DNA of 64,000 nt, taken from NCBI RefSeq assembly GCF_010731855.1, contig NZ_AP022620.1:2604001-2668000 (forward strand). The letters are read 5' to 3'. Both the position numbers and the translations under genes were made by a program. The notes beneath the pieces are model-generated. The model did no database searches. It saw only the letters and a list, made by a program, of their open reading frames with translations, and was not told the origin of the DNA. Position 1 is the stretch's first letter. Each line of letters starts with the position of its first letter. Shown here piece by piece: positions 1 to 64,000 of the stretch. This DNA comes from Mycolicibacterium anyangense (GTDB taxonomy: Bacteria > Actinomycetota > Actinomycetes > Mycobacteriales > Mycobacteriaceae).

Positions 1-816
1 GAGATCCGCATCGCCGAAGACGACCTGAGCTGATTTCCCACCTAGCTCCAAGCTCACCCGCGTCAGGTGCTCCATGGCCGACCGGCCTACGGTGATGCCG
101 GTTGCAGTGGATCCGGTGAAAGCAATCCGGTCGACACCCGGGTGGGCCGCCAACGCGGCACCCGTCGCCGGTCCCCATCCGGTGACCACGTTGACCGTCC
201 CGGGTGGGAAGCCGGCCTCGCCGAACAATTCGGCGAACGCCAACGTCGACGTCGGCGTGTGATCACTCGGCTTGATGACGAAGGTACATCCGGCTGCCAA
301 ACCGGCGGCGAGCTTCCAGGTGAGCAGCAACAACGGCGAATTCCAGGGAGTGATCGCCCCGACCACGCCTACCGGTTCATTGCGGGTGTAGACAAGGTAA
401 TTCGTCTTGTCGGTGGGGATGACTTCGCCCTGTTGTTTGTCGGCCAGGCCTGCGAAGTAGTAGAAGTACTCGGGCAGCGCGCGCATCTGCCCCACCATCT
501 CGCGCAGCAGCTTTCCGCCGTCCCGAACCTCGAGTTCGGCGAGGTACTCAGCATCCCGCTCGATCAATTCGCCGACCCGGTGCAGTAGCTTCCCGCGTGC
601 TGTGGCGGTCAACCGGCCCCACTCCCCTTGCAGGGCAGCCCGGGCGGCGGCCACGGCGCGGTCGATGTCGGCACCAGTTCCGTCGGGAACACGGGCCCAA
701 GCCTTTCCGGTGAATGGATCGACGCTGTCGTAGGTGGCCCCCGACTCTGCCGGCACCCGTTGGCCGTCGATGACAAGGGAATACTCGATGAGCGACTCGG
801 CCGTACTGGTCGTCAT
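1..816 (-). CDS. Aldehyde dehydrogenase, C-terminal part beyond the window
   Basis: NAD(P)-dependent oxidation of an aldehyde to the acid, which the adjacent CoA ligase could then activate. The 272 codons visible give the N-terminal half of the ALDH fold. They include the cofactor-site run ending GAITPWNSPL, the FTGST nucleotide-binding motif, and the general-base motif LELGGKSAQVV near the cut. The catalytic cysteine would lie to the left of the window. The start is ATG at 816, overlapping the stop of the upstream CoA ligase (ATGA), so the two are translationally coupled. It is the last visible gene of the leftward Rieske dioxygenase operon. The family is certain and the substrate unknown; an aryl or alkyl aldehyde of the pathway is an inference. 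Confidence 0.9.
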   Translation of the reverse strand, partial: MTTSTAESLIEYSLVIDGQRVPAESGATYDSVDPFTGKAWARVPDGTGADIDRAVAAARAALQGEWGRLTATARGKLLHRVGELIERDAEYLAELEVRDGGKLLREMVGQMRALPEYFYYFAGLADKQQGEVIPTDKTNYLVYTRNEPVGVVGAITPWNSPLLLLTWKLAAGLAAGCTFVIKPSDHTPTSTLAFAELFGEAGFPPGTVNVVTGWGPATGAALAAHPGVDRIAFTGSTATGITVGRSAMEHLTRVSLELGGKSAQVVFGDADL

Positions 817-2399
817 CTCAACCCTCCGGATACCCCGTTGATCAATTCGTCAGCAATCTTGTTCTTGAGAATCTTTCCCGATGGGCCCAGCGGGAACTCG
901 GCGCGATACTCGAACCGATGGGGTTGCTTGTATCCGGCGAGTTCCGTGCGGCACAACAGCGCAAGTTCGGCGGTCAGTTGATCGAAATCGGACACCGATG
1001 TCCGAGCGATCACCACCGCCACCGGGGTCTCACCCCACTCCACGTTGGGAACTCCCACGACTGCGACGTGCTCGACGTCACGGTGGTGAGCGATCACCCG
1101 CTCGATCTCGGCCGGGTAGACATTGAAGCCACCGGAGATGATCATGTCCCGCTTGCGTCCAGTGACGTGGAGGTAGTTCTCTTCGTCCAGGAATCCGAGG
1201 TCTCCGGTTCGCAAACCGTCGGGGCGGAATGTCTCAGTGCTCTGTTCGGGCAGGTTCCAGTAGCCAATGGCGTTGGCCGGACTCTGCACCACGATCTCCC
1301 CGATCTCCCCGTGCCCCAATTCCTTTCCGGAATCGTCCACAATCCGGATGGCACACATCGGCGTCTCCTGCCCACACGACGTTGCGATCGACGTCCGGCC
1401 CGCGACGATGTCGCGGTGATCCTGCGGGGTCAGGATGGTGGCCTGTCCCCCACATTCGGTCGAGCCGTACCTCTGTTGAAGATCGCAACCCAGCAAGTCC
1501 ATGGCGCGCTGGGCCAGCCCGGGAGGCACCGGAGCCGAACCATAGGAGATCCGCCGCAAGCTCGAGAGATCCCTTTGGGGTCCCTCCTCGAGAATGGCCA
1601 ATGTCCGGTGCAGCATGGTGGGGATGAACGTGGTGAAGGTAATTCCGCTGCGTTCGATTTCGTCGATCACCGCTTCAGGATCAAAGCGCTGGTGAATCAC
1701 CATCGTCTGGCCGAGGTACAGCCAGGATGCGGTGCGCACCATGCCACCAGCGGTGAAGAACGGCGTGGTCGCGAGCATGACGTCCGACCGGTTCGCCTCG
1801 GTGACAAGGTTGGTGTCGACCGCTTGGTGCAATAGTGCACGGTGCGAATGCATGACGCCCTTGGCCCGGCCGGTGGTCCCGCTCGTGTAGATGATCACCG
1901 CGAGATCGTCCGGCGCAATGTCGGATTTCGGACGCTCCGCCGAAGCTGCGGCCAGCGCTGTGTCGTAGCCTGTCGCGCCCTGCAGCGCGCCGGCTGCCCC
2001 GCCGATCACCAGGACCGGGCCCAGGCCGGTCAGCAGGTCCCCGAACTTCTCGACATGATCGGCGTGGATGATGGCACCGCGGGCACCCGAGTCGTCCCGC
2101 AGGTGAGCGACTTCGTCGGCCGCCAGCCGAACGTTGACCGGAGCGGTGACCAGACCTGCCTTCGCCAGACCGAAGGAGATCTCCGGCCATTCGATGCAGT
2201 TGCGGGCAATGACCAGTACCCGATCTCCTACCGAAAGTCCGCTGCCGACAAGGTGATTGGCTAGACGGCGCGCCCGCTCGTCGACCTGCGCCCAGGAGAG
2301 AACCCGGTCACCGTCGACGAGCGCCCGCTTGTTCGGGTACCGCCGTGCGTTATTGGCCGAAATGTCGCCGAGAAGCATGTGTGATCGCCTGACGCTCAA
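813..2399 (-). CDS. Acyl-CoA ligase (AMP-binding, ANL superfamily), ipfF-like position
   Basis: ATP-dependent activation of a carboxylic acid to its CoA thioester through an acyl-adenylate. The P-loop YTSGTTGRAKG is at residues 171-181, the hinge and A8 region (GRKRDMIISGGFNVYP) at about 415-430, and the C-terminal lysine in GPSGK near 509. The length of 528 aa is normal for the family. The start is probably TTG at 2399, overlapping the stop of the dioxygenase beta gene; ATG at 2378 (MLLGDIS) is an alternative. Its place beside Rieske alpha/beta, DUF35 and thiolase-like genes matches the ipf ibuprofen cluster, where the ligase makes the aryl-acyl-CoA that is then dioxygenated. The true acid is not known. 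Confidence 0.92.
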   Translation of the reverse strand: MSVRRSHMLLGDISANNARRYPNKRALVDGDRVLSWAQVDERARRLANHLVGSGLSVGDRVLVIARNCIEWPEISFGLAKAGLVTAPVNVRLAADEVAHLRDDSGARGAIIHADHVEKFGDLLTGLGPVLVIGGAAGALQGATGYDTALAAASAERPKSDIAPDDLAVIIYTSGTTGRAKGVMHSHRALLHQAVDTNLVTEANRSDVMLATTPFFTAGGMVRTASWLYLGQTMVIHQRFDPEAVIDEIERSGITFTTFIPTMLHRTLAILEEGPQRDLSSLRRISYGSAPVPPGLAQRAMDLLGCDLQQRYGSTECGGQATILTPQDHRDIVAGRTSIATSCGQETPMCAIRIVDDSGKELGHGEIGEIVVQSPANAIGYWNLPEQSTETFRPDGLRTGDLGFLDEENYLHVTGRKRDMIISGGFNVYPAEIERVIAHHRDVEHVAVVGVPNVEWGETPVAVVIARTSVSDFDQLTAELALLCRTELAGYKQPHRFEYRAEFPLGPSGKILKNKIADELINGVSGGLR

Positions 2400-2899
2400 A
2401 TCAGGAACGCCAATGTGTCGACCGGCCCGGCAGCATCGATGAGATGGACCACCTTACGCACCAACCGCAACCCACCGTCGCTCCTGCGGACGGTATGAAT
2501 TACCCGGCCAGCCCAGAAGCGCTGGCGGACACGATATTCGAACAGTGCGAAATTCGACTCGACAGTGACGGTGTCCAGCCCCTGGTCGACGACCTCGCTA
2601 TTGGACAGTAGTCGACGCATCACCGACGGAGGCGTCTGGGAATGCCGGCTGCCGCTGTTGAGCTGCGCGATCCGGCTCTTGATCCGCCGACGATTGTCGT
2701 TGATGTACGCCACGGTGGAACGTGGGTCGTCATTGGGGTGCATCGGCACTCGATACTCGGCGTCGTCGTCCCACAGTGCTTCCCAGTCCGAATAGCGGGC
2801 CTCGTCGGCCAACCGGGACTCGAGATAGAGGAACGCCAAGATGTCCGAGTCGGGTAGCGGACGGATCGCCAACTGCTGTCCCTCACTGATCACACTCAT
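2396..2899 (-). CDS. Ring-hydroxylating dioxygenase, beta (small) subunit
   Basis: Structural small subunit of a Rieske non-haem iron dioxygenase, with the cone-shaped SnoaL/NTF2-like fold. The protein has about 167 aa, the usual length. It shows the family pattern of an early acidic helix (LADEARYSDWEALWDDDAEYRVP), a central NNRRRIKSRIA segment and the late FWAGRVIHTVRR strand. The start is ATG at 2899, overlapping the alpha-subunit stop (ATGA); an upstream in-frame extension to 2926 would sit inside the alpha gene and is not preferred. It forms an alpha/beta pair with the gene just upstream. No ferredoxin or reductase gene lies in this operon, so electrons must come from elsewhere; the FprB-like protein at 21935 is one candidate. 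Confidence 0.92.
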   Translation of the reverse strand: MSVISEGQQLAIRPLPDSDILAFLYLESRLADEARYSDWEALWDDDAEYRVPMHPNDDPRSTVAYINDNRRRIKSRIAQLNSGSRHSQTPPSVMRRLLSNSEVVDQGLDTVTVESNFALFEYRVRQRFWAGRVIHTVRRSDGGLRLVRKVVHLIDAAGPVDTLAFLI

Positions 2900-4185
2900 G
2901 CCTGTCCTCCCACAACCGCCGCCCAACGCTGGTAGAAGCCGCGTTGGGGCGTCTCAGCGCTCTTGTCGTTGTTGATCACGCCTGATTCATTGGTGATATC
3001 GCTGCCGGCTCCTCTGGCCAGGACCAGCCACTCCGGAGATTCCGCAGCCAAGCCCGCTTGGTTGCGCATCCCGATCTCGCCGTCATCGGCAATCAGAAAG
3101 CCCGCCGGCCCCATGGCACCTTCACACCGGCGCAGCGTGCGCTCGTTGAGCTCGGGCTGCCCGGGGATTTGAACAGCGGTGGTGTAAGCCACCGTCCGGT
3201 CGGGGGCCTGCGGCTCGACGAACATCACGTTCATCTCGGCAAGGAACAGGTTCGGCCAGATCAAGGTGTGCGGCGGTCCGATCACCAGGGATTCGTGTGT
3301 CTTCTCCGGACCGTAGGCATTCTCCAACGCTTCGGCATAACCTCCGAGCTTCTCCCTCGGGATGCGGCCGTACCAAACGAATTCCTCGTCGAGTCGGCGG
3401 TACTCCTCGCTGTAGTCGATCTCCGAGTGGCCATCCCCCAGGTCGCGAACCAGCACGCTGGTCTTCTCGGGCACGTGGGACACCTTGGCCGGGCGGATCG
3501 ATTCGTACACCGAGATGTGGGTGAACAGCGCGTGGTAGCCGTCGACGTTGTTCTCGACCACCATCTTCCAGTTGGCATGGTGTAGATGCTTCATCCAGGT
3601 CGACGCGAATTCGATCTCACCTGTCGGCGAGAGGTTCAGCAGACGGTCGATGGCCCCGGTGGCCTTGCCAAGGTGTTGGATCAGCGAAACGCCCTCGGGG
3701 GCAAGTGAAGCGAAAATGAATCCGCCGTAGCTGTCGACCCGTGGTGCAGCCGCCATGCCAAGGTCACTGCGGACCTCGTCGAAGGCTTCACCGTAGGCCT
3801 CACGCATCGGCACGCCACGAAGCTCACCGGTGTTGGAGAAGGTCCAACCGTGGTACGGGCACCGAAAGGACGTCGCGTTGCCCATCTCGGCCGTGCACAG
3901 CTTGGCAGCACGGTGGGTGCAACGATTGAGCAGCACCCGAACCTGGTTGTCCTTGCTGCGCACCACCACCACGGGGTCCGAACCGATCATCCGGGTCAGG
4001 TAATCGCCCGGCTGCTTGATCTCACTCTCGTGGCCGACATATACCCAGCCGGTCTTGAAGATGGTGTCCATCTCCCGCCGGTAGACCTCCGGCGAGGTGT
4101 AGACGGAGCCGTGCACCCGGTCCGGTCGAACCAGCTCAGATACATCGAAACCGTCTGTGGCGCTTTCCTTCTCAGCAGTTGTCAC
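2896..4185 (-). CDS. Rieske ring-hydroxylating dioxygenase, alpha (large) subunit
   Basis: Catalytic subunit that inserts O2 into an aromatic ring to give a cis-dihydrodiol. The Rieske [2Fe-2S] ligands are C89 and H91 (CTH) with C109 and H112 (CPYH). The mononuclear iron site is H218 and H223 in VDGYHALFTH, with a late aspartate at 367 or 368 (IADDGE) and the bridging D215. The start chosen is GTG at 4185, giving 429 aa, because a perfect GGAGG lies about 7 nt upstream; the longer frame reaching 4230 runs into the DUF35 gene. The neighbours (DUF35, thiolase-like, CoA ligase) suggest the substrate is an aryl-acyl-CoA, as in the ipfAB system. That substrate class is inference. Confidence 0.95.
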   Translation of the reverse strand: MTTAEKESATDGFDVSELVRPDRVHGSVYTSPEVYRREMDTIFKTGWVYVGHESEIKQPGDYLTRMIGSDPVVVVRSKDNQVRVLLNRCTHRAAKLCTAEMGNATSFRCPYHGWTFSNTGELRGVPMREAYGEAFDEVRSDLGMAAAPRVDSYGGFIFASLAPEGVSLIQHLGKATGAIDRLLNLSPTGEIEFASTWMKHLHHANWKMVVENNVDGYHALFTHISVYESIRPAKVSHVPEKTSVLVRDLGDGHSEIDYSEEYRRLDEEFVWYGRIPREKLGGYAEALENAYGPEKTHESLVIGPPHTLIWPNLFLAEMNVMFVEPQAPDRTVAYTTAVQIPGQPELNERTLRRCEGAMGPAGFLIADDGEIGMRNQAGLAAESPEWLVLARGAGSDITNESGVINNDKSAETPQRGFYQRWAAVVGGQA

Positions 4186-4186
4186 G

Positions 4187-4630
4187 CTAATCCTCCGAAC
4201 TTTGAACTGCAGGAATGTGGGCGTCACCAAGCGTGCGGAAGGCGATGTGCACGCTGGTGCCGATCGGGGGTACGGACGCTGAGGATGACGTTGTCGTCAT
4301 CACCAGGCGGTGTCCGCTGTCCAGCTCGACGTCGATGACGGGGTAGGGCATTTCGGCACGAACCAGCCCCGGCTCCCGCCGGTGGACGGTGGTCCACGAG
4401 TGCACAACACCCCGGAGTTCGACGCTGGTCCATTCGCGCCCGAAGGCGCCACAGCCGTCGCAGACGGTCTGCTCGAGTTCAAGTGGCAGCCGGCATCGGC
4501 TGCAGAATGGCAACACCAGCTCACCACGCCGGGCCGCCTCATACAGCGGTTGCAGCGGATCGAGATCGCCGCCGGGGGCAAGCTGGCTGTTCAGCAACCA
4601 GTCCTCGGTCATACTGCGAATATCGGTCAC
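4187..4630 (-). CDS. DUF35 OB-fold protein with zinc ribbon
   Basis: Small partner protein (147 aa) of thiolase-like enzymes. The N-terminal rubredoxin-like zinc ribbon has C43-x2-C46 and C57-x2-C60, followed by an OB-fold (VHSWTTVHR, MPYPVIDVEL). In known pairs such as ChsH2-DUF35/Ltp2 and IpfE/IpfD the DUF35 domain is needed for activity or stability of the thiolase-like aldolase. The start is GTG at 4630, overlapping the stop of the thiolase-like gene just upstream (GTGA), so the two subunits are likely made in equal amounts. The stop (TAG) falls between the Shine-Dalgarno and the GTG of the Rieske alpha gene. The ipf-type pairing is strongly supported by gene order. Confidence 0.9.
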   Translation of the reverse strand: MTDIRSMTEDWLLNSQLAPGGDLDPLQPLYEAARRGELVLPFCSRCRLPLELEQTVCDGCGAFGREWTSVELRGVVHSWTTVHRREPGLVRAEMPYPVIDVELDSGHRLVMTTTSSSASVPPIGTSVHIAFRTLGDAHIPAVQSSED

Positions 4631-5775
4631 GCTGCACGTTCCAGAATCAGCGCTGCATGGTGATCGAGGCGGCCGCCAACCCCGCCGACCAGAGCGGTTA
4701 CCGCATCTTCGACCTGTCGTGCGCCACCGGACCCACGGAGCTGAATGACGGCTTCGGCCAGCGGGGTCATGCCCTGCAGATAAAAGCCCGCCAGCTGGCC
4801 ACCGCCGGTGTTGGTCGGTAGCGCTCCACCCGGACCGATCTCGCCGGCGGCGACGAACTCACCAACTGGCACCGAGTCGGTGAGCCGGTATTCGTCAAGA
4901 AGCATCAGCGTCACAACCGAGAACGGGTCGTAGAGTTCGACGACGTCGAGGTCGGCCCGCTGGATTCCGGCCTCGTGCAGGGCATCGTCGAGCGCGCGCC
5001 GCCCGCCGCCGAACCACGACTCGGCGCCGGCGCGCCTGCGACGCACCGGGTGATAGCGACCCGCGCCGCGTACCCGTAGCCGAGTCAGGCCCAATCCGGG
5101 ATCACCAGTCAGGACAATGGCAACTGCCCCGTTGACCGGTCGCGCACAGTCGACGCGCCGCAGCGGTTCGGCGATCATCGGACTGGCAAGGTACTTCTCG
5201 CGGTCCATCGGCTCACGATCGACCGCGTGCGGATTACCCGACGCCCATCGGCGTGCGGTCATCGCCACCGTTGCGATGGCCTCAGGATCAGTACCCGACA
5301 CGTGCAACCACCGCTGTGCCATCAAGGCATAGGTCGGTACCGACCCCAGCAGACCAGAAGCCCGTTCGAACCCGCGTAGACCTGACTTTCCGCCACTGTG
5401 GGCATACAACGAACCTGCGCCCTTGCCATCCACCAGGGGTGCGTCAGCGAAGACGCACATCACCGTCGAGGCCTCACCGGTGGAGATGGCATGCCGCGCG
5501 CGCTGAATCATCGCGATTGCGGTTGTGCCCTTGATCTCGACGTGCTCCAGCAGACGAAGGTCACCGAACCCGCCCTGCCCGGCAAGCGCGACCCCCAGCC
5601 GCTCCGGCCGAACCCCCTGCGACGACCCCACCAGCAGGCCGTCGATGTCCGACCGCGTGCAGCCCGCATCGGCCAATGCGGCACCAATGGCACGGCAGGC
5701 GAGAACCACCGCGGAGTCGCCACCCCGCAGCGACATCTCGGTCATCCCGAGACCGACCAGATCGGTGCTTCTCAT
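4627..5775 (-). CDS. Thiolase-like (SCP-x/lipid-transfer type) protein lacking the nucleophilic Cys; probable retro-aldolase
   Basis: The 382 aa have the non-decarboxylating thiolase fold of the lipid-transfer (SCP-x/Ltp) group. Where a true thiolase has the nucleophilic cysteine this protein reads VEIKGTTA (residues 79-86), so classical thiolysis is unlikely. It keeps LYDPFS (Y282) and AGFYLQGM (Y332), positions where Ltp2-type aldolases are reported, as I recall, to use tyrosines. With its DUF35 partner encoded directly downstream it fits an enzyme that cleaves a beta-hydroxyacyl-CoA by retro-aldol chemistry, for example loss of an acyl-CoA side chain from a dioxygenated ring (IpfD role). 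It overlaps the upstream small gene by one base (TGATG). The family is clear; the reaction is inferred. Confidence 0.88.
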   Translation of the reverse strand: MRSTDLVGLGMTEMSLRGGDSAVVLACRAIGAALADAGCTRSDIDGLLVGSSQGVRPERLGVALAGQGGFGDLRLLEHVEIKGTTAIAMIQRARHAISTGEASTVMCVFADAPLVDGKGAGSLYAHSGGKSGLRGFERASGLLGSVPTYALMAQRWLHVSGTDPEAIATVAMTARRWASGNPHAVDREPMDREKYLASPMIAEPLRRVDCARPVNGAVAIVLTGDPGLGLTRLRVRGAGRYHPVRRRRAGAESWFGGGRRALDDALHEAGIQRADLDVVELYDPFSVVTLMLLDEYRLTDSVPVGEFVAAGEIGPGGALPTNTGGGQLAGFYLQGMTPLAEAVIQLRGSGGARQVEDAVTALVGGVGGRLDHHAALILERAA

Positions 5776-6056
5776 CAGTGGGCCGGCCCATGATCGGAGC
5801 GGTAGGGGCCCACCCGGAGCCAGCCGTCACGATCCTCCTGGGTCGCCTCGGTCAGGCTCACCAACTCCAAGGGGCACAAGTAGATGTGCGAATCGCTTTC
5901 GAGATCCTGGATCAACAGCCGGGGCCCGTTGCCCTCCAGGTCGAGGATCAACCGTACCGAGGCGAACTCGTTCAGCAGGTCTGCGAGGCGCCGCTGACCA
6001 CCGTGCCCGTGCCGGGCCGACGGGGTGTCTGCTGTCCCGTGATCCTGGATTGCCAT
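5775..6056 (-). CDS. Small conserved hypothetical protein, first gene of the dioxygenase operon
   Basis: About 93 aa from ATG 6056. I do not know its biochemical role. The stretch LLNEFASVRLILDLEGNGPR followed by a predicted beta-rich segment and LCPLELVSLTE resembles short actinobacterial proteins found next to ring-hydroxylating dioxygenase genes that are sometimes labelled dihydrodiol dehydrogenase. It is far too short to be a dehydrogenase, so that label should not be copied. Alternative starts exist upstream (GTG at 6116); neither has a good Shine-Dalgarno. It ends in a one-base overlap with the thiolase-like gene, so it belongs to the operon. It could be an accessory or assembly factor for the dioxygenase; that is a guess. 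Confidence 0.6.
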   Translation of the reverse strand: MAIQDHGTADTPSARHGHGGQRRLADLLNEFASVRLILDLEGNGPRLLIQDLESDSHIYLCPLELVSLTEATQEDRDGWLRVGPYRSDHGPAH

Positions 6057-6302
6057 GGAGACCGTGGCTTTCTGTCGCGCCGATGTATTCGAGCTTCGCC
6101 GATGAAGCGGCTCCACTCACTACTATCGCATACGACTGTCAGAATCAACTATCATTCAGTCGGCCCTGCACTTCACTCGACAGGCGACTTTTGCGCGTGA
6201 TCCTTGATTGAAAGGGGCGCTTACCGGCAGGATTGGACCGGCTTCTACAGTAGACAGGTTCGTTAGAAACGACACGCATGATGCGGAGCGGAAGGCGACT
6301 CG
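6057..6302. promoter_or_regulatory. Divergent promoter region between the dioxygenase and meta-cleavage operons
   Basis: This 246-bp gap separates two divergent operons, so it should hold both promoters. It contains a perfect odd palindrome TCTACAGTAGA at 6244-6254 and, six bases later, the dyad TCGTT-AGA-AACGA at 6260-6272, 31 bp from the ATG at 6303. Both are plausible operators for the TetR-type regulator encoded at 12276-13682. A TGTCAGA element is at 6137-6143 and recurs in other gaps of the island. No experimentally known operator sequence was recognised. Confidence 0.55.
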
Positions 6303-7184
6303 ATGATTGATACCGAGAACTATCGGAGCATCTGGATGTACCTGAAGGAGGTCGCATTCCGGCAGGGATTCGTCGACCTCCCGGTCAACGGCGCGTCGGT
6401 GCGCACCCGGTACGCCGACGCCGGAGATCCGGATGCTCCCCCCGTCATCCTGTTGCACGGAACCGGCGGCCACTGGGAGACGTTCGCCGCCAACCTCGGG
6501 GTGCTCTCGAAGTCCTTCCGCTGTCTGGCGGTCGACATGGTCGGCAACGGATTCTCCGACAAGCCGGACTTCGACTACGAGATTCCCATCTACGTCGAGC
6601 ATGTCCTGAACCTGATGGAGCACTTCGGTGTGGCGAAGGCCCACTTCGTCGGGATGTCCCTCGGCGCCTGGGTTACCGCACGCATCGCCGCCGACCACCC
6701 GGAACGCGTTGACCGGGTGATTCTGATGTCCCCCGCGGGCAAGGAAGCTGCCGCAGCGAACATGGCCCGGATCCGCGCAGAGCGCACCAAGGCTGTCAAC
6801 GACCCCACCTGGGAGTCACTGCATGCGGTCTTCGCCCATCTCATCGCCGACGAAGCCAATCGACTGCCCGACCTCATCGGCTTGCGGCGCTCGATCTACG
6901 AGCGCGCCGACACCCGGGAAACCATCGACCACCTGCTCATCCTGCAGGACCCCGACGCGCGGGACCGCAACCTCATTCCCGAGTCTCAGTGGACGAGCAT
7001 CAAAGCCCCGGTGATGGTGGTGACCTCCGGCCGCGACCATGGCGTCTACCAAGACACAGCCACCACCATCGCCGGGCTCATCCCGAACGCGGAGACCTTC
7101 GAAATGCCCGATGTCCGCCACTGGCCGCACTTCGAGGATCCGGCGGCATTCAATGTCGCTGCCGTGGAGTTCCTCAACCGATGA
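6303..7184 (+). CDS. Alpha/beta hydrolase, meta-cleavage product hydrolase type
   Basis: Likely carbon-carbon bond hydrolase acting on a vinylogous 1,5-diketone from meta ring cleavage, as in MhpC, BphD and HsaD. The 293 aa show an oxyanion motif HGTGGHWE (52-59), nucleophile elbow GMSLGAW with S119, acid D245 (TSGRDHGVY) and base H273 ([10 protein letters not shown]). The HWPHFE pattern after the histidine is typical of this clan. It is the first gene of a rightward operon with hydratase, aldolase and extradiol dioxygenase genes, and its stop overlaps the next start (ATGA). A GGAAGG-like ribosome site precedes the ATG. A plain ester hydrolase cannot be excluded, but the context favours the C-C hydrolase. 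Confidence 0.9.
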
Positions 7185-8005
7185 GCCGGCCACGTGGTCG
7201 CGACATAGCGCTGCTTGCTCAGCGTCTCCATTCCGCGGAGCGGAGTCGTACGCCGATCCGGCAACTCTCGCTGGACTACCCTGAGATGACGGTTGACGAC
7301 GCCTATGCGGTGCAGCGAGAACTGGTTGCCCTCAAGATCGCCGACGGCCGGGTGGCAAAGGGCCACAAGATCGGCCTCACGTCAAAAGTCATGCAGCGCG
7401 CCGTATCGATCGACGAGCCGGATTACGGCGTGCTGTTCGACGACATGTTCTTCGATGCCGGCGGACACGTTCCCGTCGACCGGTTCATCCGCCCGAGGAT
7501 CGAAGTCGAGCTCGCCTTCATCCTGGGCGAGCCGATCACCGGTCCCGATACGACCGTGTTCGACGTGTTGCGGGCAACGGAGTACGTCGTCCCGGCCCTG
7601 GAGATCCTTGACGCACGGGTGCAGATGTCGGATCCCGAGACGGGGCACCTGCGCACGATCGTCGACACGATTGCTGACAACGCCGCGAATGCCGGACTCG
7701 TACTGGGCGGACGGGTGGTCCGTCCGATGGACGTCGACCTGCGCTGGGTGGCAGCGCTGCTGATGCGAAACGGGACGGTCGAAGAGTCCGGTGTTGCCGC
7801 CGCGGTGCTCAACCACCCCGCCAACGGGGTGGCATGGCTGGCCAATCGGCTTGCGCCGCATGGCGATACGCTGAGTCAGGGTGAGGTCATCCTGTCCGGG
7901 TCGTTCACCAAGCCGGTTTTCGCCGAGCCGGGCGATACCTTCGTTGCCGACTACGGCTCATTGGGAACCGTGTCGGTGACCTTCGATCGGGAGCCCGAGC
8001 GGTGA
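7181..8005 (+). CDS. 2-hydroxydienoate / 2-oxo-ene-oate hydratase (MhpD/HpaH family)
   Basis: Adds water to 2-hydroxypenta-2,4-dienoate or the C7 dioate analogue (2-oxohept-3-ene-1,7-dioate), giving a 4-hydroxy-2-oxo acid. The protein has 274 aa from ATG 7181, which overlaps the hydrolase stop. Family signatures are [22 protein letters not shown] and the acidic metal-site run [11 protein letters not shown] (two glutamates), then ALEILDAR and the late [14 protein letters not shown]. The longer frame opening at 6989 is only an upstream extension inside the hydrolase gene. The next gene, an HpaI-type aldolase, would cleave its product. HpaH-like and MhpD-like substrates cannot be separated by eye. 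Confidence 0.92.
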
Positions 8006-8769
8006 TCAACACCTGGGTCAGCCGAATCACCTCCGGACTGCCGCAGTACGGGCTGTGGGCGGCCTCCGGCAGCAGCTACATCACCGAAATCTGCGCCGGC
8101 TCAGGGGCCGACTGGTTACTGGTGGACCAGGAACACGTACCCAACGACGTGCGCAGTGTCTTGAGCCAGCTCCAGACGCTGGCCGCCTACCCCGACGTGG
8201 AAGTGGTCGTCCGGCCGCCGGCCGGCGACGCGGTGTACATCAAGCAGTTGCTCGACATCGGTGTGCAGAATCTGATCATCCCGATGGTCGACACCCCGGA
8301 GCAAGCCGCACACGTGGTCGCGGCAACACGCTATCCGCCTCGCGGTATCCGCGGCGTCGGTAGCGCGCTGGCGCGGGCATCCCGCTGGAATCGCGTTCCC
8401 GACTATCTGGCGACGGCGGACGACGGTCTTTCGGTAACAGTGCAGGTGGAATCCGTTGAGGGCCTGGCGAATCTCAGCCAGATCGCGTCGGTCGACGGAG
8501 TGGACGCAGTGTTCATCGGCCCCGCCGACCTCGCCGCCTCGTTGGGGCGACTCGGCCAGCCCGAGCACGCCGACGTGGTGAACCGCATCGAAGGGGCACT
8601 CGCAGAGATCGTCGCGCAGGGCAAGCCGGCAGGTGTGAACGCGTTCAACCGGCAAATCGCCGAACGGTACCTCGCCGCAGGTGCGACCTTCGTGCTGGTA
8701 GGTGCGGATGTCGCCCTGGTGGCTCGCGGCGCCGAAGCAGTTGTCTCGCAATACAAGGGAGCCCAATGA
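8002..8769 (+). CDS. HpcH/HpaI-type class II aldolase
   Basis: Metal-dependent pyruvate aldolase that splits a 4-hydroxy-2-oxo acid into pyruvate and an aldehyde. The 255 aa match HpaI closely: H45 in [10 protein letters not shown]71 in VVRPP, metal ligands E150 (VQVES) and D176 ([10 protein letters not shown]), and the signature [19 protein letters not shown]. The start is GTG at 8002, overlapping the hydratase stop (GTGA). In mhp-type pathways this step is usually done by MhpE with the acylating dehydrogenase MhpF; here a single HpaI-type enzyme takes that place, so a free aldehyde (or semialdehyde) should be released. The ALDH genes of the cluster could remove it. Confidence 0.93.
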
Positions 8770-9914
8770 CCTCCATCGCAATCGCCGGCGCGGCGCTCTC
8801 CGACGTCGGCAAGGTCGACGACAAGAGCCCCTATCAGTTGATCGCGCAGGCGAGCCGGCGTGCACTGGCCCAGGCGGGCCTCACCTTCGCCGATGTCGAC
8901 GGGCTAGCCTCAACCGGCCAAGGCACCCTGCCGCCGGTCGATGTCGGGGAATACCTGGGCATTCGACCCAAGTGGGTCGACTCGACCGCCGTCGGCGGCG
9001 CCACCTGGGAGGTGATGGCGTCCCACGCAGTCGACGCGATCGCCGCCGGCCACGCCGAGGTGGTCCTGCTCACCTACGGCTCGACCGCAAGGGCGGACCT
9101 TCGCAAGGGCCTCCGGTCCGCGGGTATCAACTGGGGTGCACGTGGTCCACTGCAATGGGAGGCGCCCTACGGGCACACGCTGATCTCGAAGTACGCGATG
9201 GCCGCCCGACGACACATGCACGAGTACGGCACGACGATCGAACAACTCGCCGAAGTTGCCGTGTCGGCACGATTCAATGCTGCCGACAACCCGGAGGCCT
9301 ACTACCGGGATCCGATCACCATCGGCGACGTCCTTTCGGGACCGATGATCGCCGACCCGTTCACCAAGCTGCACTGCTGTATTCGCAGCGACGGTGGGGC
9401 CGCGGTCGTACTGGTGCGAGGTGACCGAGCCAAGGATCTTCCCTCCGATCCGGTGTGGGTTCTCGGCTCGGCCGAGGCCACTTCGCACATGTTGACTTCA
9501 CAGTGGGAGGACATGACAGTGGGCCCCGCCGCGGTCAGCGGCCCATTGGCGTTCCAGCGAGCCGGGATTCAGCCCGCCGATGTCGACGTCGCCGAGATCT
9601 ACGACGCGTTCACCTACATGCTGCTGGTGACGCTCGAGGATCTGGGCTTCTGCGCGAAGGGTGAAGGGGGTCCCTTTGTGGCGGAGGGCTCCTTGCGCCT
9701 CGGTGGGCGCCTCCCGACCAACACCGACGGAGGTGGGCTGTCGGCATGCCATCCCGGCCAGCGAGGCCTGTTCCTGTTGGTGGAGGCTTGCCGACAGCTG
9801 CGCGGTGAAGCCGGCCCTCGCCAGGTTCCTGGCGCCAAGATCGCCTGCGTGAGCGGAACCGGCGGCTGGTTCTGCTCCAGCGGCACCGTCATCCTCGGAG
9901 CAGAGGAGCCCTGA
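8766..9914 (+). CDS. Second thiolase-like (SCP-x/lipid-transfer type) protein without nucleophilic Cys
   Basis: The 382 aa belong to the same broad group as the gene at 4627 but to a different branch. The position of the reactive cysteine reads TAVGGATWE (74-82), so it too lacks the nucleophile. It has LHCCIRSDGGAAVV (202-215), EIYDAF with Y279, and keeps the late histidine loop GGLSACHPGQRG (H329). It overlaps the aldolase gene (ATGA) and abuts the CoA ligase start with no gap, so it belongs to the meta-cleavage operon. No DUF35 gene is adjacent; the nearest are at 4187 and 16722. It may act on a CoA ester left after ring cleavage or on side-chain removal. The reaction is unproven. Confidence 0.85.
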   Translation: MTSIAIAGAALSDVGKVDDKSPYQLIAQASRRALAQAGLTFADVDGLASTGQGTLPPVDVGEYLGIRPKWVDSTAVGGATWEVMASHAVDAIAAGHAEVVLLTYGSTARADLRKGLRSAGINWGARGPLQWEAPYGHTLISKYAMAARRHMHEYGTTIEQLAEVAVSARFNAADNPEAYYRDPITIGDVLSGPMIADPFTKLHCCIRSDGGAAVVLVRGDRAKDLPSDPVWVLGSAEATSHMLTSQWEDMTVGPAAVSGPLAFQRAGIQPADVDVAEIYDAFTYMLLVTLEDLGFCAKGEGGPFVAEGSLRLGGRLPTNTDGGGLSACHPGQRGLFLLVEACRQLRGEAGPRQVPGAKIACVSGTGGWFCSSGTVILGAEEP

Positions 9915-11381
9915 ATGACCGTGCTGCCGGATACCTTCGCCAACACCCGGATGGCGTTGCAGGCGGCCGCACACCACCACGGTGATCGCGAAGCCTACGT
10001 AGAGCCGGACGCACGAATGACGTTCGTGCAGTGGGTGAGTCGAGCGGAGTCAGCTGCAGCCGAGTTCGCCCGACTCGGCGTCCAAAAGGGTGACATCGTC
10101 CTGCTGTGGCTTCCGTCGGGCATCGACTACGCGGTCTGTTATGCCGGAGCCGCGATGATCGGCGCAGTGACGGCAGGTCTCAATCCCCGACTCGGCCCTA
10201 CCGAGATCAAAGCCGTCATCGATCAAGCGAACCCCGCACTGATAGTCGCTGACGAGCAGCTGGCTGCGATCACGGCCGGGGATACCGCAGTGGTATCCCG
10301 GTCATCGCTGCACGAACTCTATCGGACCAAGCGCCAGGCGCCCATGGTTGACGTCGGCCGCACTGACCCGGTCGCGGTGTTGTTCAGCAGCGGGACAACG
10401 GGAGTCCCCAAGGGTGCGGTCTTCGATGCCGACAATCTGGCCGCCGGCGCACATGCCGCCGGTGTGATGAGCGCTCCCTACGACCGTCGACTGACATCCA
10501 CACCGTTCGCGCACGCCGGCTACATGTTCAAGCTTTGGGACCAACTGCTCTGGGGTACCACGCTGGTGGTCCCGCCTGCCCCCTGGTCAGCAGAAGGCAT
10601 GGCGAAAGTCCTCGTCGAGGAGCGCATCACCGTCGCCGGCGCGGTGCCGACTCAGTGGGCCAAGCTGCTCGAGGTCGACGGGATAGACCGCAACGCGTTG
10701 AAAGATCTGCGCCTCGGAGTGGTCGCCAGTGCGCCGGCTGCACCGGAACTCGTCGCGAATGTGGCCGACCGGATCGGCGTCCCGCTGGTGGTGCGTTATG
10801 CCATGACCGAGTGCCCGACGATCAGTGGCACTGAACCGGGTGACCCGCCAGAAGTGCAATTCCACACCGTCGGCAGGCCTGCGCCGGGCATGCAGGTGCG
10901 CGTCCGCGACGGCATCGTCGAGGTGAGTGGGCCCTGCGTCATGCGCGGGTATTGGCAACGTCCCGAACTCACCGCTTCCGTCCTGCAGAACGGGTGGCTG
11001 CGCACCGGCGACATAGGCGGGATCCGCGACGACGGCAACGTGGTCATCACCGGCCGCAGCGACGACACCTACATCCGTGGTGGGTTCAATGTCCAACCCG
11101 CCGAGGTGGAACAGGTGTTGTTGGCGCATCCCGGCGTCACCGACGCCGTTGTGGTCGGCCACCGAACTCCGGTGATCGGCGAGATCGGTGTTGCGTTCGT
11201 GGCCGCGGGCGCGACACCGCCGTCGCTGGCGGAACTGCGCGCCTGGGTATCGGCACGGCTGAGCGACTACAAAGCTCCCGACCGACTGGTCGTTGTCGAC
11301 GAGATTCCCCGAACGGCCCTACTCAAGCCGGACCGCAAGGAACTGCGCCGGCGACTGTCCGCAGAACTCGCAACCGATTAG
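9915..11381 (+). CDS. Acyl-CoA ligase (AMP-binding, ANL superfamily)
   Basis: Second CoA ligase of the island, 488 aa. The P-loop VLFSSGTTGVPKG lies near residues 155-167, with the aromatic gate region PTQWAKLLEV, the YAMTECPTISG segment, the hinge TGRSDDTYIRGGFNVQP and a C-terminal lysine in RTALLKPDRK. The ATG at 9915 follows the previous stop directly. It is shorter than the ligase at 813, so it probably has another substrate. In this operon it could activate a fragment from ring cleavage or the parent acid. The FACL3/FACL13-like features are general to mycobacteria and do not fix the substrate. Confidence 0.92.
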   Translation: MTVLPDTFANTRMALQAAAHHHGDREAYVEPDARMTFVQWVSRAESAAAEFARLGVQKGDIVLLWLPSGIDYAVCYAGAAMIGAVTAGLNPRLGPTEIKAVIDQANPALIVADEQLAAITAGDTAVVSRSSLHELYRTKRQAPMVDVGRTDPVAVLFSSGTTGVPKGAVFDADNLAAGAHAAGVMSAPYDRRLTSTPFAHAGYMFKLWDQLLWGTTLVVPPAPWSAEGMAKVLVEERITVAGAVPTQWAKLLEVDGIDRNALKDLRLGVVASAPAAPELVANVADRIGVPLVVRYAMTECPTISGTEPGDPPEVQFHTVGRPAPGMQVRVRDGIVEVSGPCVMRGYWQRPELTASVLQNGWLRTGDIGGIRDDGNVVITGRSDDTYIRGGFNVQPAEVEQVLLAHPGVTDAVVVGHRTPVIGEIGVAFVAAGATPPSLAELRAWVSARLSDYKAPDRLVVVDEIPRTALLKPDRKELRRRLSAELATD

Positions 11382-11394
11382 CAACGGAGTCGAA

Positions 11395-12258
11395 ATGACG
11401 TCAATCCCCAACCGTCTCGTGGTGTGCGCCAGTCACAGCCCGGGCAAGGAACGAGATGTGACTGAGCAGTTCGGTACCGAATTCCGATCAGGATTGCGCA
11501 GCGCGGCTGCCATCGTCGAGGAGTTCGACCCCGAACTGGTGGTTCTTTTCGGTGGCGATCACCGTCGCGCATTCCGCCATGTCGTGCCCACATTCGGGGT
11601 GGCTCTGTCCGCATCGATCACCGAACACGGCTCTCGCCCCACCGGCGACGTGACCGTCCCCGGTGGCCAGTCCCGTTCCCTGGCCGAGTATCTCCTCGCC
11701 CGGGATTTCGACATTGCGGTCTGCCGGGATATCGGACTGGATCATGCATTCGCCCAGCCGCTGTACGACCTGCTGGGTGGCATCGACATCAAGCCGGTGA
11801 TCCCCATTGCGGTCAACTGCGCGACAGCTCCCCTGCCCACGGCGGCACGAGTCGCCCAATTCGGTTCAGCTGTCGGCGGGTATCTCGACACCCTCGATGA
11901 GAGAGTCCTGGTCATCGGAACGGGGGGGCTGTCCCACTCGCCCCCGAGTTTGGAGGTGGACGCCTACGAGATCAGCGACGACGTGCGCGCGCGGCTCATT
12001 TCGGAGGGAATGGCCGAGGCCCGCACGAAGATCCGGCCCGACTGGGATCGGCAGGTGCTTGCGGCGTTCGCCGATGCCGATCAGCCGGCATTACTGAAGC
12101 TGGTAGACAATGCGCATGCAGCCGCCGGCGCTGGGGCCAATGAAGTGCGAACCTGGCTGGCAGCAGCAGCCGCTGGAGGTAGCCATCCACTGCATCCGGT
12201 TGTCTACCAACCTGTTCCAGAATGGATCACCGGCATGGCGGTGGCCGTCTCACACTGA
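11395..12258 (+). CDS. Class III extradiol ring-cleavage dioxygenase (MhpB-like)
   Basis: Fe(II) extradiol dioxygenase of the MhpB (2,3-dihydroxyphenylpropionate 1,2-dioxygenase) type, opening a catechol by meta cleavage. The 287 aa track MhpB along the whole length: ASHSPG, PELVVLFGGDHRRAF (H56), the catalytic pair H117 (LDHAFAQPL) and H181 (GTGGLSHSPP), then EVRTWLAAAAAGG and PVPEWITGM. The start is ATG at 11395 with ACGGAG just upstream; an in-frame extension to 11293 lies in the ligase gene. It is the last gene of the operon and converges with the TetR gene 17 bp away. A 3-substituted catechol with a carboxyalkyl chain would be the family-typical substrate. Confidence 0.94.
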   Translation: MTSIPNRLVVCASHSPGKERDVTEQFGTEFRSGLRSAAAIVEEFDPELVVLFGGDHRRAFRHVVPTFGVALSASITEHGSRPTGDVTVPGGQSRSLAEYLLARDFDIAVCRDIGLDHAFAQPLYDLLGGIDIKPVIPIAVNCATAPLPTAARVAQFGSAVGGYLDTLDERVLVIGTGGLSHSPPSLEVDAYEISDDVRARLISEGMAEARTKIRPDWDRQVLAAFADADQPALLKLVDNAHAAAGAGANEVRTWLAAAAAGGSHPLHPVVYQPVPEWITGMAVAVSH

Positions 12259-12275
12259 GATCGACGATGGGCCGA

Positions 12276-13682
12276 TCAGCCGTCGAGTTTGCCCGATGGC
12301 GAATCGGTAGACTCGACTGCGGGCCCGCTCTGTTCGGACATCGCCATCGTGGACCCGTAGAAGCCGCGCTCGATGCACACCGTGATCAGCTCGGCGAACC
12401 ACTTTCGGTGAACGGGCGCACCCCAACCAGGACCCACATGGGGCAGATACGTCACGAGCGCACGCACGATCAGCGCACAAATCGTCGGGTCGATCGGATA
12501 GCGGAGTGGCCGTCGACTCAGCATGGCGGAAATGGCACCGTCGATCAGCGCCAGCGAATCCGCGCCATAGGCCAGCACGGGCTCGTTATCAGTGGTCGCA
12601 TCCTCCCAGGCGTCGATACATCCCGAGTACAGATCTGTGAACTCGATGTAGCGCAAGAGGCATTCCTGCAATTCGGCGTTTGAGTCGCAGGGGTCGACAT
12701 CGGTAATCTGCTCGGCCAGATGACTTGCCGCAAGGTGCGTTTGGGCGGTAGCGGCGGCCAACAAGTCCGCCTTGTCACTGAAGTACTTGTAGAAGGTACC
12801 GCGGGCGACTCCGGCCGCTTCGATGATGTCGTCGACGCTGGTACGCCGGTAACCTCTGGCACGGAATTGGTTGAGGCCCGAGGCGATGAGTGTTTCGACG
12901 GTCTTGACGGCTCGCTTGCTCAAGCCTTCGACACGGTCGTCGAACGAGGCCAGCTGCTGACTGGGCGACGAGCGTTTGGGAGCGCGGTGGGAATCGGCGC
13001 TCGCCTCAACACTCGGAGTAATGCCGATACTCGCCAGCGCCTCGTGCGGTGTCTCCGGAAATAGGAACAGCTGCAGGAAGACAGTCAGAGCATCGATGGC
13101 AGGCGTCGCTTCGCGTCCGTAGGCGAATTGGCTGTGCATCAGCAGGTTGAGGCGGTGCACCAGCACGGTCATCACCACTGCGGCGACCAGGGGGGTCACG
13201 CCCTCGATCCCCGAACTCACCAGCCGCTCCGCGATCCGGTCGTGGTAGCTACGCAACCGCTCCTGGAACCGGTGCCGGGCTCGGACGTCAGCGGCGGCGA
13301 TCGCGGTCCACTGGAAGAAGAGCGTCTCGTACTTCTCGAACACCCACCGCCACTCGCCCAGCCACCAATTGAGATTGTCCACCCCGACTGCATCAGAACC
13401 GAGAGGACCGATTCTGCGCACCACCCGCATCATCGCGTTTCCGCAGTCATCGAGCAGCTCGAGGAATATCTCGTCCTTGCCAGAGAAATACTGGTAGAGC
13501 GTCGCCCGCGAGATGTCGGCGGCCTTGGCGATCGCATCGACCGAGGTGTCGAAGTACCCCAGTTCGCCGAAAAGCCTCAGCGAGACGTCGGTGATCCGCT
13601 GGCGTGTGTGCACACCACGGGCACCGACGTCCGGACTGGACGGCCCGTAGCTCGCCCGGCGGGTAATGGGTGGATCTGTCAT
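12276..13682 (-). CDS. Tandem double-domain TetR family regulator
   Basis: A 468-aa protein with two complete TetR units. The first DNA-binding domain is at about 26-76 (VDAIAKAADISRATLYQYFS) followed by a helical ligand domain to about 225. After a polar linker (230-250) the second DNA-binding domain is at about 258-308 (VDDIIEAAGVARGTFYKYFS) with its own C-terminal domain. Both recognition helices look intact. Normal TetR proteins of about 200 aa work as dimers, so this chain may act as a built-in pseudo-dimer or bridge two operators. It lies 18 bp downstream of the MaoC gene and converges with the meta-cleavage operon, so it is the best candidate local regulator. The effector is unknown, perhaps a CoA ester. 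Confidence 0.9.
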   Translation of the reverse strand: MTDPPITRRASYGPSSPDVGARGVHTRQRITDVSLRLFGELGYFDTSVDAIAKAADISRATLYQYFSGKDEIFLELLDDCGNAMMRVVRRIGPLGSDAVGVDNLNWWLGEWRWVFEKYETLFFQWTAIAAADVRARHRFQERLRSYHDRIAERLVSSGIEGVTPLVAAVVMTVLVHRLNLLMHSQFAYGREATPAIDALTVFLQLFLFPETPHEALASIGITPSVEASADSHRAPKRSSPSQQLASFDDRVEGLSKRAVKTVETLIASGLNQFRARGYRRTSVDDIIEAAGVARGTFYKYFSDKADLLAAATAQTHLAASHLAEQITDVDPCDSNAELQECLLRYIEFTDLYSGCIDAWEDATTDNEPVLAYGADSLALIDGAISAMLSRRPLRYPIDPTICALIVRALVTYLPHVGPGWGAPVHRKWFAELITVCIERGFYGSTMAMSEQSGPAVESTDSPSGKLDG

Positions 13683-13694
13683 GACCAGATCAAC

Positions 13695-13704
13695 CTAGCG
13701 CTAG
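13695..13704. promoter_or_regulatory. Perfect 10-bp palindrome at the TetR gene start
   Basis: CTAGCGCTAG lies 13 bp upstream of the tandem TetR start codon and includes the TAG stop of the MaoC gene. It could be an autoregulatory operator, but a 10-bp palindrome can arise by chance and it overlaps a coding end, so support is weak. Confidence 0.25.
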
Positions 13705-14162
13705 ACGGTCGTCGTCGTGCTCTGCCGCCCCGATGACGCGTCGATGCCGACGATGTGGAAATCTGCCTCCGCGGTAACAGCAACCCCGCCGGTTTGGCGT
13801 GTTCCGACCAGTTCGACCGTCACCAGTTGCCCATCGTCTTGTTGTTGAACAGAGACGACGTGCCCTGTGCAGTTCAGCACGTCGTCGGGCCAGACCTGCT
13901 CGCGGAATCGCACACTGAACCGGCGGAGCCTTTCCGCGCCGAGCCAATCAGTGGCGAACGTCGACAACAGCGCGGCGCTGAGCATGCCCTGCCCGAAGAC
14001 CGACGGATATCCAGCGGACCTGGCGAGTTCGTCGTCGTAGTGCATCGGATTGAGATCGCCTGACGCCCCTGCGTAGCGGACGAACATCTGCCGCGTCATC
14101 GGGCCGAATGCCCTCCCGGCGGCCTCGTCACCGACCTTCACATGGTTCACCATGCCGGTCAT
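13701..14162 (-). CDS. MaoC-type (R)-hydratase subunit, hotdog fold
   Basis: Enoyl-CoA hydratase of the MaoC family, 153 aa, with the hydratase-2 motif SGDLNPMHYDDELA carrying the catalytic D and H, then FGQGMLSAALLSTF. It follows a FAS1-like dehydratase gene with an ATGA overlap (ATG at 14162), the usual layout of two-subunit mycobacterial hydratases such as HadAB or the ChsH1/ChsH2 pair, in which only one subunit bears the active residues. It would hydrate a 2-enoyl-CoA during side-chain beta-oxidation. ATG 14153 is an alternative start. The TetR gene follows 18 bp later on the same strand and is probably co-transcribed. Confidence 0.9.
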   Translation of the reverse strand: MTGMVNHVKVGDEAAGRAFGPMTRQMFVRYAGASGDLNPMHYDDELARSAGYPSVFGQGMLSAALLSTFATDWLGAERLRRFSVRFREQVWPDDVLNCTGHVVSVQQQDDGQLVTVELVGTRQTGGVAVTAEADFHIVGIDASSGRQSTTTTV

Positions 14163-14593
14163 GCGGGCTTGGCCGTTTCGATGAAGGTTGCCCGCGCCTC
14201 GGCCGCCAAGTCCCCGTCTGGCCGGCGATACTCGGTCACCACGACGGCGAACCGCATCACCCCGCCCCGACGACCCGGCTTCTCATACCGCTCAGCGATT
14301 CGCTCCCGCGCGATGAGCACATCTCCGGCCGACGGTATCGAGCCGTGAAAGATGTACTCCTGGCCGCCATGCAGCAGCCGTTTCCGATCGAACCCGACGT
14401 TGACCCGTGCGCCCGGCGGCGCCCAGCGCGCAGCGGTGGTGAGAAAGGTGGCTGGTGCGACGGGTTGTTGCCCGCCGTACGCCGCGTTGTCGGACTGCGC
14501 CGCGGCGGCGAACTCCGCGATCTTGCCCCGCTCGACCACCAGTTCCCACGGTTCTCCCATGGCGCCGACAGGCGCCGGCTCAGCTTCTGCCAT
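14159..14593 (-). CDS. FAS1-like dehydratase-domain protein, partner subunit of the MaoC hydratase
   Basis: About 144 aa with the N-terminal MaoC/FAS1-like hotdog domain: VERGKIAEFAAAAQ, then PVAPATFLTTAARW and an HGGQEYIFHGSI strand. It lacks the D/H active pair seen in the next gene, as expected of the structural half of an alpha/beta hydratase. The start is ATG 14593 (or 14596, tandem ATG). No Shine-Dalgarno precedes it, but a -10-like CATTAT lies about ten bases upstream, so the transcript may be leaderless. A longer open frame to 14866 runs into the opposite promoter region and is not credible. It heads the hydratase-TetR operon. Confidence 0.8.
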   Translation of the reverse strand: MAEAEPAPVGAMGEPWELVVERGKIAEFAAAAQSDNAAYGGQQPVAPATFLTTAARWAPPGARVNVGFDRKRLLHGGQEYIFHGSIPSAGDVLIARERIAERYEKPGRRGGVMRFAVVVTEYRRPDGDLAAEARATFIETAKPA

Positions 14594-14596
14594 CAT

Positions 14597-14784
14597 GTAA
14601 CCAATAATGTCAGATATCGGACGGCATTCAAGTACCCACCCTCTTAGTACGCAGGTAGGAGGCATTGTTTTCTGTCGACACTGCTGCCAGAATCGACAGA
14701 CGACGCACGTGAGCGAACCGGTCCATGACCGATGTCGACATCTTCCGCACCACCTGGTCGGAATCATCACCGAGGAAGCACAAA
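14597..14784. promoter_or_regulatory. Divergent promoter region with an 8-bp inverted repeat
   Basis: This 188-bp gap lies between the FAS1-like gene and the alcohol dehydrogenase gene. A perfect inverted repeat TCTGTCGA (14671-14678) and TCGACAGA (14693-14700), with 14 bp between, is a good operator candidate. The 13-mer CAATAATGTCAGA at 14602-14614 is repeated exactly at 18934-18946. The right part leads into GAGGAAG, the ribosome site of the dehydrogenase. Confidence 0.5.
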
Positions 14785-15927
14785 ATGCAAACACAGGCCG
14801 CCGTGTTGTGGGAACGCAACAGCCCCTGGTCAATCGAGACAGTGGAACTCGACGCACCAAAACCACCCGAGGTTCTCGTCGAGTTGTACGCCTCCGGCAT
14901 CTGCCACTCCGATGACCACGTTGTCACCGGCGACATGCCGATGCGATTGCCCTGCATCGGCGGACATGAGGGCGCAGGAGTGGTGAAGGCCGTCGGGGAC
15001 CACGTCTCGTGGCTGCAGCCGGGAGACCACGTGGTGTTCAGCTTCGTTCCGTCATGCGGACGCTGCCCGTCGTGTTCCACCGGTCACCAGAGCCTGTGCG
15101 ACCTCGGAGCGAAGATCTACGCCGGCATGCAGATCACTGACGGCACGTCACGGCATCACATCGGCGACCACGACCTATCGCTGGCCTGCTCAGTGGGGTC
15201 GTTTGCACACCACACCGTGGTACACGAAGCCAGCTGCGTGAAGATCGACAAGACCTATCCGCTGGATCGGGCCTGCCTGCTGGGATGCGGTTTCATCACC
15301 GGTTGGGGCTCAGCGGTTTACGCCGCCGACATCCGGCCGGGCCACACCGTGGTCGTCGCCGGATTCGGCGGGATCGGGGGGGCTGCCGTGCAGGGCGCCC
15401 GGCTCGCCGGCGCTCGCACGATCACGGTCATCGAACCGTCCGAGGAGAAGCGCGCGGCAGCCGTCAAGCTGGGCGCCACCCATACGGCGGCAGACTGGAG
15501 TGAGGCCAAAACCGTTGTCGCGGAGGCTACCTGGGACCGTGGCGCGGATCGCTTCATCTGCGCCATGGGCGTTGGAGAGGGCAGGCTCATCGCGGACGCA
15601 CTCGCGATGACAGCCAAGCGCGGCAGGCTCGTCGTCACCAACATCCATCCGATGCTCGAGCGTGAGATCCGGGCGAATCTCATGGATCTGACCCTCACCG
15701 AGAAGCAGATTGTCGGTTCGCTGTACGGTTCAGGCAACCCGCGGGCCGACATTCCCAAGGTCCTGGAGCTGTCCAGCTCCGGCCAGGTCGACCTCGACGC
15801 CATGGTGACCCGCACCTACCCGCTCGAGAAGGTCAATGACGGCTTCGCTGATCTACGGGCTGGAGCCAACATTCGCGGAGTGCTGCTCTACCCGCCGGCC
15901 GCCGACTCCACGGCAGGCGTGCGATGA
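14785..15927 (+). CDS. Zinc alcohol dehydrogenase, NDMA-dependent (mycofactocin-associated) type
   Basis: Medium-chain zinc dehydrogenase, 380 aa from ATG 14785, which has GAGGAAG upstream. Catalytic zinc ligands are C40 (GICHSDDH), H61-E62 (GGHEGAG) and C168 (LLGCGFITGWGSA); structural zinc ligands are C91, C94, C97 and C105. The Rossmann motif GFGGIG is at 193-198. The opening KxxAAVLWE-like sequence and GICHSDDHVVTGDMP match the NDMA-dependent alcohol dehydrogenases, whose bound nicotinamide is recycled through mycofactocin instead of free NAD. It would oxidise a primary alcohol of the side chain to the aldehyde. The stop overlaps the next start (ATGA). Subfamily assignment is from remembered sequence similarity. 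Confidence 0.88.
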   Translation: MQTQAAVLWERNSPWSIETVELDAPKPPEVLVELYASGICHSDDHVVTGDMPMRLPCIGGHEGAGVVKAVGDHVSWLQPGDHVVFSFVPSCGRCPSCSTGHQSLCDLGAKIYAGMQITDGTSRHHIGDHDLSLACSVGSFAHHTVVHEASCVKIDKTYPLDRACLLGCGFITGWGSAVYAADIRPGHTVVVAGFGGIGGAAVQGARLAGARTITVIEPSEEKRAAAVKLGATHTAADWSEAKTVVAEATWDRGADRFICAMGVGEGRLIADALAMTAKRGRLVVTNIHPMLEREIRANLMDLTLTEKQIVGSLYGSGNPRADIPKVLELSSSGQVDLDAMVTRTYPLEKVNDGFADLRAGANIRGVLLYPPAADSTAGVR

Positions 15928-16718
15928 ACGCTGTCGTGCACGGTGTCAGCGGCGGGGTCATGACCATCACCCTCGACCGTCCCGATGCGGCCAACGCGCT
16001 GCGGCCTGCGGACCGGGACGAATTGATCGCATTGTTCACCGCCGCGCACAACGACGATGAAGTACGTGTCGTCGTCTTGCGGGCCAACGGCAAGCACTTC
16101 TGTGCGGGCGCCGATGTAGCCTCGTTGGCAGATCGACGGCAGCGGGTCGAGAAAAGAGTTCTCGACCCGATGCGCAGGATCATGAGTGGCGCACAGCAAC
16201 TGGTTGCCAGTGTCCTGGACTGCTCCAAGCCGGTGATCGTCGTTGTCCAGGGTGCCGCCACCGGCATCGGAGCACACCTCGCCTATGCCGCCGATCTGGT
16301 GATCGCTACCGACAACGCTTATTTTGCCGAGTCTTTCATCAAACGCGGGCTGGTCGTCGACGGCGGGGGCTGCTACTTGTTGCCGCGACGTATCGGCGTG
16401 CAAAAGGCCAAGGAGATGATGTTCTTCGGCGCGAAGCTGTCCGCTCAGGAAGCCCTCACGCTCGGCTTGGCCAACAGGGTCGTGAGCGCCGACGAACTCG
16501 ACGAAGCCGTCCACACCTTCGCCGATGAGCTAGCCTGCGCACCAACGAGCGCGATCTCGCTCATCAAGCGCCTACTCAACGATTCCCTGGACACCGACCG
16601 AAACGGCGCGTTCGTCACCGAAGCGATGGCGCAAGAGATCCAGTCCTATTCACACGACTCCGGCGAGGGTGTTCGCGCTTTCGTCGAGAAGCGACCGACG
16701 AATTTTGCGGGTCACTGA
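15924..16718 (+). CDS. Enoyl-CoA hydratase/isomerase (crotonase) family protein
   Basis: 264 aa crotonase fold. The oxyanion segments are HFCAGADVASLA (58-69) and VQGAATGIGAHLA (108-120). At the second catalytic glutamate position the sequence reads LVVDGGG (Asp 146), common in crotonases with isomerase, hydrolase or lyase activity, so simple hydration is not certain. The start overlaps the alcohol dehydrogenase stop (ATGA) and a DUF35 gene follows 3 bp later. It probably takes part in beta-oxidation of a CoA-linked side chain or ring fragment. Confidence 0.9.
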   Translation: MNAVVHGVSGGVMTITLDRPDAANALRPADRDELIALFTAAHNDDEVRVVVLRANGKHFCAGADVASLADRRQRVEKRVLDPMRRIMSGAQQLVASVLDCSKPVIVVVQGAATGIGAHLAYAADLVIATDNAYFAESFIKRGLVVDGGGCYLLPRRIGVQKAKEMMFFGAKLSAQEALTLGLANRVVSADELDEAVHTFADELACAPTSAISLIKRLLNDSLDTDRNGAFVTEAMAQEIQSYSHDSGEGVRAFVEKRPTNFAGH

Positions 16719-16721
16719 AAC

Positions 16722-17147
16722 ATGAAACGTACTGACATCCCGGTCATCGATGCCGACAGCGCCCCGTACTGGGAGGGCGCCCGCAACGGCCAGCTGTTGA
16801 TCGCCCAATGCGGTGACTGCGACGCTGTCCATCACTACCCTCGCCCCTTCTGTCCGCACTGCTCGGGTGAAGCGATCCGCCCGGTCGCCGCCAGCGGAAC
16901 CGGCACCCTCTACACCTACTCGACGGTGTACGCCAACGATCTCGCGCCATTCGCCGAGCGGTTGCCCTATTCGGTGGGCATCGTCGAACTCGCCGAGGGT
17001 CCACGACTGATGACATTGATCGAAGGCACCCCGGCAGCCGAGCTGTACGTCGGCATGCCAGTCCATGCTGTCTTCCGCCCGGTCGACGAGACGGACTCGC
17101 ACAGCCCCTACCTGACTGTATTCACCCCACTCAAGGAGATTTCATGA
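16722..17147 (+). CDS. Second DUF35 OB-fold / zinc-ribbon protein
   Basis: 141 aa. The zinc ribbon has C30-x2-C33 and C44-x2-C47 (CPHC), then an OB-fold (GTGTLYTYSTVY, LPYSVGIVEL). DUF35 proteins normally pair with a thiolase-like protein encoded beside them; here the neighbours are a crotonase and an SDR instead. It may serve the thiolase-like protein at 8766, which has no adjacent DUF35 gene. The ATG lies 3 bp after the crotonase stop, and its own stop overlaps the SDR start (ATGA). Confidence 0.9.
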   Translation: MKRTDIPVIDADSAPYWEGARNGQLLIAQCGDCDAVHHYPRPFCPHCSGEAIRPVAASGTGTLYTYSTVYANDLAPFAERLPYSVGIVELAEGPRLMTLIEGTPAAELYVGMPVHAVFRPVDETDSHSPYLTVFTPLKEIS

Positions 17148-18067
17148 CTGGACTACTCACCGGCAAGGTCGCCATGGTCACGGGTGCCGGCCACGGCATC
17201 GGCCGAGGCCACGCGCTCGAACTGGCCAAGCACGGGGCCACGGTGATCGTCAACGACCTGGGCACCAGCCTGTCCGGTGAGGGTTCGGGCAAGGTGGCCG
17301 ACGAGGTAGTGCAGATCATCGAAAGCCGTGGCGGAAGGGCAGTCTCAGACTTCACCGACGTCGGTGACGAGGCTCAGGTCGAGCAGGCGGTCGAGCGGGC
17401 CTACTCGGAGCTGGGGCGCTTGGACATCGTCGTGAACAACGCGGGCATCGTCCGCGACCGGGCCATCTGGAATATGTCAGCCGATGATTTCGACCTAGTG
17501 ATGCGCGTGCACGTGCGAGGCAGCTGGCTGACCTCACGCGCGGTCGCCCGAAAATGGAGAGCGGAATCCAAAGCGGCCGACGCCAAGGTTTTCGGCAGGA
17601 TCATCAACACGACTTCCGGTGCCGGATTGCACGGTCATTTCGGCCAGACGAACTACAGCGCCGCCAAGGCTGCCATCGTTGGGCTGACTCTCACCCTCAG
17701 CCTCGAACTCGCGTCCATCGGGGCAACGGTGAACGCCATCAGCCCGGGTGGACGAACGCGGATGTCGGCATCCATGCCGGGCGCGGCCGCACCGATCGAG
17801 CCGGATGAACGCGGCGACGATGAATTCGATCCGAAGGATCCCTCCCTGGGTTCACCGGTGGTGGCCTGGCTGGCAAGCGAGGAGTCCGGCTACATCAGCG
17901 GACAGATCATCCGTGCACTCGGTGAAGATCTCCAGCTGCTCAAGGGCTGGCATGCCGCCGCGTCGGTGTCGAATCACCAGAAGCGTTGGGAAGCAGAACG
18001 GTTGGGTGGAATCTTTGCCACCGAGCTGTTCGGCTCACGCAACACAGGTTTGCGTCTGGGCGGCTGA
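17144..18067 (+). CDS. Short-chain dehydrogenase, MFE-2/17beta-HSD4-like
   Basis: 307-aa SDR. The nucleotide motif is TGAGHGIGRG (about 14-23), followed by NDLG, the NNAG motif, and YSAAK with the catalytic Tyr/Lys near 170. The extended N-terminal loop (VNDLGTSLSGEGSGKV) and length resemble the dehydrogenase domain of peroxisomal multifunctional enzyme type 2 and mycobacterial relatives that oxidise (R)-3-hydroxyacyl-CoA. That would pair it with the MaoC-type (R)-hydratase at 13701. The start is ATG 17144, overlapping DUF35. The substrate is inferred. Confidence 0.9.
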   Translation: MTGLLTGKVAMVTGAGHGIGRGHALELAKHGATVIVNDLGTSLSGEGSGKVADEVVQIIESRGGRAVSDFTDVGDEAQVEQAVERAYSELGRLDIVVNNAGIVRDRAIWNMSADDFDLVMRVHVRGSWLTSRAVARKWRAESKAADAKVFGRIINTTSGAGLHGHFGQTNYSAAKAAIVGLTLTLSLELASIGATVNAISPGGRTRMSASMPGAAAPIEPDERGDDEFDPKDPSLGSPVVAWLASEESGYISGQIIRALGEDLQLLKGWHAAASVSNHQKRWEAERLGGIFATELFGSRNTGLRLGG

Positions 18068-18117
18068 GTGGACAGCAGAACGACACGATGAACACGACGA
18101 CTGGAGAGGTTTCCGCA

Positions 18118-18882
18118 ATGGACAGATTGAAGGGCCAGGTGGCTATCGTCACCGGAGCTGGACAAGGCATCGGGCGGGGTATCGCGCTGGTACTTGCAAG
18201 AGAAGGGGCTGCCGTCTCGTTGCCGAGCCGTACCTACAGCCGGGTGGAGAGCGTGGCCGAAGAGATCACCTCCGCGGGCGGAACAGCTTTGCCCATTGCC
18301 TGCGATGTGTCCGACTTCGACCAACTGAAGTCCGCGATCGATCGAACGGCCGAGGAGCTTGGCGCACCAACTATTTTGGTCAACAACGCCCAGGGAGGTG
18401 CTAGCGGTGGCGTTCCCGTCTCGTTGGAGGACACCACCGTCGAAATGCTGCACAGCGTCCTCGATGGCGGTCTGATCCCCACCTTCAATGCGATGAAGTT
18501 GTGCCTGCCCTATATGAAGGAGACCGGCGGCACCATCGTCAACATGGCTTCGTCGACTGGTGTCGACGGTGATCCGGGCTTCTCCGCATATGGTTCCAAC
18601 AAAGAAGCCATCCGCGGCCTGACCAAACATGCGGCGCGGGAATGGGGCAAGTACGACATCACCGTCAACGTCCTTTGTCCTGCCGCGTTGACGGAGAACA
18701 TTTCCGAGTACGTCGAGCAGCATCCTCGGTGGTATGAGGCCATCGTCAAGAAGGTTCCACTGGGCCGCCTCGGCGATTCGGCCGTCGATATCGCTCCCGT
18801 CGTCGTGTCCTTGGCGACCGATCTCCGTTACGTCACCGGCGCGACACTGATGGTCGACGGCGGTCGCACGATGTTGCGGTGA
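18118..18882 (+). CDS. Short-chain dehydrogenase/reductase
   Basis: 254-aa SDR. TGAGQGIGRG is the cofactor motif, SLPSRTYSRV follows beta2 (suggesting NADP tolerance), then NNAQGGAS in place of NNAG, MASSTG with the catalytic Ser, and YGSNK with Tyr/Lys. It ends with the usual VDGGRTML. The start chosen is ATG 18118 because GGAGAGG lies 8 nt upstream; ATG 18088 and an open frame back to 17986 are less likely. It is the last gene of the rightward operon that begins at 14785. It could act as cis-diol or hydroxyacyl-CoA dehydrogenase; the cluster has no other clear dihydrodiol dehydrogenase. Confidence 0.88.
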   Translation: MDRLKGQVAIVTGAGQGIGRGIALVLAREGAAVSLPSRTYSRVESVAEEITSAGGTALPIACDVSDFDQLKSAIDRTAEELGAPTILVNNAQGGASGGVPVSLEDTTVEMLHSVLDGGLIPTFNAMKLCLPYMKETGGTIVNMASSTGVDGDPGFSAYGSNKEAIRGLTKHAAREWGKYDITVNVLCPAALTENISEYVEQHPRWYEAIVKKVPLGRLGDSAVDIAPVVVSLATDLRYVTGATLMVDGGRTMLR

Positions 18883-19000
18883 CGCATCCGCCACCGGGCT
18901 TCCCGGAACTGCGCCGCCCTTCCCGGTACTAAACAATAATGTCAGACGCAGAGCGCAATCCGCTGCACAGCCCGCGCTGCGCCGCTGCGCACCTAACACG

Positions 19001-19037
19001 GAACATCCGGCATATCAGCATGATATGCCGGATGTTC
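19001..19037. terminator. Perfect 17-bp hairpin between the SDR and ALDH genes
   Basis: A perfect inverted repeat: GAACATCCGGCATATCA (19001-19017), loop GCA, and the exact complement at 19021-19037. No run of T follows in the plus direction. It lies in the 271-bp gap (18883-19153) after the operon that ends at 18882. It may be a U-less intrinsic terminator of the mycobacterial kind, or a protein-binding palindrome. The rest of the gap holds a TGTCAGA element at 19084-19090 and no credible gene. Confidence 0.6.
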
Positions 19038-19153
19038 TTGCATCAAGCCAGCGCAGACGGTGTTGCGCGGATGTGTACTAGAGTGTCAGAATATGATGAC
19101 CCCGGGCACATCGCGGGTGATCAATTCCGGCCTAGGATCGGAGCGGCAGCGCA

Positions 19154-20599
19154 GTGCGCAATTACGAGACGTTCTTCATAGACGGGGCCCAACAGCAGGC
19201 CCGCGGCGATCGGATGATCGACGTGTACTCGCCGGCCACCGAAACCGTGGTCGGCCGCGTTCCCGATGCTTCCGCCGCTGACGTCGATGCAGCTGTCGGT
19301 GCCGCTCGAGCTGCTCTGGACCGTGGCGACTGGGCATCGACCACGCCCGAGCAGCGTGGCTCCATCGTCAAGTCCCTGGCCAACAGCCTCGCATCTCGCG
19401 CGGCCGAGTTGACCGCGGTGGTATCGGAGGAGACCGGAGCACCGACAACGTGGGCCGCTAGCGCTCAGATCGGCTCGGCGATAGCCGTTTTGAAAGTCAA
19501 CGCCAGGCTCGCGGCGACGTATCCGTGGACGGAGGTCCGGCCCTCGGTCATGGGGGGATCGGTACAGGTCCGCCGGATGCCGGTCGGCGTGGTCGCAGCC
19601 ATCGTTCCGTGGAATGCTCCGCTGTTCACCGCAGCCCTCAAGCTGGCACCGGCTCTGCTTGCCGGCTGCTCGGTCGTCCTGAAATCCTCTCTGGAGGCAC
19701 CACTTACGCTTCAGCTGCTCGGTGAGGCCGCCACCGAGGCAGGAGTTCCCCGTGGAGTCCTCAACGTCCTACCCGCTGACAGTGAGGCGAGTGCACACCT
19801 GGTGGCACACCCCTTGGTCGACAAAGTCAGCTTCACCGGCTCGACAGCCGTCGGACGCAAGATCGCCGAGGTCTGCGGACGCGATCTGCGACGCTGCACC
19901 CTCGAACTCGGTGGCAAGTCGGCCGCGATCGTCACCGGTGATGTGGAACTTGACGACAAGCTCGTCAAGAACCTCGTCGACGGTGCGATCGCGGGCAGCG
20001 GCCAGGTCTGCATGGCTACCTCCCGCATCCTCGTCCCTCGACGGCGCCTGCGCGAGTTCGCCGACCGCATCGGTAATGCATTCTCCCGGCTCGTCGTCGG
20101 CGACCCTCGCGACCCGGCCACCGAGATCGGGCCGGTCATCTCGGCACAGTCGCTGTCCCGGATTGAGGGACTCATCGACGAGACACGCGGCAAGGCCGAA
20201 CTCGTGGTCGGCGGCCACCGACCGGCAGGACTGAGCACCGGCCATTATCTGGCACCCACCCTGTTCGCCGATGTCGATCCGGCTCTGCTGATTGCCCGCC
20301 AAGAGATTTTCGGGCCGGTCGCACTGCTCATCCCCTACGACACCGACACCGACGCCGTCCGCATTGCCAACGACACCGAGTACGGCCTGGCAGGAACCGT
20401 GTGGTCCGCCGATCAGTCCCGCGCAGAGCAGTTGGCCAGCCAAATCATTGCCGGCTCGGTAGCGGTGAATTCCGCCAACCCGCTGGATATTTCAGCTCCG
20501 TTCGGCGGCTTTCGCTCCTCCGGATATGGCCGTGAGGGCGGCCACGAAGGCATCACGGAGTTCCTGTCCTATCAATCCATCATCACACCGGGAGTCTGA
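19154..20599 (+). CDS. Aldehyde dehydrogenase
   Basis: 481-aa NAD(P)-dependent aldehyde dehydrogenase. PWNAP with N154, FTGST, the general base E251 (LELGGKSA) and the nucleophile C286 (SGQVCMATSR) are all present, and the C-terminal PFGGFRSSGYGREGG is typical. The start is GTG 19154; GGAG lies about 13 nt upstream. It leads a rightward group with a P450 and the FprB-like protein, only 6 bp before the P450 start, so the P450 alcohol or aldehyde product may be its substrate. It has the full active site, unlike the left-edge ALDH, which is cut. Confidence 0.93.
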   Translation: MRNYETFFIDGAQQQARGDRMIDVYSPATETVVGRVPDASAADVDAAVGAARAALDRGDWASTTPEQRGSIVKSLANSLASRAAELTAVVSEETGAPTTWAASAQIGSAIAVLKVNARLAATYPWTEVRPSVMGGSVQVRRMPVGVVAAIVPWNAPLFTAALKLAPALLAGCSVVLKSSLEAPLTLQLLGEAATEAGVPRGVLNVLPADSEASAHLVAHPLVDKVSFTGSTAVGRKIAEVCGRDLRRCTLELGGKSAAIVTGDVELDDKLVKNLVDGAIAGSGQVCMATSRILVPRRRLREFADRIGNAFSRLVVGDPRDPATEIGPVISAQSLSRIEGLIDETRGKAELVVGGHRPAGLSTGHYLAPTLFADVDPALLIARQEIFGPVALLIPYDTDTDAVRIANDTEYGLAGTVWSADQSRAEQLASQIIAGSVAVNSANPLDISAPFGGFRSSGYGREGGHEGITEFLSYQSIITPGV

Positions 20600-20605
20600 G
20601 GCGAA

Positions 20606-21880
20606 ATGGCGAAGACGACAGATCACGACGTGGCCGAGCTCGACAACCTGGACTGGTGGACCGGACCGGTTGGCCCTCGCGACGCGACGTTCGCATGGCT
20701 ACGCGCCAACGAGCCGCGCCCGTTCGTGGCCGAGCGGGACACCCTCGGGCAACCACGAGGTGGCGGATTCTGGGCGCTGACCCGCTACGACGACATCAGG
20801 GAAGTGAGCCGTCGGTCAGAGGACTTCTGTTCTGCCAAGGGCGCACTGATCTTCGATCAGACGCCGGCGATGCTGGAGTACCGGGGTTCGGTGATGACCG
20901 CGGATGCCCCTGAACACACCCGGCTGCGGAAGATCATCTCGCGGGGGTTCACTCCTCGTGCACTCGAGCGGGTTCGCAGCGATGTCGAACGGCAATGCCA
21001 CAACATCCTCGCCGAGATCGCTGAGAAGGGCGAGTGCGACTTCGTCAGCGAGGTCGCCGCTCGCCTGCCGATCCGCATCGTCAACCACATGCTGGGCGTG
21101 CCGGAAGGCCACGAGAACCGCATCTTCGAACTCACCAACGTCATCATGGGTGTGAGCGATCCCGAGTACGTGCCCGATCAGCGACCGAAAGCGGTGGGCG
21201 CGGCGATCTTCGCGGCAAGTAACGAGCTCGTCGAGCTGCTCGCCGATCTCGCCACCGACCGGATCAAGTCGCCGCGCGACGACGTCATTTCGGCACTTGT
21301 CGCGGCCCACAACGAAGACAATCTCACCGCCCAGGAACTCGGAGCGTTCTTCATCCTGCTCGTCACCGCGGGCAACGAGACCACCCGCAATGCGATCGCG
21401 CACGGTCTCCATGGCCTGACGCTCTTTCCTGACCAGCACGAAAAGTGGCGATCAGATCCGGAGGTCCACACCAAGGGCGCCGTGGAAGAGATCGTGCGCT
21501 GGGCCTCTCCGGTGCTCTACATGCGCCGCACCGTGACACGCGACGGCGTCCGACTCGGTGATCAGGAATTCAACGAGGGTGACAAGCTGGTCCTCTGGTA
21601 TCGCTCCGGCAATCAGGACGAGGACTACTACGCCGACGGCACCAAGCTCGACATCTCCCGACGGCCGAACAGTCACCTCGGCTTCGGTAGTGCGGGTGCG
21701 CACTTCTGCCTCGGCGCCAACCTTGCGCGCCTGGAGATCTCGGTCTTCTTCGAGACGCTGTTCCAGCTGCTACCCGACCTTCACTCCGTCGGCGAGCCGG
21801 ACCTGTTGCGTACCAACTTCGTTCACGGGGTCAAGCACCTCCGAGCCGAGTTCACGCCTCGGCGAATCGACCCCATCTAA
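20606..21880 (+). CDS. Cytochrome P450 (CYP124/125/142-like group)
   Basis: 424-aa soluble bacterial P450. The I-helix oxygen motif is AGNETT (255-260), the K-helix ExxR is E295-R298, and the haem loop is GFGSAGAHFCLGANLAR with C368 as thiolate ligand. The I-helix AGNETTRN and GAHFCLGANLAR patterns match the mycobacterial CYP124/125/142 group, which hydroxylates terminal carbons of branched or sterol side chains. A terminal hydroxylation followed by the ADH and ALDH of this cluster would give an acid ready for CoA ligation. The neighbouring FprB-like gene is a likely electron donor. Subfamily is a judgement by eye. Confidence 0.92.
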   Translation: MAKTTDHDVAELDNLDWWTGPVGPRDATFAWLRANEPRPFVAERDTLGQPRGGGFWALTRYDDIREVSRRSEDFCSAKGALIFDQTPAMLEYRGSVMTADAPEHTRLRKIISRGFTPRALERVRSDVERQCHNILAEIAEKGECDFVSEVAARLPIRIVNHMLGVPEGHENRIFELTNVIMGVSDPEYVPDQRPKAVGAAIFAASNELVELLADLATDRIKSPRDDVISALVAAHNEDNLTAQELGAFFILLVTAGNETTRNAIAHGLHGLTLFPDQHEKWRSDPEVHTKGAVEEIVRWASPVLYMRRTVTRDGVRLGDQEFNEGDKLVLWYRSGNQDEDYYADGTKLDISRRPNSHLGFGSAGAHFCLGANLARLEISVFFETLFQLLPDLHSVGEPDLLRTNFVHGVKHLRAEFTPRRIDPI

Positions 21881-21934
21881 GGTTCCGCCTCCCCCCGCGG
21901 GCGGGCGGACAGGATCGGCTGAGGAGAGCTGACC

Positions 21935-23527
21935 GTGGCCTATGTCATCACCCAGAATTGCTGCAAGGACGCCAGTTGCGTACCGGTCTGTCCCGTGGAT
22001 TGCATCCGTCCGGTGACACCACCGGATGGTTTCACCACCACCGAGATGCTCTATATCGATCCTGAAGCGTGCATTGATTGCGGCGCCTGCCAGGAGGAGT
22101 GTCCGGTCGATGCCATCTACTACGAGGATGAGTTGCCGGCGGACCTCGAGCCGTTCCGCGACCTCAACGCCCGCTACTTCGCGCAGCAGCCAACGGAACC
22201 CGCCGCGATACCCGAGCAGCCCAGGCACACCGACCTAAGCCCGAGCACGCTACGAGTTGCCGTCGTCGGCGCCGGGCCGGCAGGCTGCTATGCCGCGGCC
22301 GAGTTGTTGGCGGTGGCCGGCGTGGACATCGACGTCTATGAACGCCTGCCAACTCCGTATGGTCTGGTGCGCGCCGGCGTCGCCCCCGACCACCAGCACA
22401 CCAAGGCGATCACCAAACTCTTCGACCAGGCATTCCGCAACAAGAGACTGACATGTCACTTCAACGTGGAGATCGGCCGCGACCTCAGCCACGAGGAGCT
22501 GGCGGCGCATCATCACGCCGTCATATACGCCATCGGTGCATCGCAGGGACGCCTGTTGGGCATCCCCGGCGAGCAGCTCAACGGGTGCCACAGCGCCGCC
22601 GAATTCGTCGGCTGGTACAACGGGCATCCCGACCATGCCGCGCGAGAGTTCACCCTGTCCGGCGAACGGGCTGTGATCATCGGCAACGGCAACGTCGCCC
22701 TGGATATCGCCCGAGTTCTGCTCACCCCCGTGGAGAACCTACGGACGACCGATATCACCGAGAACGCCCTGAACGCCCTGGCGCAGAGCGCTATTCGTGA
22801 AGTGGTCATCGTCGCGCGCCGCGATGCCCGCAACGCGGCATTCTCGGTTGGCGAGTTCCTGGCGCTAGGTTCGCTCCCCGGTGTCGATGTGGTCATCGAG
22901 AACGGCAACCTCGAGCCCCACGCCGGGGACGACGTGGAGACCGCCGTGAAACTCGAGATCGCCCGAGAGTACGCGCAACAGCCTCAGACTCCGGGGCACA
23001 AGCGGATCGTGTTCAGGTTCCTGGCACCGCCTGCCGAGATCATCGGCGAGTCATGCGTCGAAGGCCTTCGCGTTGGACCAGATGATGACGTTATCGCGAC
23101 ATCATTGGTGCTGCGGTCGACCGGTTACCGCGGGAGTCCGGTGGACGGCCTGTCCTTCGATCAGGTATCGGGCACCATCCCGAACGATCGTGGCCGAGTC
23201 GTCGATGCGGACGGGCGGCCACAAGCGGGGCTCTACACCACCGGTTGGATCAAGCGCGGACCCAGCGGAGTCATCGGCACCAACCGTGCCTGCGCCGAGC
23301 AGACAGTTGCCCGAATGTGGGAAGACTTCGACAACGGCGATCTCAGCGGACCCTTACCGGCGCGTGGAGAAGTCGATCGCCTGCTTGGCGAACGCGGTGT
23401 GACACCCCTTGAATGGCACGACTGGGGCACCATCGATGCGGCCGAACGTGAGCGTGGGGCCGAGGCGGCCAGACCTCGACTCAAGTTCGTCTCCATTGCC
23501 GAGATGGTCGCAACGGCGCGCAGCTAG
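21935..23527 (+). CDS. fprB: Ferredoxin/ferredoxin-NADP reductase fusion (FprB-like)
   Basis: 530 aa. Residues 1-60 form a bacterial-type ferredoxin domain (CCKDASCVPVCPVDC and CIDCGACQEECP, cysteines 9, 10, 15, 19, 23 and 46, 49, 52, 56). From 106 onward it is an FprA/adrenodoxin-reductase-like flavoprotein with FAD motif VGAGPAG (111-117), NADP motif GNGNVALDIAR and the C-terminal GWIKRGPSGVIGTN. This is the architecture of M. tuberculosis FprB. It passes electrons from NADPH to ferredoxin partners and could feed the P450s here and the Rieske oxygenase, which lack their own donors. The start is GTG 21935 after GAGGAGAG. A GC-rich partial dyad lies in the short gap before it. Confidence 0.93.
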   Translation: MAYVITQNCCKDASCVPVCPVDCIRPVTPPDGFTTTEMLYIDPEACIDCGACQEECPVDAIYYEDELPADLEPFRDLNARYFAQQPTEPAAIPEQPRHTDLSPSTLRVAVVGAGPAGCYAAAELLAVAGVDIDVYERLPTPYGLVRAGVAPDHQHTKAITKLFDQAFRNKRLTCHFNVEIGRDLSHEELAAHHHAVIYAIGASQGRLLGIPGEQLNGCHSAAEFVGWYNGHPDHAAREFTLSGERAVIIGNGNVALDIARVLLTPVENLRTTDITENALNALAQSAIREVVIVARRDARNAAFSVGEFLALGSLPGVDVVIENGNLEPHAGDDVETAVKLEIAREYAQQPQTPGHKRIVFRFLAPPAEIIGESCVEGLRVGPDDDVIATSLVLRSTGYRGSPVDGLSFDQVSGTIPNDRGRVVDADGRPQAGLYTTGWIKRGPSGVIGTNRACAEQTVARMWEDFDNGDLSGPLPARGEVDRLLGERGVTPLEWHDWGTIDAAERERGAEAARPRLKFVSIAEMVATARS

Positions 23528-23689
23528 GACCTCACACATTGAGTACGAATTCCACGCGAGCGGTTTACTTGACACTGTACAGTTGGGGGGTGCACACTGA
23601 CCGATACCGACCATTAGCGGGTAGTGGTCACCGACGCGTGTGGGCGGACAAGCACGTCTTTGTCCGATGAGAGACGACTGGAGGACAGA
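23528..23689. promoter_or_regulatory. Promoter region with palindrome ACTGTACAGT
   Basis: The 162-bp gap has a consensus -35 hexamer TTGACA at 23569-23574 directly abutting the perfect palindrome ACTGTACAGT (23574-23583). A repressor bound there would block the promoter of the amidohydrolase gene. No clear -10 hexamer could be fixed. GTAC-centred palindromes also occur at 29957 and, imperfectly, at 42374. Confidence 0.5.
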
Positions 23690-24838
23690 ATGCAGAAACT
23701 ATGGGCCAATTCAGGTGATTCGCACTTCATCGAACCGGAGAATCTCTGGCGCGACAGCCTGCCACCGGCCTTGGCGGAGCGCGTACCTCGCTCGGTCAAA
23801 GACCCTGACGGTGAATGGGAAACCGTCCACGTCGATGGAATGGCGTTCCGGCGCAAGCTACCCACGGGCGCGGCGCAGGAGTTCATGCGCAAGACCGTGG
23901 ACCATGCCGGTTCATTCAACGTCGAGGCTCGCCTGAAGGACCTCGACAACGAGGGCGTCTGGGGGGAGGTCGTCTATCCGTCGCTCGGGATGTGGTGTGC
24001 ATCGTTCCGCACTCCAGAGGTCCTGCGCGAAGCCGTGCGGGTGAGTAATGACTGGGCCTACGAGACGCTGGAGAAGGCAAATCCCCGGCTGGTCACAACG
24101 GGCCAGGTCTCCACGCTCGATATCAACGACGCGGTCACCGAATTGGAGCGCATCGCCGAGATGGGGTACCGCGCGGTGTTCCTGCCCACGCTTCCCCATC
24201 CCCAGCAGAAGGACTACAACTACGACGACTGGGAGCCCTTCTGGGCGGCATGCGAGGCCGCCAACATCGTCGTCGCCTTTCACATCGGCAGCGAACCGGT
24301 CGATCTCTCGGACAAGACCCGTACCCCGGGTATGAAATTCCGTGGGCCCGGCGGTGCGATTCTGAACTACACCGAGACCTCCTACGAGGGCCAGCGGGCC
24401 GTCACCAAGATGGTGTCGTCGGGTGCGTTGGATCGTCACCCGAACCTGAAGGTACTGGTTTCAGAGGGCGGCGCCACCTGGGTGCCATTCGTCGTGGACC
24501 GGATGGAAGAGGCCTATCGGCAGCACGCGATGGCGGTTCGGCCGAAGCTGAAGCGGTCTATCCGTGAGACCGTCTACTCGCAGGTATACGCCTCGTTCCA
24601 GCACGACAAGAGCGCGGTTGCTGCCGCTACCTACCTCGGCTACAACAATGTCTTGTGGGGCAGCGACTATCCGCACATGGAGGGCACCTTCGGACATACC
24701 CAGGAGACGCTGCACGAGCTGTTCGACGATGCTGATCCGAAGGTCGCCGAACGGGTCATGCACGGCGCGTTCTACGAGCTCTTCCCGCAGGTTCCGCCGA
24801 TCCCGCAGGAGCCGACTCTCCAGCCCGCCGGCCAGTAG
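23690..24838 (+). CDS. Amidohydrolase family 2 (ACMSD-like) protein
   Basis: 382-aa TIM-barrel metal-dependent hydrolase or decarboxylase of the amidohydrolase-2/ACMSD clan. Visible motifs are GDSHFIEP (9-16) where the clan has its first metal-site strand, AFHIGSEP mid-protein, LVSEGGATWVPF, and the late metal ligand GSDYPHMEG. The first motif has D-x-H rather than the common H-x-H, a variant frequent in actinobacterial catabolic clusters. The start is ATG 23690 with GGAGG at an ideal distance; an in-frame extension to 23624 crosses the promoter. It may decarboxylate or hydrolyse a pathway intermediate; which one is unknown. Confidence 0.88.
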   Translation: MQKLWANSGDSHFIEPENLWRDSLPPALAERVPRSVKDPDGEWETVHVDGMAFRRKLPTGAAQEFMRKTVDHAGSFNVEARLKDLDNEGVWGEVVYPSLGMWCASFRTPEVLREAVRVSNDWAYETLEKANPRLVTTGQVSTLDINDAVTELERIAEMGYRAVFLPTLPHPQQKDYNYDDWEPFWAACEAANIVVAFHIGSEPVDLSDKTRTPGMKFRGPGGAILNYTETSYEGQRAVTKMVSSGALDRHPNLKVLVSEGGATWVPFVVDRMEEAYRQHAMAVRPKLKRSIRETVYSQVYASFQHDKSAVAAATYLGYNNVLWGSDYPHMEGTFGHTQETLHELFDDADPKVAERVMHGAFYELFPQVPPIPQEPTLQPAGQ

Positions 24839-24844
24839 ACCCCG

Positions 24845-25060
24845 ATGAGTGACATCCTGCACGACTCTCCCCGGGAGTTCCTGTCCGACGCGGCATCCGG
24901 TGGCAGATGTGATGCCCAGTCGGTGGTACCGCTGGGCGACGGCAGCTACGCATGCGGGTGCTGTTGTCAAAACTGGTATGCGTCAGCGTCCAGCATCGAG
25001 GACGGATTGGAACTGGCTCGCGAGCACGTCCGGCAGACGTCGCGGCAGAAGAGTTCCTGA
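24845..25060 (+). CDS. Small Cys-rich hypothetical protein (71 aa)
   Basis: I do not recognise a family. The ATG lies 6 bp after the amidohydrolase stop, so it is probably translated from the same message, and a strong terminator follows the stop within 20 bp. The protein has a hydrophilic N-terminus, a central cysteine group CGCCC (about 37-41) after YA, and a helical charged C-terminus (GLELAREHVRQTS). A second open frame in the same place (24849-25064) is less plausible. The cysteines could bind metal or be redox-active. Confidence 0.55.
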   Translation: MSDILHDSPREFLSDAASGGRCDAQSVVPLGDGSYACGCCCQNWYASASSIEDGLELAREHVRQTSRQKSS

Positions 25061-25079
25061 CTAGGAGGGGCGCGCCTGT

Positions 25080-25126
25080 ACAGCAAAGAGCCCGCCTGGC
25101 CATCGGCCAGGCGGGCTCTTTGCTGT
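25080..25126. terminator. Strong bidirectional intrinsic terminator, 22-bp stem
   Basis: A perfect inverted repeat with arms at 25080-25101 and 25105-25126 and loop ATC. The core is AAAGAGCCCGCCTGGCC, so the A-rich base of one arm gives a T-rich tail in both directions. It sits between the small Cys-rich gene (ends 25060, plus) and the gene ending at 25136 (minus), and should end both transcripts. Confidence 0.93.
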
Positions 25127-25135
25127 TTCTATCCG

Positions 25136-25828
25136 TTATCCGTTGCCGGTCAACAGGATCCGCGCGCCTTCGGCCGACATCACGACGCTTCCGGTGATCC
25201 CGGTGGGCTGGCGGACGAATTTGGTGGCACGAGGGCCGACTGTGGACACCACGAGCTGACCATCGATCGACTCGACGATCCATTCACTCTCGTTGTATCG
25301 GAGCCCGCCACCCGGCGCCGACACTGCGAGCACCGGCCCAATCTGACGATAGGAGTCGGCCTCGACGCCGAGCTCTTGCAGCGGCCCGACAGCTTCCTGA
25401 CGCGCTAGGATTTTCCTGACCGAGCTCAGGCGTTCCGCGGCATCTGTCATCTGCGAGATTCCGTCGATGGTCTCCGCCGACAACCCGATGATGAGGACGG
25501 TATTCAGCCGCCGGATGTACATCTCGCTGCGACGAGCGTCCCAACCCCATGACTCACCATTGGAATGCACCGCACCGATGAGGCGGGCGCCATCCCGAAA
25601 TGCGTCCAACCACGGTGACTCTGAAGGCCTCGACGTGATGAGGATGTGTTCACCGGCGCAGACGCCATACTGACGCATCAGACTGGCGGCCCATTGTGAA
25701 TCTCGCTCCAGGTCGGCCTCACCGACGGTGAAGTCCACGGCTTCGCCGTCGACGTGGAACCGACCGATCCAGGCGATACCGGGACGCTCGAGTTTGGCTG
25801 CACGGGCAATGCTGGACTGCTGGGTCAT
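25136..25828 (-). CDS. Hypothetical protein, partner of the PaaK-like ligase
   Basis: 230 aa, family not recognised. The segment YGVCAGEHILITSRPSESPW and later GARLIGAVHSNGES look like the start of an adenylate-forming enzyme N-domain (the GVKPGDRVLL-type strand), but there is no SGTTG P-loop or other catalytic motif. It may therefore be a non-catalytic, acyl-ligase-like subunit. It is coupled to the PaaK-like gene by an ATGA overlap (start ATG 25828), which suggests the two form a complex. It ends at the bidirectional terminator. The similarity is faint and the role unknown. Confidence 0.65.
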   Translation of the reverse strand: MTQQSSIARAAKLERPGIAWIGRFHVDGEAVDFTVGEADLERDSQWAASLMRQYGVCAGEHILITSRPSESPWLDAFRDGARLIGAVHSNGESWGWDARRSEMYIRRLNTVLIIGLSAETIDGISQMTDAAERLSSVRKILARQEAVGPLQELGVEADSYRQIGPVLAVSAPGGGLRYNESEWIVESIDGQLVVSTVGPRATKFVRQPTGITGSVVMSAEGARILLTGNG

Positions 25829-27126
25829 GACTTTGCGATCCTCGGAATCTTGGCGGCTGATGACGTTCGGGCGGCGAGCTCACGCTCCTCGACCAACTCC
25901 AGAGTCGGTGTTACTTCGATCGCCTCAAACACTGCGGCAGACAAGCGCTCCCGCAGTTCGTCGGCGCTTGCCGTCTGCTCCGAAGCGTATCCCACACGTA
26001 GATGAAGGACGTCAACCTCACGGTGCGGCCGGACGATCTGGAATAGTGCGGACCGGGTCTCGTCGAACTGCTCGATGACGGCCCATACTTCCAACGGCAT
26101 GACTGAGCGGCCTTGCACGATGGTCTCGTCGCCGGCACGTCCCAGCGGCCACATCCGGGCATGGGTACGACCGCAGCCACACGCCTGACGACTCACCCGC
26201 ACCAGGTCTTCCGCCCGGAAACGGATCAGCGGTGCGATGTTGTTGTCCAGGTCGGTCGTCACCAGTTCGCCGACGTCACCCTCGGCGACCGGTTCTGGGC
26301 CCAGCGGGTTCAGATCCTCGACGAAGACGGTGTCCTCGTACAAGTGATAGCCGTCGTGCTGCTTACACTCCCACGCAGTACCGGTGTCACCGGCGCTCGT
26401 CCACAACACCAGCTCGGTGTCCCAATCCTCACGGATGGTGCGTTGCATGCGCGACCCCATCGGTTCACCGGCAAAGGTCATGAACTTCAACGGCGCCAAC
26501 GCTTCCCGCATGTCACGCTGGTGGCTGATGCGTTCGAGCTCAGAGAGCAGCGGGCCCAGTACGTGGACTTGGCGCACGTCGTACTGCGTGATCGCATCGA
26601 GTACTGCGTTCCACTCACCGAACCAGCTGTCCAGCGCGATCGGAATCACGCCCAGCAGTCGATGCTCATGGCCGGATGCACCTCGGAACGTCGCGCTACC
26701 GGTGATGGCATGGTCTCCCGGGCGAAGGCCGTGCTCCCACATCGCACGCAACCAGCCGACCATCAACGGCATCCATTGATCGAACTTCTCGCTGAAGAAT
26801 GTCGGATCACCGGTGGTTCCCGAACTTGACCCGATTGCCGTCAGCTCTCCTGGGTCCACGCAGAGCAGACCGCCGTACGAGTCGCCGTGGCGCTCGCGGA
26901 AGTCGCGCACCATGTCCTTGTTGATGAACGGGATTCGTTCCTTGAAGTCAGCGATCGACTTGATGTCAGAAGGCTTGACGCCCGCTTCATCCCATACTTC
27001 ACGATAGAAAGCGGACCGCTCGTATGCGTAGGGAACCAGCTCGAGGATGCGTTCTTCCTGGAGCCTCTCCAGCTCCGGGCGAGGCATCGCCTCGATTTCG
27101 GGTTCGAAGAGATCTTCTGTACTCAA
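25825..27126 (-). CDS. PaaK-like (phenylacetate-CoA ligase family) adenylate-forming enzyme
   Basis: 433 aa, the usual PaaK length. The N-terminal helix pair (LVPYAYERSAFYREVW), P-loop IGSSSGTTGDPTFF (98-111), PLIRFRAEDLV, and a CGCGRTHARM motif near 340 are PaaK hallmarks. Family members make aryl-CoA or aryl-AMP; the P-loop has GDPTFF instead of the common GKPTVV, so the branch is unusual. The annotated start is TTG 27126 (AGGAG only 3 nt away); ATG 27087 (MPRPELERL) is possible. It is coupled to the unknown 230-aa gene. The substrate could be an aromatic acid of the pathway. Confidence 0.85.
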   Translation of the reverse strand: MSTEDLFEPEIEAMPRPELERLQEERILELVPYAYERSAFYREVWDEAGVKPSDIKSIADFKERIPFINKDMVRDFRERHGDSYGGLLCVDPGELTAIGSSSGTTGDPTFFSEKFDQWMPLMVGWLRAMWEHGLRPGDHAITGSATFRGASGHEHRLLGVIPIALDSWFGEWNAVLDAITQYDVRQVHVLGPLLSELERISHQRDMREALAPLKFMTFAGEPMGSRMQRTIREDWDTELVLWTSAGDTGTAWECKQHDGYHLYEDTVFVEDLNPLGPEPVAEGDVGELVTTDLDNNIAPLIRFRAEDLVRVSRQACGCGRTHARMWPLGRAGDETIVQGRSVMPLEVWAVIEQFDETRSALFQIVRPHREVDVLHLRVGYASEQTASADELRERLSAAVFEAIEVTPTLELVEERELAARTSSAAKIPRIAKS

Positions 27127-27230
27127 TTGCTCCTGCCTGGGTCGTCGGGATGTTGTGAAGCCAATGCTTGGCAGCTACGAGAACTATTCGACTGTTTCTT
27201 CGCTGGCATGCGCGGTCCCGCTCGGCCGCA

Positions 27231-28046
27231 CTACCGCGCCACCGACGTGCTCTGGTCAGTCTGCCCGGTGCCCTCGGCACGAGCAGCCAATTTCCGGACA
27301 ATCTCGGCATATTCAGGTGATGCGAGAGTTGCCTGCTCAGCGAATGCCGCGACATCGAGCGCGCCGACAAGTTGGCGTTCAAGATGAGTGTTGATGGCAC
27401 GCTTGGTGTCTTGCAACGCCCGCACTGGCTGTTTGGCCAATCGGCCGGCCAATGTGAGGGCTTTGGGCATGAGGTCGCCTGGTGAGCAGACCTCACTGGC
27501 AAGCCCTATCCGGTATGCCTCGTCGGCCGGGATCTTGTCCCCGGTGAGCAGATAGCGCTTTGCCGCCGGCAGCGACATCACCGCGGGCCACACCGCCGCT
27601 CCCCCATCCCCGCACGCCAGCCCTATCCTGATGTGCGGGTCAGCGATATAGGCACTGTCGGCGATGAGAATGATGTCGGTAAGGATCGCGAGGTTCGCCC
27701 CCAGCCCAACGGCTGGACCGTTGATCGCGGCGATGATGGGGGCTGGAAAGCGGACCATCTCGGTGATCAACTCCCGGGCCCGCCGCATCATGCTCGCCGG
27801 CGCGGTCGGATCTTGACTGTTGTCGAGCATCCGATTGAAATCGCCTCCGGCACAGAATGTCTCACCAGCCCCCGTGACAATCACAGCGCGCACACGGGCG
27901 TCGAGTGCCAACTCTTCCCAAACGCTCTGCAGTCGCAGATGCAGGGGAAGGTTGACGCCGTTGGACTGCTCGGGTCGATTCAACGTGAGGACACATACCC
28001 CGTCCTCACGAATGTCGACCAGCAGGCCTTCAGAGCTTTGAACCAT
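27231..28046 (-). CDS. Enoyl-CoA hydratase/isomerase (crotonase) family protein
   Basis: 271 aa from ATG 28046. The oxyanion motifs are FCAGGDFNRM (64-73) and INGPAVGLGANLA (108-120). The position of the second catalytic glutamate reads GLACGDGGA (Asp 147), as in isomerase-like crotonases. The start lies 17 bp inside the end of the upstream CoA ligase gene, so they are coupled; the open frame continuing to 28541 is only read-through in another frame of that gene. Together with the ligase it forms a small activation/beta-oxidation operon. Confidence 0.9.
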   Translation of the reverse strand: MVQSSEGLLVDIREDGVCVLTLNRPEQSNGVNLPLHLRLQSVWEELALDARVRAVIVTGAGETFCAGGDFNRMLDNSQDPTAPASMMRRARELITEMVRFPAPIIAAINGPAVGLGANLAILTDIILIADSAYIADPHIRIGLACGDGGAAVWPAVMSLPAAKRYLLTGDKIPADEAYRIGLASEVCSPGDLMPKALTLAGRLAKQPVRALQDTKRAINTHLERQLVGALDVAAFAEQATLASPEYAEIVRKLAARAEGTGQTDQSTSVAR

Positions 28047-29637
28047 GAGCCTCTTTCGTTGCGCTGGAATTGGACAGTCGCCCACGCAGGTCAGCCTTGC
28101 GGATCTTGCCGGTGGCGGTCCGCGGGAATTCCTCCACAACGACCCATTGGCGCGGAACCTTGAAGCTTGCCAACCTCGCTCTGCCGAAGGAAACCAGATC
28201 GGCGGTGTCCACCTGACAACCGGGGGCAGGCTGTACGAATCCGGCGGGAACCTCGCCCCAGCGGGAGTCAGGGGCAGCGACAACGGCGACGTCGACGACG
28301 CTGTCATGCTGCCGAAAAACCCGTTCGACTTCCTCCGGGTAGATGTTCTCTCCGCCGCGGATGATGACGTCGCGGGCGCGACCATGGGAAGAAACGTATC
28401 CGGTGGCGTCCATCGCGCCGAGATCACCGGTATACAACCAGCCCTCGGAATCGACGACTTGGGCTGTCTCCATAGGCTGCCCGAAGTATTCGACCATCCG
28501 CATCGCGGAGCGAGTACAGATCTGCCCGACTTCGTCGTCATCAGCCGTCGACCCGTCCGAGCGGGCGATCCGGACGTCGCGCCCGGGCAGCGGCCTTCCC
28601 AGCCGCGTTGCTTTCATCTCGAGGGGATCATCGCGTCGAGTCTGCAGCACCGCCGGCGCTTCACTTTGTCCGTAGGTCACCACACAACGGACACCGAACC
28701 CTTCTTCGATCGAGCGAATAGTCTCCGGCGAGACATCGGCCCCGCCACCCATCACGGTGTGAAGTCGAGGAAGCTGCTCCCGGCTGAATTCCGGCTGCTC
28801 GAGGAGGTCGAACAGAACGGTCGGCACCGCCGCCAACACTGTCGCCTCTGTTTCAGCCAATAGCCGAAGGAGCAGACTCGGCTCGTAACTGGCCATCAGC
28901 GCAACCGACGCGCCGACCGCGATCGTGCCGAGCACGATGGTGATCGAACCACCGACATGGAACAGCGGTGCCGCGGTGGCCAATACGTCCCCGGCGCCGT
29001 GACCCCAGTCCCTACACCAGATCGCCCCGGCGTTGAGGGCCGACTCGTGAGTGTGCAGTGCCCCCTTGGGCCGTCCGGTCGTGCCAGAGGTGTACTGGAT
29101 GATGAAGGGATGGTCAGACTTGACCGGTGATATGTCCGCTCCCCCTCGCACCTCCTGTGCCCAGCTGGACAGATTCAGCACGACCAGCGGGTCAGAACGC
29201 GTCGCCGCCAGCGCGCGCATCCGCTCTTCAAGCCGTTGGCCGCGGTAGCTCTCGACGGTGAGCACAACGCGGGCCTGGGTGAGATCAAGGATGTGCTCGA
29301 CCTCATCGTCGGGCATGGCCGGATTGATCGGCACCAGAACCGTTCCCGCCAGGGCGGACCCGAGCTCGACCAGTAGCCACTCACGTGAATTCGGCGCGAA
29401 CACCGCGACCGCGTCGCCGGGGGCCGCCAGGCTCAACAGCGCGCTGGCGCGCTCGCGCGACGCGGCATATAACTCCCGGTAATTCAGCGTCGTGATCGTC
29501 CCGGCCGCATCCATCCAGTGCAGCGCGGGGTGATCACCGCCTTCGTCGGCACGGCGACGTAAGACCTCGCCGATGCTTCCCGTGATCCAGTCCGCGACAG
29601 GGTCGCGCAACCACAGCGCAGTGGCTTCGGCTTTCAC
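28030..29637 (-). CDS. Acyl-CoA ligase (AMP-binding, ANL superfamily)
   Basis: 535 aa. The P-loop is IIQYTSGTTGRPKGALHTH (about 179-197), with VTYGQSEAPAV, SEGWLYTGDLGAMD, the hinge GRARDVIIRGGENIYPEEVE and the catalytic lysine in PRTATGKIRK near the C-terminus, all intact. The start is GTG 29637; GGGAGGA lies about 9 nt upstream. It leads the leftward operon with the crotonase at 27231, and probably the PaaK-like genes. A near-perfect operator-like dyad lies about 70 bp upstream. It is the third full ANL ligase of the island, so several different acids are probably handled. Confidence 0.93.
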   Translation of the reverse strand: MKAEATALWLRDPVADWITGSIGEVLRRRADEGGDHPALHWMDAAGTITTLNYRELYAASRERASALLSLAAPGDAVAVFAPNSREWLLVELGSALAGTVLVPINPAMPDDEVEHILDLTQARVVLTVESYRGQRLEERMRALAATRSDPLVVLNLSSWAQEVRGGADISPVKSDHPFIIQYTSGTTGRPKGALHTHESALNAGAIWCRDWGHGAGDVLATAAPLFHVGGSITIVLGTIAVGASVALMASYEPSLLLRLLAETEATVLAAVPTVLFDLLEQPEFSREQLPRLHTVMGGGADVSPETIRSIEEGFGVRCVVTYGQSEAPAVLQTRRDDPLEMKATRLGRPLPGRDVRIARSDGSTADDDEVGQICTRSAMRMVEYFGQPMETAQVVDSEGWLYTGDLGAMDATGYVSSHGRARDVIIRGGENIYPEEVERVFRQHDSVVDVAVVAAPDSRWGEVPAGFVQPAPGCQVDTADLVSFGRARLASFKVPRQWVVVEEFPRTATGKIRKADLRGRLSNSSATKEAHGSKL

Positions 29638-30159
29638 GTATACCGATCCTCCCGAAAGATTGCGTGCCTGCTGCTCTGACTACTGACGCGCACCAGCCCC
29701 GGCGTCGTGAATAGAGTATCCTCCATTCACCCTAGATCGAAATGGTGTGATTGACGACACAGGGCATCTCGCGACCCCCTCGGAATTCCTCGAGTATCGC
29801 CGACCACGCGGCCTCCACCCTGCACCTCCCCGGCATTTGCGCACGTCAATCAGCCTGGATAAGTGCCATCATCGGTTGGACAGCAGCAGATGCCCCGCAC
29901 TGAACCCTCCCGCGTTGGGCGAGATCGCCAAACCACGGCTGGGCAGACGGCGAAAAGAGTACTCTCTGGTGGGCTTTCTGTAGGCCGTTGGTGCTTGCAC
30001 CGGTCCTGTGATCGGAGTAACCTCCAGATCAAATTCAGTGCAATGATTACCCACACAATGCCGACGATGAGTGATGGCGGTCACGGAGCCGGAGGCCCGC
30101 GTGCGCGCCAATACAGTCGTCCGGCGCAGCGACGCATCACGAGATCCAGGAGAGTGACA
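29638..30159. promoter_or_regulatory. 522-bp divergent intergenic region with two operator-like dyads
   Basis: Gap between the CoA ligase (leftward) and P450 (rightward). At 29707-29730 there is a 24-bp dyad, GTGAAT at one end and ATTCAC at the other, with 10 of 12 base pairs matching, about 70 bp from the ligase start. At 29957-29966 there is a perfect palindrome AGAGTACTCT. The remainder has no credible gene; a 502-aa open frame from 29863 is just an upstream extension of the P450 frame. Confidence 0.6.
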
Positions 30160-31371
30160 ATGACGAGTGGCGAGCTGATGGACACCGCGAAAGAGCCTTT
30201 CGATTTCCGCTTGTCCGAGTACGCGCGGGTGACCGATGCGTTGACCCATCCCCAGCCGTACTTGGCAGAGAAGGTGGCGACCACCCGGTTCGAGCGAATC
30301 GAAGAGGGAGTGGTGTACCTCTACCGTCACGAGGACATCATCAAGGTCAACCGTGACCCCCGGATTCTCGGAGTCGGCGGGCGGGGCAGCGCATTCGGAG
30401 CGCCCTCCCCGCTGATCCCACTCGAGATCGACGGCGCTGACCACGTGAAGTGGCGCAAGTTGATGGATCCGCTTTTCGCCCCCAAGCAGGTGGCCAAGCT
30501 CGAAGACTCGATCCGCGCGCTCACAGCCGAACTCGTCGACCAGTTCGCAGCCCAGGACGTCGTCGAAATGTACACACAGTTCTGCGTGCCGTTGCCGTGC
30601 CTCACGTTCCTGCGGCTTTTTGGTGCACCGGCTGAAGATCTGCCCTTCTTCCTGTCCTACACCGAGAACATGCTCCGTCCTGCCGGCGACACCGCCGAGG
30701 AAAAGAAAGAGGCCATGGTCGGTGCGGCCGGGCAACTCATCGCCTATTTCCACGACCTCCTTGCCAAGCGGCGGGCAGAGTCGCCGAAGGATGACGTTCT
30801 CGGCACCTTGATGGCGGTCGAGATCGACGGGGCTCCGGTCAGCGACGAAGAACTGCTCAACGTCATCATGTTGTTGATGTTCGCCGGACTGGACACCGTC
30901 ACATCTTCTGTGTCGCTGATGATCGACTGGCTCGCCCGCAACCCGGAACAGCGCCAGCGCGTCGTCAGCGACCCCTCGCTGCTGCGCGGCTTCGTCGAAG
31001 AGATGCTCCGCTACGAGAGCCCCGTTCCCATCGGAACCCGTTATCCCACAGAGGATGTCGACCTTGGCGACGGACTTGTACTCAAGGCCGGCGAGGCCGT
31101 CGTTGCTTCGTGGGCGACGGCGAATCTCGATCCGGCAGTCCACACCGACCCGTTGACGGTGAACATCGACAGACCTCGCCACATGCATATCGCGTTCGCG
31201 AGCGGCACCCACCGCTGCCTCGGTTCGAACCTCGCCCGCATGGAGCTACGGGTGGCTCTCGAGGAGCTCCACAAGAGAATGCCCAACTACAGCATCGCCC
31301 CCGATGACGAGGTTCGCTACGCCAACGTGCCCGTTCGGGCTGCCGAGTACCTTCCGCTGGTTATCCACTGA
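30160..31371 (+). CDS. Cytochrome P450
   Basis: 403 aa from ATG 30160, preceded by AGGAGAG at 30148-30154. The I-helix is FAGLDTVTSS (A242-V247), which has D-T where many P450s have E-T; ExxR is E281-R284; and the haem loop FASGTHRCLGSNLAR places C353 as the ligand. The sequence differs clearly from the P450 at 20606, so a second oxidation step is likely. It is transcribed alone between a divergent promoter region and a strong terminator. The CYP family cannot be fixed by eye. Ring or alkyl hydroxylation of the substrate is plausible. Confidence 0.92.
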   Translation: MTSGELMDTAKEPFDFRLSEYARVTDALTHPQPYLAEKVATTRFERIEEGVVYLYRHEDIIKVNRDPRILGVGGRGSAFGAPSPLIPLEIDGADHVKWRKLMDPLFAPKQVAKLEDSIRALTAELVDQFAAQDVVEMYTQFCVPLPCLTFLRLFGAPAEDLPFFLSYTENMLRPAGDTAEEKKEAMVGAAGQLIAYFHDLLAKRRAESPKDDVLGTLMAVEIDGAPVSDEELLNVIMLLMFAGLDTVTSSVSLMIDWLARNPEQRQRVVSDPSLLRGFVEEMLRYESPVPIGTRYPTEDVDLGDGLVLKAGEAVVASWATANLDPAVHTDPLTVNIDRPRHMHIAFASGTHRCLGSNLARMELRVALEELHKRMPNYSIAPDDEVRYANVPVRAAEYLPLVIH

Positions 31372-31400
31372 CCTGCAGCTGCCGCGACCACCAGAAGCGA

Positions 31401-31440
31401 GCGAAACGCCCGGCCATCCAAGGATGGCCGGGCGTTTCGC
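31401..31440. terminator. Bidirectional intrinsic terminator, 19-bp stem
   Basis: Perfect arms GCGAAACGCCCGGCCATCC (31401-31419) and its complement (31422-31440) with a two-base AA gap. It lies 30 bp after the P450 stop and 14 bp beyond the convergent SDR stop, so it can end both transcripts. The A/T-rich bases at the foot of the stem give a short U tract in either direction. Confidence 0.9.
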
Positions 31441-31453
31441 CTATTGCCGACTC

Positions 31454-32269
31454 TCACACCTTGGTAGCTCCCATGTCCATCGTGAACTGCGTACCAGTGA
31501 CGGACCGGGCCAAATCCGATGCCAACCACACCACGCCGTTGGAGATATCGTCCGGGTCAGCTATCGGCACCGAATGCAGGATGCTGGCGTACCAGGCGCC
31601 GTAGCCGGGGTGAGCACTGAGCGCCTCCGCCATTTTGGGGTCCTCGACCATGGTCGTCATCACTCCCCACGGATGGATCGAGTTCACCCGGATGCCGTAC
31701 TCGCCGAGCTCCGCGGCAGCTGCCTTCGTGAGCCCGACGACGCCATGCTTAGCAGCGCTGTAATGGGCCTGAGCTGGAAGTGATTTGATACCGGCGACCG
31801 AACTGACAGTAATGATGGAGCCGCCGTTGCCAGCCGCAATCATGTGCGGTACAGCCGTCTTCAGAGTTCGCCAAACTCCGGTCAGATTGATGTCGATCAT
31901 CTCTAGCCACTGATCGTCGGGCATCTCCCAGAATCGGTTCCAGTTGCTGATGCCGGCGTTCGCAACCACGACGTCCAGCCGTCCGCCGAACTCAGCGACC
32001 GCACTGGACAAGACATCGTCCATCGCAGCCGAATCCCGCACATCCGCAGTCGCGAGGACGAACACGGCTCCCTCCGCACGCAGCAGCCCATCTGTCTCCT
32101 TCAGGTCCGCCGCCGCGGCAGGGCGATATCCGTTGTATTCACTAACCGGCCCTGCGATGTCGATCCCGATCACCTTGGCGCCTTCGCGGGCCAGCCGGAT
32201 CGCGTGACTGCGGCCCTGTCCACGTGCGACTCCGGTGACGAAAGCGACCTTGCCGTCCAACAATCCCAT
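31454..32269 (-). CDS. Mycofactocin-coupled SDR family oxidoreductase
   Basis: 271 aa. The opening GKVAFVTGVARGQGRSHA (6-23) and the inserted segment around DIAGPVSEYNGYRP followed by AADLKET are hallmarks of the SDR subfamily tied to mycofactocin, in which the nicotinamide is held tightly and recycled by the mycofactocin system. NAGISN, the SS of VSSVAG, and YSAAK complete the active site. The start is ATG 32269 with AAGGG about 9 nt upstream. It converges with the P450 at 30160 and probably oxidises an alcohol made by a P450. Confidence 0.9.
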   Translation of the reverse strand: MGLLDGKVAFVTGVARGQGRSHAIRLAREGAKVIGIDIAGPVSEYNGYRPAAAADLKETDGLLRAEGAVFVLATADVRDSAAMDDVLSSAVAEFGGRLDVVVANAGISNWNRFWEMPDDQWLEMIDINLTGVWRTLKTAVPHMIAAGNGGSIITVSSVAGIKSLPAQAHYSAAKHGVVGLTKAAAAELGEYGIRVNSIHPWGVMTTMVEDPKMAEALSAHPGYGAWYASILHSVPIADPDDISNGVVWLASDLARSVTGTQFTMDMGATKV

Positions 32270-32352
32270 CCGAGATTTCCCTTCTGTGTGCTCACCAGTT
32301 CATTGAGAGTCGACATGGTGCTGGGAGAGCGCATGACACGTCGAAAGAACGA

Positions 32353-32844
32353 TCAGGATGTGCGAGGCTGGCCGTACACGGCCACAACCACCGAGCGGTC
32401 CAGGCTGTTCTCTGACCACACCCCGATCTGAGTATTGGCACAGGTGGACATGGTCGCGAGATAGTCAGGCCGAGAGAACCACTGTCTCAGGACGTCAATC
32501 CCGTTGATCGCCAGCGCCGGATTGATCGCCACCGTCTCGCTGACAACACCCAGATAGCCGGCGGCGCGGGCGCGGTCCTGCACTGTCGAGCCGTCGGAGC
32601 CGATGTCACCGTCCAGCGCGTGATTTGCCAGGAGGTCGTCGCTGTGCCACTGGGCCGCCAGCCGCAGCTGTGGATCACTCGTCACATTGTTCGAACATCC
32701 GTGTTGATGCTGCACTGTGTATACGTTCGCCACGACAGAGTCATTCAGCCGCTTGTTGTCGGCCCGCGCAGCGGGTGAGACCCCCAGTGCCGCAAGCGAC
32801 ACCAGCATTGCGACGCCGACGATGCCGGAAAGCCGACGAATCAC
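32353..32844 (-). CDS. Secreted CAP (SCP/PR-1) domain protein
   Basis: 163 aa from GTG 32844, chosen because GAGAGG lies just upstream and a signal peptide then starts correctly (IRR, hydrophobic GIVGVAMLVSLAALG, cleavage after ARA at 28). The mature part has the mycobacterial CAP pattern: LRLAAQWHSDDLLAN, then SQ-like VQDRARAAGY, ETVA, and a C-terminal VVVAVYGQP strand, with cysteines in HGCSNN and STCANT that may form a disulfide. CAP proteins bind lipids or act in the cell envelope. It lies 110 bp downstream of mceF on the same strand, so it may serve the Mce importer. Confidence 0.8.
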   Translation of the reverse strand: MIRRLSGIVGVAMLVSLAALGVSPAARADNKRLNDSVVANVYTVQHQHGCSNNVTSDPQLRLAAQWHSDDLLANHALDGDIGSDGSTVQDRARAAGYLGVVSETVAINPALAINGIDVLRQWFSRPDYLATMSTCANTQIGVWSENSLDRSVVVAVYGQPRTS

Positions 32845-32954
32845 GTTGGACCTCTCACTATCTGAGACGTCGGAGATCAGTCCGACCACGGTGGAATGGA
32901 ACACCAGACACGCCAGCGTCGGCCCGTCTTTCTACGGCTCGACTCATCGGCGCG

Positions 32955-34397
32955 TCAGGGCAGCGGCGACGGCATCAGCATGGACTGCCACGTGTGCTCC
33001 TTGGGGCCTTCGGCGGCGAGATTGGTCTGGGTGTAAGCCTTCCCGTCCGGTCCGATGAAGGTGCCCGTCGCTGGGTCATATTGCGCTGCAGCGATCCCAG
33101 GCACCGGAGGCGCCGGCGAGGCCGGCGAGGGCGGCACCTGAGGAATATCCTGCCCGGACGAGGTCGCGTTGGGATCGCCTTTCCAGTTCATCCCGTCGTT
33201 GAGAGGCACGTAGGGCTCATCGCTCTCGCACTCTTTGACCGTGGCGGCACGTTTACCCGGCCTTGTCTCGCACGGGATGTTCCGCGCACCGCGAACATTC
33301 CAGATCGAGTCCTGCGGTCTGCGGCAGTAGACCTCACCGGCAGGACGATCAGGAACGTCGAGCGCGGAGGGCGGACGCATTTGTTGGGCGGGCAAGAAGC
33401 CGGTGGTGCAGGGCGGCGGTAGGTTGATGTTGAGATTGAAATCCAGGAACAACCCTGGGTGCTTGCTGTTCTTGTTGGCCACCAGCCCGCCTTGCATCAT
33501 CGCGACGGCCTGCGGAAGGAGCACCAGCAATTGTTCGATGTCGGCCTGGTAGACCACGGCCACGTTGCCCAACGTGACCATGTTGGCAAGGATCACCGGC
33601 AGAGTTGGCTTCAGCCGGTCGACAAGAGCGCGGGCATCCTCGGCGGCCGATCCCCCATGCGCCAATATGCCCGATACCGCCGGGTCCTGCGTTTGAAGTT
33701 GGCCGGTGATGGAAGCGAGGTGTGACGCCCACGCCTGGATGGAATCCGAGGAGTCAGCCTGCGCATCCAGCACCGGGGCCGCGTTGTCGACAAGGCCGGT
33801 AAGGTCACCGATATTCTCCTTGGCGCCGGTGGCGAGCGCCGTGGCACTACTGACAAAGCGGGAGAACTCCGGCCCCAGACCACCGAATGCCGTGTAGCTC
33901 TCATCGATCAGGGTCTTGAGATTGTCATTCGGAATGGCCTCGAGGCCTCTGTTCGTCGCGTCGAGCAATCCGTTCAGGTTGGGCGGAACGCTCGTTCGAC
34001 TCACCGGTATGACGTCACCGTCCTTCAAAGGTGGCGATGCGCCATCCTGCGGAAGCAACGCAACATACTGCTCGCCGACAGCATTCTGGCTGTGGACTTC
34101 AGCTTTCAGGTCACTGGGAATCGCAATCCCCGACTTCAGACTCAGCTCGGCTTGCACGCCGGTCTCCGTCAGATGCACCGACGTCACACGCCCCACCTCG
34201 GTGCCTCGGTAGGTGACATTGCCGGTGGCATAAAGATTTCCCGATTGCGGCAGCTCCAAGCTCACGGTGTAGCGGCCCGCGCCGAACAGTAAGGACGGCA
34301 GGTGCATGTAGTTCAGTCCCACTGCCACAGTTGAGGCGAGGGCGATCACGATGAACACCACGATCTGGATCTTGACGGTTCTGGTCAGCTGGTCCAT
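32955..34397 (-). CDS. mceF: MceF-type Mce family protein
   Basis: 480 aa, last gene of the mce operon. A single N-terminal membrane helix (about 10-30) is followed by the MCE domain (about 40-118: YTVSLELPQSGNLYATGNVT, then YRGTEVGRV). A long helical region and a Pro-rich tail (PSPASPAPPVPG) complete the protein. Mce subunits form a periplasmic tunnel that carries lipids or hydrophobic molecules to the YrbE permease. The start is ATG 34397, one base after the mceE stop. The N-terminal TVKIQIVVFIVIA pattern is typical of MceF. Confidence 0.93.
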   Translation of the reverse strand: MDQLTRTVKIQIVVFIVIALASTVAVGLNYMHLPSLLFGAGRYTVSLELPQSGNLYATGNVTYRGTEVGRVTSVHLTETGVQAELSLKSGIAIPSDLKAEVHSQNAVGEQYVALLPQDGASPPLKDGDVIPVSRTSVPPNLNGLLDATNRGLEAIPNDNLKTLIDESYTAFGGLGPEFSRFVSSATALATGAKENIGDLTGLVDNAAPVLDAQADSSDSIQAWASHLASITGQLQTQDPAVSGILAHGGSAAEDARALVDRLKPTLPVILANMVTLGNVAVVYQADIEQLLVLLPQAVAMMQGGLVANKNSKHPGLFLDFNLNINLPPPCTTGFLPAQQMRPPSALDVPDRPAGEVYCRRPQDSIWNVRGARNIPCETRPGKRAATVKECESDEPYVPLNDGMNWKGDPNATSSGQDIPQVPPSPASPAPPVPGIAAAQYDPATGTFIGPDGKAYTQTNLAAEGPKEHTWQSMLMPSPLP

Positions 34398-34398
34398 C

Positions 34399-35523
34399 TC
34401 ACCGCCCCTGATTCCAGTTGTAGGGAGCGACCAGCGGATTGCCCGCGGTATACGGACTCGGCAACTGACCGATGGTTCGGCCCCACTGCATCTCGAGCTC
34501 CGTCAACTTGCCCTCCCACCGTGTGCCGGTGAAGAAGTCCGCATCAATGCGGCTCAGGGTCAGGTCGATGGTGGCAGTCAGGTTCGCATAGTCACCACGG
34601 ACCCACTTCTCGAGCGTCTCGACCGGCCACGGAAATGTGGCAAGCGTGCTCAGTGAGTGCGGGAAAGCCTTGCCCGCATTGCCAAATGACTCGAGCACCG
34701 GTGCGAGCTGTCGAAGCTCGTTGACCAGGTTGTCCTTGCTTCGGTCCAGTTGATCGGCGCTCAATGCGCTGAGCTGCCCGAGTCGGGTGACCGCATCCGT
34801 GAGGTGCTCGCGTTGCTGTTTGAGGGTTTCCAATGCACCGGGTGCAGTCTGCAGCGCCTTCTCCAAGACTGGCTTGGCAGCAGCGAACTGGCCGGAGACG
34901 TTGTTCAGACTCGTAGTTGCCTTGATGATGTCGTCGGTCTGGTCGTTGAGGTACCCGACAAACTCATTCATCTGTGCGAGCAACTGCCGTGCGTCCTGTT
35001 CCCGACCGGTCATCGCGGTACTCAGCGACTGCGTGATGTCCTGAATATTGCCCAGGCCACCTCCGTTGAGCAACAACGACATCGCAGACAGCGTCTGTTC
35101 TGTCGTGGGTGAGGCCTTTGCCGAGGACAACGGAATCAGCGACCCCTCGTGAAGTCGCCCTTCGGGCGCGACCCCCTTGGGCGCGGACAGCTCGACGTGA
35201 AGTGAGCCCAGCAGGCTGGTCTGACCCAGACTCGCGACGGCGTTCGCCGGAAGATCCACGTCTCCTGAGAGCCGAATGGTGAGCAGTGCGTGCCGGTCCT
35301 GCAACTGCACCCTGGTCACATTGCCGACCGTCACATCGTTCACGCGAACCCGAGAATTAGGCTCGATATTCACCGCGTCCGGTAGCTGCACCTGAATGCT
35401 GTAGGACCCCGGACCACCGCCCGCCGTACCCGGCAACTTGAGCGAGTTCACCCCACGCCACTCACAGCCCGTCATGAGGGCCGACGTGACCACAAGCAAT
35501 GCAACAACGCTGCGCAGTCTCAT
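34399..35523 (-). CDS. mceE: MceE-type lipoprotein
   Basis: 374 aa. It has a signal peptide with lipobox ALMTGC (C20 becomes the lipidated residue), as expected of MceE, the only lipoprotein of the set. The MCE domain follows at about 40-118 (YSIQVQLPDAVNIEPNSRVR, VNDVTVGNV). The rest is helical with low-complexity coiled parts. The ATG at 35523 has GGAGGGGG inside the end of mceD. It is anchored in the outer leaflet of the cytoplasmic membrane. Confidence 0.94.
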   Translation of the reverse strand: MRLRSVVALLVVTSALMTGCEWRGVNSLKLPGTAGGGPGSYSIQVQLPDAVNIEPNSRVRVNDVTVGNVTRVQLQDRHALLTIRLSGDVDLPANAVASLGQTSLLGSLHVELSAPKGVAPEGRLHEGSLIPLSSAKASPTTEQTLSAMSLLLNGGGLGNIQDITQSLSTAMTGREQDARQLLAQMNEFVGYLNDQTDDIIKATTSLNNVSGQFAAAKPVLEKALQTAPGALETLKQQREHLTDAVTRLGQLSALSADQLDRSKDNLVNELRQLAPVLESFGNAGKAFPHSLSTLATFPWPVETLEKWVRGDYANLTATIDLTLSRIDADFFTGTRWEGKLTELEMQWGRTIGQLPSPYTAGNPLVAPYNWNQGR

Positions 35524-36878
35524 GAACCCCCTCCAGCGGGCAGCATCATCCCGGCCAAACCGGAGTTGGGATCGGTCTGCGCGGGCTCGCCCGCGGTTGG
35601 CGTCGACGCCTCGGCCGCACCCGGCATGGGGGTGGGCGACGGAACATCCGGCGCAGCAGCCGGTTGCGGTGTCCCTTCGTAGAAGTCACGGACCCGACCT
35701 GCCTCGGTCAGCGGGCGCAGCCAGTCCTCACTGAAGGTCACCTCGTTGGGGCGCGCCTGCGCACCGACGAACGGATTCGCACCGAACGGCGGGAAGTTGA
35801 ATTGGCGGTTCTTGACTATCGGCGCCAAGTACTGGACACACAGCTTCGCTGCCTGCTCACTGCCCAGGCGGGAAGCAGCTTGGATTGCCCCACACAGGAA
35901 CTGGATGGGATTGGAGAAGTTGTTCACAGCCAGTGCGCCGGTCAGAGCGCCGCCTGCGGGCTCGTAGATCGATGTGAAGTTGGCCAACGAGTTGGGCGCG
36001 ACATGAAGTAGCTGTTTGATGTCGTCGATGCTCTCGATGAGCGCCTGGGTCACCGGTGCGAGCTTGTCGGCCGCTGCGCCAACGGCCTCCCGATTGTCGG
36101 CGACGAACCGCTGCGCCTTCACGACAACGTCGTTGAGATCCTTTACCGCGCCGGCCACTTCATTGGGATCGTTGTCGAATACGCCCGTGACAGCCGCGAA
36201 ATTGTCGTTGAGTTGCCGTATGACGTCGTTGGTAGTATTCAGCGCAGCGACCAAGGTGGAAAGGTTCTTCACCGAAGCAAAGATGTCGTCTTTGTGATCT
36301 CCGAGGGCCGAAAACACCTGGGAGGCCTGAATCAATGCCTCGCGGATATTGGCGCCCTGACCACGCACGTTATCGGCCGCGGTATTGATGAAGCTGCCCA
36401 AGGTGCTCACCCCACCGGGCTCAGTGGGCTGCAGAGCTGCTGTCAGCTTCTCCAGTTGCTTGCGCAAGTCGTCCCATTCCATCGGTACCGCCGTGCGCTC
36501 TCGGGGTATCACCGCGCCGCTACTCAGCACAGGCCCGCTGCTGTAGGTGGGCGTCAGCTGAATGGCTCGGGCCGATACCAGGGCCGGAGTCAAGATCACG
36601 GCATTGACGTCAGCGGGAACTCTGTACTTGTTGTCGAGTGAGAAGGTGATCTTGGCATCCAGCGGTTGCGGTTCGATCTTGTCGATCTTTCCCACTCGCA
36701 CTCCTGCGATGAGCACATCGTCACCGACGTAGATCCCGTTGCTGTTGTCGAAGTATGCGACCACGACAGTCTGGTCGCCGGACCCCAGCACCCGCCAGGC
36801 CATGAACCCGCCAACAGCGAGCGTGGCCGCGAGAACAGCGGAAAGAGCCATCCTGGCAGTAGTTCTCGTCAGTTTCAT
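35520..36878 (-). CDS. mceD: MceD-type Mce family protein
   Basis: 452 aa. An N-terminal membrane helix (about 10-30) precedes the MCE domain (VVAYFDNSNGIYVGDDVLIA, then GVRVGKIDKI). The middle is strongly helical (NTAADNVRGQGANIREALIQ), and the C-terminal region is rich in Pro/Ala/Thr (PSPTPMPGAAEA). The start overlaps the mceC stop (36875-36878, ATGA). Order and features match MceD of other mycobacterial loci. No catalytic role; it is part of the substrate channel. Confidence 0.93.
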   Translation of the reverse strand: MKLTRTTARMALSAVLAATLAVGGFMAWRVLGSGDQTVVVAYFDNSNGIYVGDDVLIAGVRVGKIDKIEPQPLDAKITFSLDNKYRVPADVNAVILTPALVSARAIQLTPTYSSGPVLSSGAVIPRERTAVPMEWDDLRKQLEKLTAALQPTEPGGVSTLGSFINTAADNVRGQGANIREALIQASQVFSALGDHKDDIFASVKNLSTLVAALNTTNDVIRQLNDNFAAVTGVFDNDPNEVAGAVKDLNDVVVKAQRFVADNREAVGAAADKLAPVTQALIESIDDIKQLLHVAPNSLANFTSIYEPAGGALTGALAVNNFSNPIQFLCGAIQAASRLGSEQAAKLCVQYLAPIVKNRQFNFPPFGANPFVGAQARPNEVTFSEDWLRPLTEAGRVRDFYEGTPQPAAAPDVPSPTPMPGAAEASTPTAGEPAQTDPNSGLAGMMLPAGGGS

Positions 36879-38230
36879 CGACCCTCCTCCGACGCCGGCT
36901 GCTGTGGACTCGGTGCCGAAGCGGTTGCCTGCGGCGTGGCCGGGACCTCATTGGGGGCCGGCTGGAAGACGGGCTGAGGTCCAGTCGGATCAGTGGCACC
37001 GCCGACGGAGGGCGCTGGTTGTGCCGGCGGACCGGGCGGTGGCCCACCCGGTGGCGGAGCCGGCAGGGGTTCGCGATACGGGTAGCGCGGATCACCCGGC
37101 TTGCCGGTGATCGCGTCAGGCAGGTTGAGATGCGGCTCGCCGCCCTGACCGGTGCGGGGGAAGGGCACCGGCAATGCCGGGGTTGCTTGCTGCCCCGTCT
37201 GCGGATCGACCAGCTGGGACGGCAGCAGTGTGCTCGGGTCCAGACCCAGGTCAGAGAACGCTGCATCGACGAACGGCTGGATGAACTGCCCTGGCAGCAG
37301 ATTGACCAAGTAGGCGTTGAAGAACGGGCCCGAGCTCACGGATTCACCGAGCGACAACGCATACGCGATGTTCAGCTTGATGGACCGCTGCAAGTCCTGC
37401 TTATGCTTTTCGATCACGGCCAAGACTGTGTTCAGCTTGTCCAGCATGGGCGGCAACTGCGTTCTGTTGTCGTCGATCACCGTCGAGAGTGCCCGCGCCA
37501 TCGCCGAGATATTGGTCGAGATCTGGTCCAGCGCGCCGCTTTGTGCCCGCAACTCGGTAAGAAGGGCGTTCCCGTTCCGGACCAAACCAACTATCTGATC
37601 GGTGCGTTGGCGCAGCACGCCGGTGGCTGTGTGGGCACTGCTGAGCAGGTTCCGCAACTGCTCATCACGATTGTTGATCGTCTGCGACAGCCGCGACACA
37701 CCGTCGACTGCTGCGCGTAGTTCGGGCGGTGTGTTCTGGAAGACCTCTGACAGTGTCTTCAGCGAGTCGGAAAGCTCGTTGGTGTTGAGCCCGCTGATCG
37801 TCTTGGTCAGATCGCCGAGCGCGGCGGGCAGAAGGTACGGAGAAGTCGTGCGCTCCAGGGGAATAGTGGCGGCCAGGGCGCCCGTACCGCGAGGAGTGAT
37901 GGCCACAACCTTTGTCCCCAGCAGCGTCTCGGTCTTGATGGCAGCCTCGGTACGGTCCCCCAGTGAGATGTCTCGACTAACGGTGAACTCGACGCGGGCC
38001 TTGCTCCCGTCAAGGGAGACAGCCGTGACCTTACCGACCTTCGATCCGGAGACCTCGACGTCGGCACCGGTTCTCAGGGCTGCTGCATCGGCGAAGTAGG
38101 CGCTGTAGGTGCGTTCTCCGCCGAGAAACGGCAACTTGTCGTAGGTCAGGCCGAAGAGGACCAATGCCGCGATGACCGCGATCGACACCGCTCCGATGAT
38201 GATCGGATTTCGTTCTGAGAACCGTTTCAT
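36875..38230 (-). CDS. mceC: MceC-type Mce family protein
   Basis: 451 aa from ATG 38230 (MKRFSERNP), which overlaps the mceB stop (ATGA); the frame could open at GTG 38242 but that is inside mceB. The membrane helix is at about 9-29, the MCE domain at about 43-120 (YFADAAALRTGADVEVSG, SKVGKV), then a helical tube region. The Pro-rich tail from about 370 (LPAPPPGGPPPGPPAQPAP) is typical of MceC. It is part of the six-protein import complex. Confidence 0.93.
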   Translation of the reverse strand: MKRFSERNPIIIGAVSIAVIAALVLFGLTYDKLPFLGGERTYSAYFADAAALRTGADVEVSGSKVGKVTAVSLDGSKARVEFTVSRDISLGDRTEAAIKTETLLGTKVVAITPRGTGALAATIPLERTTSPYLLPAALGDLTKTISGLNTNELSDSLKTLSEVFQNTPPELRAAVDGVSRLSQTINNRDEQLRNLLSSAHTATGVLRQRTDQIVGLVRNGNALLTELRAQSGALDQISTNISAMARALSTVIDDNRTQLPPMLDKLNTVLAVIEKHKQDLQRSIKLNIAYALSLGESVSSGPFFNAYLVNLLPGQFIQPFVDAAFSDLGLDPSTLLPSQLVDPQTGQQATPALPVPFPRTGQGGEPHLNLPDAITGKPGDPRYPYREPLPAPPPGGPPPGPPAQPAPSVGGATDPTGPQPVFQPAPNEVPATPQATASAPSPQQPASEEGR

Positions 38231-39255
38231 TGCGGCGTGCACCGTCCCGTGGTCTGACTGGCGATCTTCACGTAAACCGGTTGTCCACCTTTACCGTTGA
38301 CCTTGAGGACCATGTCGCAGAGGTAGAAGCTGAAGAAATCGCCGTAAAGGCCCTGGCGCGCCAGCAATTGATACTTCTCCGGCAACGCTTTGAGGATTCC
38401 GTCCAGGTAGTCGCGTTCGGATGCGACGGCTCCGCTGGCCCTGTCTAGTTGCACAATCGTGTTGTTCAACGGCTCACGAGCCTGGGTCAACAGGTCTGCC
38501 AGGGACCCGGCGGCCGAGTTGATGTAGGCCAGTCCATTGCTCACCTCCTGCTTGCGATCGGCCAGCTTCTGAACCAGTTGGGCGATGGAATCTACGGCAG
38601 AGTCCATCTGCTTGCTCTGGCTGCTCAACGTGCCGAGCACGGTGTTCAAGTTGTCGATCACCTGCCCGATAAGCTGATCACGGTCGGCCAAAGTGCTTGT
38701 CAAAGAGGCAGTTTGAGTCAGAAAGGCGTCAATGACGTCACCTTGGCCTTGTAGCACCTGAATCAACTGGCCGCTCAACGCATTCACCTGGTCGGGGTTC
38801 AGTGCTTTGAACAGAGGCCGGAAGCCGCCGATCAACGCGTTGACGTCCAGTGCCGGCTCGGTGCGGTCCAAGGGGATGGTTGACCCAGGATTGAGCCTCT
38901 TCAGACCGCCAGGACCCGCGTCGATGGCCAGGTACCGGTTACCGACCAAGTCCTGGTACCGAACCACCGCACGGTCACCATCGGTGAGGACAACTGAGGA
39001 GTCCACTCCGAACTGGACCATGACAGTTGAGTCCCTCTGCACCTGAATAGTTTTGACCTTGCCGACCTCGATGCCCGCGATGCGCACGAAGTCACCTTCG
39101 CGCAGCCCACTCACGTTGGCGAACAGGGCGTTGTAGGTCTTGTGCGAATCGAACCTGATCTGTCCGAACACCGCGACGATGGCGAAGATGCCGAGGAAAC
39201 ACAGGAGCAGGAACGCGGCGACTCGCCACAGTGTGCCCCGAAGGTCTTCCTTCAT
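38227..39255 (-). CDS. mceB: MceB-type Mce family protein
   Basis: 342 aa, the shortest of the six as usual for MceB. The start is ATG 39255, because AGGAGG lies about 10 nt upstream; a longer frame to 39729 runs antisense-like through mceA and is not real. N-terminal membrane helix (VAAFLLLCFLGIFAIVAVFG), MCE domain (YNALFANVSGLREGDFVRIA, GIEVGKV), and a helical region with LCDMVLKVNGKGG near the end, a conserved MceB feature. The gap to mceA is 25 bp. Confidence 0.94.
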   Translation of the reverse strand: MKEDLRGTLWRVAAFLLLCFLGIFAIVAVFGQIRFDSHKTYNALFANVSGLREGDFVRIAGIEVGKVKTIQVQRDSTVMVQFGVDSSVVLTDGDRAVVRYQDLVGNRYLAIDAGPGGLKRLNPGSTIPLDRTEPALDVNALIGGFRPLFKALNPDQVNALSGQLIQVLQGQGDVIDAFLTQTASLTSTLADRDQLIGQVIDNLNTVLGTLSSQSKQMDSAVDSIAQLVQKLADRKQEVSNGLAYINSAAGSLADLLTQAREPLNNTIVQLDRASGAVASERDYLDGILKALPEKYQLLARQGLYGDFFSFYLCDMVLKVNGKGGQPVYVKIASQTTGRCTPQ

Positions 39256-39280
39256 CGTCTTCTTCCTCCTATCACGGATG

Positions 39281-40639
39281 TCATGGCACCGCCGGGCCGG
39301 GTGGGGGTGGCCCCGCCGGTCCGGGCGGAGGCGGCCCGGCAGGGTCGGCGGGTGCAGGCGCCGCGAACGGCAGCGGGCCGGTCGGCGGTGTGACGAGGCC
39401 CGGTGACGGCGGACCGACACAGCGATAGGTGTCCGGCTGGGGCACCGCCCTGGTGACTGGGAAGTAGTTTCCGAAGCAGGGATGGCCGAGGCCCGGGTTC
39501 GGCCGGATATCCATGCCTGTCCCCCAACCGGTGTTCGTGACCAGTTGTCGTACCGGGAAGTTCTTCGACACATCCGGTAGCGATCCACAGCCGGGCTTAC
39601 CGCCGGGGCCACCCTTGGCAGCGACGATCGGCAGGTTGTCCGGGTAGACGTAGGGATCCTTGCCGGGCAACAGGCCGGCATCCGCCATGATCGAGTGGCC
39701 ATTGAGCCCACCACCGACAACGTAGGCATCTTGCAGGTAGACCTGGCTGCCCACCAACAGGCAGGTGTACTCCGGGTTGTACTTCAGCAGCAAGGAGGTG
39801 GTGGGCTCCAAGATGTTGATGGCCCCAGGCAGTGTCTCGGTGGTCTGTCCAAGCAAGTCGACGCCTGATTGCGCGAATCCAGCGGCGCTGAGCAGCAATC
39901 GATCGAGATCACCAGCATGTGCGGTGATCGTGGCGCTCGTCGTCGTCACAGCTTGCAGGGTCCTGATGAGATCGGGCGCCGCATTCGCATATGTGTCGCT
40001 GGCGTCGGCGAGGGACCGGAAGTCCTGTCGGATCGTCCCATTGCGCACGTTCAGCGCGGCCAAGACTTCGTTACCATCGCTGATCGCCTGTCCGATCGCC
40101 GGGCCCTTCCCACGGAGGCCTTCTGCGAAAGTGCTCAGCACTGCATTCAGCTTGGCGGGATCCACGTGGTGCAACACGTCGACCAGGTTCTCGAACACGG
40201 TGTTGACCTCTGTTGCGACATTGTTGGACCGCACGACTGCGCCGGCGGCCAACCGCGCCGCGCTCGGATTGCTCGGATAGAGCAACTCGACGTACTTCGG
40301 CCCGAACGCCGTACTGGCGGTGATCTGAGCCTGGACGTTGGCCGGAATGTATTTCAGCTCGGCGGGGTCGATGTCGAGGGCAAGGCTAACCGGCTTGTCG
40401 CCGCCGGTCACAGCCTTCACCTGGCCGATCTGCACTCCGCGCATCTTCACCGGGTTTCCCGGTTCCATCGACAGCCCGGACCGCTCAGCGGTGACGGTTA
40501 TCGGCGCGTATGTCGTGAAGTCTCGGTTGTAGATGGCCCACGACGTCGCGATTCCCGCGACGATAGCGACGACCAGACCGAGGGCCCACCAGCCTGGTGC
40601 GATTCGGTACTCACCTTTGCGGGGATGCATGCCGATCAC
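39281..40639 (-). CDS. mceA: MceA-type Mce family protein
   Basis: 452 aa. Membrane helix at about 15-37, MCE domain (ITVTAERSGLSMEPGNPVKM, RGVQIGQV), then a helical tube region, and the conserved MceA C-terminal part with NPEYTCLLVG and two or three cysteine pairs (GKPGCGS, GHPCFGNYF, TYRCVG), ending in repeated PPPPGPAG. The start is GTG 40639 overlapping yrbEB (GTGA), or ATG 40630; neither has a strong ribosome site. MceA is the usual marker of substrate type but the class (Mce1-9) cannot be assigned by eye. Confidence 0.93.
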   Translation of the reverse strand: MIGMHPRKGEYRIAPGWWALGLVVAIVAGIATSWAIYNRDFTTYAPITVTAERSGLSMEPGNPVKMRGVQIGQVKAVTGGDKPVSLALDIDPAELKYIPANVQAQITASTAFGPKYVELLYPSNPSAARLAAGAVVRSNNVATEVNTVFENLVDVLHHVDPAKLNAVLSTFAEGLRGKGPAIGQAISDGNEVLAALNVRNGTIRQDFRSLADASDTYANAAPDLIRTLQAVTTTSATITAHAGDLDRLLLSAAGFAQSGVDLLGQTTETLPGAINILEPTTSLLLKYNPEYTCLLVGSQVYLQDAYVVGGGLNGHSIMADAGLLPGKDPYVYPDNLPIVAAKGGPGGKPGCGSLPDVSKNFPVRQLVTNTGWGTGMDIRPNPGLGHPCFGNYFPVTRAVPQPDTYRCVGPPSPGLVTPPTGPLPFAAPAPADPAGPPPPGPAGPPPPGPAVP

Positions 40640-41487
40640 CCGGAGAAGTGGAAGTTGCCGGTGGGGCCGTAAATAGCCAGCGACACGAAGAGATTCGCAA
40701 ACACAGCGAAGACGAGCGAGGTACGCACCGCCCGACCAACGGCCTCACCCACCCCGGCTGGGCCACCGGTCGCGTTGTAGCCGTAGTACGTGTGCACCAG
40801 CATGACGATGACGGCCGACACGATGACCACCGCGAAGGACCACAGCAGGTCGACAGGATTGAGAAAGGTGTTGAAGTAGTGGTTGTACACACCAGGAGAT
40901 TGCCCGTACAGGATGGTGGTGAATTTCGCCGCCCAGTAGGACGTGAGCACTGAGACGCAGAACAACGGAATGACGACGATCACCCCGGCCAGGACCCTGC
41001 TCGAGGCAAGGTAGGCAATGGAACGCACTCCAATCACCTCGAGTGCGTCGATCTCCTCGTTGATCCTCATCGCCCCGATCTGAGCCGTTGCACCCGCGCC
41101 GATTGTGGCGGCCAGGCCGACCGTGGCGATCAGCGGTGCAGACAGCCGCGTATTGACAAAAGCCGCAGTAAATCCCGTGAGTGCGTCGAGCCCGACCGTC
41201 AGCAGTGAGTTGTAACCCTGTACCGCGGTCACCGCGCCGGCGAACATCGTCAGGAAGGCGACGATGACCACAGTGCCGCCGATGAGTAGCAATGCACCGG
41301 TCCCCAGGCTCATTCCCGCGATCGCCCGGATCAACTCGATACGGTAGTTCACAACGACGTCGCCGATGGAAGTCATTGTCTTCGCGTAGAACTGGGCTTG
41401 CTTGCCCAGATTGTTCCAGTCCTTGGCGAGGCTCTTACCCCACCGCTCGACTCGCCCGAATCGGCGGCTCGGAGATCCGGCGCTCAT
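40636..41487 (-). CDS. yrbEB: YrbEB (MlaE-type) permease
   Basis: 283-aa integral membrane permease subunit of the Mce ABC-type importer. About five to six hydrophobic helices, with the MlaE signature AAFVNTRLSAPLIATVGLAA followed by the conserved EEIDALEVIGVRSIAYLASS cytoplasmic loop that contacts the ATPase. No MceG (MkL) ATPase gene is in the window; mycobacteria share one from elsewhere. The start overlaps yrbEA by four bases (ATGA). Confidence 0.95.
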   Translation of the reverse strand: MSAGSPSRRFGRVERWGKSLAKDWNNLGKQAQFYAKTMTSIGDVVVNYRIELIRAIAGMSLGTGALLLIGGTVVIVAFLTMFAGAVTAVQGYNSLLTVGLDALTGFTAAFVNTRLSAPLIATVGLAATIGAGATAQIGAMRINEEIDALEVIGVRSIAYLASSRVLAGVIVVIPLFCVSVLTSYWAAKFTTILYGQSPGVYNHYFNTFLNPVDLLWSFAVVIVSAVIVMLVHTYYGYNATGGPAGVGEAVGRAVRTSLVFAVFANLFVSLAIYGPTGNFHFSG

Positions 41488-42260
41488 CGTGCGGTGACCT
41501 TGATGCCGATTACCGTGGCGAGCACGTTGATAACAAAGAGAGCCATGAACGTGTAGACCACCGTTTCATTGACCGCGTTGCCGACGCCCTGAGCACCGCC
41601 GCCCACCGAAATACCCTTGTAGCAAGCCACCAGGCTGGCAGCCAACCCGAACATCAACGCCTTGACCATCGCCACAATCACATCGGGCAGACCGACCAGG
41701 ATCGTCAGGCTTGCGGCGAAGGCGCCCGGAGTGACGTGCTGGACGAACACCGAGAACAAGAAGGAGCCGACGAGACCGACCATGGTCACCACCGCATTGA
41801 GCATCACCGCGACCAGAGTGCCGGCCAACACCCGGGGAACCACCAGCCGCTGAATCGGATCGATGCCAAGCACTCGCATCGCATCCAGTTCCTCCCTGAT
41901 CGTCCGCGACCCCAGGTCCGCACACATCGCAGTGGCTGCAGCACCTGCAACCACGACGACCGTCACGATCGGACCAATCTGATTGACCGAAGCAATCGCT
42001 GCGGCCGCCCCGGAGCCGTCACGCGCGCCGACCTCGCCCAAGAGAATGTTGAGCATGAACACGACCAACGTCGTGAACGGGATGGCCAGCAGAGTCGTCG
42101 GCAACAACGAGACGCGGGCGACGAACCAGGTCTGGAGAACGAACTCTCGGAAGGCGAAGGGTCGTCTCGGAATCGCCACCAGAGTGTCGAGCGTCATGGC
42201 GAAGAACTCACCGACCGCTCGCACGGGCTTGAGCGCAGTGGCAGGCACCGTCATCGACAT
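41484..42260 (-). CDS. yrbEA: YrbEA (MlaE-type) permease
   Basis: 258-aa membrane permease and first gene of the mce operon. Hydrophobic helices surround the MlaE loop SRTIREELDAMRVLGIDPIQ followed by RLVVPRVLAGT. Dimerises with YrbEB to form the membrane pore on which the MceA-F tube sits. The start is ATG 42260 or 42254 (MSM...); no strong Shine-Dalgarno is visible. The whole locus yrbEA-yrbEB-mceABCDEF is complete and tightly packed and is probably one transcript of about 9.3 kb from the promoter in the gap to its right. Confidence 0.95.
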   Translation of the reverse strand: MSMTVPATALKPVRAVGEFFAMTLDTLVAIPRRPFAFREFVLQTWFVARVSLLPTTLLAIPFTTLVVFMLNILLGEVGARDGSGAAAAIASVNQIGPIVTVVVVAGAAATAMCADLGSRTIREELDAMRVLGIDPIQRLVVPRVLAGTLVAVMLNAVVTMVGLVGSFLFSVFVQHVTPGAFAASLTILVGLPDVIVAMVKALMFGLAASLVACYKGISVGGGAQGVGNAVNETVVYTFMALFVINVLATVIGIKVTAR

Positions 42261-43103
42261 GGACAGGCCCGCTCACAAGTACCTGACATCAGCACGTTGT
42301 CCTTCTGCTGTAGCACCACCATGACCTGGATCACCCTCGACAGATGGTGTGCTCCAGGTCGCATTGCGGCTGAAGAGTACACTATAAAGGGAATCGCCAG
42401 CAAGGTTCCGTCGAATAGCAGATCGCTCATCGATTACCGCAGGTGGTCGGCCATTGAGCACGCATTTTCAACCACGCTTGCCAACGTGCGCCGCTCGCGA
42501 CCCGAGTCTTCCACGGGGCAGTCCGACGCTCTCTCATGAGGGGTGTTGACCTGGTACGGAAGTGGTCTCTCCGAGGCTATTTGGGTTGCCCTGTCCTGAG
42601 TCAAACGATCTCAGGACAGCCACCGGGAATCTCTGTTTGCTCATTGATCCACAATTATCGTGGCCTAATTCCGCCCCCAAAATCGAGGCTAGGGAATTGC
42701 CATATTGGACGACTGGAATGGGTATCGTGGCGGCCAACAATGGCTCCGGGGATACGTGTACATATTCGCCGAACCGTCAACACAGGGCGGTTGTCACCCG
42801 ACATCAGCGGGTCCGACGATCGACAGAACAGCACGCCAGCGCGGCGAAAGCCACTGTGCCATAGCTATTCGTCAGCTCCCAATGCCAGCCGGTCCTGCGC
42901 GACGCGAGCTTGATCTCGGAAGCGATCAAACCGATCCAATAAGTGCACTGATATGGTTGCCTCGTTAATTAGTAGCCTCAAAAGGGTGTACAACAGCCTG
43001 CGACGTCACTTCGGAACGGACTCGCCGGTAGCGACCCCGAAGTCACGTACCGTCGAGACGACGAGAGGCTGATCAACATGTCGGCCATTGCGACGGAGGA
43101 ATC
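42261..43103. other. 843-bp non-coding region upstream of the mce operon
   Basis: No credible gene: the open frames here have random-looking composition, and the DNA is visibly less GC-rich than its surroundings. It must contain the mce promoter and the promoter of the SnoaL-like gene. Near the yrbEA end is an imperfect GTAC-centred dyad AGAGTACACT (42374-42383). At 42591-42619 is a hairpin, CTGTCCTGAG and its complement with a 9-base loop, which could be a terminator or a remnant of an insertion element end. A GGAGG ribosome site at its right end belongs to the next gene. Confidence 0.6.
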
Positions 43104-43685
43104 ATGACCCAGGCACCGAACCACGATCTTGCCAAGCGGATTCAGGTACTCGAGGACCAGCTCGAGATCCAGCAGCTCGCCGTCCGATACGCGACTGCGG
43201 TAGACGCCCGTGACATCGACCAGTTGCTAGAGCTATTCGTGCCCGACGTCCGGGTGGGCCGGGGTCGCTCGGGCCGTGATGAGCTACGCGCGGTCCTCGA
43301 ACCCCAGCTGCGACTGTTCTACCGGTCCATCCACCTGATCTGCGGCCACCGGGTGATTCTCCAGGACGAAGACCGGGCGATCGGAAACGTGTATTGCCGG
43401 GCCGAGCACGAAGTAGGCCAGCGCTGGGTCGTGATTCCGGTGCGGTACGACGACGAGTACCGAAAGGTCAACGGCGCCTGGCACTTCAGCGCGCGGCGCG
43501 ACCACCATTGGTACGAAGCCGACGTACTGGACCGACCTCAGTCCGTCGCCTTCCACGATTGGCAGTCAGCTCCGCCGCGGCCGTCGCTCCCCGAGAGCTC
43601 ACCGAAGTGGGAAGCGTTCTGGCACGGTGTCGACACGTCCGGACTCACGACTCAACCCGTCATCGGCGAAGCCAAGGACCACTAG
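43104..43685 (+). CDS. SnoaL/NTF2-like protein
   Basis: 193 aa with the SnoaL-like or ring-hydroxylating-beta-like fold: LEDQLEIQQLAVRYATAVDA helix, then DIDQLLELFVPDV, a SIHLICGHRVIL strand with conserved His, and GAWHFSARRDHHWYE. Such proteins act as small isomerases, dehydratases or structural partners; the HHWYE ending is common in catabolic clusters. The ATG has GGAGGA upstream. It may act on a hydroxylated intermediate; this is only inference. Confidence 0.82.
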   Translation: MTQAPNHDLAKRIQVLEDQLEIQQLAVRYATAVDARDIDQLLELFVPDVRVGRGRSGRDELRAVLEPQLRLFYRSIHLICGHRVILQDEDRAIGNVYCRAEHEVGQRWVVIPVRYDDEYRKVNGAWHFSARRDHHWYEADVLDRPQSVAFHDWQSAPPRPSLPESSPKWEAFWHGVDTSGLTTQPVIGEAKDH

Positions 43686-43830
43686 CCCCGACACCGCTGA
43701 CAGGCTCGTCCCATCGGGGCACCGCGGAAGATGCGATCCAGCCAGGGCGACCCCTATAAAGGATACTGTATAGCGTATAGTCTGTCGGCGACCGCTTAAC
43801 GCGTTGACAAGATCGAACCGTGGGAGTGAC
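43686..43830. promoter_or_regulatory. Promoter region with ACTGTATAGCGTATAGT dyad
   Basis: A 145-bp gap before the thiolase. The 17-bp element ACTGTATAGCGTATAGT (43765-43781) contains the palindrome TATAGCGTATA. Its left half resembles the palindrome at 23574. TATAAA-like and TATAGT hexamers could serve as -10 boxes. It probably controls the thiolase/thioesterase pair. Confidence 0.45.
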
Positions 43831-45003
43831 GTGTCACAACGATCCAAAGCATCCATACTCGCCGTCGGCCGCAGCGCAATCGGTACTGCGCGCAAGGGCA
43901 CGCTGGCCAACATGCCGGCCGCGGAGATCGCAAAACCGGTGGTGTCGGCCGTCATCGAACGGTCCGGCCTGTCCTCCGCCGAGATCGACGACTTCGTCCT
44001 CGCCGAAGTCATGCAGGGCGGGGGCGACTCAGCCCGCTACATCGCGGTCGACCTGGGTCTCACCGCTATCCCGGGTCTGGCAGTAAACCGGCAGTGTGCG
44101 TCGAGTTTGTCCGCGGTGGCCATCGGGGCCGCGCAGATCGCCTCGGGTATGAGTTCGGCAGTGCTCGCAGGCGGCATGGAATCGCTGTCGACGACGCCAG
44201 TCGTGCGGAAGCGTAAACCGTTCACGGTCGACGAATACGACGACCCATGGCTCTCCTTCTCTCATCCGCCGACCCCTGATGCACCGGCCATGGACATGTC
44301 GATCACCGTGGCCCACAACTGCAATGTGCAATATGGAATCTCGCGAAGTGATCAAGACGAGTGGGCGGTTCGCAGCCACCAGCGAGCGGTCAGAGCGCGC
44401 GAAGACGGGTTCTTTGCGGAGGAGATCGTGCCCGTCGAGGTGCCGCAGGCCGACGGATCCACAGTCTGGTTCAGCGCCGACGAGCACCCCCGACCAGGCA
44501 CCACCATGGAGGCCCTCGGCGGTCTGAAAGTGCTGCACCCGGAGATCCCCGACTTCAGCGTCACCGCAGGCAATTCGTCCGGCATGAACGATGCCGCGGC
44601 AGTAGTCGCCCTGGCCGGCGCGGATCATCCTGAAGCGCTCGCGCACGTCCTGTCGTGGGCTCAGGTGGGCGTTGCTCCCAATCGCACCGGGAGCGGGCCG
44701 ATCGAAGCCATCCCGAAGGCACTCGCGCTGGCCGGGCTCACCCTGAAGGACGTGAGCGTCTTCGAGATCAACGAGGCCTTTGCCGCCCAGGCCGTCGCCT
44801 GTACCAGAGCACTCGATCTGGACGAAGAGATGGTCAACGTCTACGGCTCCGGAATCAGCCTCGGTCACCCGATTGCCGCCACCGGAGCTCGCATGGTGGC
44901 CTCATCCATTTACGAGCTCCGCCGTCGCGGCGGCGGAGTCGGAGTTGTGTCCATGTGCGCGGGTGGCGGTATGGGGGCGGCCATGGTGATCGAGGTTTCG
45001 TGA
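43831..45003 (+). CDS. Acetyl-CoA acyltransferase (degradative thiolase)
   Basis: 390 aa. Unlike the two thiolase-like proteins to the left, this one has the whole classical active site: nucleophile C89 (NRQCASSLSA), NEAFAAQ, H346 in GHPIAATGARM and C376 in SMCAGGGMG. It should carry out beta-ketoacyl-CoA thiolysis at the end of a beta-oxidation round, releasing acetyl-CoA or propionyl-CoA. The start is GTG 43831 with GGGAG 5 nt upstream; the frame extends to 43804 without ribosome site. It is followed 6 bp later by a thioesterase gene. Confidence 0.93.
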   Translation: MSQRSKASILAVGRSAIGTARKGTLANMPAAEIAKPVVSAVIERSGLSSAEIDDFVLAEVMQGGGDSARYIAVDLGLTAIPGLAVNRQCASSLSAVAIGAAQIASGMSSAVLAGGMESLSTTPVVRKRKPFTVDEYDDPWLSFSHPPTPDAPAMDMSITVAHNCNVQYGISRSDQDEWAVRSHQRAVRAREDGFFAEEIVPVEVPQADGSTVWFSADEHPRPGTTMEALGGLKVLHPEIPDFSVTAGNSSGMNDAAAVVALAGADHPEALAHVLSWAQVGVAPNRTGSGPIEAIPKALALAGLTLKDVSVFEINEAFAAQAVACTRALDLDEEMVNVYGSGISLGHPIAATGARMVASSIYELRRRGGGVGVVSMCAGGGMGAAMVIEVS

Positions 45004-45009
45004 CACACG

Positions 45010-45849
45010 ATGACCGAGACTCATGAAGCGAGCAATGACCTCGACAAGCTCAGCACCGTACAGTGTCGGTTCGGAATACAGCGGACGTCCATCGATCGAC
45101 GGAATTCGTTGGCCACCATGGAAATGCCGCTGACGGGACTTTGGGATCCGGAAACCGAGGAGCCGACGCTGGCTCCGTTGGCTGTCCTGGTCGATGCCGT
45201 GGGCGGCACGGTGAACCACCTGCCGTACGAGCAGAAATTCTGGACCGTATCCACGGAACTGAGCCTCATCATGACACCGGGCGTCGACTGGGCGCTGGCG
45301 AAATCCGTCCGTGCCACAGCGGGGCTCATTCGGGCAGACGATTCGATGGCACTCTCGAGGTGCCAGATCTACGCAGGTTCGACGCTGCTCGGAGAGGGTT
45401 CGGTTCGCTCGCTGACGATTCCGGCAGGCGTGGTTCCGCAGACCCCGCCACCACCATTCAGCGATGACGACACGGGCACCCGACGCGCATTGTCACAACG
45501 GCTCGCCTTGTCCCTGCGGTCAGTTGGCGACGGAGCGGCTGTCCTAGCTCAGGAGTGGAATCCGCTGTTGACCAACGTCATTGGCACAGTCCATGGCGGA
45601 GTGGTCGCCGCCGCCCTCGAACTCGCCGGAACAACCGCGGTGAATGCTGGTCAGGTGCCGCAGTTTCGGACGTCTTCAATGACGGTGCACTTTCTCGCAG
45701 CGCTGGCGGGTTCCGAACGGAACCGGGCCGAGGCCATGTACGAGGCTTCGGTGATCCACAAGGGTCGCCGAAGTGCAGTGATCGACGCGCGCGCCAGGGG
45801 CGCCGACGGAAGAGTTGCCACCATCGCGAGACTGAACGCCTACCGCTGA
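45010..45849 (+). CDS. Double-hotdog acyl-CoA thioesterase (PaaI-like)
   Basis: 279 aa, long enough for two hotdog domains. The N-terminal half has APLAVLVDAVGG on the central helix; the C-terminal half has the PaaI motif NVIGTVHGGVVAAALELAGT with H/G/E-type residues, then SSMTVHFLAAL. It would hydrolyse an acyl- or aryl-CoA, perhaps to free CoA from dead-end esters. The start is ATG 45010, 6 bp after the thiolase stop, so the two are an operon. Confidence 0.85.
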   Translation: MTETHEASNDLDKLSTVQCRFGIQRTSIDRRNSLATMEMPLTGLWDPETEEPTLAPLAVLVDAVGGTVNHLPYEQKFWTVSTELSLIMTPGVDWALAKSVRATAGLIRADDSMALSRCQIYAGSTLLGEGSVRSLTIPAGVVPQTPPPPFSDDDTGTRRALSQRLALSLRSVGDGAAVLAQEWNPLLTNVIGTVHGGVVAAALELAGTTAVNAGQVPQFRTSSMTVHFLAALAGSERNRAEAMYEASVIHKGRRSAVIDARARGADGRVATIARLNAYR

Positions 45850-46332
45850 GGGGCCTTCAACTTGGAGATGGCGCGCGTGATTCGACTGCTGCACAACGAA
45901 ATAGCAAAGAGAGTGCCCAGTCGTCGGAGGTGGCTCAACAGATATCCAGCGTGATCCGAGCCCGATATCTCTATCCGACGGGTCACGTTACGGTGTATAT
46001 TACTGGTTCTGGAAGGCCGCTAGACCGCTACCGGTGCTCGGATCGCGCCGACGCGGTTGACCTCTGGTGGTCGCTGAGCCGCGTCGAACAAGGAGATATC
46101 TTCTAACGCATTACCCATTGTCCGCGCGGTGTGCGGGGTGTTAGCGTCCCACTCGGATGTGCACCAGCATCCGTTGGCTACCAGTAGTTCTCGTCGCGAA
46201 CAAGCTTGCTCGGCGCGGTCAGGGATCGCTCGGCAGCGAGGGCCCACGGCCTGAGTGCATACAGCGCAGACGTTTACATCGGCGCCACCGTGGGGCGCCA
46301 GTCAGTTTCCGACCCAATCCCAGGAGTGTTCC
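45850..46332. other. 483-bp intergenic region before the aldehyde dehydrogenase
   Basis: No gene is supported. It holds a -10-like TATATT at 45996-46001 after a GTTACGG stretch, a possible promoter for the downstream ALDH operon (which would leave a leader of about 325 nt), and a small AGATATCT palindrome near 46094. The open frame from 46255 is an upstream extension of the ALDH frame. No terminator hairpin was recognised after the thioesterase. Confidence 0.45.
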
Positions 46333-47838
46333 GTGGCCACTGAAGCAATGACCGCCACCGCAGAGGTCGACCGGTCTCCGATACCCGTGCACCTGCACAT
46401 TGGTGAGCGGGTGTTGGACCGGGGTACCGGCGGCACGTTCCAACGCCATGACCCGGTTACCGGGCAAGTGCACGCGGAGATCCCGCTCGCCGGCGCGGCC
46501 GATGTCGATGCCGCGGTGCGGGCCGCACACGAGGCCTACCTGAGCTGGCGTCGGGTGCCTGCCACCGAGAAGCGTCGACTACTCCTTCGCCTTGCCGACC
46601 TGTTCGAGGAGAACCAAGCCGAATTTGGGCGTACGGTCACACTCGACTGCGCCATGCCGTACATGCCGGTGGTACCGATGGTGTCCGACTGGATCAGGTA
46701 CTACGCCGGTTGGGCCGACAAGCTGACCAGCGAAGTGGTTGCCTCGCCGATGGCAGGTGGCGAGTTCTCCTACACACTCGGACAGCCCTACGGCGTCGTC
46801 GGGGTGATCCTCACGTGGAATGGCCCCATCGGTTCGATCGGCATGAAGGTTCCAGCCGCACTCGCGGCCGGCAACACGGTCGTCATCAAGCCGCCGGAGG
46901 TCGGTCCCTTCGGAGCCGAGGTCTTCGCCAGAATCGTGAAAGAGGCCGGCTTCCCACCAGGGGTCGTGAACATTCTGCCGGGCGCCGCCGAGGCTGGTCA
47001 GGCCCTGGTCGATCACCCGTTGGTCAAGAAGGTCACCTTCACCGGAGGCACCGCCACCGGCCAACGCATCCTCCAATCGTGCGCGACGTCCATGAAGCCT
47101 GCGGTCCTGGAACTCGGCGGAAAGTCGGCCAATCTCGTGTTCGAGGATGCCGACCTCGACATCACCTGCCCGCATGCCGCCATGATGTCCGTCGGCTTCC
47201 TCTCAGGACAGGGATGTACGTTCCCCACCCGTCTGCTTGTTCAGCGTCCGATCTACGACGAGGTGATCGAACGCGTTGCAGCAGTCGCAAAGAGCTTCCC
47301 GATCGGCGATCCCTGGACACCCGGAAACGTGGTCGGGCCGGTTATCAATGCGGCCGCGGTCGATCGCATCCTGGCAACGATCGAACAAGCCAAGAACGAC
47401 GGGGCCCGGCTCGTCACCGGCGGTAACCGCGTCGGTGGTGAATTGGCGACGGGCTACTACATCGAGCCCACGATCTTCGCCGACGTCGACCCATCGTCAC
47501 ATCTCGCCCAGCACGAGGTGTTCGGTCCGGTCTTGGCAGTAACGCCCTTCGACACCGAGGAAGAAGCGATCGCCATCGCCAACGGCACAGCCTACGGCCT
47601 AGCCGCCTACATCAGCACCCGGGATGTTGCCCGGGCGCATCGGGTCGCCGATGAATTGGTTGCGGGTGAGATCCTCGTCAACGGCTCGCAGAACCTGCTC
47701 GTCAACCGCCCCTTCGGCGGGTTCGGACTGAGCGGTATGGGTAAGGAAGGCGGCCGCCGAGGCATCGAAGAGTTCCTGCGCCTCAAGGGAGTTGGGATGA
47801 AGGTTGGCAACGGTGGAGCATTCAGCTTTCTGGCCTGA
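46333..47838 (+). CDS. Aldehyde dehydrogenase
   Basis: 501 aa from GTG 46333, with AGGAG 6 nt upstream; ATG 46348 is an alternative. TWNGP with N163, TFTGGT, general base E260 (LELGGKSA) and nucleophile C295 (SGQGCTFPTR) are present, as is the C-terminal PFGGFGLSGMGKEGG. Third ALDH of the island. It is followed by the CitE-like lyase gene, which suggests that the two act in sequence, for example on an aldehyde produced by an aldolase. Confidence 0.93.
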   Translation: MATEAMTATAEVDRSPIPVHLHIGERVLDRGTGGTFQRHDPVTGQVHAEIPLAGAADVDAAVRAAHEAYLSWRRVPATEKRRLLLRLADLFEENQAEFGRTVTLDCAMPYMPVVPMVSDWIRYYAGWADKLTSEVVASPMAGGEFSYTLGQPYGVVGVILTWNGPIGSIGMKVPAALAAGNTVVIKPPEVGPFGAEVFARIVKEAGFPPGVVNILPGAAEAGQALVDHPLVKKVTFTGGTATGQRILQSCATSMKPAVLELGGKSANLVFEDADLDITCPHAAMMSVGFLSGQGCTFPTRLLVQRPIYDEVIERVAAVAKSFPIGDPWTPGNVVGPVINAAAVDRILATIEQAKNDGARLVTGGNRVGGELATGYYIEPTIFADVDPSSHLAQHEVFGPVLAVTPFDTEEEAIAIANGTAYGLAAYISTRDVARAHRVADELVAGEILVNGSQNLLVNRPFGGFGLSGMGKEGGRRGIEEFLRLKGVGMKVGNGGAFSFLA

Positions 47839-47905
47839 CGGGCGCAGCAGGGGCCGGGACGCCACACCGCCCGAAGCGACGACCGTGCACGAAAGGATGT
47901 GACTC

Positions 47906-47950
47906 GTGACCGTCGTAGTCCGGTCCTTGCCTGCCGGGGACACCCGATGA
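47906..47950 (+). CDS. Possible 14-codon leader peptide
   Basis: A GTG at 47906, with AAAGGA 8 nt upstream, opens a frame of 14 codons whose TGA overlaps the ATG of the CitE-like gene (ATGA at 47947). It could couple translation of that gene, which has no clear ribosome site of its own. Very short; it may be chance. Confidence 0.25.
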   Translation: MTVVVRSLPAGDTR

Positions 47951-48771
47951 ACCACATCAGGAGCTACCTCTACGTCCCCGGTGATCGCCCGGATCGGTTG
48001 GCCAAGGCCATGTCTCGGGGAGCTGACGCGCTGATCGTCGACCTCGAGGACGCCGTGCCTTCGGCGTCCAAGGCCGATGCGCGACGCAACGTGGCCGACT
48101 GGCTTGCCGGACTCGGCTCGACCCACACTCCGGTGTGGATCCGTGTCAACGCCGGACCTGAGCGCAATGACGACATTCGGGCGATCGCCGATGCACCGCA
48201 CGTGACTGGGCTGGTACTGGCCAAAGCTGACTCTCCGGGCGATGTCGAAGAGGTCGCCGACCAATTGAGCGGGATCGGTTCACCGCTCCGGCTGGCGCCA
48301 CTCATCGAATCGGCCGCCGGCGTACTGGCAGTCAGGGAGATCGCCGCGGCACCGCGGGTGGAGGTGCTCCACCTAGGGGAACTTGATCTCGCCGCCGACA
48401 TCGGAGCCTCCCCGGGAGCCGATGGCGCAGAACTGCACCACAGCCGGTCGATGGTGGTGCTGGCGAGTCGGGCAGCTCAGATCTCCCCTCCCGTTGCGCC
48501 AGTGGACGCCGTCATCGACGACCTCGCCCATTTTCGGGCGACCACTGAGGCGCTCGCCAGAATGGGCTTCGTCGGGCGAGCCTGCATCCACCCCGCGCAG
48601 GTGGCCGTCGCGCAGGAGGTGTTCACCCCCAGCGCGGATGACATCGCATGGGCCCGTGAACTACTCGAGTCGGAGAAATCGAGCACCCACGGTGCGCGGC
48701 GCGGCCGCGACGGCCGCATGGTGGACGAGGCAGTCCTGCGGCGCGCCCGCGCTCTTTCCCAGTGGAGCTAG
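47947..48771 (+). CDS. CitE-like HpcH/HpaI-family aldolase/lyase
   Basis: 274 aa from ATG 47947, where the family start sequence (RSYLYVPGDRPDRLAKAM) begins; an in-frame GTG at 47899 only adds unlikely residues. Motifs: GADALIVDLEDAV with Asp/Glu, VWIRVNAG with the substrate Arg, LIESAAGV with the metal Glu, and GELDLAADIG with the metal Asp. This is the CitE/CoA-ester lyase branch (citramalyl- or malyl-CoA lyases), different from the HpaI gene at 8002. It may cleave a beta-hydroxyacyl-CoA fragment. Last gene of the catabolic island. Confidence 0.9.
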   Translation: MNHIRSYLYVPGDRPDRLAKAMSRGADALIVDLEDAVPSASKADARRNVADWLAGLGSTHTPVWIRVNAGPERNDDIRAIADAPHVTGLVLAKADSPGDVEEVADQLSGIGSPLRLAPLIESAAGVLAVREIAAAPRVEVLHLGELDLAADIGASPGADGAELHHSRSMVVLASRAAQISPPVAPVDAVIDDLAHFRATTEALARMGFVGRACIHPAQVAVAQEVFTPSADDIAWARELLESEKSSTHGARRGRDGRMVDEAVLRRARALSQWS

Positions 48772-48792
48772 CCAGCCCCCACCGCCCACCAC

Positions 48793-49932
48793 CTAGGTGC
48801 GCACCCGGGTGAACCGGTGCAGCAGCCACGCCACCGGGATCGTCAGGACCAGCGTCACGACGAACAGCACCGGCGCCGAACCGGTATAGACCGGCCAACC
48901 CAGCACCTCGACCATCGCGATCTCCATGACCACCAGGTGCACCAGGAAGATCTCGTAGGAGATCTCGCCAAGCCACACCATCGGCCGGGTGGCCAGCAGC
49001 CGCGCGTACCAGCCCCGGTTGCCCAGCGCCAGCGGTGCGACCACCAGCGTGGCGATCACCGCGTAGAACGCCGTCTTCACCAGAGCCTCACCAACACCGG
49101 TCGGTGACGTCGTCGGTTCCCCCGCGATCGGCGTCGAGGCGATCAGATAGCAGATCACCGCCAACGGTACGGCGACGAAGCCGTACATCCGAATCCCCAT
49201 GGCCGCCAACACCGCCAGCAGCATCCCACCGACGAACCAGGCCAGGTAGCCGGGCAACCACAGCCGGGCGCCGTCGGGCAGGAAGTGGGTGCTGTGTACC
49301 ACCAGCATCCACAACGGACTGATCAACGCCAGCCCGGCCAGCCCGGTCAGCAGCAGCCCTGGGCGCCACCGCCTGCGGCACACCACCACCAGCAGCAGCC
49401 AGGCCAGGACCGGCAACGCCACGTAGAACGACACCTCGACGGCCAGGCTCCACATCTGCGTAAGCCCTTGGTGCAGATAGCCATTGAACGCGTAATTGTT
49501 GGTGTAGATCTGGGTCAGGGTGAGGTTGCGCAGCAGCCCCACCCAGGTGTGGCCGGGGTTGGGACCGCCGTCGCGGAAGTGGTAGATCAGGAAAGCCGCC
49601 AGCACGGTGATGACATAGGCGGGCATGATGCGCCGCACCCGGTGCCATGCGTAGCGCCCGATCGAGGGCGCGTCCGTCCCGCCGGCCGCTGCCCGCACCC
49701 ACGGACCGAACAACAGGTAACCGGACAGCACGAAGAAGATCGGCACCCCGATCTCCATCCGCGAATACACCAGCCCGACAAAGCCATGGGTGTACTTGCC
49801 GGTGGTGTAGGCGGCGTGGGTACCCAGCACCAGCAGGGCCGCCACGGCACGAACACCGGTCAGCGAGGCCACCCGGTCTACGGTCGAGACCGCCTCCAAC
49901 CCGCCCTGGTCGACCTCGCGGGACGCGGTCAT
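48793..49932 (-). CDS. Acyltransferase family 3 membrane protein
   Basis: 379 aa with about ten hydrophobic helices. Acyltransferase-3 signatures: SLTGVRAVAALLVLGTHAAY at the N-terminus (with the conserved histidine), GVPIFFVLSGYLL, RYAWHRVRRIMPAY, and MWSLAVEVSFY. Such enzymes move acetyl or other acyl groups onto sugars or lipids of the envelope. The start ATG 49932 overlaps the helicase stop (ATGA). In M. tuberculosis the gene next to deaD (Rv1254, as I recall) encodes the same family, so this marks core genome. Confidence 0.92.
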   Translation of the reverse strand: MTASREVDQGGLEAVSTVDRVASLTGVRAVAALLVLGTHAAYTTGKYTHGFVGLVYSRMEIGVPIFFVLSGYLLFGPWVRAAAGGTDAPSIGRYAWHRVRRIMPAYVITVLAAFLIYHFRDGGPNPGHTWVGLLRNLTLTQIYTNNYAFNGYLHQGLTQMWSLAVEVSFYVALPVLAWLLLVVVCRRRWRPGLLLTGLAGLALISPLWMLVVHSTHFLPDGARLWLPGYLAWFVGGMLLAVLAAMGIRMYGFVAVPLAVICYLIASTPIAGEPTTSPTGVGEALVKTAFYAVIATLVVAPLALGNRGWYARLLATRPMVWLGEISYEIFLVHLVVMEIAMVEVLGWPVYTGSAPVLFVVTLVLTIPVAWLLHRFTRVRT

Positions 49933-51644
49933 GTGTGCTTGCGCCGGGGCTTCCCGCCGGAGGGACGCGAATCATACGAATGCCCACCGCGGTCGGGCTT
50001 CAAATCGATCAGCACACCCTGAATGCGGGTGTTCTCCAATTTCTTCCAGGTCTCCTTGGGAAGCCTGGCGGGCAGTTCGACGAGCGAATGGTCGACCTTG
50101 ATGCTGATGTGGCCGAAGTCGCTGCGGTGCAGGCCGCCCTCGTTGGCAATGGCGCCGACGATCGCACCGGGGTTCACCTTGTGCCGCTTGCCCACCGCGA
50201 TGCGGTAGGTGGCCAGGTCGTCACGGGTCTTGCGGGGCGCGCGGTCGCGTTCCCGCTCCGGACGCTCCGGACGTTCGCGATGCTTTTCCGGCGGCGGCTC
50301 GGTCAGCAGGAACTCCGCACCGTCGCGCGACTGCAGGGCCAGCGCCGCGGCGATATCGACCATCGGCACGTCATTGTCGCGCTCGTAGTCTTCGATCAGC
50401 CGGCGGAACATCTCGAACCCCGGCGCATTGAGCGCATCGGTGATCGAGTCGCGGAACTTCTGCACCCGCTGGGCGTTGACGTCCTCGACGCTGGGCAGCT
50501 GGTCCTCGATCAGTTTCTTGCGGGTGACCCGTTCGATCGAGTTGAGCAGGTGACGTTCCCGCGGAGTGACGAACAGCAGTGCGGTGCCGGAACGCCCGGC
50601 GCGACCGGTACGCCCGATGCGGTGCACATAGGACTCGGGGTCGTGCGGAATGTCGAAGTTCACCACATGCGAGATGCGCTCGACATCCAGGCCGCGGGCG
50701 GCCACGTCGGTGGCGACCAGGATGTCGATCGTGCCGTCCTTGAGCTGGCTGATCGTCCGCTCGCGCACGGCCTGCGGAATGTCGCCGTTGATCGCCGCCG
50801 CCGCGAACCCGCGGGCGCGCAGCTTCTCGGCGACCTCCTCGGTGGCCTGCTTGGTGCGGACGAACACGATCATCGCGTCGCCCTGCTCGACCTCGAGCAG
50901 CCGGGTCAGCGCGTCCATCTTGCGCGGATAGGACACCAGGAAATAGCGCTGGGTGATGTTCTCGGCGGTCTGGGTCTTGGCCTTGACGGTGACCTCGACC
51001 GGATCATGCAGGTATTTCGAGGTGATCTTGCGGATGGCCGGCGGCATGGTGGCCGAGAACAGCGCGACCTGCTTGTACTCCGGGGTGTCGGCGAGGATGC
51101 GTTCGACGTCCTCGGCGAAGCCCATCTGCAGCATCTCGTCGGCTTCGTCGAGCACCAGGTAGTCCAGGTGGGACAGGTCCAGGCTGCCCTTCTCCAGATG
51201 GTCGATGACACGCCCGGGCGTGCCGACGACGATCTGCGCGCCGCGCTTGAGGCCGGCCAACTGCGGCACATACGACGAGCCGCCGTAAATGGGCAGCACG
51301 TTGACCTTCAGATGCGCGCCGTAGCGGCTGAACGCCTCGGCGACCTGCAGCGCCAGCTCGCGGGTCGGGGCCAGCACCAGCGCCTGGGTGGTGCGGCTGT
51401 CGGTGTCGATCTTGGACAGGATCGGGATGGCGAAGGCCGCCGTCTTGCCGGTGCCGGTCTGGGCCAGGCCGACGACGTCGGCGCCGGCGAGCAACGCCGG
51501 GATGGTTTCCGCCTGGATGGCCGAGGGCGTCTCGTAGCCGACGTCGGAGACTGCCTGCAGCACGGCGGGGTGAATCTGCAGGTCGGCGAAAGTCTGGGGC
51601 GAGCTAACGGCGGAGTCGGATCCGGCGTCTTCCGGGAGTGTCAT
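49929..51644 (-). CDS. deaD: DEAD-box ATP-dependent RNA helicase (DeaD/CsdA)
   Basis: 571 aa. Q-motif region (TFADLQIHPAVLQAV), Walker A AQTGTGKT (61-68), PTRELA, TPGR, DEAD (166-169), SAT, and the C-terminal HRIGRTGRAG box. After about 470 a DbpA-like RNA-binding domain (TYRIAVGKRHKVNPGAIVGA) and a basic tail follow, as in DeaD/CsdA. It unwinds structured RNA, acting in ribosome assembly and mRNA turnover, notably in the cold. It is divergent from the lipoprotein gene, with 41 bp between starts. Confidence 0.96.
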   Translation of the reverse strand: MTLPEDAGSDSAVSSPQTFADLQIHPAVLQAVSDVGYETPSAIQAETIPALLAGADVVGLAQTGTGKTAAFAIPILSKIDTDSRTTQALVLAPTRELALQVAEAFSRYGAHLKVNVLPIYGGSSYVPQLAGLKRGAQIVVGTPGRVIDHLEKGSLDLSHLDYLVLDEADEMLQMGFAEDVERILADTPEYKQVALFSATMPPAIRKITSKYLHDPVEVTVKAKTQTAENITQRYFLVSYPRKMDALTRLLEVEQGDAMIVFVRTKQATEEVAEKLRARGFAAAAINGDIPQAVRERTISQLKDGTIDILVATDVAARGLDVERISHVVNFDIPHDPESYVHRIGRTGRAGRSGTALLFVTPRERHLLNSIERVTRKKLIEDQLPSVEDVNAQRVQKFRDSITDALNAPGFEMFRRLIEDYERDNDVPMVDIAAALALQSRDGAEFLLTEPPPEKHRERPERPERERDRAPRKTRDDLATYRIAVGKRHKVNPGAIVGAIANEGGLHRSDFGHISIKVDHSLVELPARLPKETWKKLENTRIQGVLIDLKPDRGGHSYDSRPSGGKPRRKHT

Positions 51645-51685
51645 TGACCTGCAGTCTAATGCCCGAGCGCGGCGAAACCCCCTTC

Positions 51686-52270
51686 ATGCAGCGCAGGCCG
51701 GTACCGTCGGCGGATGTGTGGCATCGGTTGGTGATACCTGCGGCGGCCCTGGTGCTGGCCGGTTGCGGCTCCGGGGACTCGACGGTGGCCAAGACTCCCG
51801 GGCCCACCGAGCCCCCTTCAGCGGCGTCGTCGACCGCCCCACCACCGAGTACGCCGGCACCGGCGCCGCCCGCACCGACCACTGCGCCACCGCCCGACCC
51901 GTGCGCGGTCAACCTGGCCGCGCCCGCCATCGCACAGGCTGTGTCCGAACTTCCGCGCGACCCACGCAGCGGCCAGGCCTGGAACCCGGAACCGATCGCC
52001 GGCAACTTCAACGAGTGCGCCCAGCTGTCGGCGGTGATCGTCAAGGCCAATACCAACGCCGAGAACCCGAACACCCGCGCGGTGATGTTCCACCTCGGCA
52101 AATACATCCCGACCGGGGTGCCCGACACGTTCGGCTTCAACGCCGTCGACGCCAACCAGAGCACGGGTGACACCGTCGCGCTGGTGTACCTCAACCCACT
52201 CGGCCTGCAGAGCGTGGTCAAGTTCCGCTGGAATGGCGCCGGCGTGGAGCTGATCGGCAACGCCGGCTGA
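51686..52270 (+). CDS. lprE: LprE-like lipoprotein
   Basis: 194 aa from ATG 51686 (ATG 51659 is possible). Signal peptide and lipobox ALVLAGC (C27), then a Pro/Thr/Ala-rich linker (PPPSTPAPAPPAPTTAPP) and a compact domain with DPCAVNLAAPAIAQAVSELP and FGFNAVDANQST. It is exported and lipid-anchored. Position between deaD and the large nuclease-helicase gene matches LprE (Rv1252c) in M. tuberculosis by recall. Function is not known. Confidence 0.85.
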   Translation: MQRRPVPSADVWHRLVIPAAALVLAGCGSGDSTVAKTPGPTEPPSAASSTAPPPSTPAPAPPAPTTAPPPDPCAVNLAAPAIAQAVSELPRDPRSGQAWNPEPIAGNFNECAQLSAVIVKANTNAENPNTRAVMFHLGKYIPTGVPDTFGFNAVDANQSTGDTVALVYLNPLGLQSVVKFRWNGAGVELIGNAG

Positions 52271-52405
52271 CGCCAGCATTCGCCCCGATTTGACCTTTTG
52301 CCGGTTTTTCCTGGCCCTTCGGTGTGAATCAAAAGCTGTGGCAAACAGATCTCGTGGCGTAGATTGGCTATCGGGTTAAGGAAGCAGCCCGGTATCGGAG
52401 GGTCC

Positions 52406-52942
52406 GTGAAGGGCGTCATCTTCAATTTGCTGGAGGAGGTCGTGGTCGACAGCTACGGCGACCAGACCTGGGATGACCTGTTGGATGCCGCCCACTCGGA
52501 CGGCGTCTACACGTCGCTGGGCAGCTACGACGACCGGGACATGACCCGGTTGGTATCGGCTGCCGGGGCGGCGCTGGAACTGCCCGACGACGAGGTGTTG
52601 CGCTGGTTCGGCCGCCATGCCATCCCGCACATGGTGAAACGCTGGCCCGACTATTTCACCGCCCACGAGCACACGATCCCCTTCCTGCGCAGTCTCAACG
52701 ACGTGATCCACCCCGAGGTCCGCAAGCTCTACACCGGCGCCTACTGCCCGCATTTCGAGTTCACCTCACCCGCGGACGGATCACTGCTGATCGGATACCG
52801 ATCCCCACGGCGGCTGTGCGGCCTGGCCCACGGCTTCATCCTCGGGTCAGGTGACCACTACGGCGAGGCGCTGACGGTCGAGCACGTCGAGTGCATGCAC
52901 CACGGTTCCAGCCGCTGTCTGGTCGCGGTCGCGGCGGCATAA
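52406..52942 (+). CDS. H-NOX haem protein (nitric oxide sensor)
   Basis: 178-aa haem-nitric-oxide/oxygen binding domain protein. Starting at GTG 52406, which has GGAGGG upstream, the diagnostic residues fall exactly on the standard H-NOX numbers: proximal H102 (NDVIHPEV), P115 (AYCPHF) and the haem-propionate motif Y131-x-S133-x-R135 (YRSPR). The distal tyrosine found at 140 in O2-binding members is a leucine here, so the protein is predicted to bind NO but not O2 stably. The next gene is a c-di-GMP synthase/phosphodiesterase 9 nt downstream, a typical H-NOX partner. The two together form an NO-responsive second-messenger switch. Confidence 0.93.
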   Translation: MKGVIFNLLEEVVVDSYGDQTWDDLLDAAHSDGVYTSLGSYDDRDMTRLVSAAGAALELPDDEVLRWFGRHAIPHMVKRWPDYFTAHEHTIPFLRSLNDVIHPEVRKLYTGAYCPHFEFTSPADGSLLIGYRSPRRLCGLAHGFILGSGDHYGEALTVEHVECMHHGSSRCLVAVAAA

Positions 52943-52950
52943 GGGGCACC

Positions 52951-55026
52951 GTGGACACCGGGGGTGATGACGAACTGAGAAGCGTGGCCACCGAACTGGC
53001 GCAGGAGAACGCGCGGCTGCGCCGTCGCCTGGAGCGCGAGGTCAAGATTCGCCGCACCGCCGAGGACATTGCCGAGCACGGGTTGCGCGACCTCTACCAG
53101 AAGCAGCGCGAACTCGAATTCCTCTCGCAGATCACGATCATGGCCAACCAGGGTGGTTCGGCCCAGGAAGTGCTCAAGGATGCGCTGGAGTACATGTGCC
53201 GGTTCACCGGATGGTCGGCAGCACACGCCTACATCGTCGCCGGGCACGGCCCGACCCTGCGGATGTGGCCGTCCAACATCTGGTACGGCGCCCCCGGAGT
53301 TGATCTCACGGAGTTCCAAACCGCCACGGCGGGATCAATTTTCGCGGAAGGCGAAGGATTGCCCGGCCGAGTGTGGGCGGCGGCGGCACCGGTCTGGGTC
53401 GACGACTTCGTGAAGTCGGGATTCGTGCGCCGCGAGGCGGCACTGCGCTGTGGGTTGCGGGCCGGCTTCGGGGTTCCGTTGCTGATCGGCCCGGATGTAG
53501 TGGCAGCGCTGGAGTTCTTCGGCCCCAACCCGATGCCCGAAGACCCCGCGCTGACCCGGATGATCCGTCAAGCGGGCACCCAACTGGGCCGCGTCATCGA
53601 ACGCGACCGCGCCAACGACGGCATGCACGACGCCTTGCACGACGCCCTCACCGGCCTGCCCAACCGGCCGCACTTCCTGCGCGAGGTGGACGAGGCGTTC
53701 CGCGAGTCATCCCTGGACCGCAACACCGGGTTCTGCGTCATGTTCATCGACCTCGAACGGTTCAAACTGGTCAACGACAGCCTCGGCCACGCGGCAGGCG
53801 ATGCGCTGATCACTCAGGTCGGCGCCCGGCTGATGGCCTCGGTCCGGGCCAAGGACTTCACCGGCCACACGGGTGACTCCACGCCCGAAGCGCTGCTGGC
53901 ACGGATGGGCGGTGACGAGTTCACCATCCTGGTGCGCGGGGTGGCCACCAGCCAGGACGCCGTCGCGATCGCCGACCGCATCCACGCGGTGCTGGGTAAC
54001 CCGTTCCGCGTCGAGGGCCACGAGGTGGTCACCAGCGCCAGCATCGGCATCGCCATGAGTACCGCCGAGCACTGCTCGGCCGACGAACTGGTCCGCCACG
54101 CGGATATGGCGATGTACGAAGCGAAGTCGCGGGGCAAGGGCCGCACCGAGTTGTACGACGACGGGATGCAGACCTCGGCGACCCGCACGTTGGATCTGCA
54201 GGCCGAACTGCGGGCCGCGGTGCGCGCCGAAGCCTTCGAATTGCACTACCAACCGGTGGTATCGCTGGCCGATGACCAGGTGGTCGGCGTGGAGGCGCTG
54301 GTGCGGTGGCGCACGTCGCCGACCACGCTGCGCTACCCCGACGAGTTCATCCGCATCGCCGAGGAGACCGGGCTCATCGTCCCGCTGGGAATGTGGGTGC
54401 TGCGCCAGGCCTGTCTGGCCGCGCGCCGCTGGAACGACGGCCACGGAGACCGCCCGTCATTGACCGTCGGGGTGAACCTCTCGCCGCGCCAGTTCACCCA
54501 GCCCGATCTGGTGGAACGGGTCAGCGCCATCCTCACCGAGACCGGTGTGCAGCCCGAGCAGCTGCGCCTGGAGATCACCGAGACCATGACGATGGACGAC
54601 GCCGAGTACGCCGCGGATGTGTTGAACCGGTTGCGGGCGTTGGGAATTCAGCTGAGCATGGACGATTTCGGCACCGGCTTCTCGTGTCTGAGCTATCTGC
54701 ATCGCTTCCCGTTGCAGGTGCTCAAGATCGACCGCTCGTTCATCTCCCGGATGGAGACGAACATGGAGAGCCTGCAGATCGTCAAGACGATCGTGGTGCT
54801 GGCCCGCAGCCTCGGGATGGAGGTGGTCGCCGAGGGCGCCGAGAACGCCGAGGAGATCGCCCGGCTGCGGTCCTTGGGCTGCACCTTCTGCCAGGGCAAC
54901 TACTTCTCCCCGCCGCTGACCGCCGAGGAAATCGACGCCCTGCTTACCCCACCTCGCCCAAACCGACGATTGGGTGAGGAAGTGCGAGCGGAACCCGCCA
55001 TCTCGTCGACCTCGGCGCGTCACTGA
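52951..55026 (+). CDS. GAF-GGDEF-EAL bifunctional c-di-GMP enzyme
   Basis: 691 aa from GTG 52951. An N-terminal coiled coil (10-60) is followed by a GAF domain (about 65-215), a GGDEF domain with intact MGGDEF (319-324), and an EAL domain with GVEALVRW (447-453), LEITET, MDDFGTGFS, KIDRSFI and AEGAEN all present. Both synthesis and breakdown of c-di-GMP therefore look possible. The inhibitory-site RxxD (R299-D302) is moved away from GGDEF by an insert of about 12 residues, so product inhibition may be altered. A ribosome site AAGGGG overlaps the H-NOX stop, so the two are co-translated. Confidence 0.95.
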   Translation: MDTGGDDELRSVATELAQENARLRRRLEREVKIRRTAEDIAEHGLRDLYQKQRELEFLSQITIMANQGGSAQEVLKDALEYMCRFTGWSAAHAYIVAGHGPTLRMWPSNIWYGAPGVDLTEFQTATAGSIFAEGEGLPGRVWAAAAPVWVDDFVKSGFVRREAALRCGLRAGFGVPLLIGPDVVAALEFFGPNPMPEDPALTRMIRQAGTQLGRVIERDRANDGMHDALHDALTGLPNRPHFLREVDEAFRESSLDRNTGFCVMFIDLERFKLVNDSLGHAAGDALITQVGARLMASVRAKDFTGHTGDSTPEALLARMGGDEFTILVRGVATSQDAVAIADRIHAVLGNPFRVEGHEVVTSASIGIAMSTAEHCSADELVRHADMAMYEAKSRGKGRTELYDDGMQTSATRTLDLQAELRAAVRAEAFELHYQPVVSLADDQVVGVEALVRWRTSPTTLRYPDEFIRIAEETGLIVPLGMWVLRQACLAARRWNDGHGDRPSLTVGVNLSPRQFTQPDLVERVSAILTETGVQPEQLRLEITETMTMDDAEYAADVLNRLRALGIQLSMDDFGTGFSCLSYLHRFPLQVLKIDRSFISRMETNMESLQIVKTIVVLARSLGMEVVAEGAENAEEIARLRSLGCTFCQGNYFSPPLTAEEIDALLTPPRPNRRLGEEVRAEPAISSTSARH

Positions 55027-55056
55027 CCTGTCGGACCGCACGCCTACAGTGGTGCT

Positions 55057-58000
55057 GTGTTCGTCATCGAGGGCCTGGTGGTCTACAGCGCCTCCGACCT
55101 CGCCGCGGCCGCCCGCTGCGAGTACGCGCTGCTGCGCTCGTTCGACGCGAAACTCGGTCGGGGCCCGGCGGTCTCGGGTACCGACGAGCTGCTGGCCCGT
55201 ACCGCCGAACTCGGTGACGCCCACGAGCAGCGCCATCTCGACGCGCTACGGGAGCGCGCCGACGTGGCCGTCATCGGGCGGCCGGCCTACTCGCTGGCCG
55301 GGCTGACCGCGGCCACCGACGCCACCCGCCGCGCCGTCGAGCAGCGGGCACCCGTGATCTACCAGGCGGCGATGTTCGACGGCCGATTCGCCGGATTCGC
55401 CGATTTCCTGGTGCTCGACGGCGACCGCTATCGGCTGCGGGACACCAAGCTGGCGCGCTCGGTGAAGGTGGAGGCGCTGCTGCAGCTGGCCGCCTACGCC
55501 GAGACCCTGAATGCCGACGGGGTGCCGGTACACGACGAGGTGGAGCTGGTGCTGGGCAACCAGACCACCGCGCGCTACCGGGTCGACGAACTGCTTGGCG
55601 TCTACCGGCTGCGGCGGGCCGCCCTGCAGCAGCTGCTGGACCGCCACTACGCCGCCGGGGCGGCGGTCTCCTGGACCGACGAGGCCGTCCGCGCCTGTAT
55701 GCGCTGCCCGGAGTGCGAACAGCAAGTGCGCGCCACCGATGACCTGCTGCTGGTCGCCGGAATGCGGGTCGGCCAGCGGGCCCGGCTGATCGACGCCGGG
55801 ATCACCACCATGACAGAGCTGGCCGCATTCGAGGGCACGGTGCCGGATCTGCCCGCCCGCGCCGTCACCGCGCTGGGCAGCCAGGCCCGGCTGCAGATCG
55901 CACCCCGCCAGGACGGCAAGCCACCCTACGAGGTGGTCGACCCGCAGCCGCTGATGCTGCTGCCCGATCACGACAAGGGCGACCTGTTCTTCGACTTCGA
56001 GGGTGACCCGCTGTGGACGGCCGACGGCCGGGACTGGGGCCTGGAGTACCTGTTCGGCGTGCTGGGGGCCGAACAAGAGTTCCGGCCGCTGTGGGCGCAT
56101 GACCGCGGCGCGGAACGCAAGGCCCTGCGCGACTTCCTGACGATGGTGCGCAAGCGGCGCAAGCGTTTTCCGAAAATGCACATCTACCACTACGCACCGT
56201 ACGAGAAGACGGCACTGCTGCGGCTCGCCGGCCGGTACGGCGAAGGTGAGGACGAGGTCGACGATCTGCTGCGCAACGGTGTGCTGGTGGACTTGTACCC
56301 CTTGGTACGCAAGAGCATTCGGGTGGGCACCGGTAACTACAGCCTCAAGTCGCTGGAACCGCTGTACATGGGCTCGGAACTGCGCACCGGCGATGTCACG
56401 ACGGCGACGGATTCGATCACCATGTACGCCCGCTACGGCGAGCTGCATGCCGAGGGCCGCGACGACGAAGCCGCCACCGTGCTCAAGGAGATCGAGGACT
56501 ACAACCTCTACGACTGCCGCTCCACCCGCAAACTGCGGGACTGGCTGCTGCAGCGCGCCTTCGAATCCGGTGTCCCCCCGCAGGGCCCTCAGCCAGTCTC
56601 CGACGGCGCGCTGATGGAGGTCGACGACGAGGTCGCCATCCGGATGGCCCGATTCGCCGGTGACGACGTGAGCGCGCGCACCCCCGAGCAGCGGGCCGTC
56701 GCGATGGTCGCGGCAGCCCGCGGGTATCACCGCCGTGAGGACAAGCCGTTCTGGTGGGGGCATTTCGACCGGCTGAACAGTCCTCTCGACGAATGGGGCG
56801 ATACCGCAGGCGTTTTCCTGGTCGACGAGGTGACGATCGACACCGACTGGCACCTGCCGGCCCGGGCCCGTAAGCCGCAGCGCCGGCTGCTGCTGACCGG
56901 ATCCATGGCCGCCGGTGAGCTGAGCCGCGACATGTATGCGCTCTACGATCCGCCCACCCCGGCGGGGTTGTCCGACGATCCGGAACGCCGCGCCTACGCC
57001 TCGGTGACCGTCCTGGAGTGTGACGACCCGGCGGCACCCACCGAGATCCTGATGTTCGAGCGTGAGCCCAAGACCGGCGGCACCTACGACCGGCTGCCGT
57101 TCGCGCTGACCCCGGGTCCGCCGTTCTCCACCAAGGCCCTGCGCGAGTCACTCGATGCTGCAGCCACCGAGATCGCCAACGGACTTCCCGCACTGCCTCA
57201 CTCGGCGGTCATCGACATGCTGCTGCGCCGCCCGCCGCGTACCGGCGGCCCGCTGCCACGCACCGGTGACACCGTCGCCGACATCACCGCCGCACTGCGG
57301 GCGCTGGACTGCTCGTACGTCGCCGTGCACGGCCCGCCAGGCACCGGCAAGACGCACACCGCCGCCCGGGTGATCGCCAGCCTGGTCAACGACCAGCACT
57401 GGCGCATCGGCGTGGTGGCACAGTCACATGCGGTGGTGGAGAACCTGTTTCGGGACATCATCGGCGCCGGGGTGGATGCGGCCGTCGTCGCGAAGAAGCC
57501 CAGCGGCAGCGGTCTGTGGACCGATCTCGGCGAATCGGCCTATCCGATGTTCATCGCCGACAACGCAGGATGCGTGATCGGCGGCACCGCATGGGATTTC
57601 ACCAACCGCAACCGTGTCCCCGCGGCCAGCCTGGACCTGTTGGTCATCGAGGAAGCCGGCCAATTCTGTCTGGCCAACACCATCGCCGTCGCCCCGGCAG
57701 CGCGCAACCTGCTGCTGCTGGGTGATCCCCAACAGCTGCCCCAGGTCAGCCAGGGCACCCACCCCGAGCCGGTCGACTCCTCGGCGCTGGGCTGGCTGGT
57801 CGACGGCGCGCACACGCTGCCCGAACAACTCGGCTACTTCCTGGACCGCTCGTATCGGATGCACCCGTCAGTCTGTGCCGCGGTGTCGCGGCTGAGCTAC
57901 GACGGGCGGCTGCACTCGGTGGAATCGACCACCGCGGCCCGCCGCCTCGACGGGATGGAGCCGGGCGTCCACGTGCTGGCGATCGACCATGACGGTAACT

Positions 58001-58446
58001 CGACGGAAAGCCCCGAGGAGGCGGTGGCGATTGTCGCCGCGATCGCCGCGGTGCTCGGCACGACGTGGACCGACGAGCACGGCACCCGGCCGCTGGGCCC
58101 ACCCGACGTCTTGATCGTGACCCCCTACAACGCCCAGGTGGTGCTGCTGCGCCGGCTGCTCGACGAGGCGGGGCTGGCCGAGGTGCAGGTCGGGACGGTC
58201 GACAAGTTCCAGGGCCGCCAGGCCCCGCTGGTGTTCGTGTCGCTGGTGGCCTCGTCGATCGCCGATGTGCCCCGGGGAATCTCGTTCCTGCTCAACCGGA
58301 ATCGTCTCAACGTCGCGGTGAGCCGGGCCAAGTATGCGGCGGTGATCGTCCGCTCGGCAATGCTCACCGACTATCTGCCCTCGACACCCGACGGCGTGGT
58401 GGAGCTGGGGGCATTCCTGGCCATGTGTGATAGACCCTCGCTATGA
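55057..58446 (+). CDS. Large nuclease-helicase: RecB-like nuclease with predicted Fe-S cluster plus Dna2/NAM7-type helicase
   Basis: 1129 aa, matching the size of Rv1251c by recall. N-terminal PD-(D/E)XK (TM0106/RecB-like) nuclease: ADFLVLDG and LRDTKLARS (about 127). One cysteine at 21 and a CxxCxxC (about 213-219) embrace the nuclease as in Cas4, Dna2 and AddB, which bind a 4Fe-4S cluster. Next an RNase-H-like DEDD module (FFDFEGD near 310), then superfamily-1 helicase with GPPGTGKT (759-766), Walker B LVIEEAGQF (about 860), and a C-terminal GTVDKFQGRQ plus NVAVSRAK. Probably acts in DNA or R-loop repair. Start GTG 55057. Confidence 0.92.
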   Translation: MFVIEGLVVYSASDLAAAARCEYALLRSFDAKLGRGPAVSGTDELLARTAELGDAHEQRHLDALRERADVAVIGRPAYSLAGLTAATDATRRAVEQRAPVIYQAAMFDGRFAGFADFLVLDGDRYRLRDTKLARSVKVEALLQLAAYAETLNADGVPVHDEVELVLGNQTTARYRVDELLGVYRLRRAALQQLLDRHYAAGAAVSWTDEAVRACMRCPECEQQVRATDDLLLVAGMRVGQRARLIDAGITTMTELAAFEGTVPDLPARAVTALGSQARLQIAPRQDGKPPYEVVDPQPLMLLPDHDKGDLFFDFEGDPLWTADGRDWGLEYLFGVLGAEQEFRPLWAHDRGAERKALRDFLTMVRKRRKRFPKMHIYHYAPYEKTALLRLAGRYGEGEDEVDDLLRNGVLVDLYPLVRKSIRVGTGNYSLKSLEPLYMGSELRTGDVTTATDSITMYARYGELHAEGRDDEAATVLKEIEDYNLYDCRSTRKLRDWLLQRAFESGVPPQGPQPVSDGALMEVDDEVAIRMARFAGDDVSARTPEQRAVAMVAAARGYHRREDKPFWWGHFDRLNSPLDEWGDTAGVFLVDEVTIDTDWHLPARARKPQRRLLLTGSMAAGELSRDMYALYDPPTPAGLSDDPERRAYASVTVLECDDPAAPTEILMFEREPKTGGTYDRLPFALTPGPPFSTKALRESLDAAATEIANGLPALPHSAVIDMLLRRPPRTGGPLPRTGDTVADITAALRALDCSYVAVHGPPGTGKTHTAARVIASLVNDQHWRIGVVAQSHAVVENLFRDIIGAGVDAAVVAKKPSGSGLWTDLGESAYPMFIADNAGCVIGGTAWDFTNRNRVPAASLDLLVIEEAGQFCLANTIAVAPAARNLLLLGDPQQLPQVSQGTHPEPVDSSALGWLVDGAHTLPEQLGYFLDRSYRMHPSVCAAVSRLSYDGRLHSVESTTAARRLDGMEPGVHVLAIDHDGNSTESPEEAVAIVAAIAAVLGTTWTDEHGTRPLGPPDVLIVTPYNAQVVLLRRLLDEAGLAEVQVGTVDKFQGRQAPLVFVSLVASSIADVPRGISFLLNRNRLNVAVSRAKYAAVIVRSAMLTDYLPSTPDGVVELGAFLAMCDRPSL

Positions 58447-59795
58447 GCACAACGCTGACACAGCAGTTGGCGGCCATCGTAGGCAGCGCACATGTCGTCA
58501 CCGACGCCGACGTCCTGGCCGGGCGCAGTGTCGACTACACCGGGCGCTACCGGGGCACCGCCAGCGCTCTCGTGCGGCCCGGTTCGGCCGACGAGGTGGC
58601 CGCGGTGCTGCGGGAATGCCGTGCGGCCGGGGTGTCGGTGACCGTCCAGGGCGGGCGCACCTCCCTGGTCGCGGGCACTGTGCCCGAACACGACGACGTA
58701 CTGCTGTCCACCGAGCGGCTGACCGAGATCGGCGAGATCGACGTGACCGAGCGCCGGGTTCGGGTGGGCTCCGGGGTGACGCTGGCCGCTGTGCAGCGCG
58801 CCGCCGCCGCGGCGGGCCTGCTGTTCGGGGTGGATCTGGCGGCCCGCGACTCGGCGACCGTCGGCGGGATGGCCTCGACGAATGCCGGCGGCTTGCGGAC
58901 CGTGCGGTACGGGAACATGGGCGAACAGGTGATCGGCCTGGACGTCGCACTACCGGACGGTTCGGTGGTGCACCGGCACAGCCAGGTCAGGGCCGACAAC
59001 ACCGGTTACGACCTGGCGGCATTGTTCGTCGGCGCCGAAGGCACGCTCGGGGTGATCACCGGGCTGGACCTGCGCCTGCACCCCACACCCGCGCATCGGG
59101 TGACCGCGGTCTGTGGGTTCGCCGATCTCGAGGCGCTGGTGGCTACCGGCCGGGTGCTGCGCGACACCGAATCGGTGGCGGCCCTGGAGATGATCGACGC
59201 CAGGGCCGCCACCCTGGCCGCCGACCATCTCGATGTGCCGGTACCAGTCGACGGTGACTGGCTGCTGTTGGTCGAACTGGCCGGCGATATCGACCTGACC
59301 GAGCGGCTGGCCGACGCACTCCAGGACGCCGAACTCGCCGGTGAGCCTGCCGTCGGAATAGACGCGGGATCTCAGCAGCGGCTCTGGCAGGTGCGCGAGT
59401 CGACCGCCGAGATCGTGGGCCTGTTCGGGCCGCCGCTGAAATTCGATGTGTCGCTGCCGTTGTCGGCCATCGCGTCGTTCGCTGAGGACTCGGCCGCGCT
59501 GGTCGCCGAGCATGCCCCGGATGCCATCCCGATCCTGTTCGGCCATATCGGTGAGGGCAACCTGCACCTCAACGTGCTGCGCTGCGGTTCCGAGCAGGAG
59601 AGCCACCTGTACGCGGCCATGATGAAACTCATTGCCGCCCATGGTGGCAACGTCAGCTCCGAGCACGGTATCGGCAGCCGCAAGCGCGCCTACCTCGGGA
59701 TGTCGCGGGAACCCGCCGACATCGCCGCGATGCGCACCATCAAGGCGGCGTTCGACCCGACCGGCTACCTGAATCCGGCCGTGCTGTTCGACTGA
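58443..59795 (+). CDS. FAD-linked oxidoreductase (GlcD/D-lactate dehydrogenase type)
   Basis: 450 aa. The FAD-binding-4 domain (about 30-210) includes VQGGRTSLVAGTVP and GGMASTNAGGLRTVRYGNMG; the C-terminal FAD-oxidase domain has FGHIGEGNLHLNVL (the metal/substrate histidines) and HGIGSRKRAYL. It oxidises a 2-hydroxyacid, such as glycolate or D-lactate, with FAD. The start ATG 58443 overlaps the helicase-nuclease stop (ATGA), an odd partner for it. A hairpin follows the stop. Confidence 0.92.
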   Translation: MSTTLTQQLAAIVGSAHVVTDADVLAGRSVDYTGRYRGTASALVRPGSADEVAAVLRECRAAGVSVTVQGGRTSLVAGTVPEHDDVLLSTERLTEIGEIDVTERRVRVGSGVTLAAVQRAAAAAGLLFGVDLAARDSATVGGMASTNAGGLRTVRYGNMGEQVIGLDVALPDGSVVHRHSQVRADNTGYDLAALFVGAEGTLGVITGLDLRLHPTPAHRVTAVCGFADLEALVATGRVLRDTESVAALEMIDARAATLAADHLDVPVPVDGDWLLLVELAGDIDLTERLADALQDAELAGEPAVGIDAGSQQRLWQVRESTAEIVGLFGPPLKFDVSLPLSAIASFAEDSAALVAEHAPDAIPILFGHIGEGNLHLNVLRCGSEQESHLYAAMMKLIAAHGGNVSSEHGIGSRKRAYLGMSREPADIAAMRTIKAAFDPTGYLNPAVLFD

Positions 59796-59799
59796 GCCG

Positions 59800-59855
59800 C
59801 GACAGTAACCACGCGGCGGAAAAACGAGCGGATAACCGCCGCCAGGTTACTGTCG
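59800..59855. terminator. Two-part hairpin between convergent genes
   Basis: Outer 11-bp stem CGACAGTAACC (59800-59810) with its complement (59845-59855), and an inner GCGGCGG (59813-59819) with CCGCCGC (59836-59842). It fills most of the 84-bp gap between the flavoprotein (plus) and exporter (minus) genes, so it should end both transcripts. No long U run is present. Confidence 0.65.
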
Positions 59856-59879
59856 GCGCGGGCATCACCCACGTCCTCG

Positions 59880-61844
59880 TCAGTCCCGGCGCATCGAATG
59901 GCGGCCGTAGCCTTCCACTTCGTCGGAGTCCTCGCGGTAATGCCGTGGGCGCCGGGGTTCACCCTCGTCACTCAGCCGATGGCGGGAGAAGGGTTCAGGC
60001 TCGGGTTCGGACTCGGACTCGGGCTCTGACTCCTCGAAGCCACCGGCTTCCGGCACCGTCCACAACGAGACGTCTTCGACGATGGTGGCCGGTTCGTCGT
60101 CCTCGGCTTGGAAGCCGGCCTGGAAACCGACGTGGAAACCGTTGTGTGCGAATCCGATCGGCTCGACAATCGGCACGACGTGCTCCGGCTCCGGACGCCG
60201 CCACACGATCTGCTCGGTCTCGTCGTCGACCACCTCGGGCAGCCCGGCGAAGTCGGCCTCCCGATCGACCTCGTACTCCAGATAGTCGTCGTCGTCGTAG
60301 TAGAGCGGGAGCCGATCGGTGATCTCGTCGTCATCCGCACTGCTGGGGCCCTCGACCCGCCGGCCCAGTCCGCCGATCATGAACAGCGCCGCGATGATCC
60401 CGAACAGCGCGACGAACGCCGGCAGTAGCACCGACTGTGACAGCGCGGCGGCGAACGGCACGTGCAGGAACGCCGGAAGCTTCAGCACCGCGACGTCACC
60501 GGCCGGGGTGTTACCCGGCGCGGCGGGCAGTTCGTCGTTGATCCGTGCGGCCATCAGCGCGGCCATGCCTGCACTGCCCAGTACCGAGCCGACCTGGCGG
60601 GTGGCGTTGTACACACCGGACCCGGCGCCAGCCAGTCGCGGCGGCAGGTTGCGGGTCGCGGTGGTGGCCAACGGCGCCCAGATGAACGCCATGCCCGCGC
60701 CCATCGCCGTCAACGGCAGCACCAACCGCCAGATCGGCGTGGCCGGTGCCATCTCGACGGACAACCAGGTCAGCGCGATCGCCACCAACGAGAACCCGAA
60801 TCCGATGATCGAGCGCGGGTGCGTGCTGTCGACGATGCGGCCCACGACCGGCGCCAGCACACCGCTGGTCACCGCCATCGGTGCGACCAACAGGGCCGAA
60901 CGCGTCGGCGTCAGACCGCACACCACCTGGGCGTAGAACATCACCGGCAACACCATTGCGGTGACGACGAACCCGATGACGGCGACACCGAGGTTGGACA
61001 GGCTGAAGTCGCGGTCGGCGAAGATCTCCAGCGGGATCAGCGGCTCGTTGCGGTTGATCGACTGCCAGTAGACGAAGGCGGCGAAGAACCCGATCCCGGC
61101 GACGATCACGGCCCAGATCCAGGCCGCCCAGTGCTGCCCCTGGCCTTCCTGCAGCCCGAACACGACCAGGAACATGCCGATCCCGGAGAGCGCGACCCCA
61201 AGCAGGTCGAATCGATGCTTATGGGTGGGCAGCGTGGGCACCAGCCACGCCGCCAGCACCAGACCGATGACGCCGATGGGCACGTTGACGAAGAAGATCC
61301 ATTCCCAGCCCAGGTGGTCGACGAGCACACCACCGGCCAGCGGGCCCACCAGGGTGGCCACCCCGGCGGTGGCGCCCCACACGCTCATCGCCACGCCCCG
61401 GCGTTGGGCCGGGAAGATGCGGGTGATCGTCGACAGCGTCTGCGGGGTGAGCAGCGCGGCACCCAGCCCCTGCACGGCGCGCGCGACGATGAGCATCTCG
61501 ACGGACCCGGACAGACCGCACCACAGCGAGGACAGCGTGAACAGCGCCAGCCCGGCCAGGTACAGGTACTTGGGTCCGTAGCGATCCCCCAGGCGGCCGG
61601 CCAGCAGCAGCGGCACCGCATACGCCAACAGGTAGGAACTGGTCACCCAGATGACCGTGTCGTAGTCGGTGATCCTCAGCGCGTCCATGATGCTGGGGTT
61701 GGCGACCGCGACGATCGTCGAGTCGACCAGGATCATGAAGAAGCCGACCATCATGGCCCACAGCGCACGCCACGGATTCGCCGAGGTTGCCGGTGGGTCG
61801 GCCAAGTCCACGTCCGGCTCCTCGCCGGCCATGCTCCTGGTCAT
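59880..61844 (-). CDS. DHA2-family (EmrB/QacA) drug exporter with long acidic C-terminal tail
   Basis: About 654 aa from ATG 61844, which has GAGG upstream; an in-frame ATG at 61886 is less likely. About 14 transmembrane helices. Family motifs: [19 protein letters not shown] in helix 1, [16 protein letters not shown] (motif A), [17 protein letters not shown] and [20 protein letters not shown]. Proton-driven export of drugs or lipids is expected. From about residue 525 there is a soluble tail of some 130 residues rich in Asp and Glu (SESEPEPEP), longer than in usual members. Rv1250 of M. tuberculosis is the positional equivalent by recall. Confidence 0.92.
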
Positions 61845-62001
61845 CTCCACACCTCGTTTCGGTTCCCCGCGACGGAATAGGGCCATCGGCAGACGTCATC
61901 GTCGATGCAGCAGAACAACTGCGGTGCCCGATCGAGACTATCGACCGCCCCGGACCCGTCGCCACGGCGGTGGTCGGGCGTAGGTTGGATACGGACAGCT
62001 G

Positions 62002-62021
62002 TCGGGGGAATAGGTCCCCGT
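62002..62021. promoter_or_regulatory. Possible DosR (hypoxia) box
   Basis: TCGGGGGAATAGGTCCCCGT resembles the DosR consensus TTSGGGACTWWAGTCCCSAA in both half-sites (GGG and GTCCC). The site lies about 41 bp upstream of the baeRF/Rv2629-like start. Rv2629 is a DosR-regulon gene as I recall, which supports it, but several central bases differ. Confidence 0.45.
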
Positions 62022-62062
62022 GGAGAACCGACACAGGACCGACATACAGCTGAGGAGTAGCC

Positions 62063-63169
62063 ATGCTTTCCGACCGTTTTCGCCCCCTGCTCGACGCCAC
62101 CGGACCGTTCGTCTCGATCTACTTCGACGACTCGCACGACACCCAGGACGCCGCAGCTCAACTCGACGCCCGACTGCGCGATATCCGCAAACACCTCGAG
62201 GAGCGGTCGGTGGAGACCGCGATGATCGAGGAGATCGACACCGCGGTGCGCGCCGCTCATCCGCCGGTGGGCCGAAGCGGGCGCGCGGTGATCGCCGCGA
62301 GCGGCTCGATCGTCACCGACGAGCACTTGATCCGGCCACCGGCCACCACCGAGTTGCGGGTCTCGGAGTTGCCCTATCTGATCCCGATCGTCGAGCACGG
62401 CCTGCTGCACACGACCTATCTGCTGGTGGCCGTGGACCACACCGGCGCCGACATCACGGTGCACCGGTCGGGCACCACCCGCTCGGAGACCGTCGACGGC
62501 GATCACCGCCCCGTGCACAAGGCCAAATCCGCCGAGCATCACGAGTACGGCACCGCACAGGGCAAGGTCGATGAGGCGGTGCGCCGCAACATCCGCGACG
62601 TCGCCGACCGCGTCACCCAGCTGGTCGACGAGACCGGCGCCGAACTGGTCTTCATCGAGGGCGAGGCAAGTGCGCGCGCCGAACTCACCGCAGCCCTGCC
62701 CGAGCGGGTGGCCGGTATCGCGGTCGCGCTGCACAGCGGCGGGCGCACCGAGGGCACCGACCAAGCCGAGGTGCACCACGAGATCGGTCAGGAATTCCTC
62801 AAGCGGCGGCTGGCCACCATCGACGACGCCGCCCAGCGGTTCGCGGCCGGTCAGGGCACCGGGCTGGCTGTGGAGGGTCTGGCCGCGGTGACCGCCGCGC
62901 TGCGCGACGGCGCGGTGGACACCCTGATCATCGGTGAGATCGGAGCGGCCACCGTGGTCGCCGACACCGATCTGACGCTGATCGCGCCGGACGCCGACAC
63001 CCTTTCGGACCTCGGTGGCGCACCCGAGCGGACCCTGCGCGCCGACGAGGCCCTGCCGCTGCTGGCGGTGACGACCGGCGCGGCGCTGGTGCGCACCGAC
63101 GAACGGATCAGTCCGGCCGACGGCGTCGCCGCGGTCCTGCGGTACGCCGAGATGAGTTCCGCGGGCTAA
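62063..63169 (+). CDS. baeRF/Rv2629-like protein (eRF1-like fold)
   Basis: 368 aa resembling the Rv2629 group, bacterial relatives of eRF1/Pelota (baeRF): VSIYFDDSHDTQDAAAQLDA at the N-terminus, then a central HHEYGTAQGKVDEAVRRNIR segment, and a C-terminal domain with LLAVTTGAALV. It may act at stalled ribosomes in dormancy. The start is ATG 62063 with GAGGAG upstream. A DosR-like box lies just ahead. Its stop overlaps the convergent transporter stop in the bases CTAA. Confidence 0.75.
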   Translation: MLSDRFRPLLDATGPFVSIYFDDSHDTQDAAAQLDARLRDIRKHLEERSVETAMIEEIDTAVRAAHPPVGRSGRAVIAASGSIVTDEHLIRPPATTELRVSELPYLIPIVEHGLLHTTYLLVAVDHTGADITVHRSGTTRSETVDGDHRPVHKAKSAEHHEYGTAQGKVDEAVRRNIRDVADRVTQLVDETGAELVFIEGEASARAELTAALPERVAGIAVALHSGGRTEGTDQAEVHHEIGQEFLKRRLATIDDAAQRFAAGQGTGLAVEGLAAVTAALRDGAVDTLIIGEIGAATVVADTDLTLIAPDADTLSDLGGAPERTLRADEALPLLAVTTGAALVRTDERISPADGVAAVLRYAEMSSAG

Positions 63170-64000
63170 TCCCCGCTGCCGACGCACAGCAGCGCCACCA
63201 GCGCGATCGACACGCCTGCCGTCATCACCACGGCCAGCGCCACCTCGTCATTGCCCAGCAGCCCCACCACCGGCGCGATCACCGCACCGGTGGTGAACTG
63301 CGCGGCACCCAACAGCGCGGCCGCGGTGCCCGCGGCGTCGGGGTGCCGCGACAGCGCGACCGCGGGTGCGTTGGGCATCACGAAACCGAGCAACGCCAGC
63401 ACCGCCCACACCGGCAGCACGAAGCCCAGCAGGCCGCCGGTGTGGGTGGCGGCCAGCCCGATGAACACCGTTCCGGCCAGCGTCGACGCCACCAGTGCGG
63501 TGACCATGATGGGCTGCGGGCGAAACCGGCGCAGCAGCACCACGTTGAACTGGGTGGCCGCAATCAGCGCGATCGCGCCCGCGCCGAACACCAGCGCGAA
63601 GCTCTGCTGATCCAGGCCGTGCCGGCCCTGCAGCACGAACGAGGCCGCCGAGATGTAGGCGAACAGACCCGACATGCCCAGCGCGCCGACCAGAACCAGG
63701 ACGACGAAGCGCACATCACCGAAGAGCTCGGCATAGGTGCCCAGGATCGACCGCAATTTCAGCGGACGGCGGTGTGCCGGCGGCAGCGTCTCCGGCAGTG
63801 CCAGCACGGCGATCATCAACAGTCCCCCGGCCAGCACGATCAACGCCGCGAAGACCCAGTGCCAGCTGGCGTGCAGCAGAACAGCCGCGCCCAGCGACGG
63901 CGCCAGCACCGGCGCGACACCGAGCACCAGCATCAGCCGCGACATCACCGTGGCCGCCACCGAGTCGGTGAACAGATCGCCCACCACCGCGACGGCGACC
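63166..64000 (-). CDS. Bcr/CflA-type drug-resistance exporter, N-terminal part beyond the window
   Basis: About 277 aa of the C-terminal two thirds of a 12-helix MFS exporter of the Bcr/CflA type. Visible: VVGDLFTDSVAATVMSRLML (central part of helix 4-5), VLAPSLGAAVLLHASWHWVF, the loop TLPPAHRRPLK, then about seven more helices to the end GSGD. The frame is open to the right edge, so the start is outside. It would export chloramphenicol-, bicyclomycin- or sulfonamide-like drugs by family analogy. Confidence 0.85.
   Translation of the reverse strand, partial: VAVAVVGDLFTDSVAATVMSRLMLVLGVAPVLAPSLGAAVLLHASWHWVFAALIVLAGGLLMIAVLALPETLPPAHRRPLKLRSILGTYAELFGDVRFVVLVLVGALGMSGLFAYISAASFVLQGRHGLDQQSFALVFGAGAIALIAATQFNVVLLRRFRPQPIMVTALVASTLAGTVFIGLAATHTGGLLGFVLPVWAVLALLGFVMPNAPAVALSRHPDAAGTAAALLGAAQFTTGAVIAPVVGLLGNDEVALAVVMTAGVSIALVALLCVGSGD

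Follow-up and report, generated by a model that had tools for sequence, protein, structure and literature searches.

A predicted ipf-type module for aromatic side-chain removal within a catabolic island of Mycolicibacterium anyangense

Ipf-type removal of a side chain from an aromatic ring is known from a few sphingomonads, as drug degradation. The first genes in a 64,000-nucleotide stretch of Mycolicibacterium anyangense DNA (the window; NZ_AP022620.1, positions 2,604,001 to 2,668,000) raise the question of whether a mycobacterium possesses a similar route, as a preliminary description had proposed. Gene content, gene order, the tree of oxygenase alpha subunits and the tyrosines of an IpfD-like protein all support this reading, and the locus is probably an actinobacterial branch of ipf-type CoA-dependent aromatic side-chain removal within a larger catabolic island. 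Most likely, the gene set would cut an acid side chain from an aromatic ring, followed by ring opening.

Gene organization of the minus-strand operon

ORF and Pfam/NCBIfam scans revealed a tightly packed run of five functions on the minus strand, plus a small protein and an ALDH. The first gene (5775..6056, ATG start; an alternative GTG start at 6116 is possible) encodes a 93-aa protein of a family without a name. It is followed by the genes of an IpfD-like thiolase-fold protein, the predicted retro-aldolase (4627..5775; Pfam Thiolase_C_1), an IpfE-like DUF35/OB-fold partner (4187..4630; Pfam OB_ChsH2_C), an IpfA-like Rieske oxygenase alpha subunit (about 2896..4185; Rieske and Ring_hydroxyl_A), an IpfB-like beta subunit (about 2396..2899; Ring_hydroxyl_B), an IpfF-like AMP-forming CoA ligase (813..2399; AMP-binding) and the ALDH (1..816; Aldedh), of which the first 272 residues lie in the window. 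The ALDH gene is completed upstream of the window (L008:13326-14816), so the operon extends beyond the window start; the complete ALDH reached no curated cut-off among the best 25 matches listed.

The junctions read in the DNA were TGATG (small protein/IpfD), GTGA (IpfD/IpfE), ATGA (alpha/beta) and ATGA (ligase/ALDH), and at the IpfE/alpha junction a TAG stands one base ahead of the GTG. The beta/ligase junction is TTGA if the TTG at 2399 is the true start; otherwise the ligase begins with the ATG at 2378. Genes overlap at four of the six junctions, probably five, and the translationally coupled ligase, beta, alpha, DUF35 and thiolase-like run described previously was borne out in its genes and strands, as were the extra ALDH and small protein. 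CoA ligase, Rieske alpha and beta, SCPx-thiolase-like and DUF35/OB genes adjoin one another, which is the gene content of the ipfABDEF type.

The locus has these five functions in common with ipfABDEF of Rhizorhabdus wittichii MPO218 and Sphingomonas Ibu-2 (PMC9195938). Identity to the MPO218 proteins was 37% for IpfA, 46% for IpfB, 42% for IpfD, 27% for IpfE and 33% for IpfF, and within this comparison, which the preliminary description had proposed, the alpha, beta and IpfD proteins proved homologous. The order here is IpfD-IpfE-alpha-beta-ligase, whereas that in MPO218 is alpha-beta-IpfD-IpfE-ligase, and the window module adds the small protein and the ALDH. A literature search of titles and the starts of abstracts found no clustered mycobacterial example. 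To this extent the earlier statement that no mycobacterial example has been described still holds, but scattered Ipf-like matches are reported for M. aubagnense HPB1.1, whose IpfD/E matches, annotated as IgrF/IgrD, are separated from the oxygenase pair by some 58 genes (PMC11347016).

Rieske oxygenase and the candidate retro-aldolase

In a tree of 52 hand-picked rows, the alpha subunit sits in a 38-row group (99/98) that leaves out HcaE of E. coli and an alpha whose deposited name is AntA. All 30 rows with an adjoining IpfD fell on one side of a branch supported at 85/84; this branch, which joins the actinobacterial and proteobacterial alphas, is moderate, under the 95/80 mark, and several outgroup rows are long-branched. 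The oxygenase scored far under the cut-offs of the NCBIfam models for benzoate, anthranilate and phenylpropionate. As to the grouping with benzoate or steroid oxygenases that had been named as a check, the answer is partial: the alpha groups, with moderate support, with the IpfD-adjoined alphas, in a tree containing neither an authenticated BenA nor a steroid oxygenase. An HcaE, benzoate or anthranilate type was excluded on the basis of the 99/98 group and the low equivalog scores, with the same proviso on BenA.

The IpfI ferredoxin and IpfH reductase are accessory proteins outside the five-gene ipf core. No counterpart serving the oxygenase was found among the cluster genes scanned, and the genome's best match to a BN5 ferredoxin scores a weak 35 bits, some 75 kb from the cluster. 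Because the cluster has no ferredoxin/reductase of its own nearby, we keep the claim to a module that works like the ibuprofen pathway and is not identified with it. A cluster for degrading ibuprofen as a xenobiotic, recently acquired from sphingomonads, is very improbable. Although the five functions are those of ipfABDEF and ibuprofen removal, by other or unreported pathways, is reported for some actinobacteria (Patulibacter, Nocardioides, Rhodococcus; PMC10004696), identity to the MPO218 proteins is a mere 27-46%, the actinobacterial alphas form their own 24-row clade (100/100), the lower pathway differs and the module is spread over many genera.

The closest PDB sequence match of the IpfD-like protein was 6ok1 (TcLtp2), and its Y282 and Y332 align with Y294 and Y344 of TcLtp2, which are the catalytic base and the catalytic acid, respectively (PMC12329534). 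Y282, D283, F285 and Y332 were present in all rows of a 62-row alignment of sequences of more than 330 residues, in which the window sequence counts twice (also as L093), and IpfD of MPO218 has the same tyrosine pair. The tyrosine pair supports the prediction of an Ltp2-type retro-aldolase. The protein had been called cysteine-less, which is true of the thiolase catalytic positions in the alignment and not of the whole chain, where Cys 27, 39, 107 and 210 are present. Whether this partner might be a genuine thiolase had also been raised; the retained Ltp2 tyrosines and missing thiolase cysteines point to an aldolase. An ordinary thiolase, whose genes would serve beta-oxidation beside an unrelated ring dioxygenase, has the fold and Pfam family in its favour but is hardly credible against the invariant aldolase tyrosines, the positions devoid of Cys and a gene order that is fixed in 48 of 63 clade places and partial in the other 15.

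The steroid side-chain aldolase Ltp2-ChsH2(DUF35) (6ok1; PMC12329534) is alike in its thiolase fold, DUF35 partner and catalytic tyrosine pair, whereas the partner here is a free DUF35 protein and a Rieske dioxygenase, rather than a hydratase, is predicted to supply the substrate. The YDHF motif of Ltp2 reads YDPF in the window; the position of its histidine (H296), replacement of which costs TcLtp2 14-fold (PMC12329534), is occupied by Pro in 56 of the 62 rows and by Ala in the other 6. Since this histidine is missing, the IpfD-like protein was not classed as an Ltp2 orthologue. In its alignment, the DUF35/OB protein carries a CxxC...CxxC pair, another difference from the MPO218 system, and the Pfam zinc-ribbon model gave no match to it.

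Ring-cleavage operon and spread of the module

Divergent to the module, a plus-strand operon opens with an alpha/beta hydrolase of the meta-cleavage-product type, HsaD-like under the cut-off of the Pfam/NCBIfam scan (6303..7184). Then follow 2-oxo-hept-4-ene-1,7-dioate hydratase (HpaH, 7181..8005; TIGR02312, 420.4 bits, cut-off 351.5), an HpaI-like aldolase (8002..8769; TIGR02311, 330.0 bits, under the 368.8 cut-off), a thiolase-fold protein of the PRK06158 subfamily (8766..9914; NF004811, 442 bits, cut-off 421) with a YDAF motif and His at the second tyrosine position, a second AMP-forming CoA ligase (9915..11381) and, as the sixth gene, a class III extradiol dioxygenase (LigB; 11395..12258, ATG at 11395). 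LigB scored 437.3 bits with NF009909, the 3-carboxyethylcatechol 2,3-dioxygenase subfamily model (cut-off 286), in agreement with the MhpB-type meta-cleavage operon proposed at first. Relative to the Mhp and Hpa pathways, LigB and HpaH each exceed their own cut-offs and the set is mixed, in that a cleaver of the MhpB type and a hydrolase resembling HsaD stand together with HpaH and the HpaI-like aldolase; MPO218, in contrast, has a VOC-type IpfL and a semialdehyde dehydrogenase, IpfM. The HpaH class suggests a catechol with a second, carboxyl-bearing substituent.

The sequence shows which genes are present, their order and families, the catalytic residues, the phylogeny and the co-inheritance; from these we infer all reactions and the substrate as follows. 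The ligase (813-2399) would form an aryl-acyl-CoA in which a single carbon separates the ring from the carboxyl carbon (Ar-CHR-CO-SCoA), and the Rieske oxygenase would place O2 onto the chain-bearing ring carbon and its neighbour, giving a new ring hydroxyl beta to the thioester. IpfD, held by its DUF35 partner and with Tyr282 acting as the base and Tyr332 as the acid, would then release acyl-CoA and a catechol by a retro-aldol cut. The MhpB-type dioxygenase may open the catechol, the hydrolase, HpaH and HpaI-like aldolase may convert the ring-cleavage product to pyruvate and an aldehyde, and the remaining breakdown would fall to the ALDH, the second ligase and the genes of beta-oxidation.

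The MhpB-type ring-cleaver is linked to the module by co-inheritance. Of 297 genomes sampled from the host's genus, 29 carried IpfD; 28 of these had both IpfD and LigB, 1 had IpfD only, 2 further genomes had LigB only and 266 had neither (Fisher p 8e-36, uncorrected for relatedness). Elsewhere LigB lies 13-52 kb from the module; it was in the fetched span of none of 45 separate full-span relatives, and its position inside the operon was seen only here.

The module also occurs in Rhodococcus, Nocardia, Gordonia, Williamsia, Nocardioides, Frankia, Pseudonocardia and Streptomyces. Of the 63 separate clade places, 48 repeat the order small-IpfD-IpfE-alpha-beta-ligase, and for this reason the arrangement is more than chance; in 10 of the 15 places with partial order, a contig ends inside the module. 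Among the 45 full-span relatives, the small protein was retained in 45, IpfD, IpfE and ALDH in 44 each and the ligase in 43, along with the divergent hydrolase (45), HpaH (44) and HpaI (43). Similar gene sets were found in proteobacteria (MPO218 ipf, Variovorax WDL1, Paraburkholderia BN5 and Nitratireductor), and a Phenylobacterium locus has its own IpfA/B/D/E plus relatives of LigB (35%), the hydrolase, ALDH and HpaH. Ipf-type side-chain removal thus appears as a widespread actinobacterial trait, not peculiar to the host strain, and its spread implies a common natural substrate. The actinobacterial modules would be a source from which retro-aldolases and oxygenases acting on arylalkanoic acids could be drawn.

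Surrounding island, substrate and small protein

The shared island includes zinc ADH, enoyl-CoA hydratase, DUF35/OB protein and SDR genes (14725..18067, plus strand), a cytochrome P450 (20606..21880, plus strand; 54% identity in Rhodococcus sp. DK17 and 51% in G020) and an Mce transporter operon with two MlaE permeases and Mce proteins (32955..42260, minus strand). Six of the eight Mce frames were scanned and confirmed, and the operon has 54-71% identical counterparts in the G020 island. The P450, ADH and beta-oxidation genes, together with the Mce operon, suggest a hydrophobic alkyl-aromatic substrate.

The same island could be read otherwise, the ring attacked by the module then being part of a polycyclic compound, terpenoid- or steroid-like, instead of a simple benzene ring; the chemistry would be the same, dioxygenation beta to a CoA thioester and retro-aldol cleavage, as one step in dismantling a large Mce-imported lipid. 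The presence of Mce operon, P450 and ADH in one island, two paired acyl-CoA dehydrogenases close to the cluster (both found in 39 of the 45 full-span relatives) and the steroid aldolase as IpfD's nearest PDB match favour this reading, but the substrates of Rieske alpha/beta enzymes of the module's class are aromatic rings, MhpB and HpaH both belong to the catabolism of single rings, and no Mce match of at least 42% identity was found in the DK17 stretches compared. We regard it as unlikely, though by no means negligible, next to removal of a side chain from an aromatic ring.

The small protein had no Pfam/NCBIfam match, and its best match among PDB sequences had an E of 0.46. It has 1043 homologues at E<=0.001, which adjoin Rieske beta or IpfD in all 30 loci examined; the family is tied to Rieske oxygenases by gene neighbourhood. 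Tentatively, and with somewhat less than even confidence in the claim as a whole, we propose that it may be an unrecognised component of actinobacterial Rieske alpha/beta enzymes (as a third subunit, as an assembly factor or as a partner that handles the CoA thioester) and that the module may lie at the centre of a pathway, widespread in actinobacteria and undescribed, for a natural, Mce-imported hydrophobic alkyl-aromatic. With a co-inherited ring-cleaver and a Rieske-linked small protein, the pathway is open to direct testing.

Sister alphas (41-42% identity) occur in R. opacus PD630, on the M. avium plasmid pP7a and at the host's own 483-kb locus, in CoA-linked Rieske clusters that share the CoA ligase and the small protein after beta but have enoyl-CoA hydratases, SDR and thiolases instead of an IpfD/E aldolase. 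The small protein is kept in side-chain-removal modules, in these sister ring-dioxygenation clusters and near more distant Rieske oxygenases.

Organization of the module and its relation to ipf clusters

The host genome is a single contig of 5.70 Mb. In the window, the minus-strand operon encodes, from 5′ to 3′, a 93-aa small protein, a thiolase-like protein (IpfD), a DUF35/OB protein (IpfE), Rieske alpha and beta subunits, a CoA ligase, and an ALDH, the gene of which extends upstream beyond the window edge. Four of the six junctions are overlaps, a fifth also overlaps if the ligase starts at TTG, and the sixth is a one-base gap. The divergent operon encodes a hydrolase, HpaH, an HpaI-like aldolase, a second thiolase-fold protein, a second ligase, and a LigB-type dioxygenase. 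Domain scans and junction reading thereby bore out the gene content and packing of the preliminary description, namely a ligase, oxygenase beta and alpha, DUF35 and thiolase-like run with a divergent meta-cleavage operon.

The comparison with Ipf proteins that had been proposed as a check, by identity and phylogeny, supported the likeness. The window proteins showed 27–46% identity to those on plasmid pIBU218 of the ibuprofen degrader Rhizorhabdus wittichii MPO218 (alpha 37%, beta 46%, IpfD 42%, IpfE 27%, and ligase 33%). Similar gene sets occur on plasmids of Variovorax WDL1, Paraburkholderia BN5, and Nitratireductor, the record of the last lacking an annotated OB gene, which a profile search does detect. 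A tree was built from 52 alphas hand-picked out of 114 loci, leaving out fragments and near copies and taking the higher-scoring of two alphas in one Ramlibacter locus. All 30 rows with an IpfD above 400 bits in their locus, the window's among them, fell on the same side of one branch of moderate support (85/84), with an 8-row group without IpfD as their sister. These 38 rows grouped at 99/98, with E. coli HcaE and an AntA-like alpha outside, in a tree where a number of the outgroup rows sit on long branches, some of which meet. The moderately supported 85/84 branch is the one that joins actinobacterial and proteobacterial alphas.

Ten strains with ipfABDEF appear in a review, each a proteobacterium judging by its name; the review also names actinobacteria removing ibuprofen via other or unreported routes (PMC10004696). 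The earlier statement that no mycobacterial example had been described held for a clustered module in the literature searched, which took in few subscription papers, but scattered Ipf-like candidates have been reported in M. aubagnense, those for IpfD and IpfE being annotated as igr genes (PMC11347016).

Predicted side-chain cleavage and the small protein

The closest solved structure to the IpfD-like protein was 6ok1, the steroid side-chain retro-aldolase TcLtp2, in which Tyr294 within YDHF serves as base and Tyr344 as acid (PMC12329534). Y282 and Y332 of the window IpfD align with this pair and were invariant in 62 of 62 IpfD rows, each longer than 330 residues and with the window entered twice (itself and its recounted copy, L093). 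The second tyrosine position was occupied by His in 50 and Glu in one of 51 comparison rows. These comprised the second thiolases encoded in these clusters, with two entries for that of the window, plus a few thiolases from elsewhere. Unlike TcLtp2, which has the YDHF histidine, the IpfD rows have Pro (56) or Ala (6) there. The conserved tyrosine pair makes a retro-aldol cut by IpfD, like that proposed for the ibuprofen pathway (PMC9195938), the best reading of these alignments.

The small protein gave no match in Pfam and NCBIfam scans and no convincing relative in a PDB search, and its predicted structure, of middling confidence, had no clear structural match. A sequence search returned 1043 homologues. 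Profile scanning of 296 genomes of the class yielded 31 matches across 26 genomes. Thirty of these, including two previously known host copies, were examined with about 1.5 kb of flank on either side, and all 30 had a same-strand Rieske beta (21, two of them weak calls of 33 and 37 bits) or IpfD (9) nearby; five of the 46 profile rows had been chosen from such positions, the other 41 being the window and sequence-search matches. The gene also follows beta in sister CoA-linked clusters, and was absent from all six proteobacterial ipf-like loci.

One sister cluster, at about 483–487 kb of the host genome (L100:9480-12753) and also in loci L106, L107, and L113, combines Rieske alpha/beta and the small protein with enoyl-CoA hydratases, an SDR, thiolases, and, in most cases, a CoA ligase, IpfD and IpfE being absent. 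It looks like a cluster for CoA-linked ring dioxygenation, and is present also on plasmids of R. opacus PD630, Pseudonocardia, and M. avium. In loci L136–L151, except L142 and L148, the small protein lies beside distant Rieske betas (33–70 bits to the module's beta profile).

Distribution of the module

Scanning of named genomes with a profile of the alpha turned up 79 loci, some outside the module's clade. After the plasmid loci and a relative's genome, G020, were added, an alpha with at least 60% identity was encoded at 63 separate places, some of them from near-identical species. The order small protein-IpfD-IpfE-alpha-beta-ligase was complete in 48 and partial in 15, a contig end falling inside the module in 10 of the latter. 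Among the 45 places with at least 20 kb, presence was scored at 45% identity over half of the query (38% for the small protein and ACADb). The small protein, beta, and hydrolase were found in 45/45, the hydrolase divergent every time; IpfD, IpfE, ALDH, and HpaH each in 44/45; the ligase and HpaI in 43/45 each; the second thiolase in 40/45; the second ligase in 39/45; and both acyl-CoA dehydrogenases together in 39/45. Many of these genes are missing from a metagenome contig (L073).

In loci L016–L067, mostly at 15.6–20.4 kb, flavin reductase and acyl-CoA-dehydrogenase-like genes lie near the module in many relatives (32/45 and 32/45); the window has no match to them above 33% identity. The alpha gene of G020 (L153:10838-12125) is broken across two frames, by sequencing error or decay. 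On deeper actinobacterial branches (L012:9235-9783 and Frankia, Actinoallomurus, and Streptosporangiaceae loci), a gene for a short VOC protein (66–75% identical), a possible alternative ring-cleaver, sits between the small-protein gene and the divergent hydrolase.

Predicted ring cleavage and the shared island

LigB scored above the MhpB subfamily cut-off, and none of the 45 module neighbourhoods of at least 20 kb contained it within the span examined. Plasmids of Rhodococcus sp. DK17 and R. erythropolis X5 encode enzymes 67% and 66% identical to LigB, annotated as 3-carboxyethylcatechol 2,3-dioxygenase, about 70–80 kb from the module. Among 61 relatives, the close LigB form (at least 69% identity) occurred in exactly the three genomes carrying the module; in one of these three the alpha is divided between two frames. 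In 297 genomes of the host's genus, IpfD was found in 29, LigB in 30 at E ≤ 1e-90, and both in 28 (Fisher p 8e-36, uncorrected for shared ancestry). The single genome with IpfD only is 91% complete and 7% contaminated, and the two with LigB only are assemblies of 430 and 880 contigs. On the 23 shared contigs, the IpfD-LigB distance was 6.8 kb in the window and 12.7–52.2 kb in the others. The window therefore contains a co-inherited island in compact form.

Counterparts of genes in the window and in the DNA upstream of it (L008) lie in G020 (2159–2224 kb) and DK17 (526–615 kb), those common to all three being acyl-CoA dehydrogenases, MaoC, a TetR-like regulator, ADH, ECH/OB/SDR, ALDH, and P450. 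A Mce transporter operon (window 32955-42260) has counterparts in G020 only, within the compared stretches at 42% identity or more. The gene content of the shared island suggests that the parent compound may be hydrophobic and that beta-oxidation may trim its chain before the module comes into play, and HpaH, scoring above its cut-off, suggests that ring cleavage would be followed by a carboxylated dienoate.

The island also holds two open frames without a Pfam match, of 230 aa (window 25136-25828) and of 341 aa (window 17974-18999), the latter overlapping other frames and perhaps not a gene. A 468-aa regulator (window 12276-13682) carries two TetR_N stretches in a single chain, and L008:3147-4673, in the upstream DNA, is likewise doubled, with two GntR and two FCD stretches.
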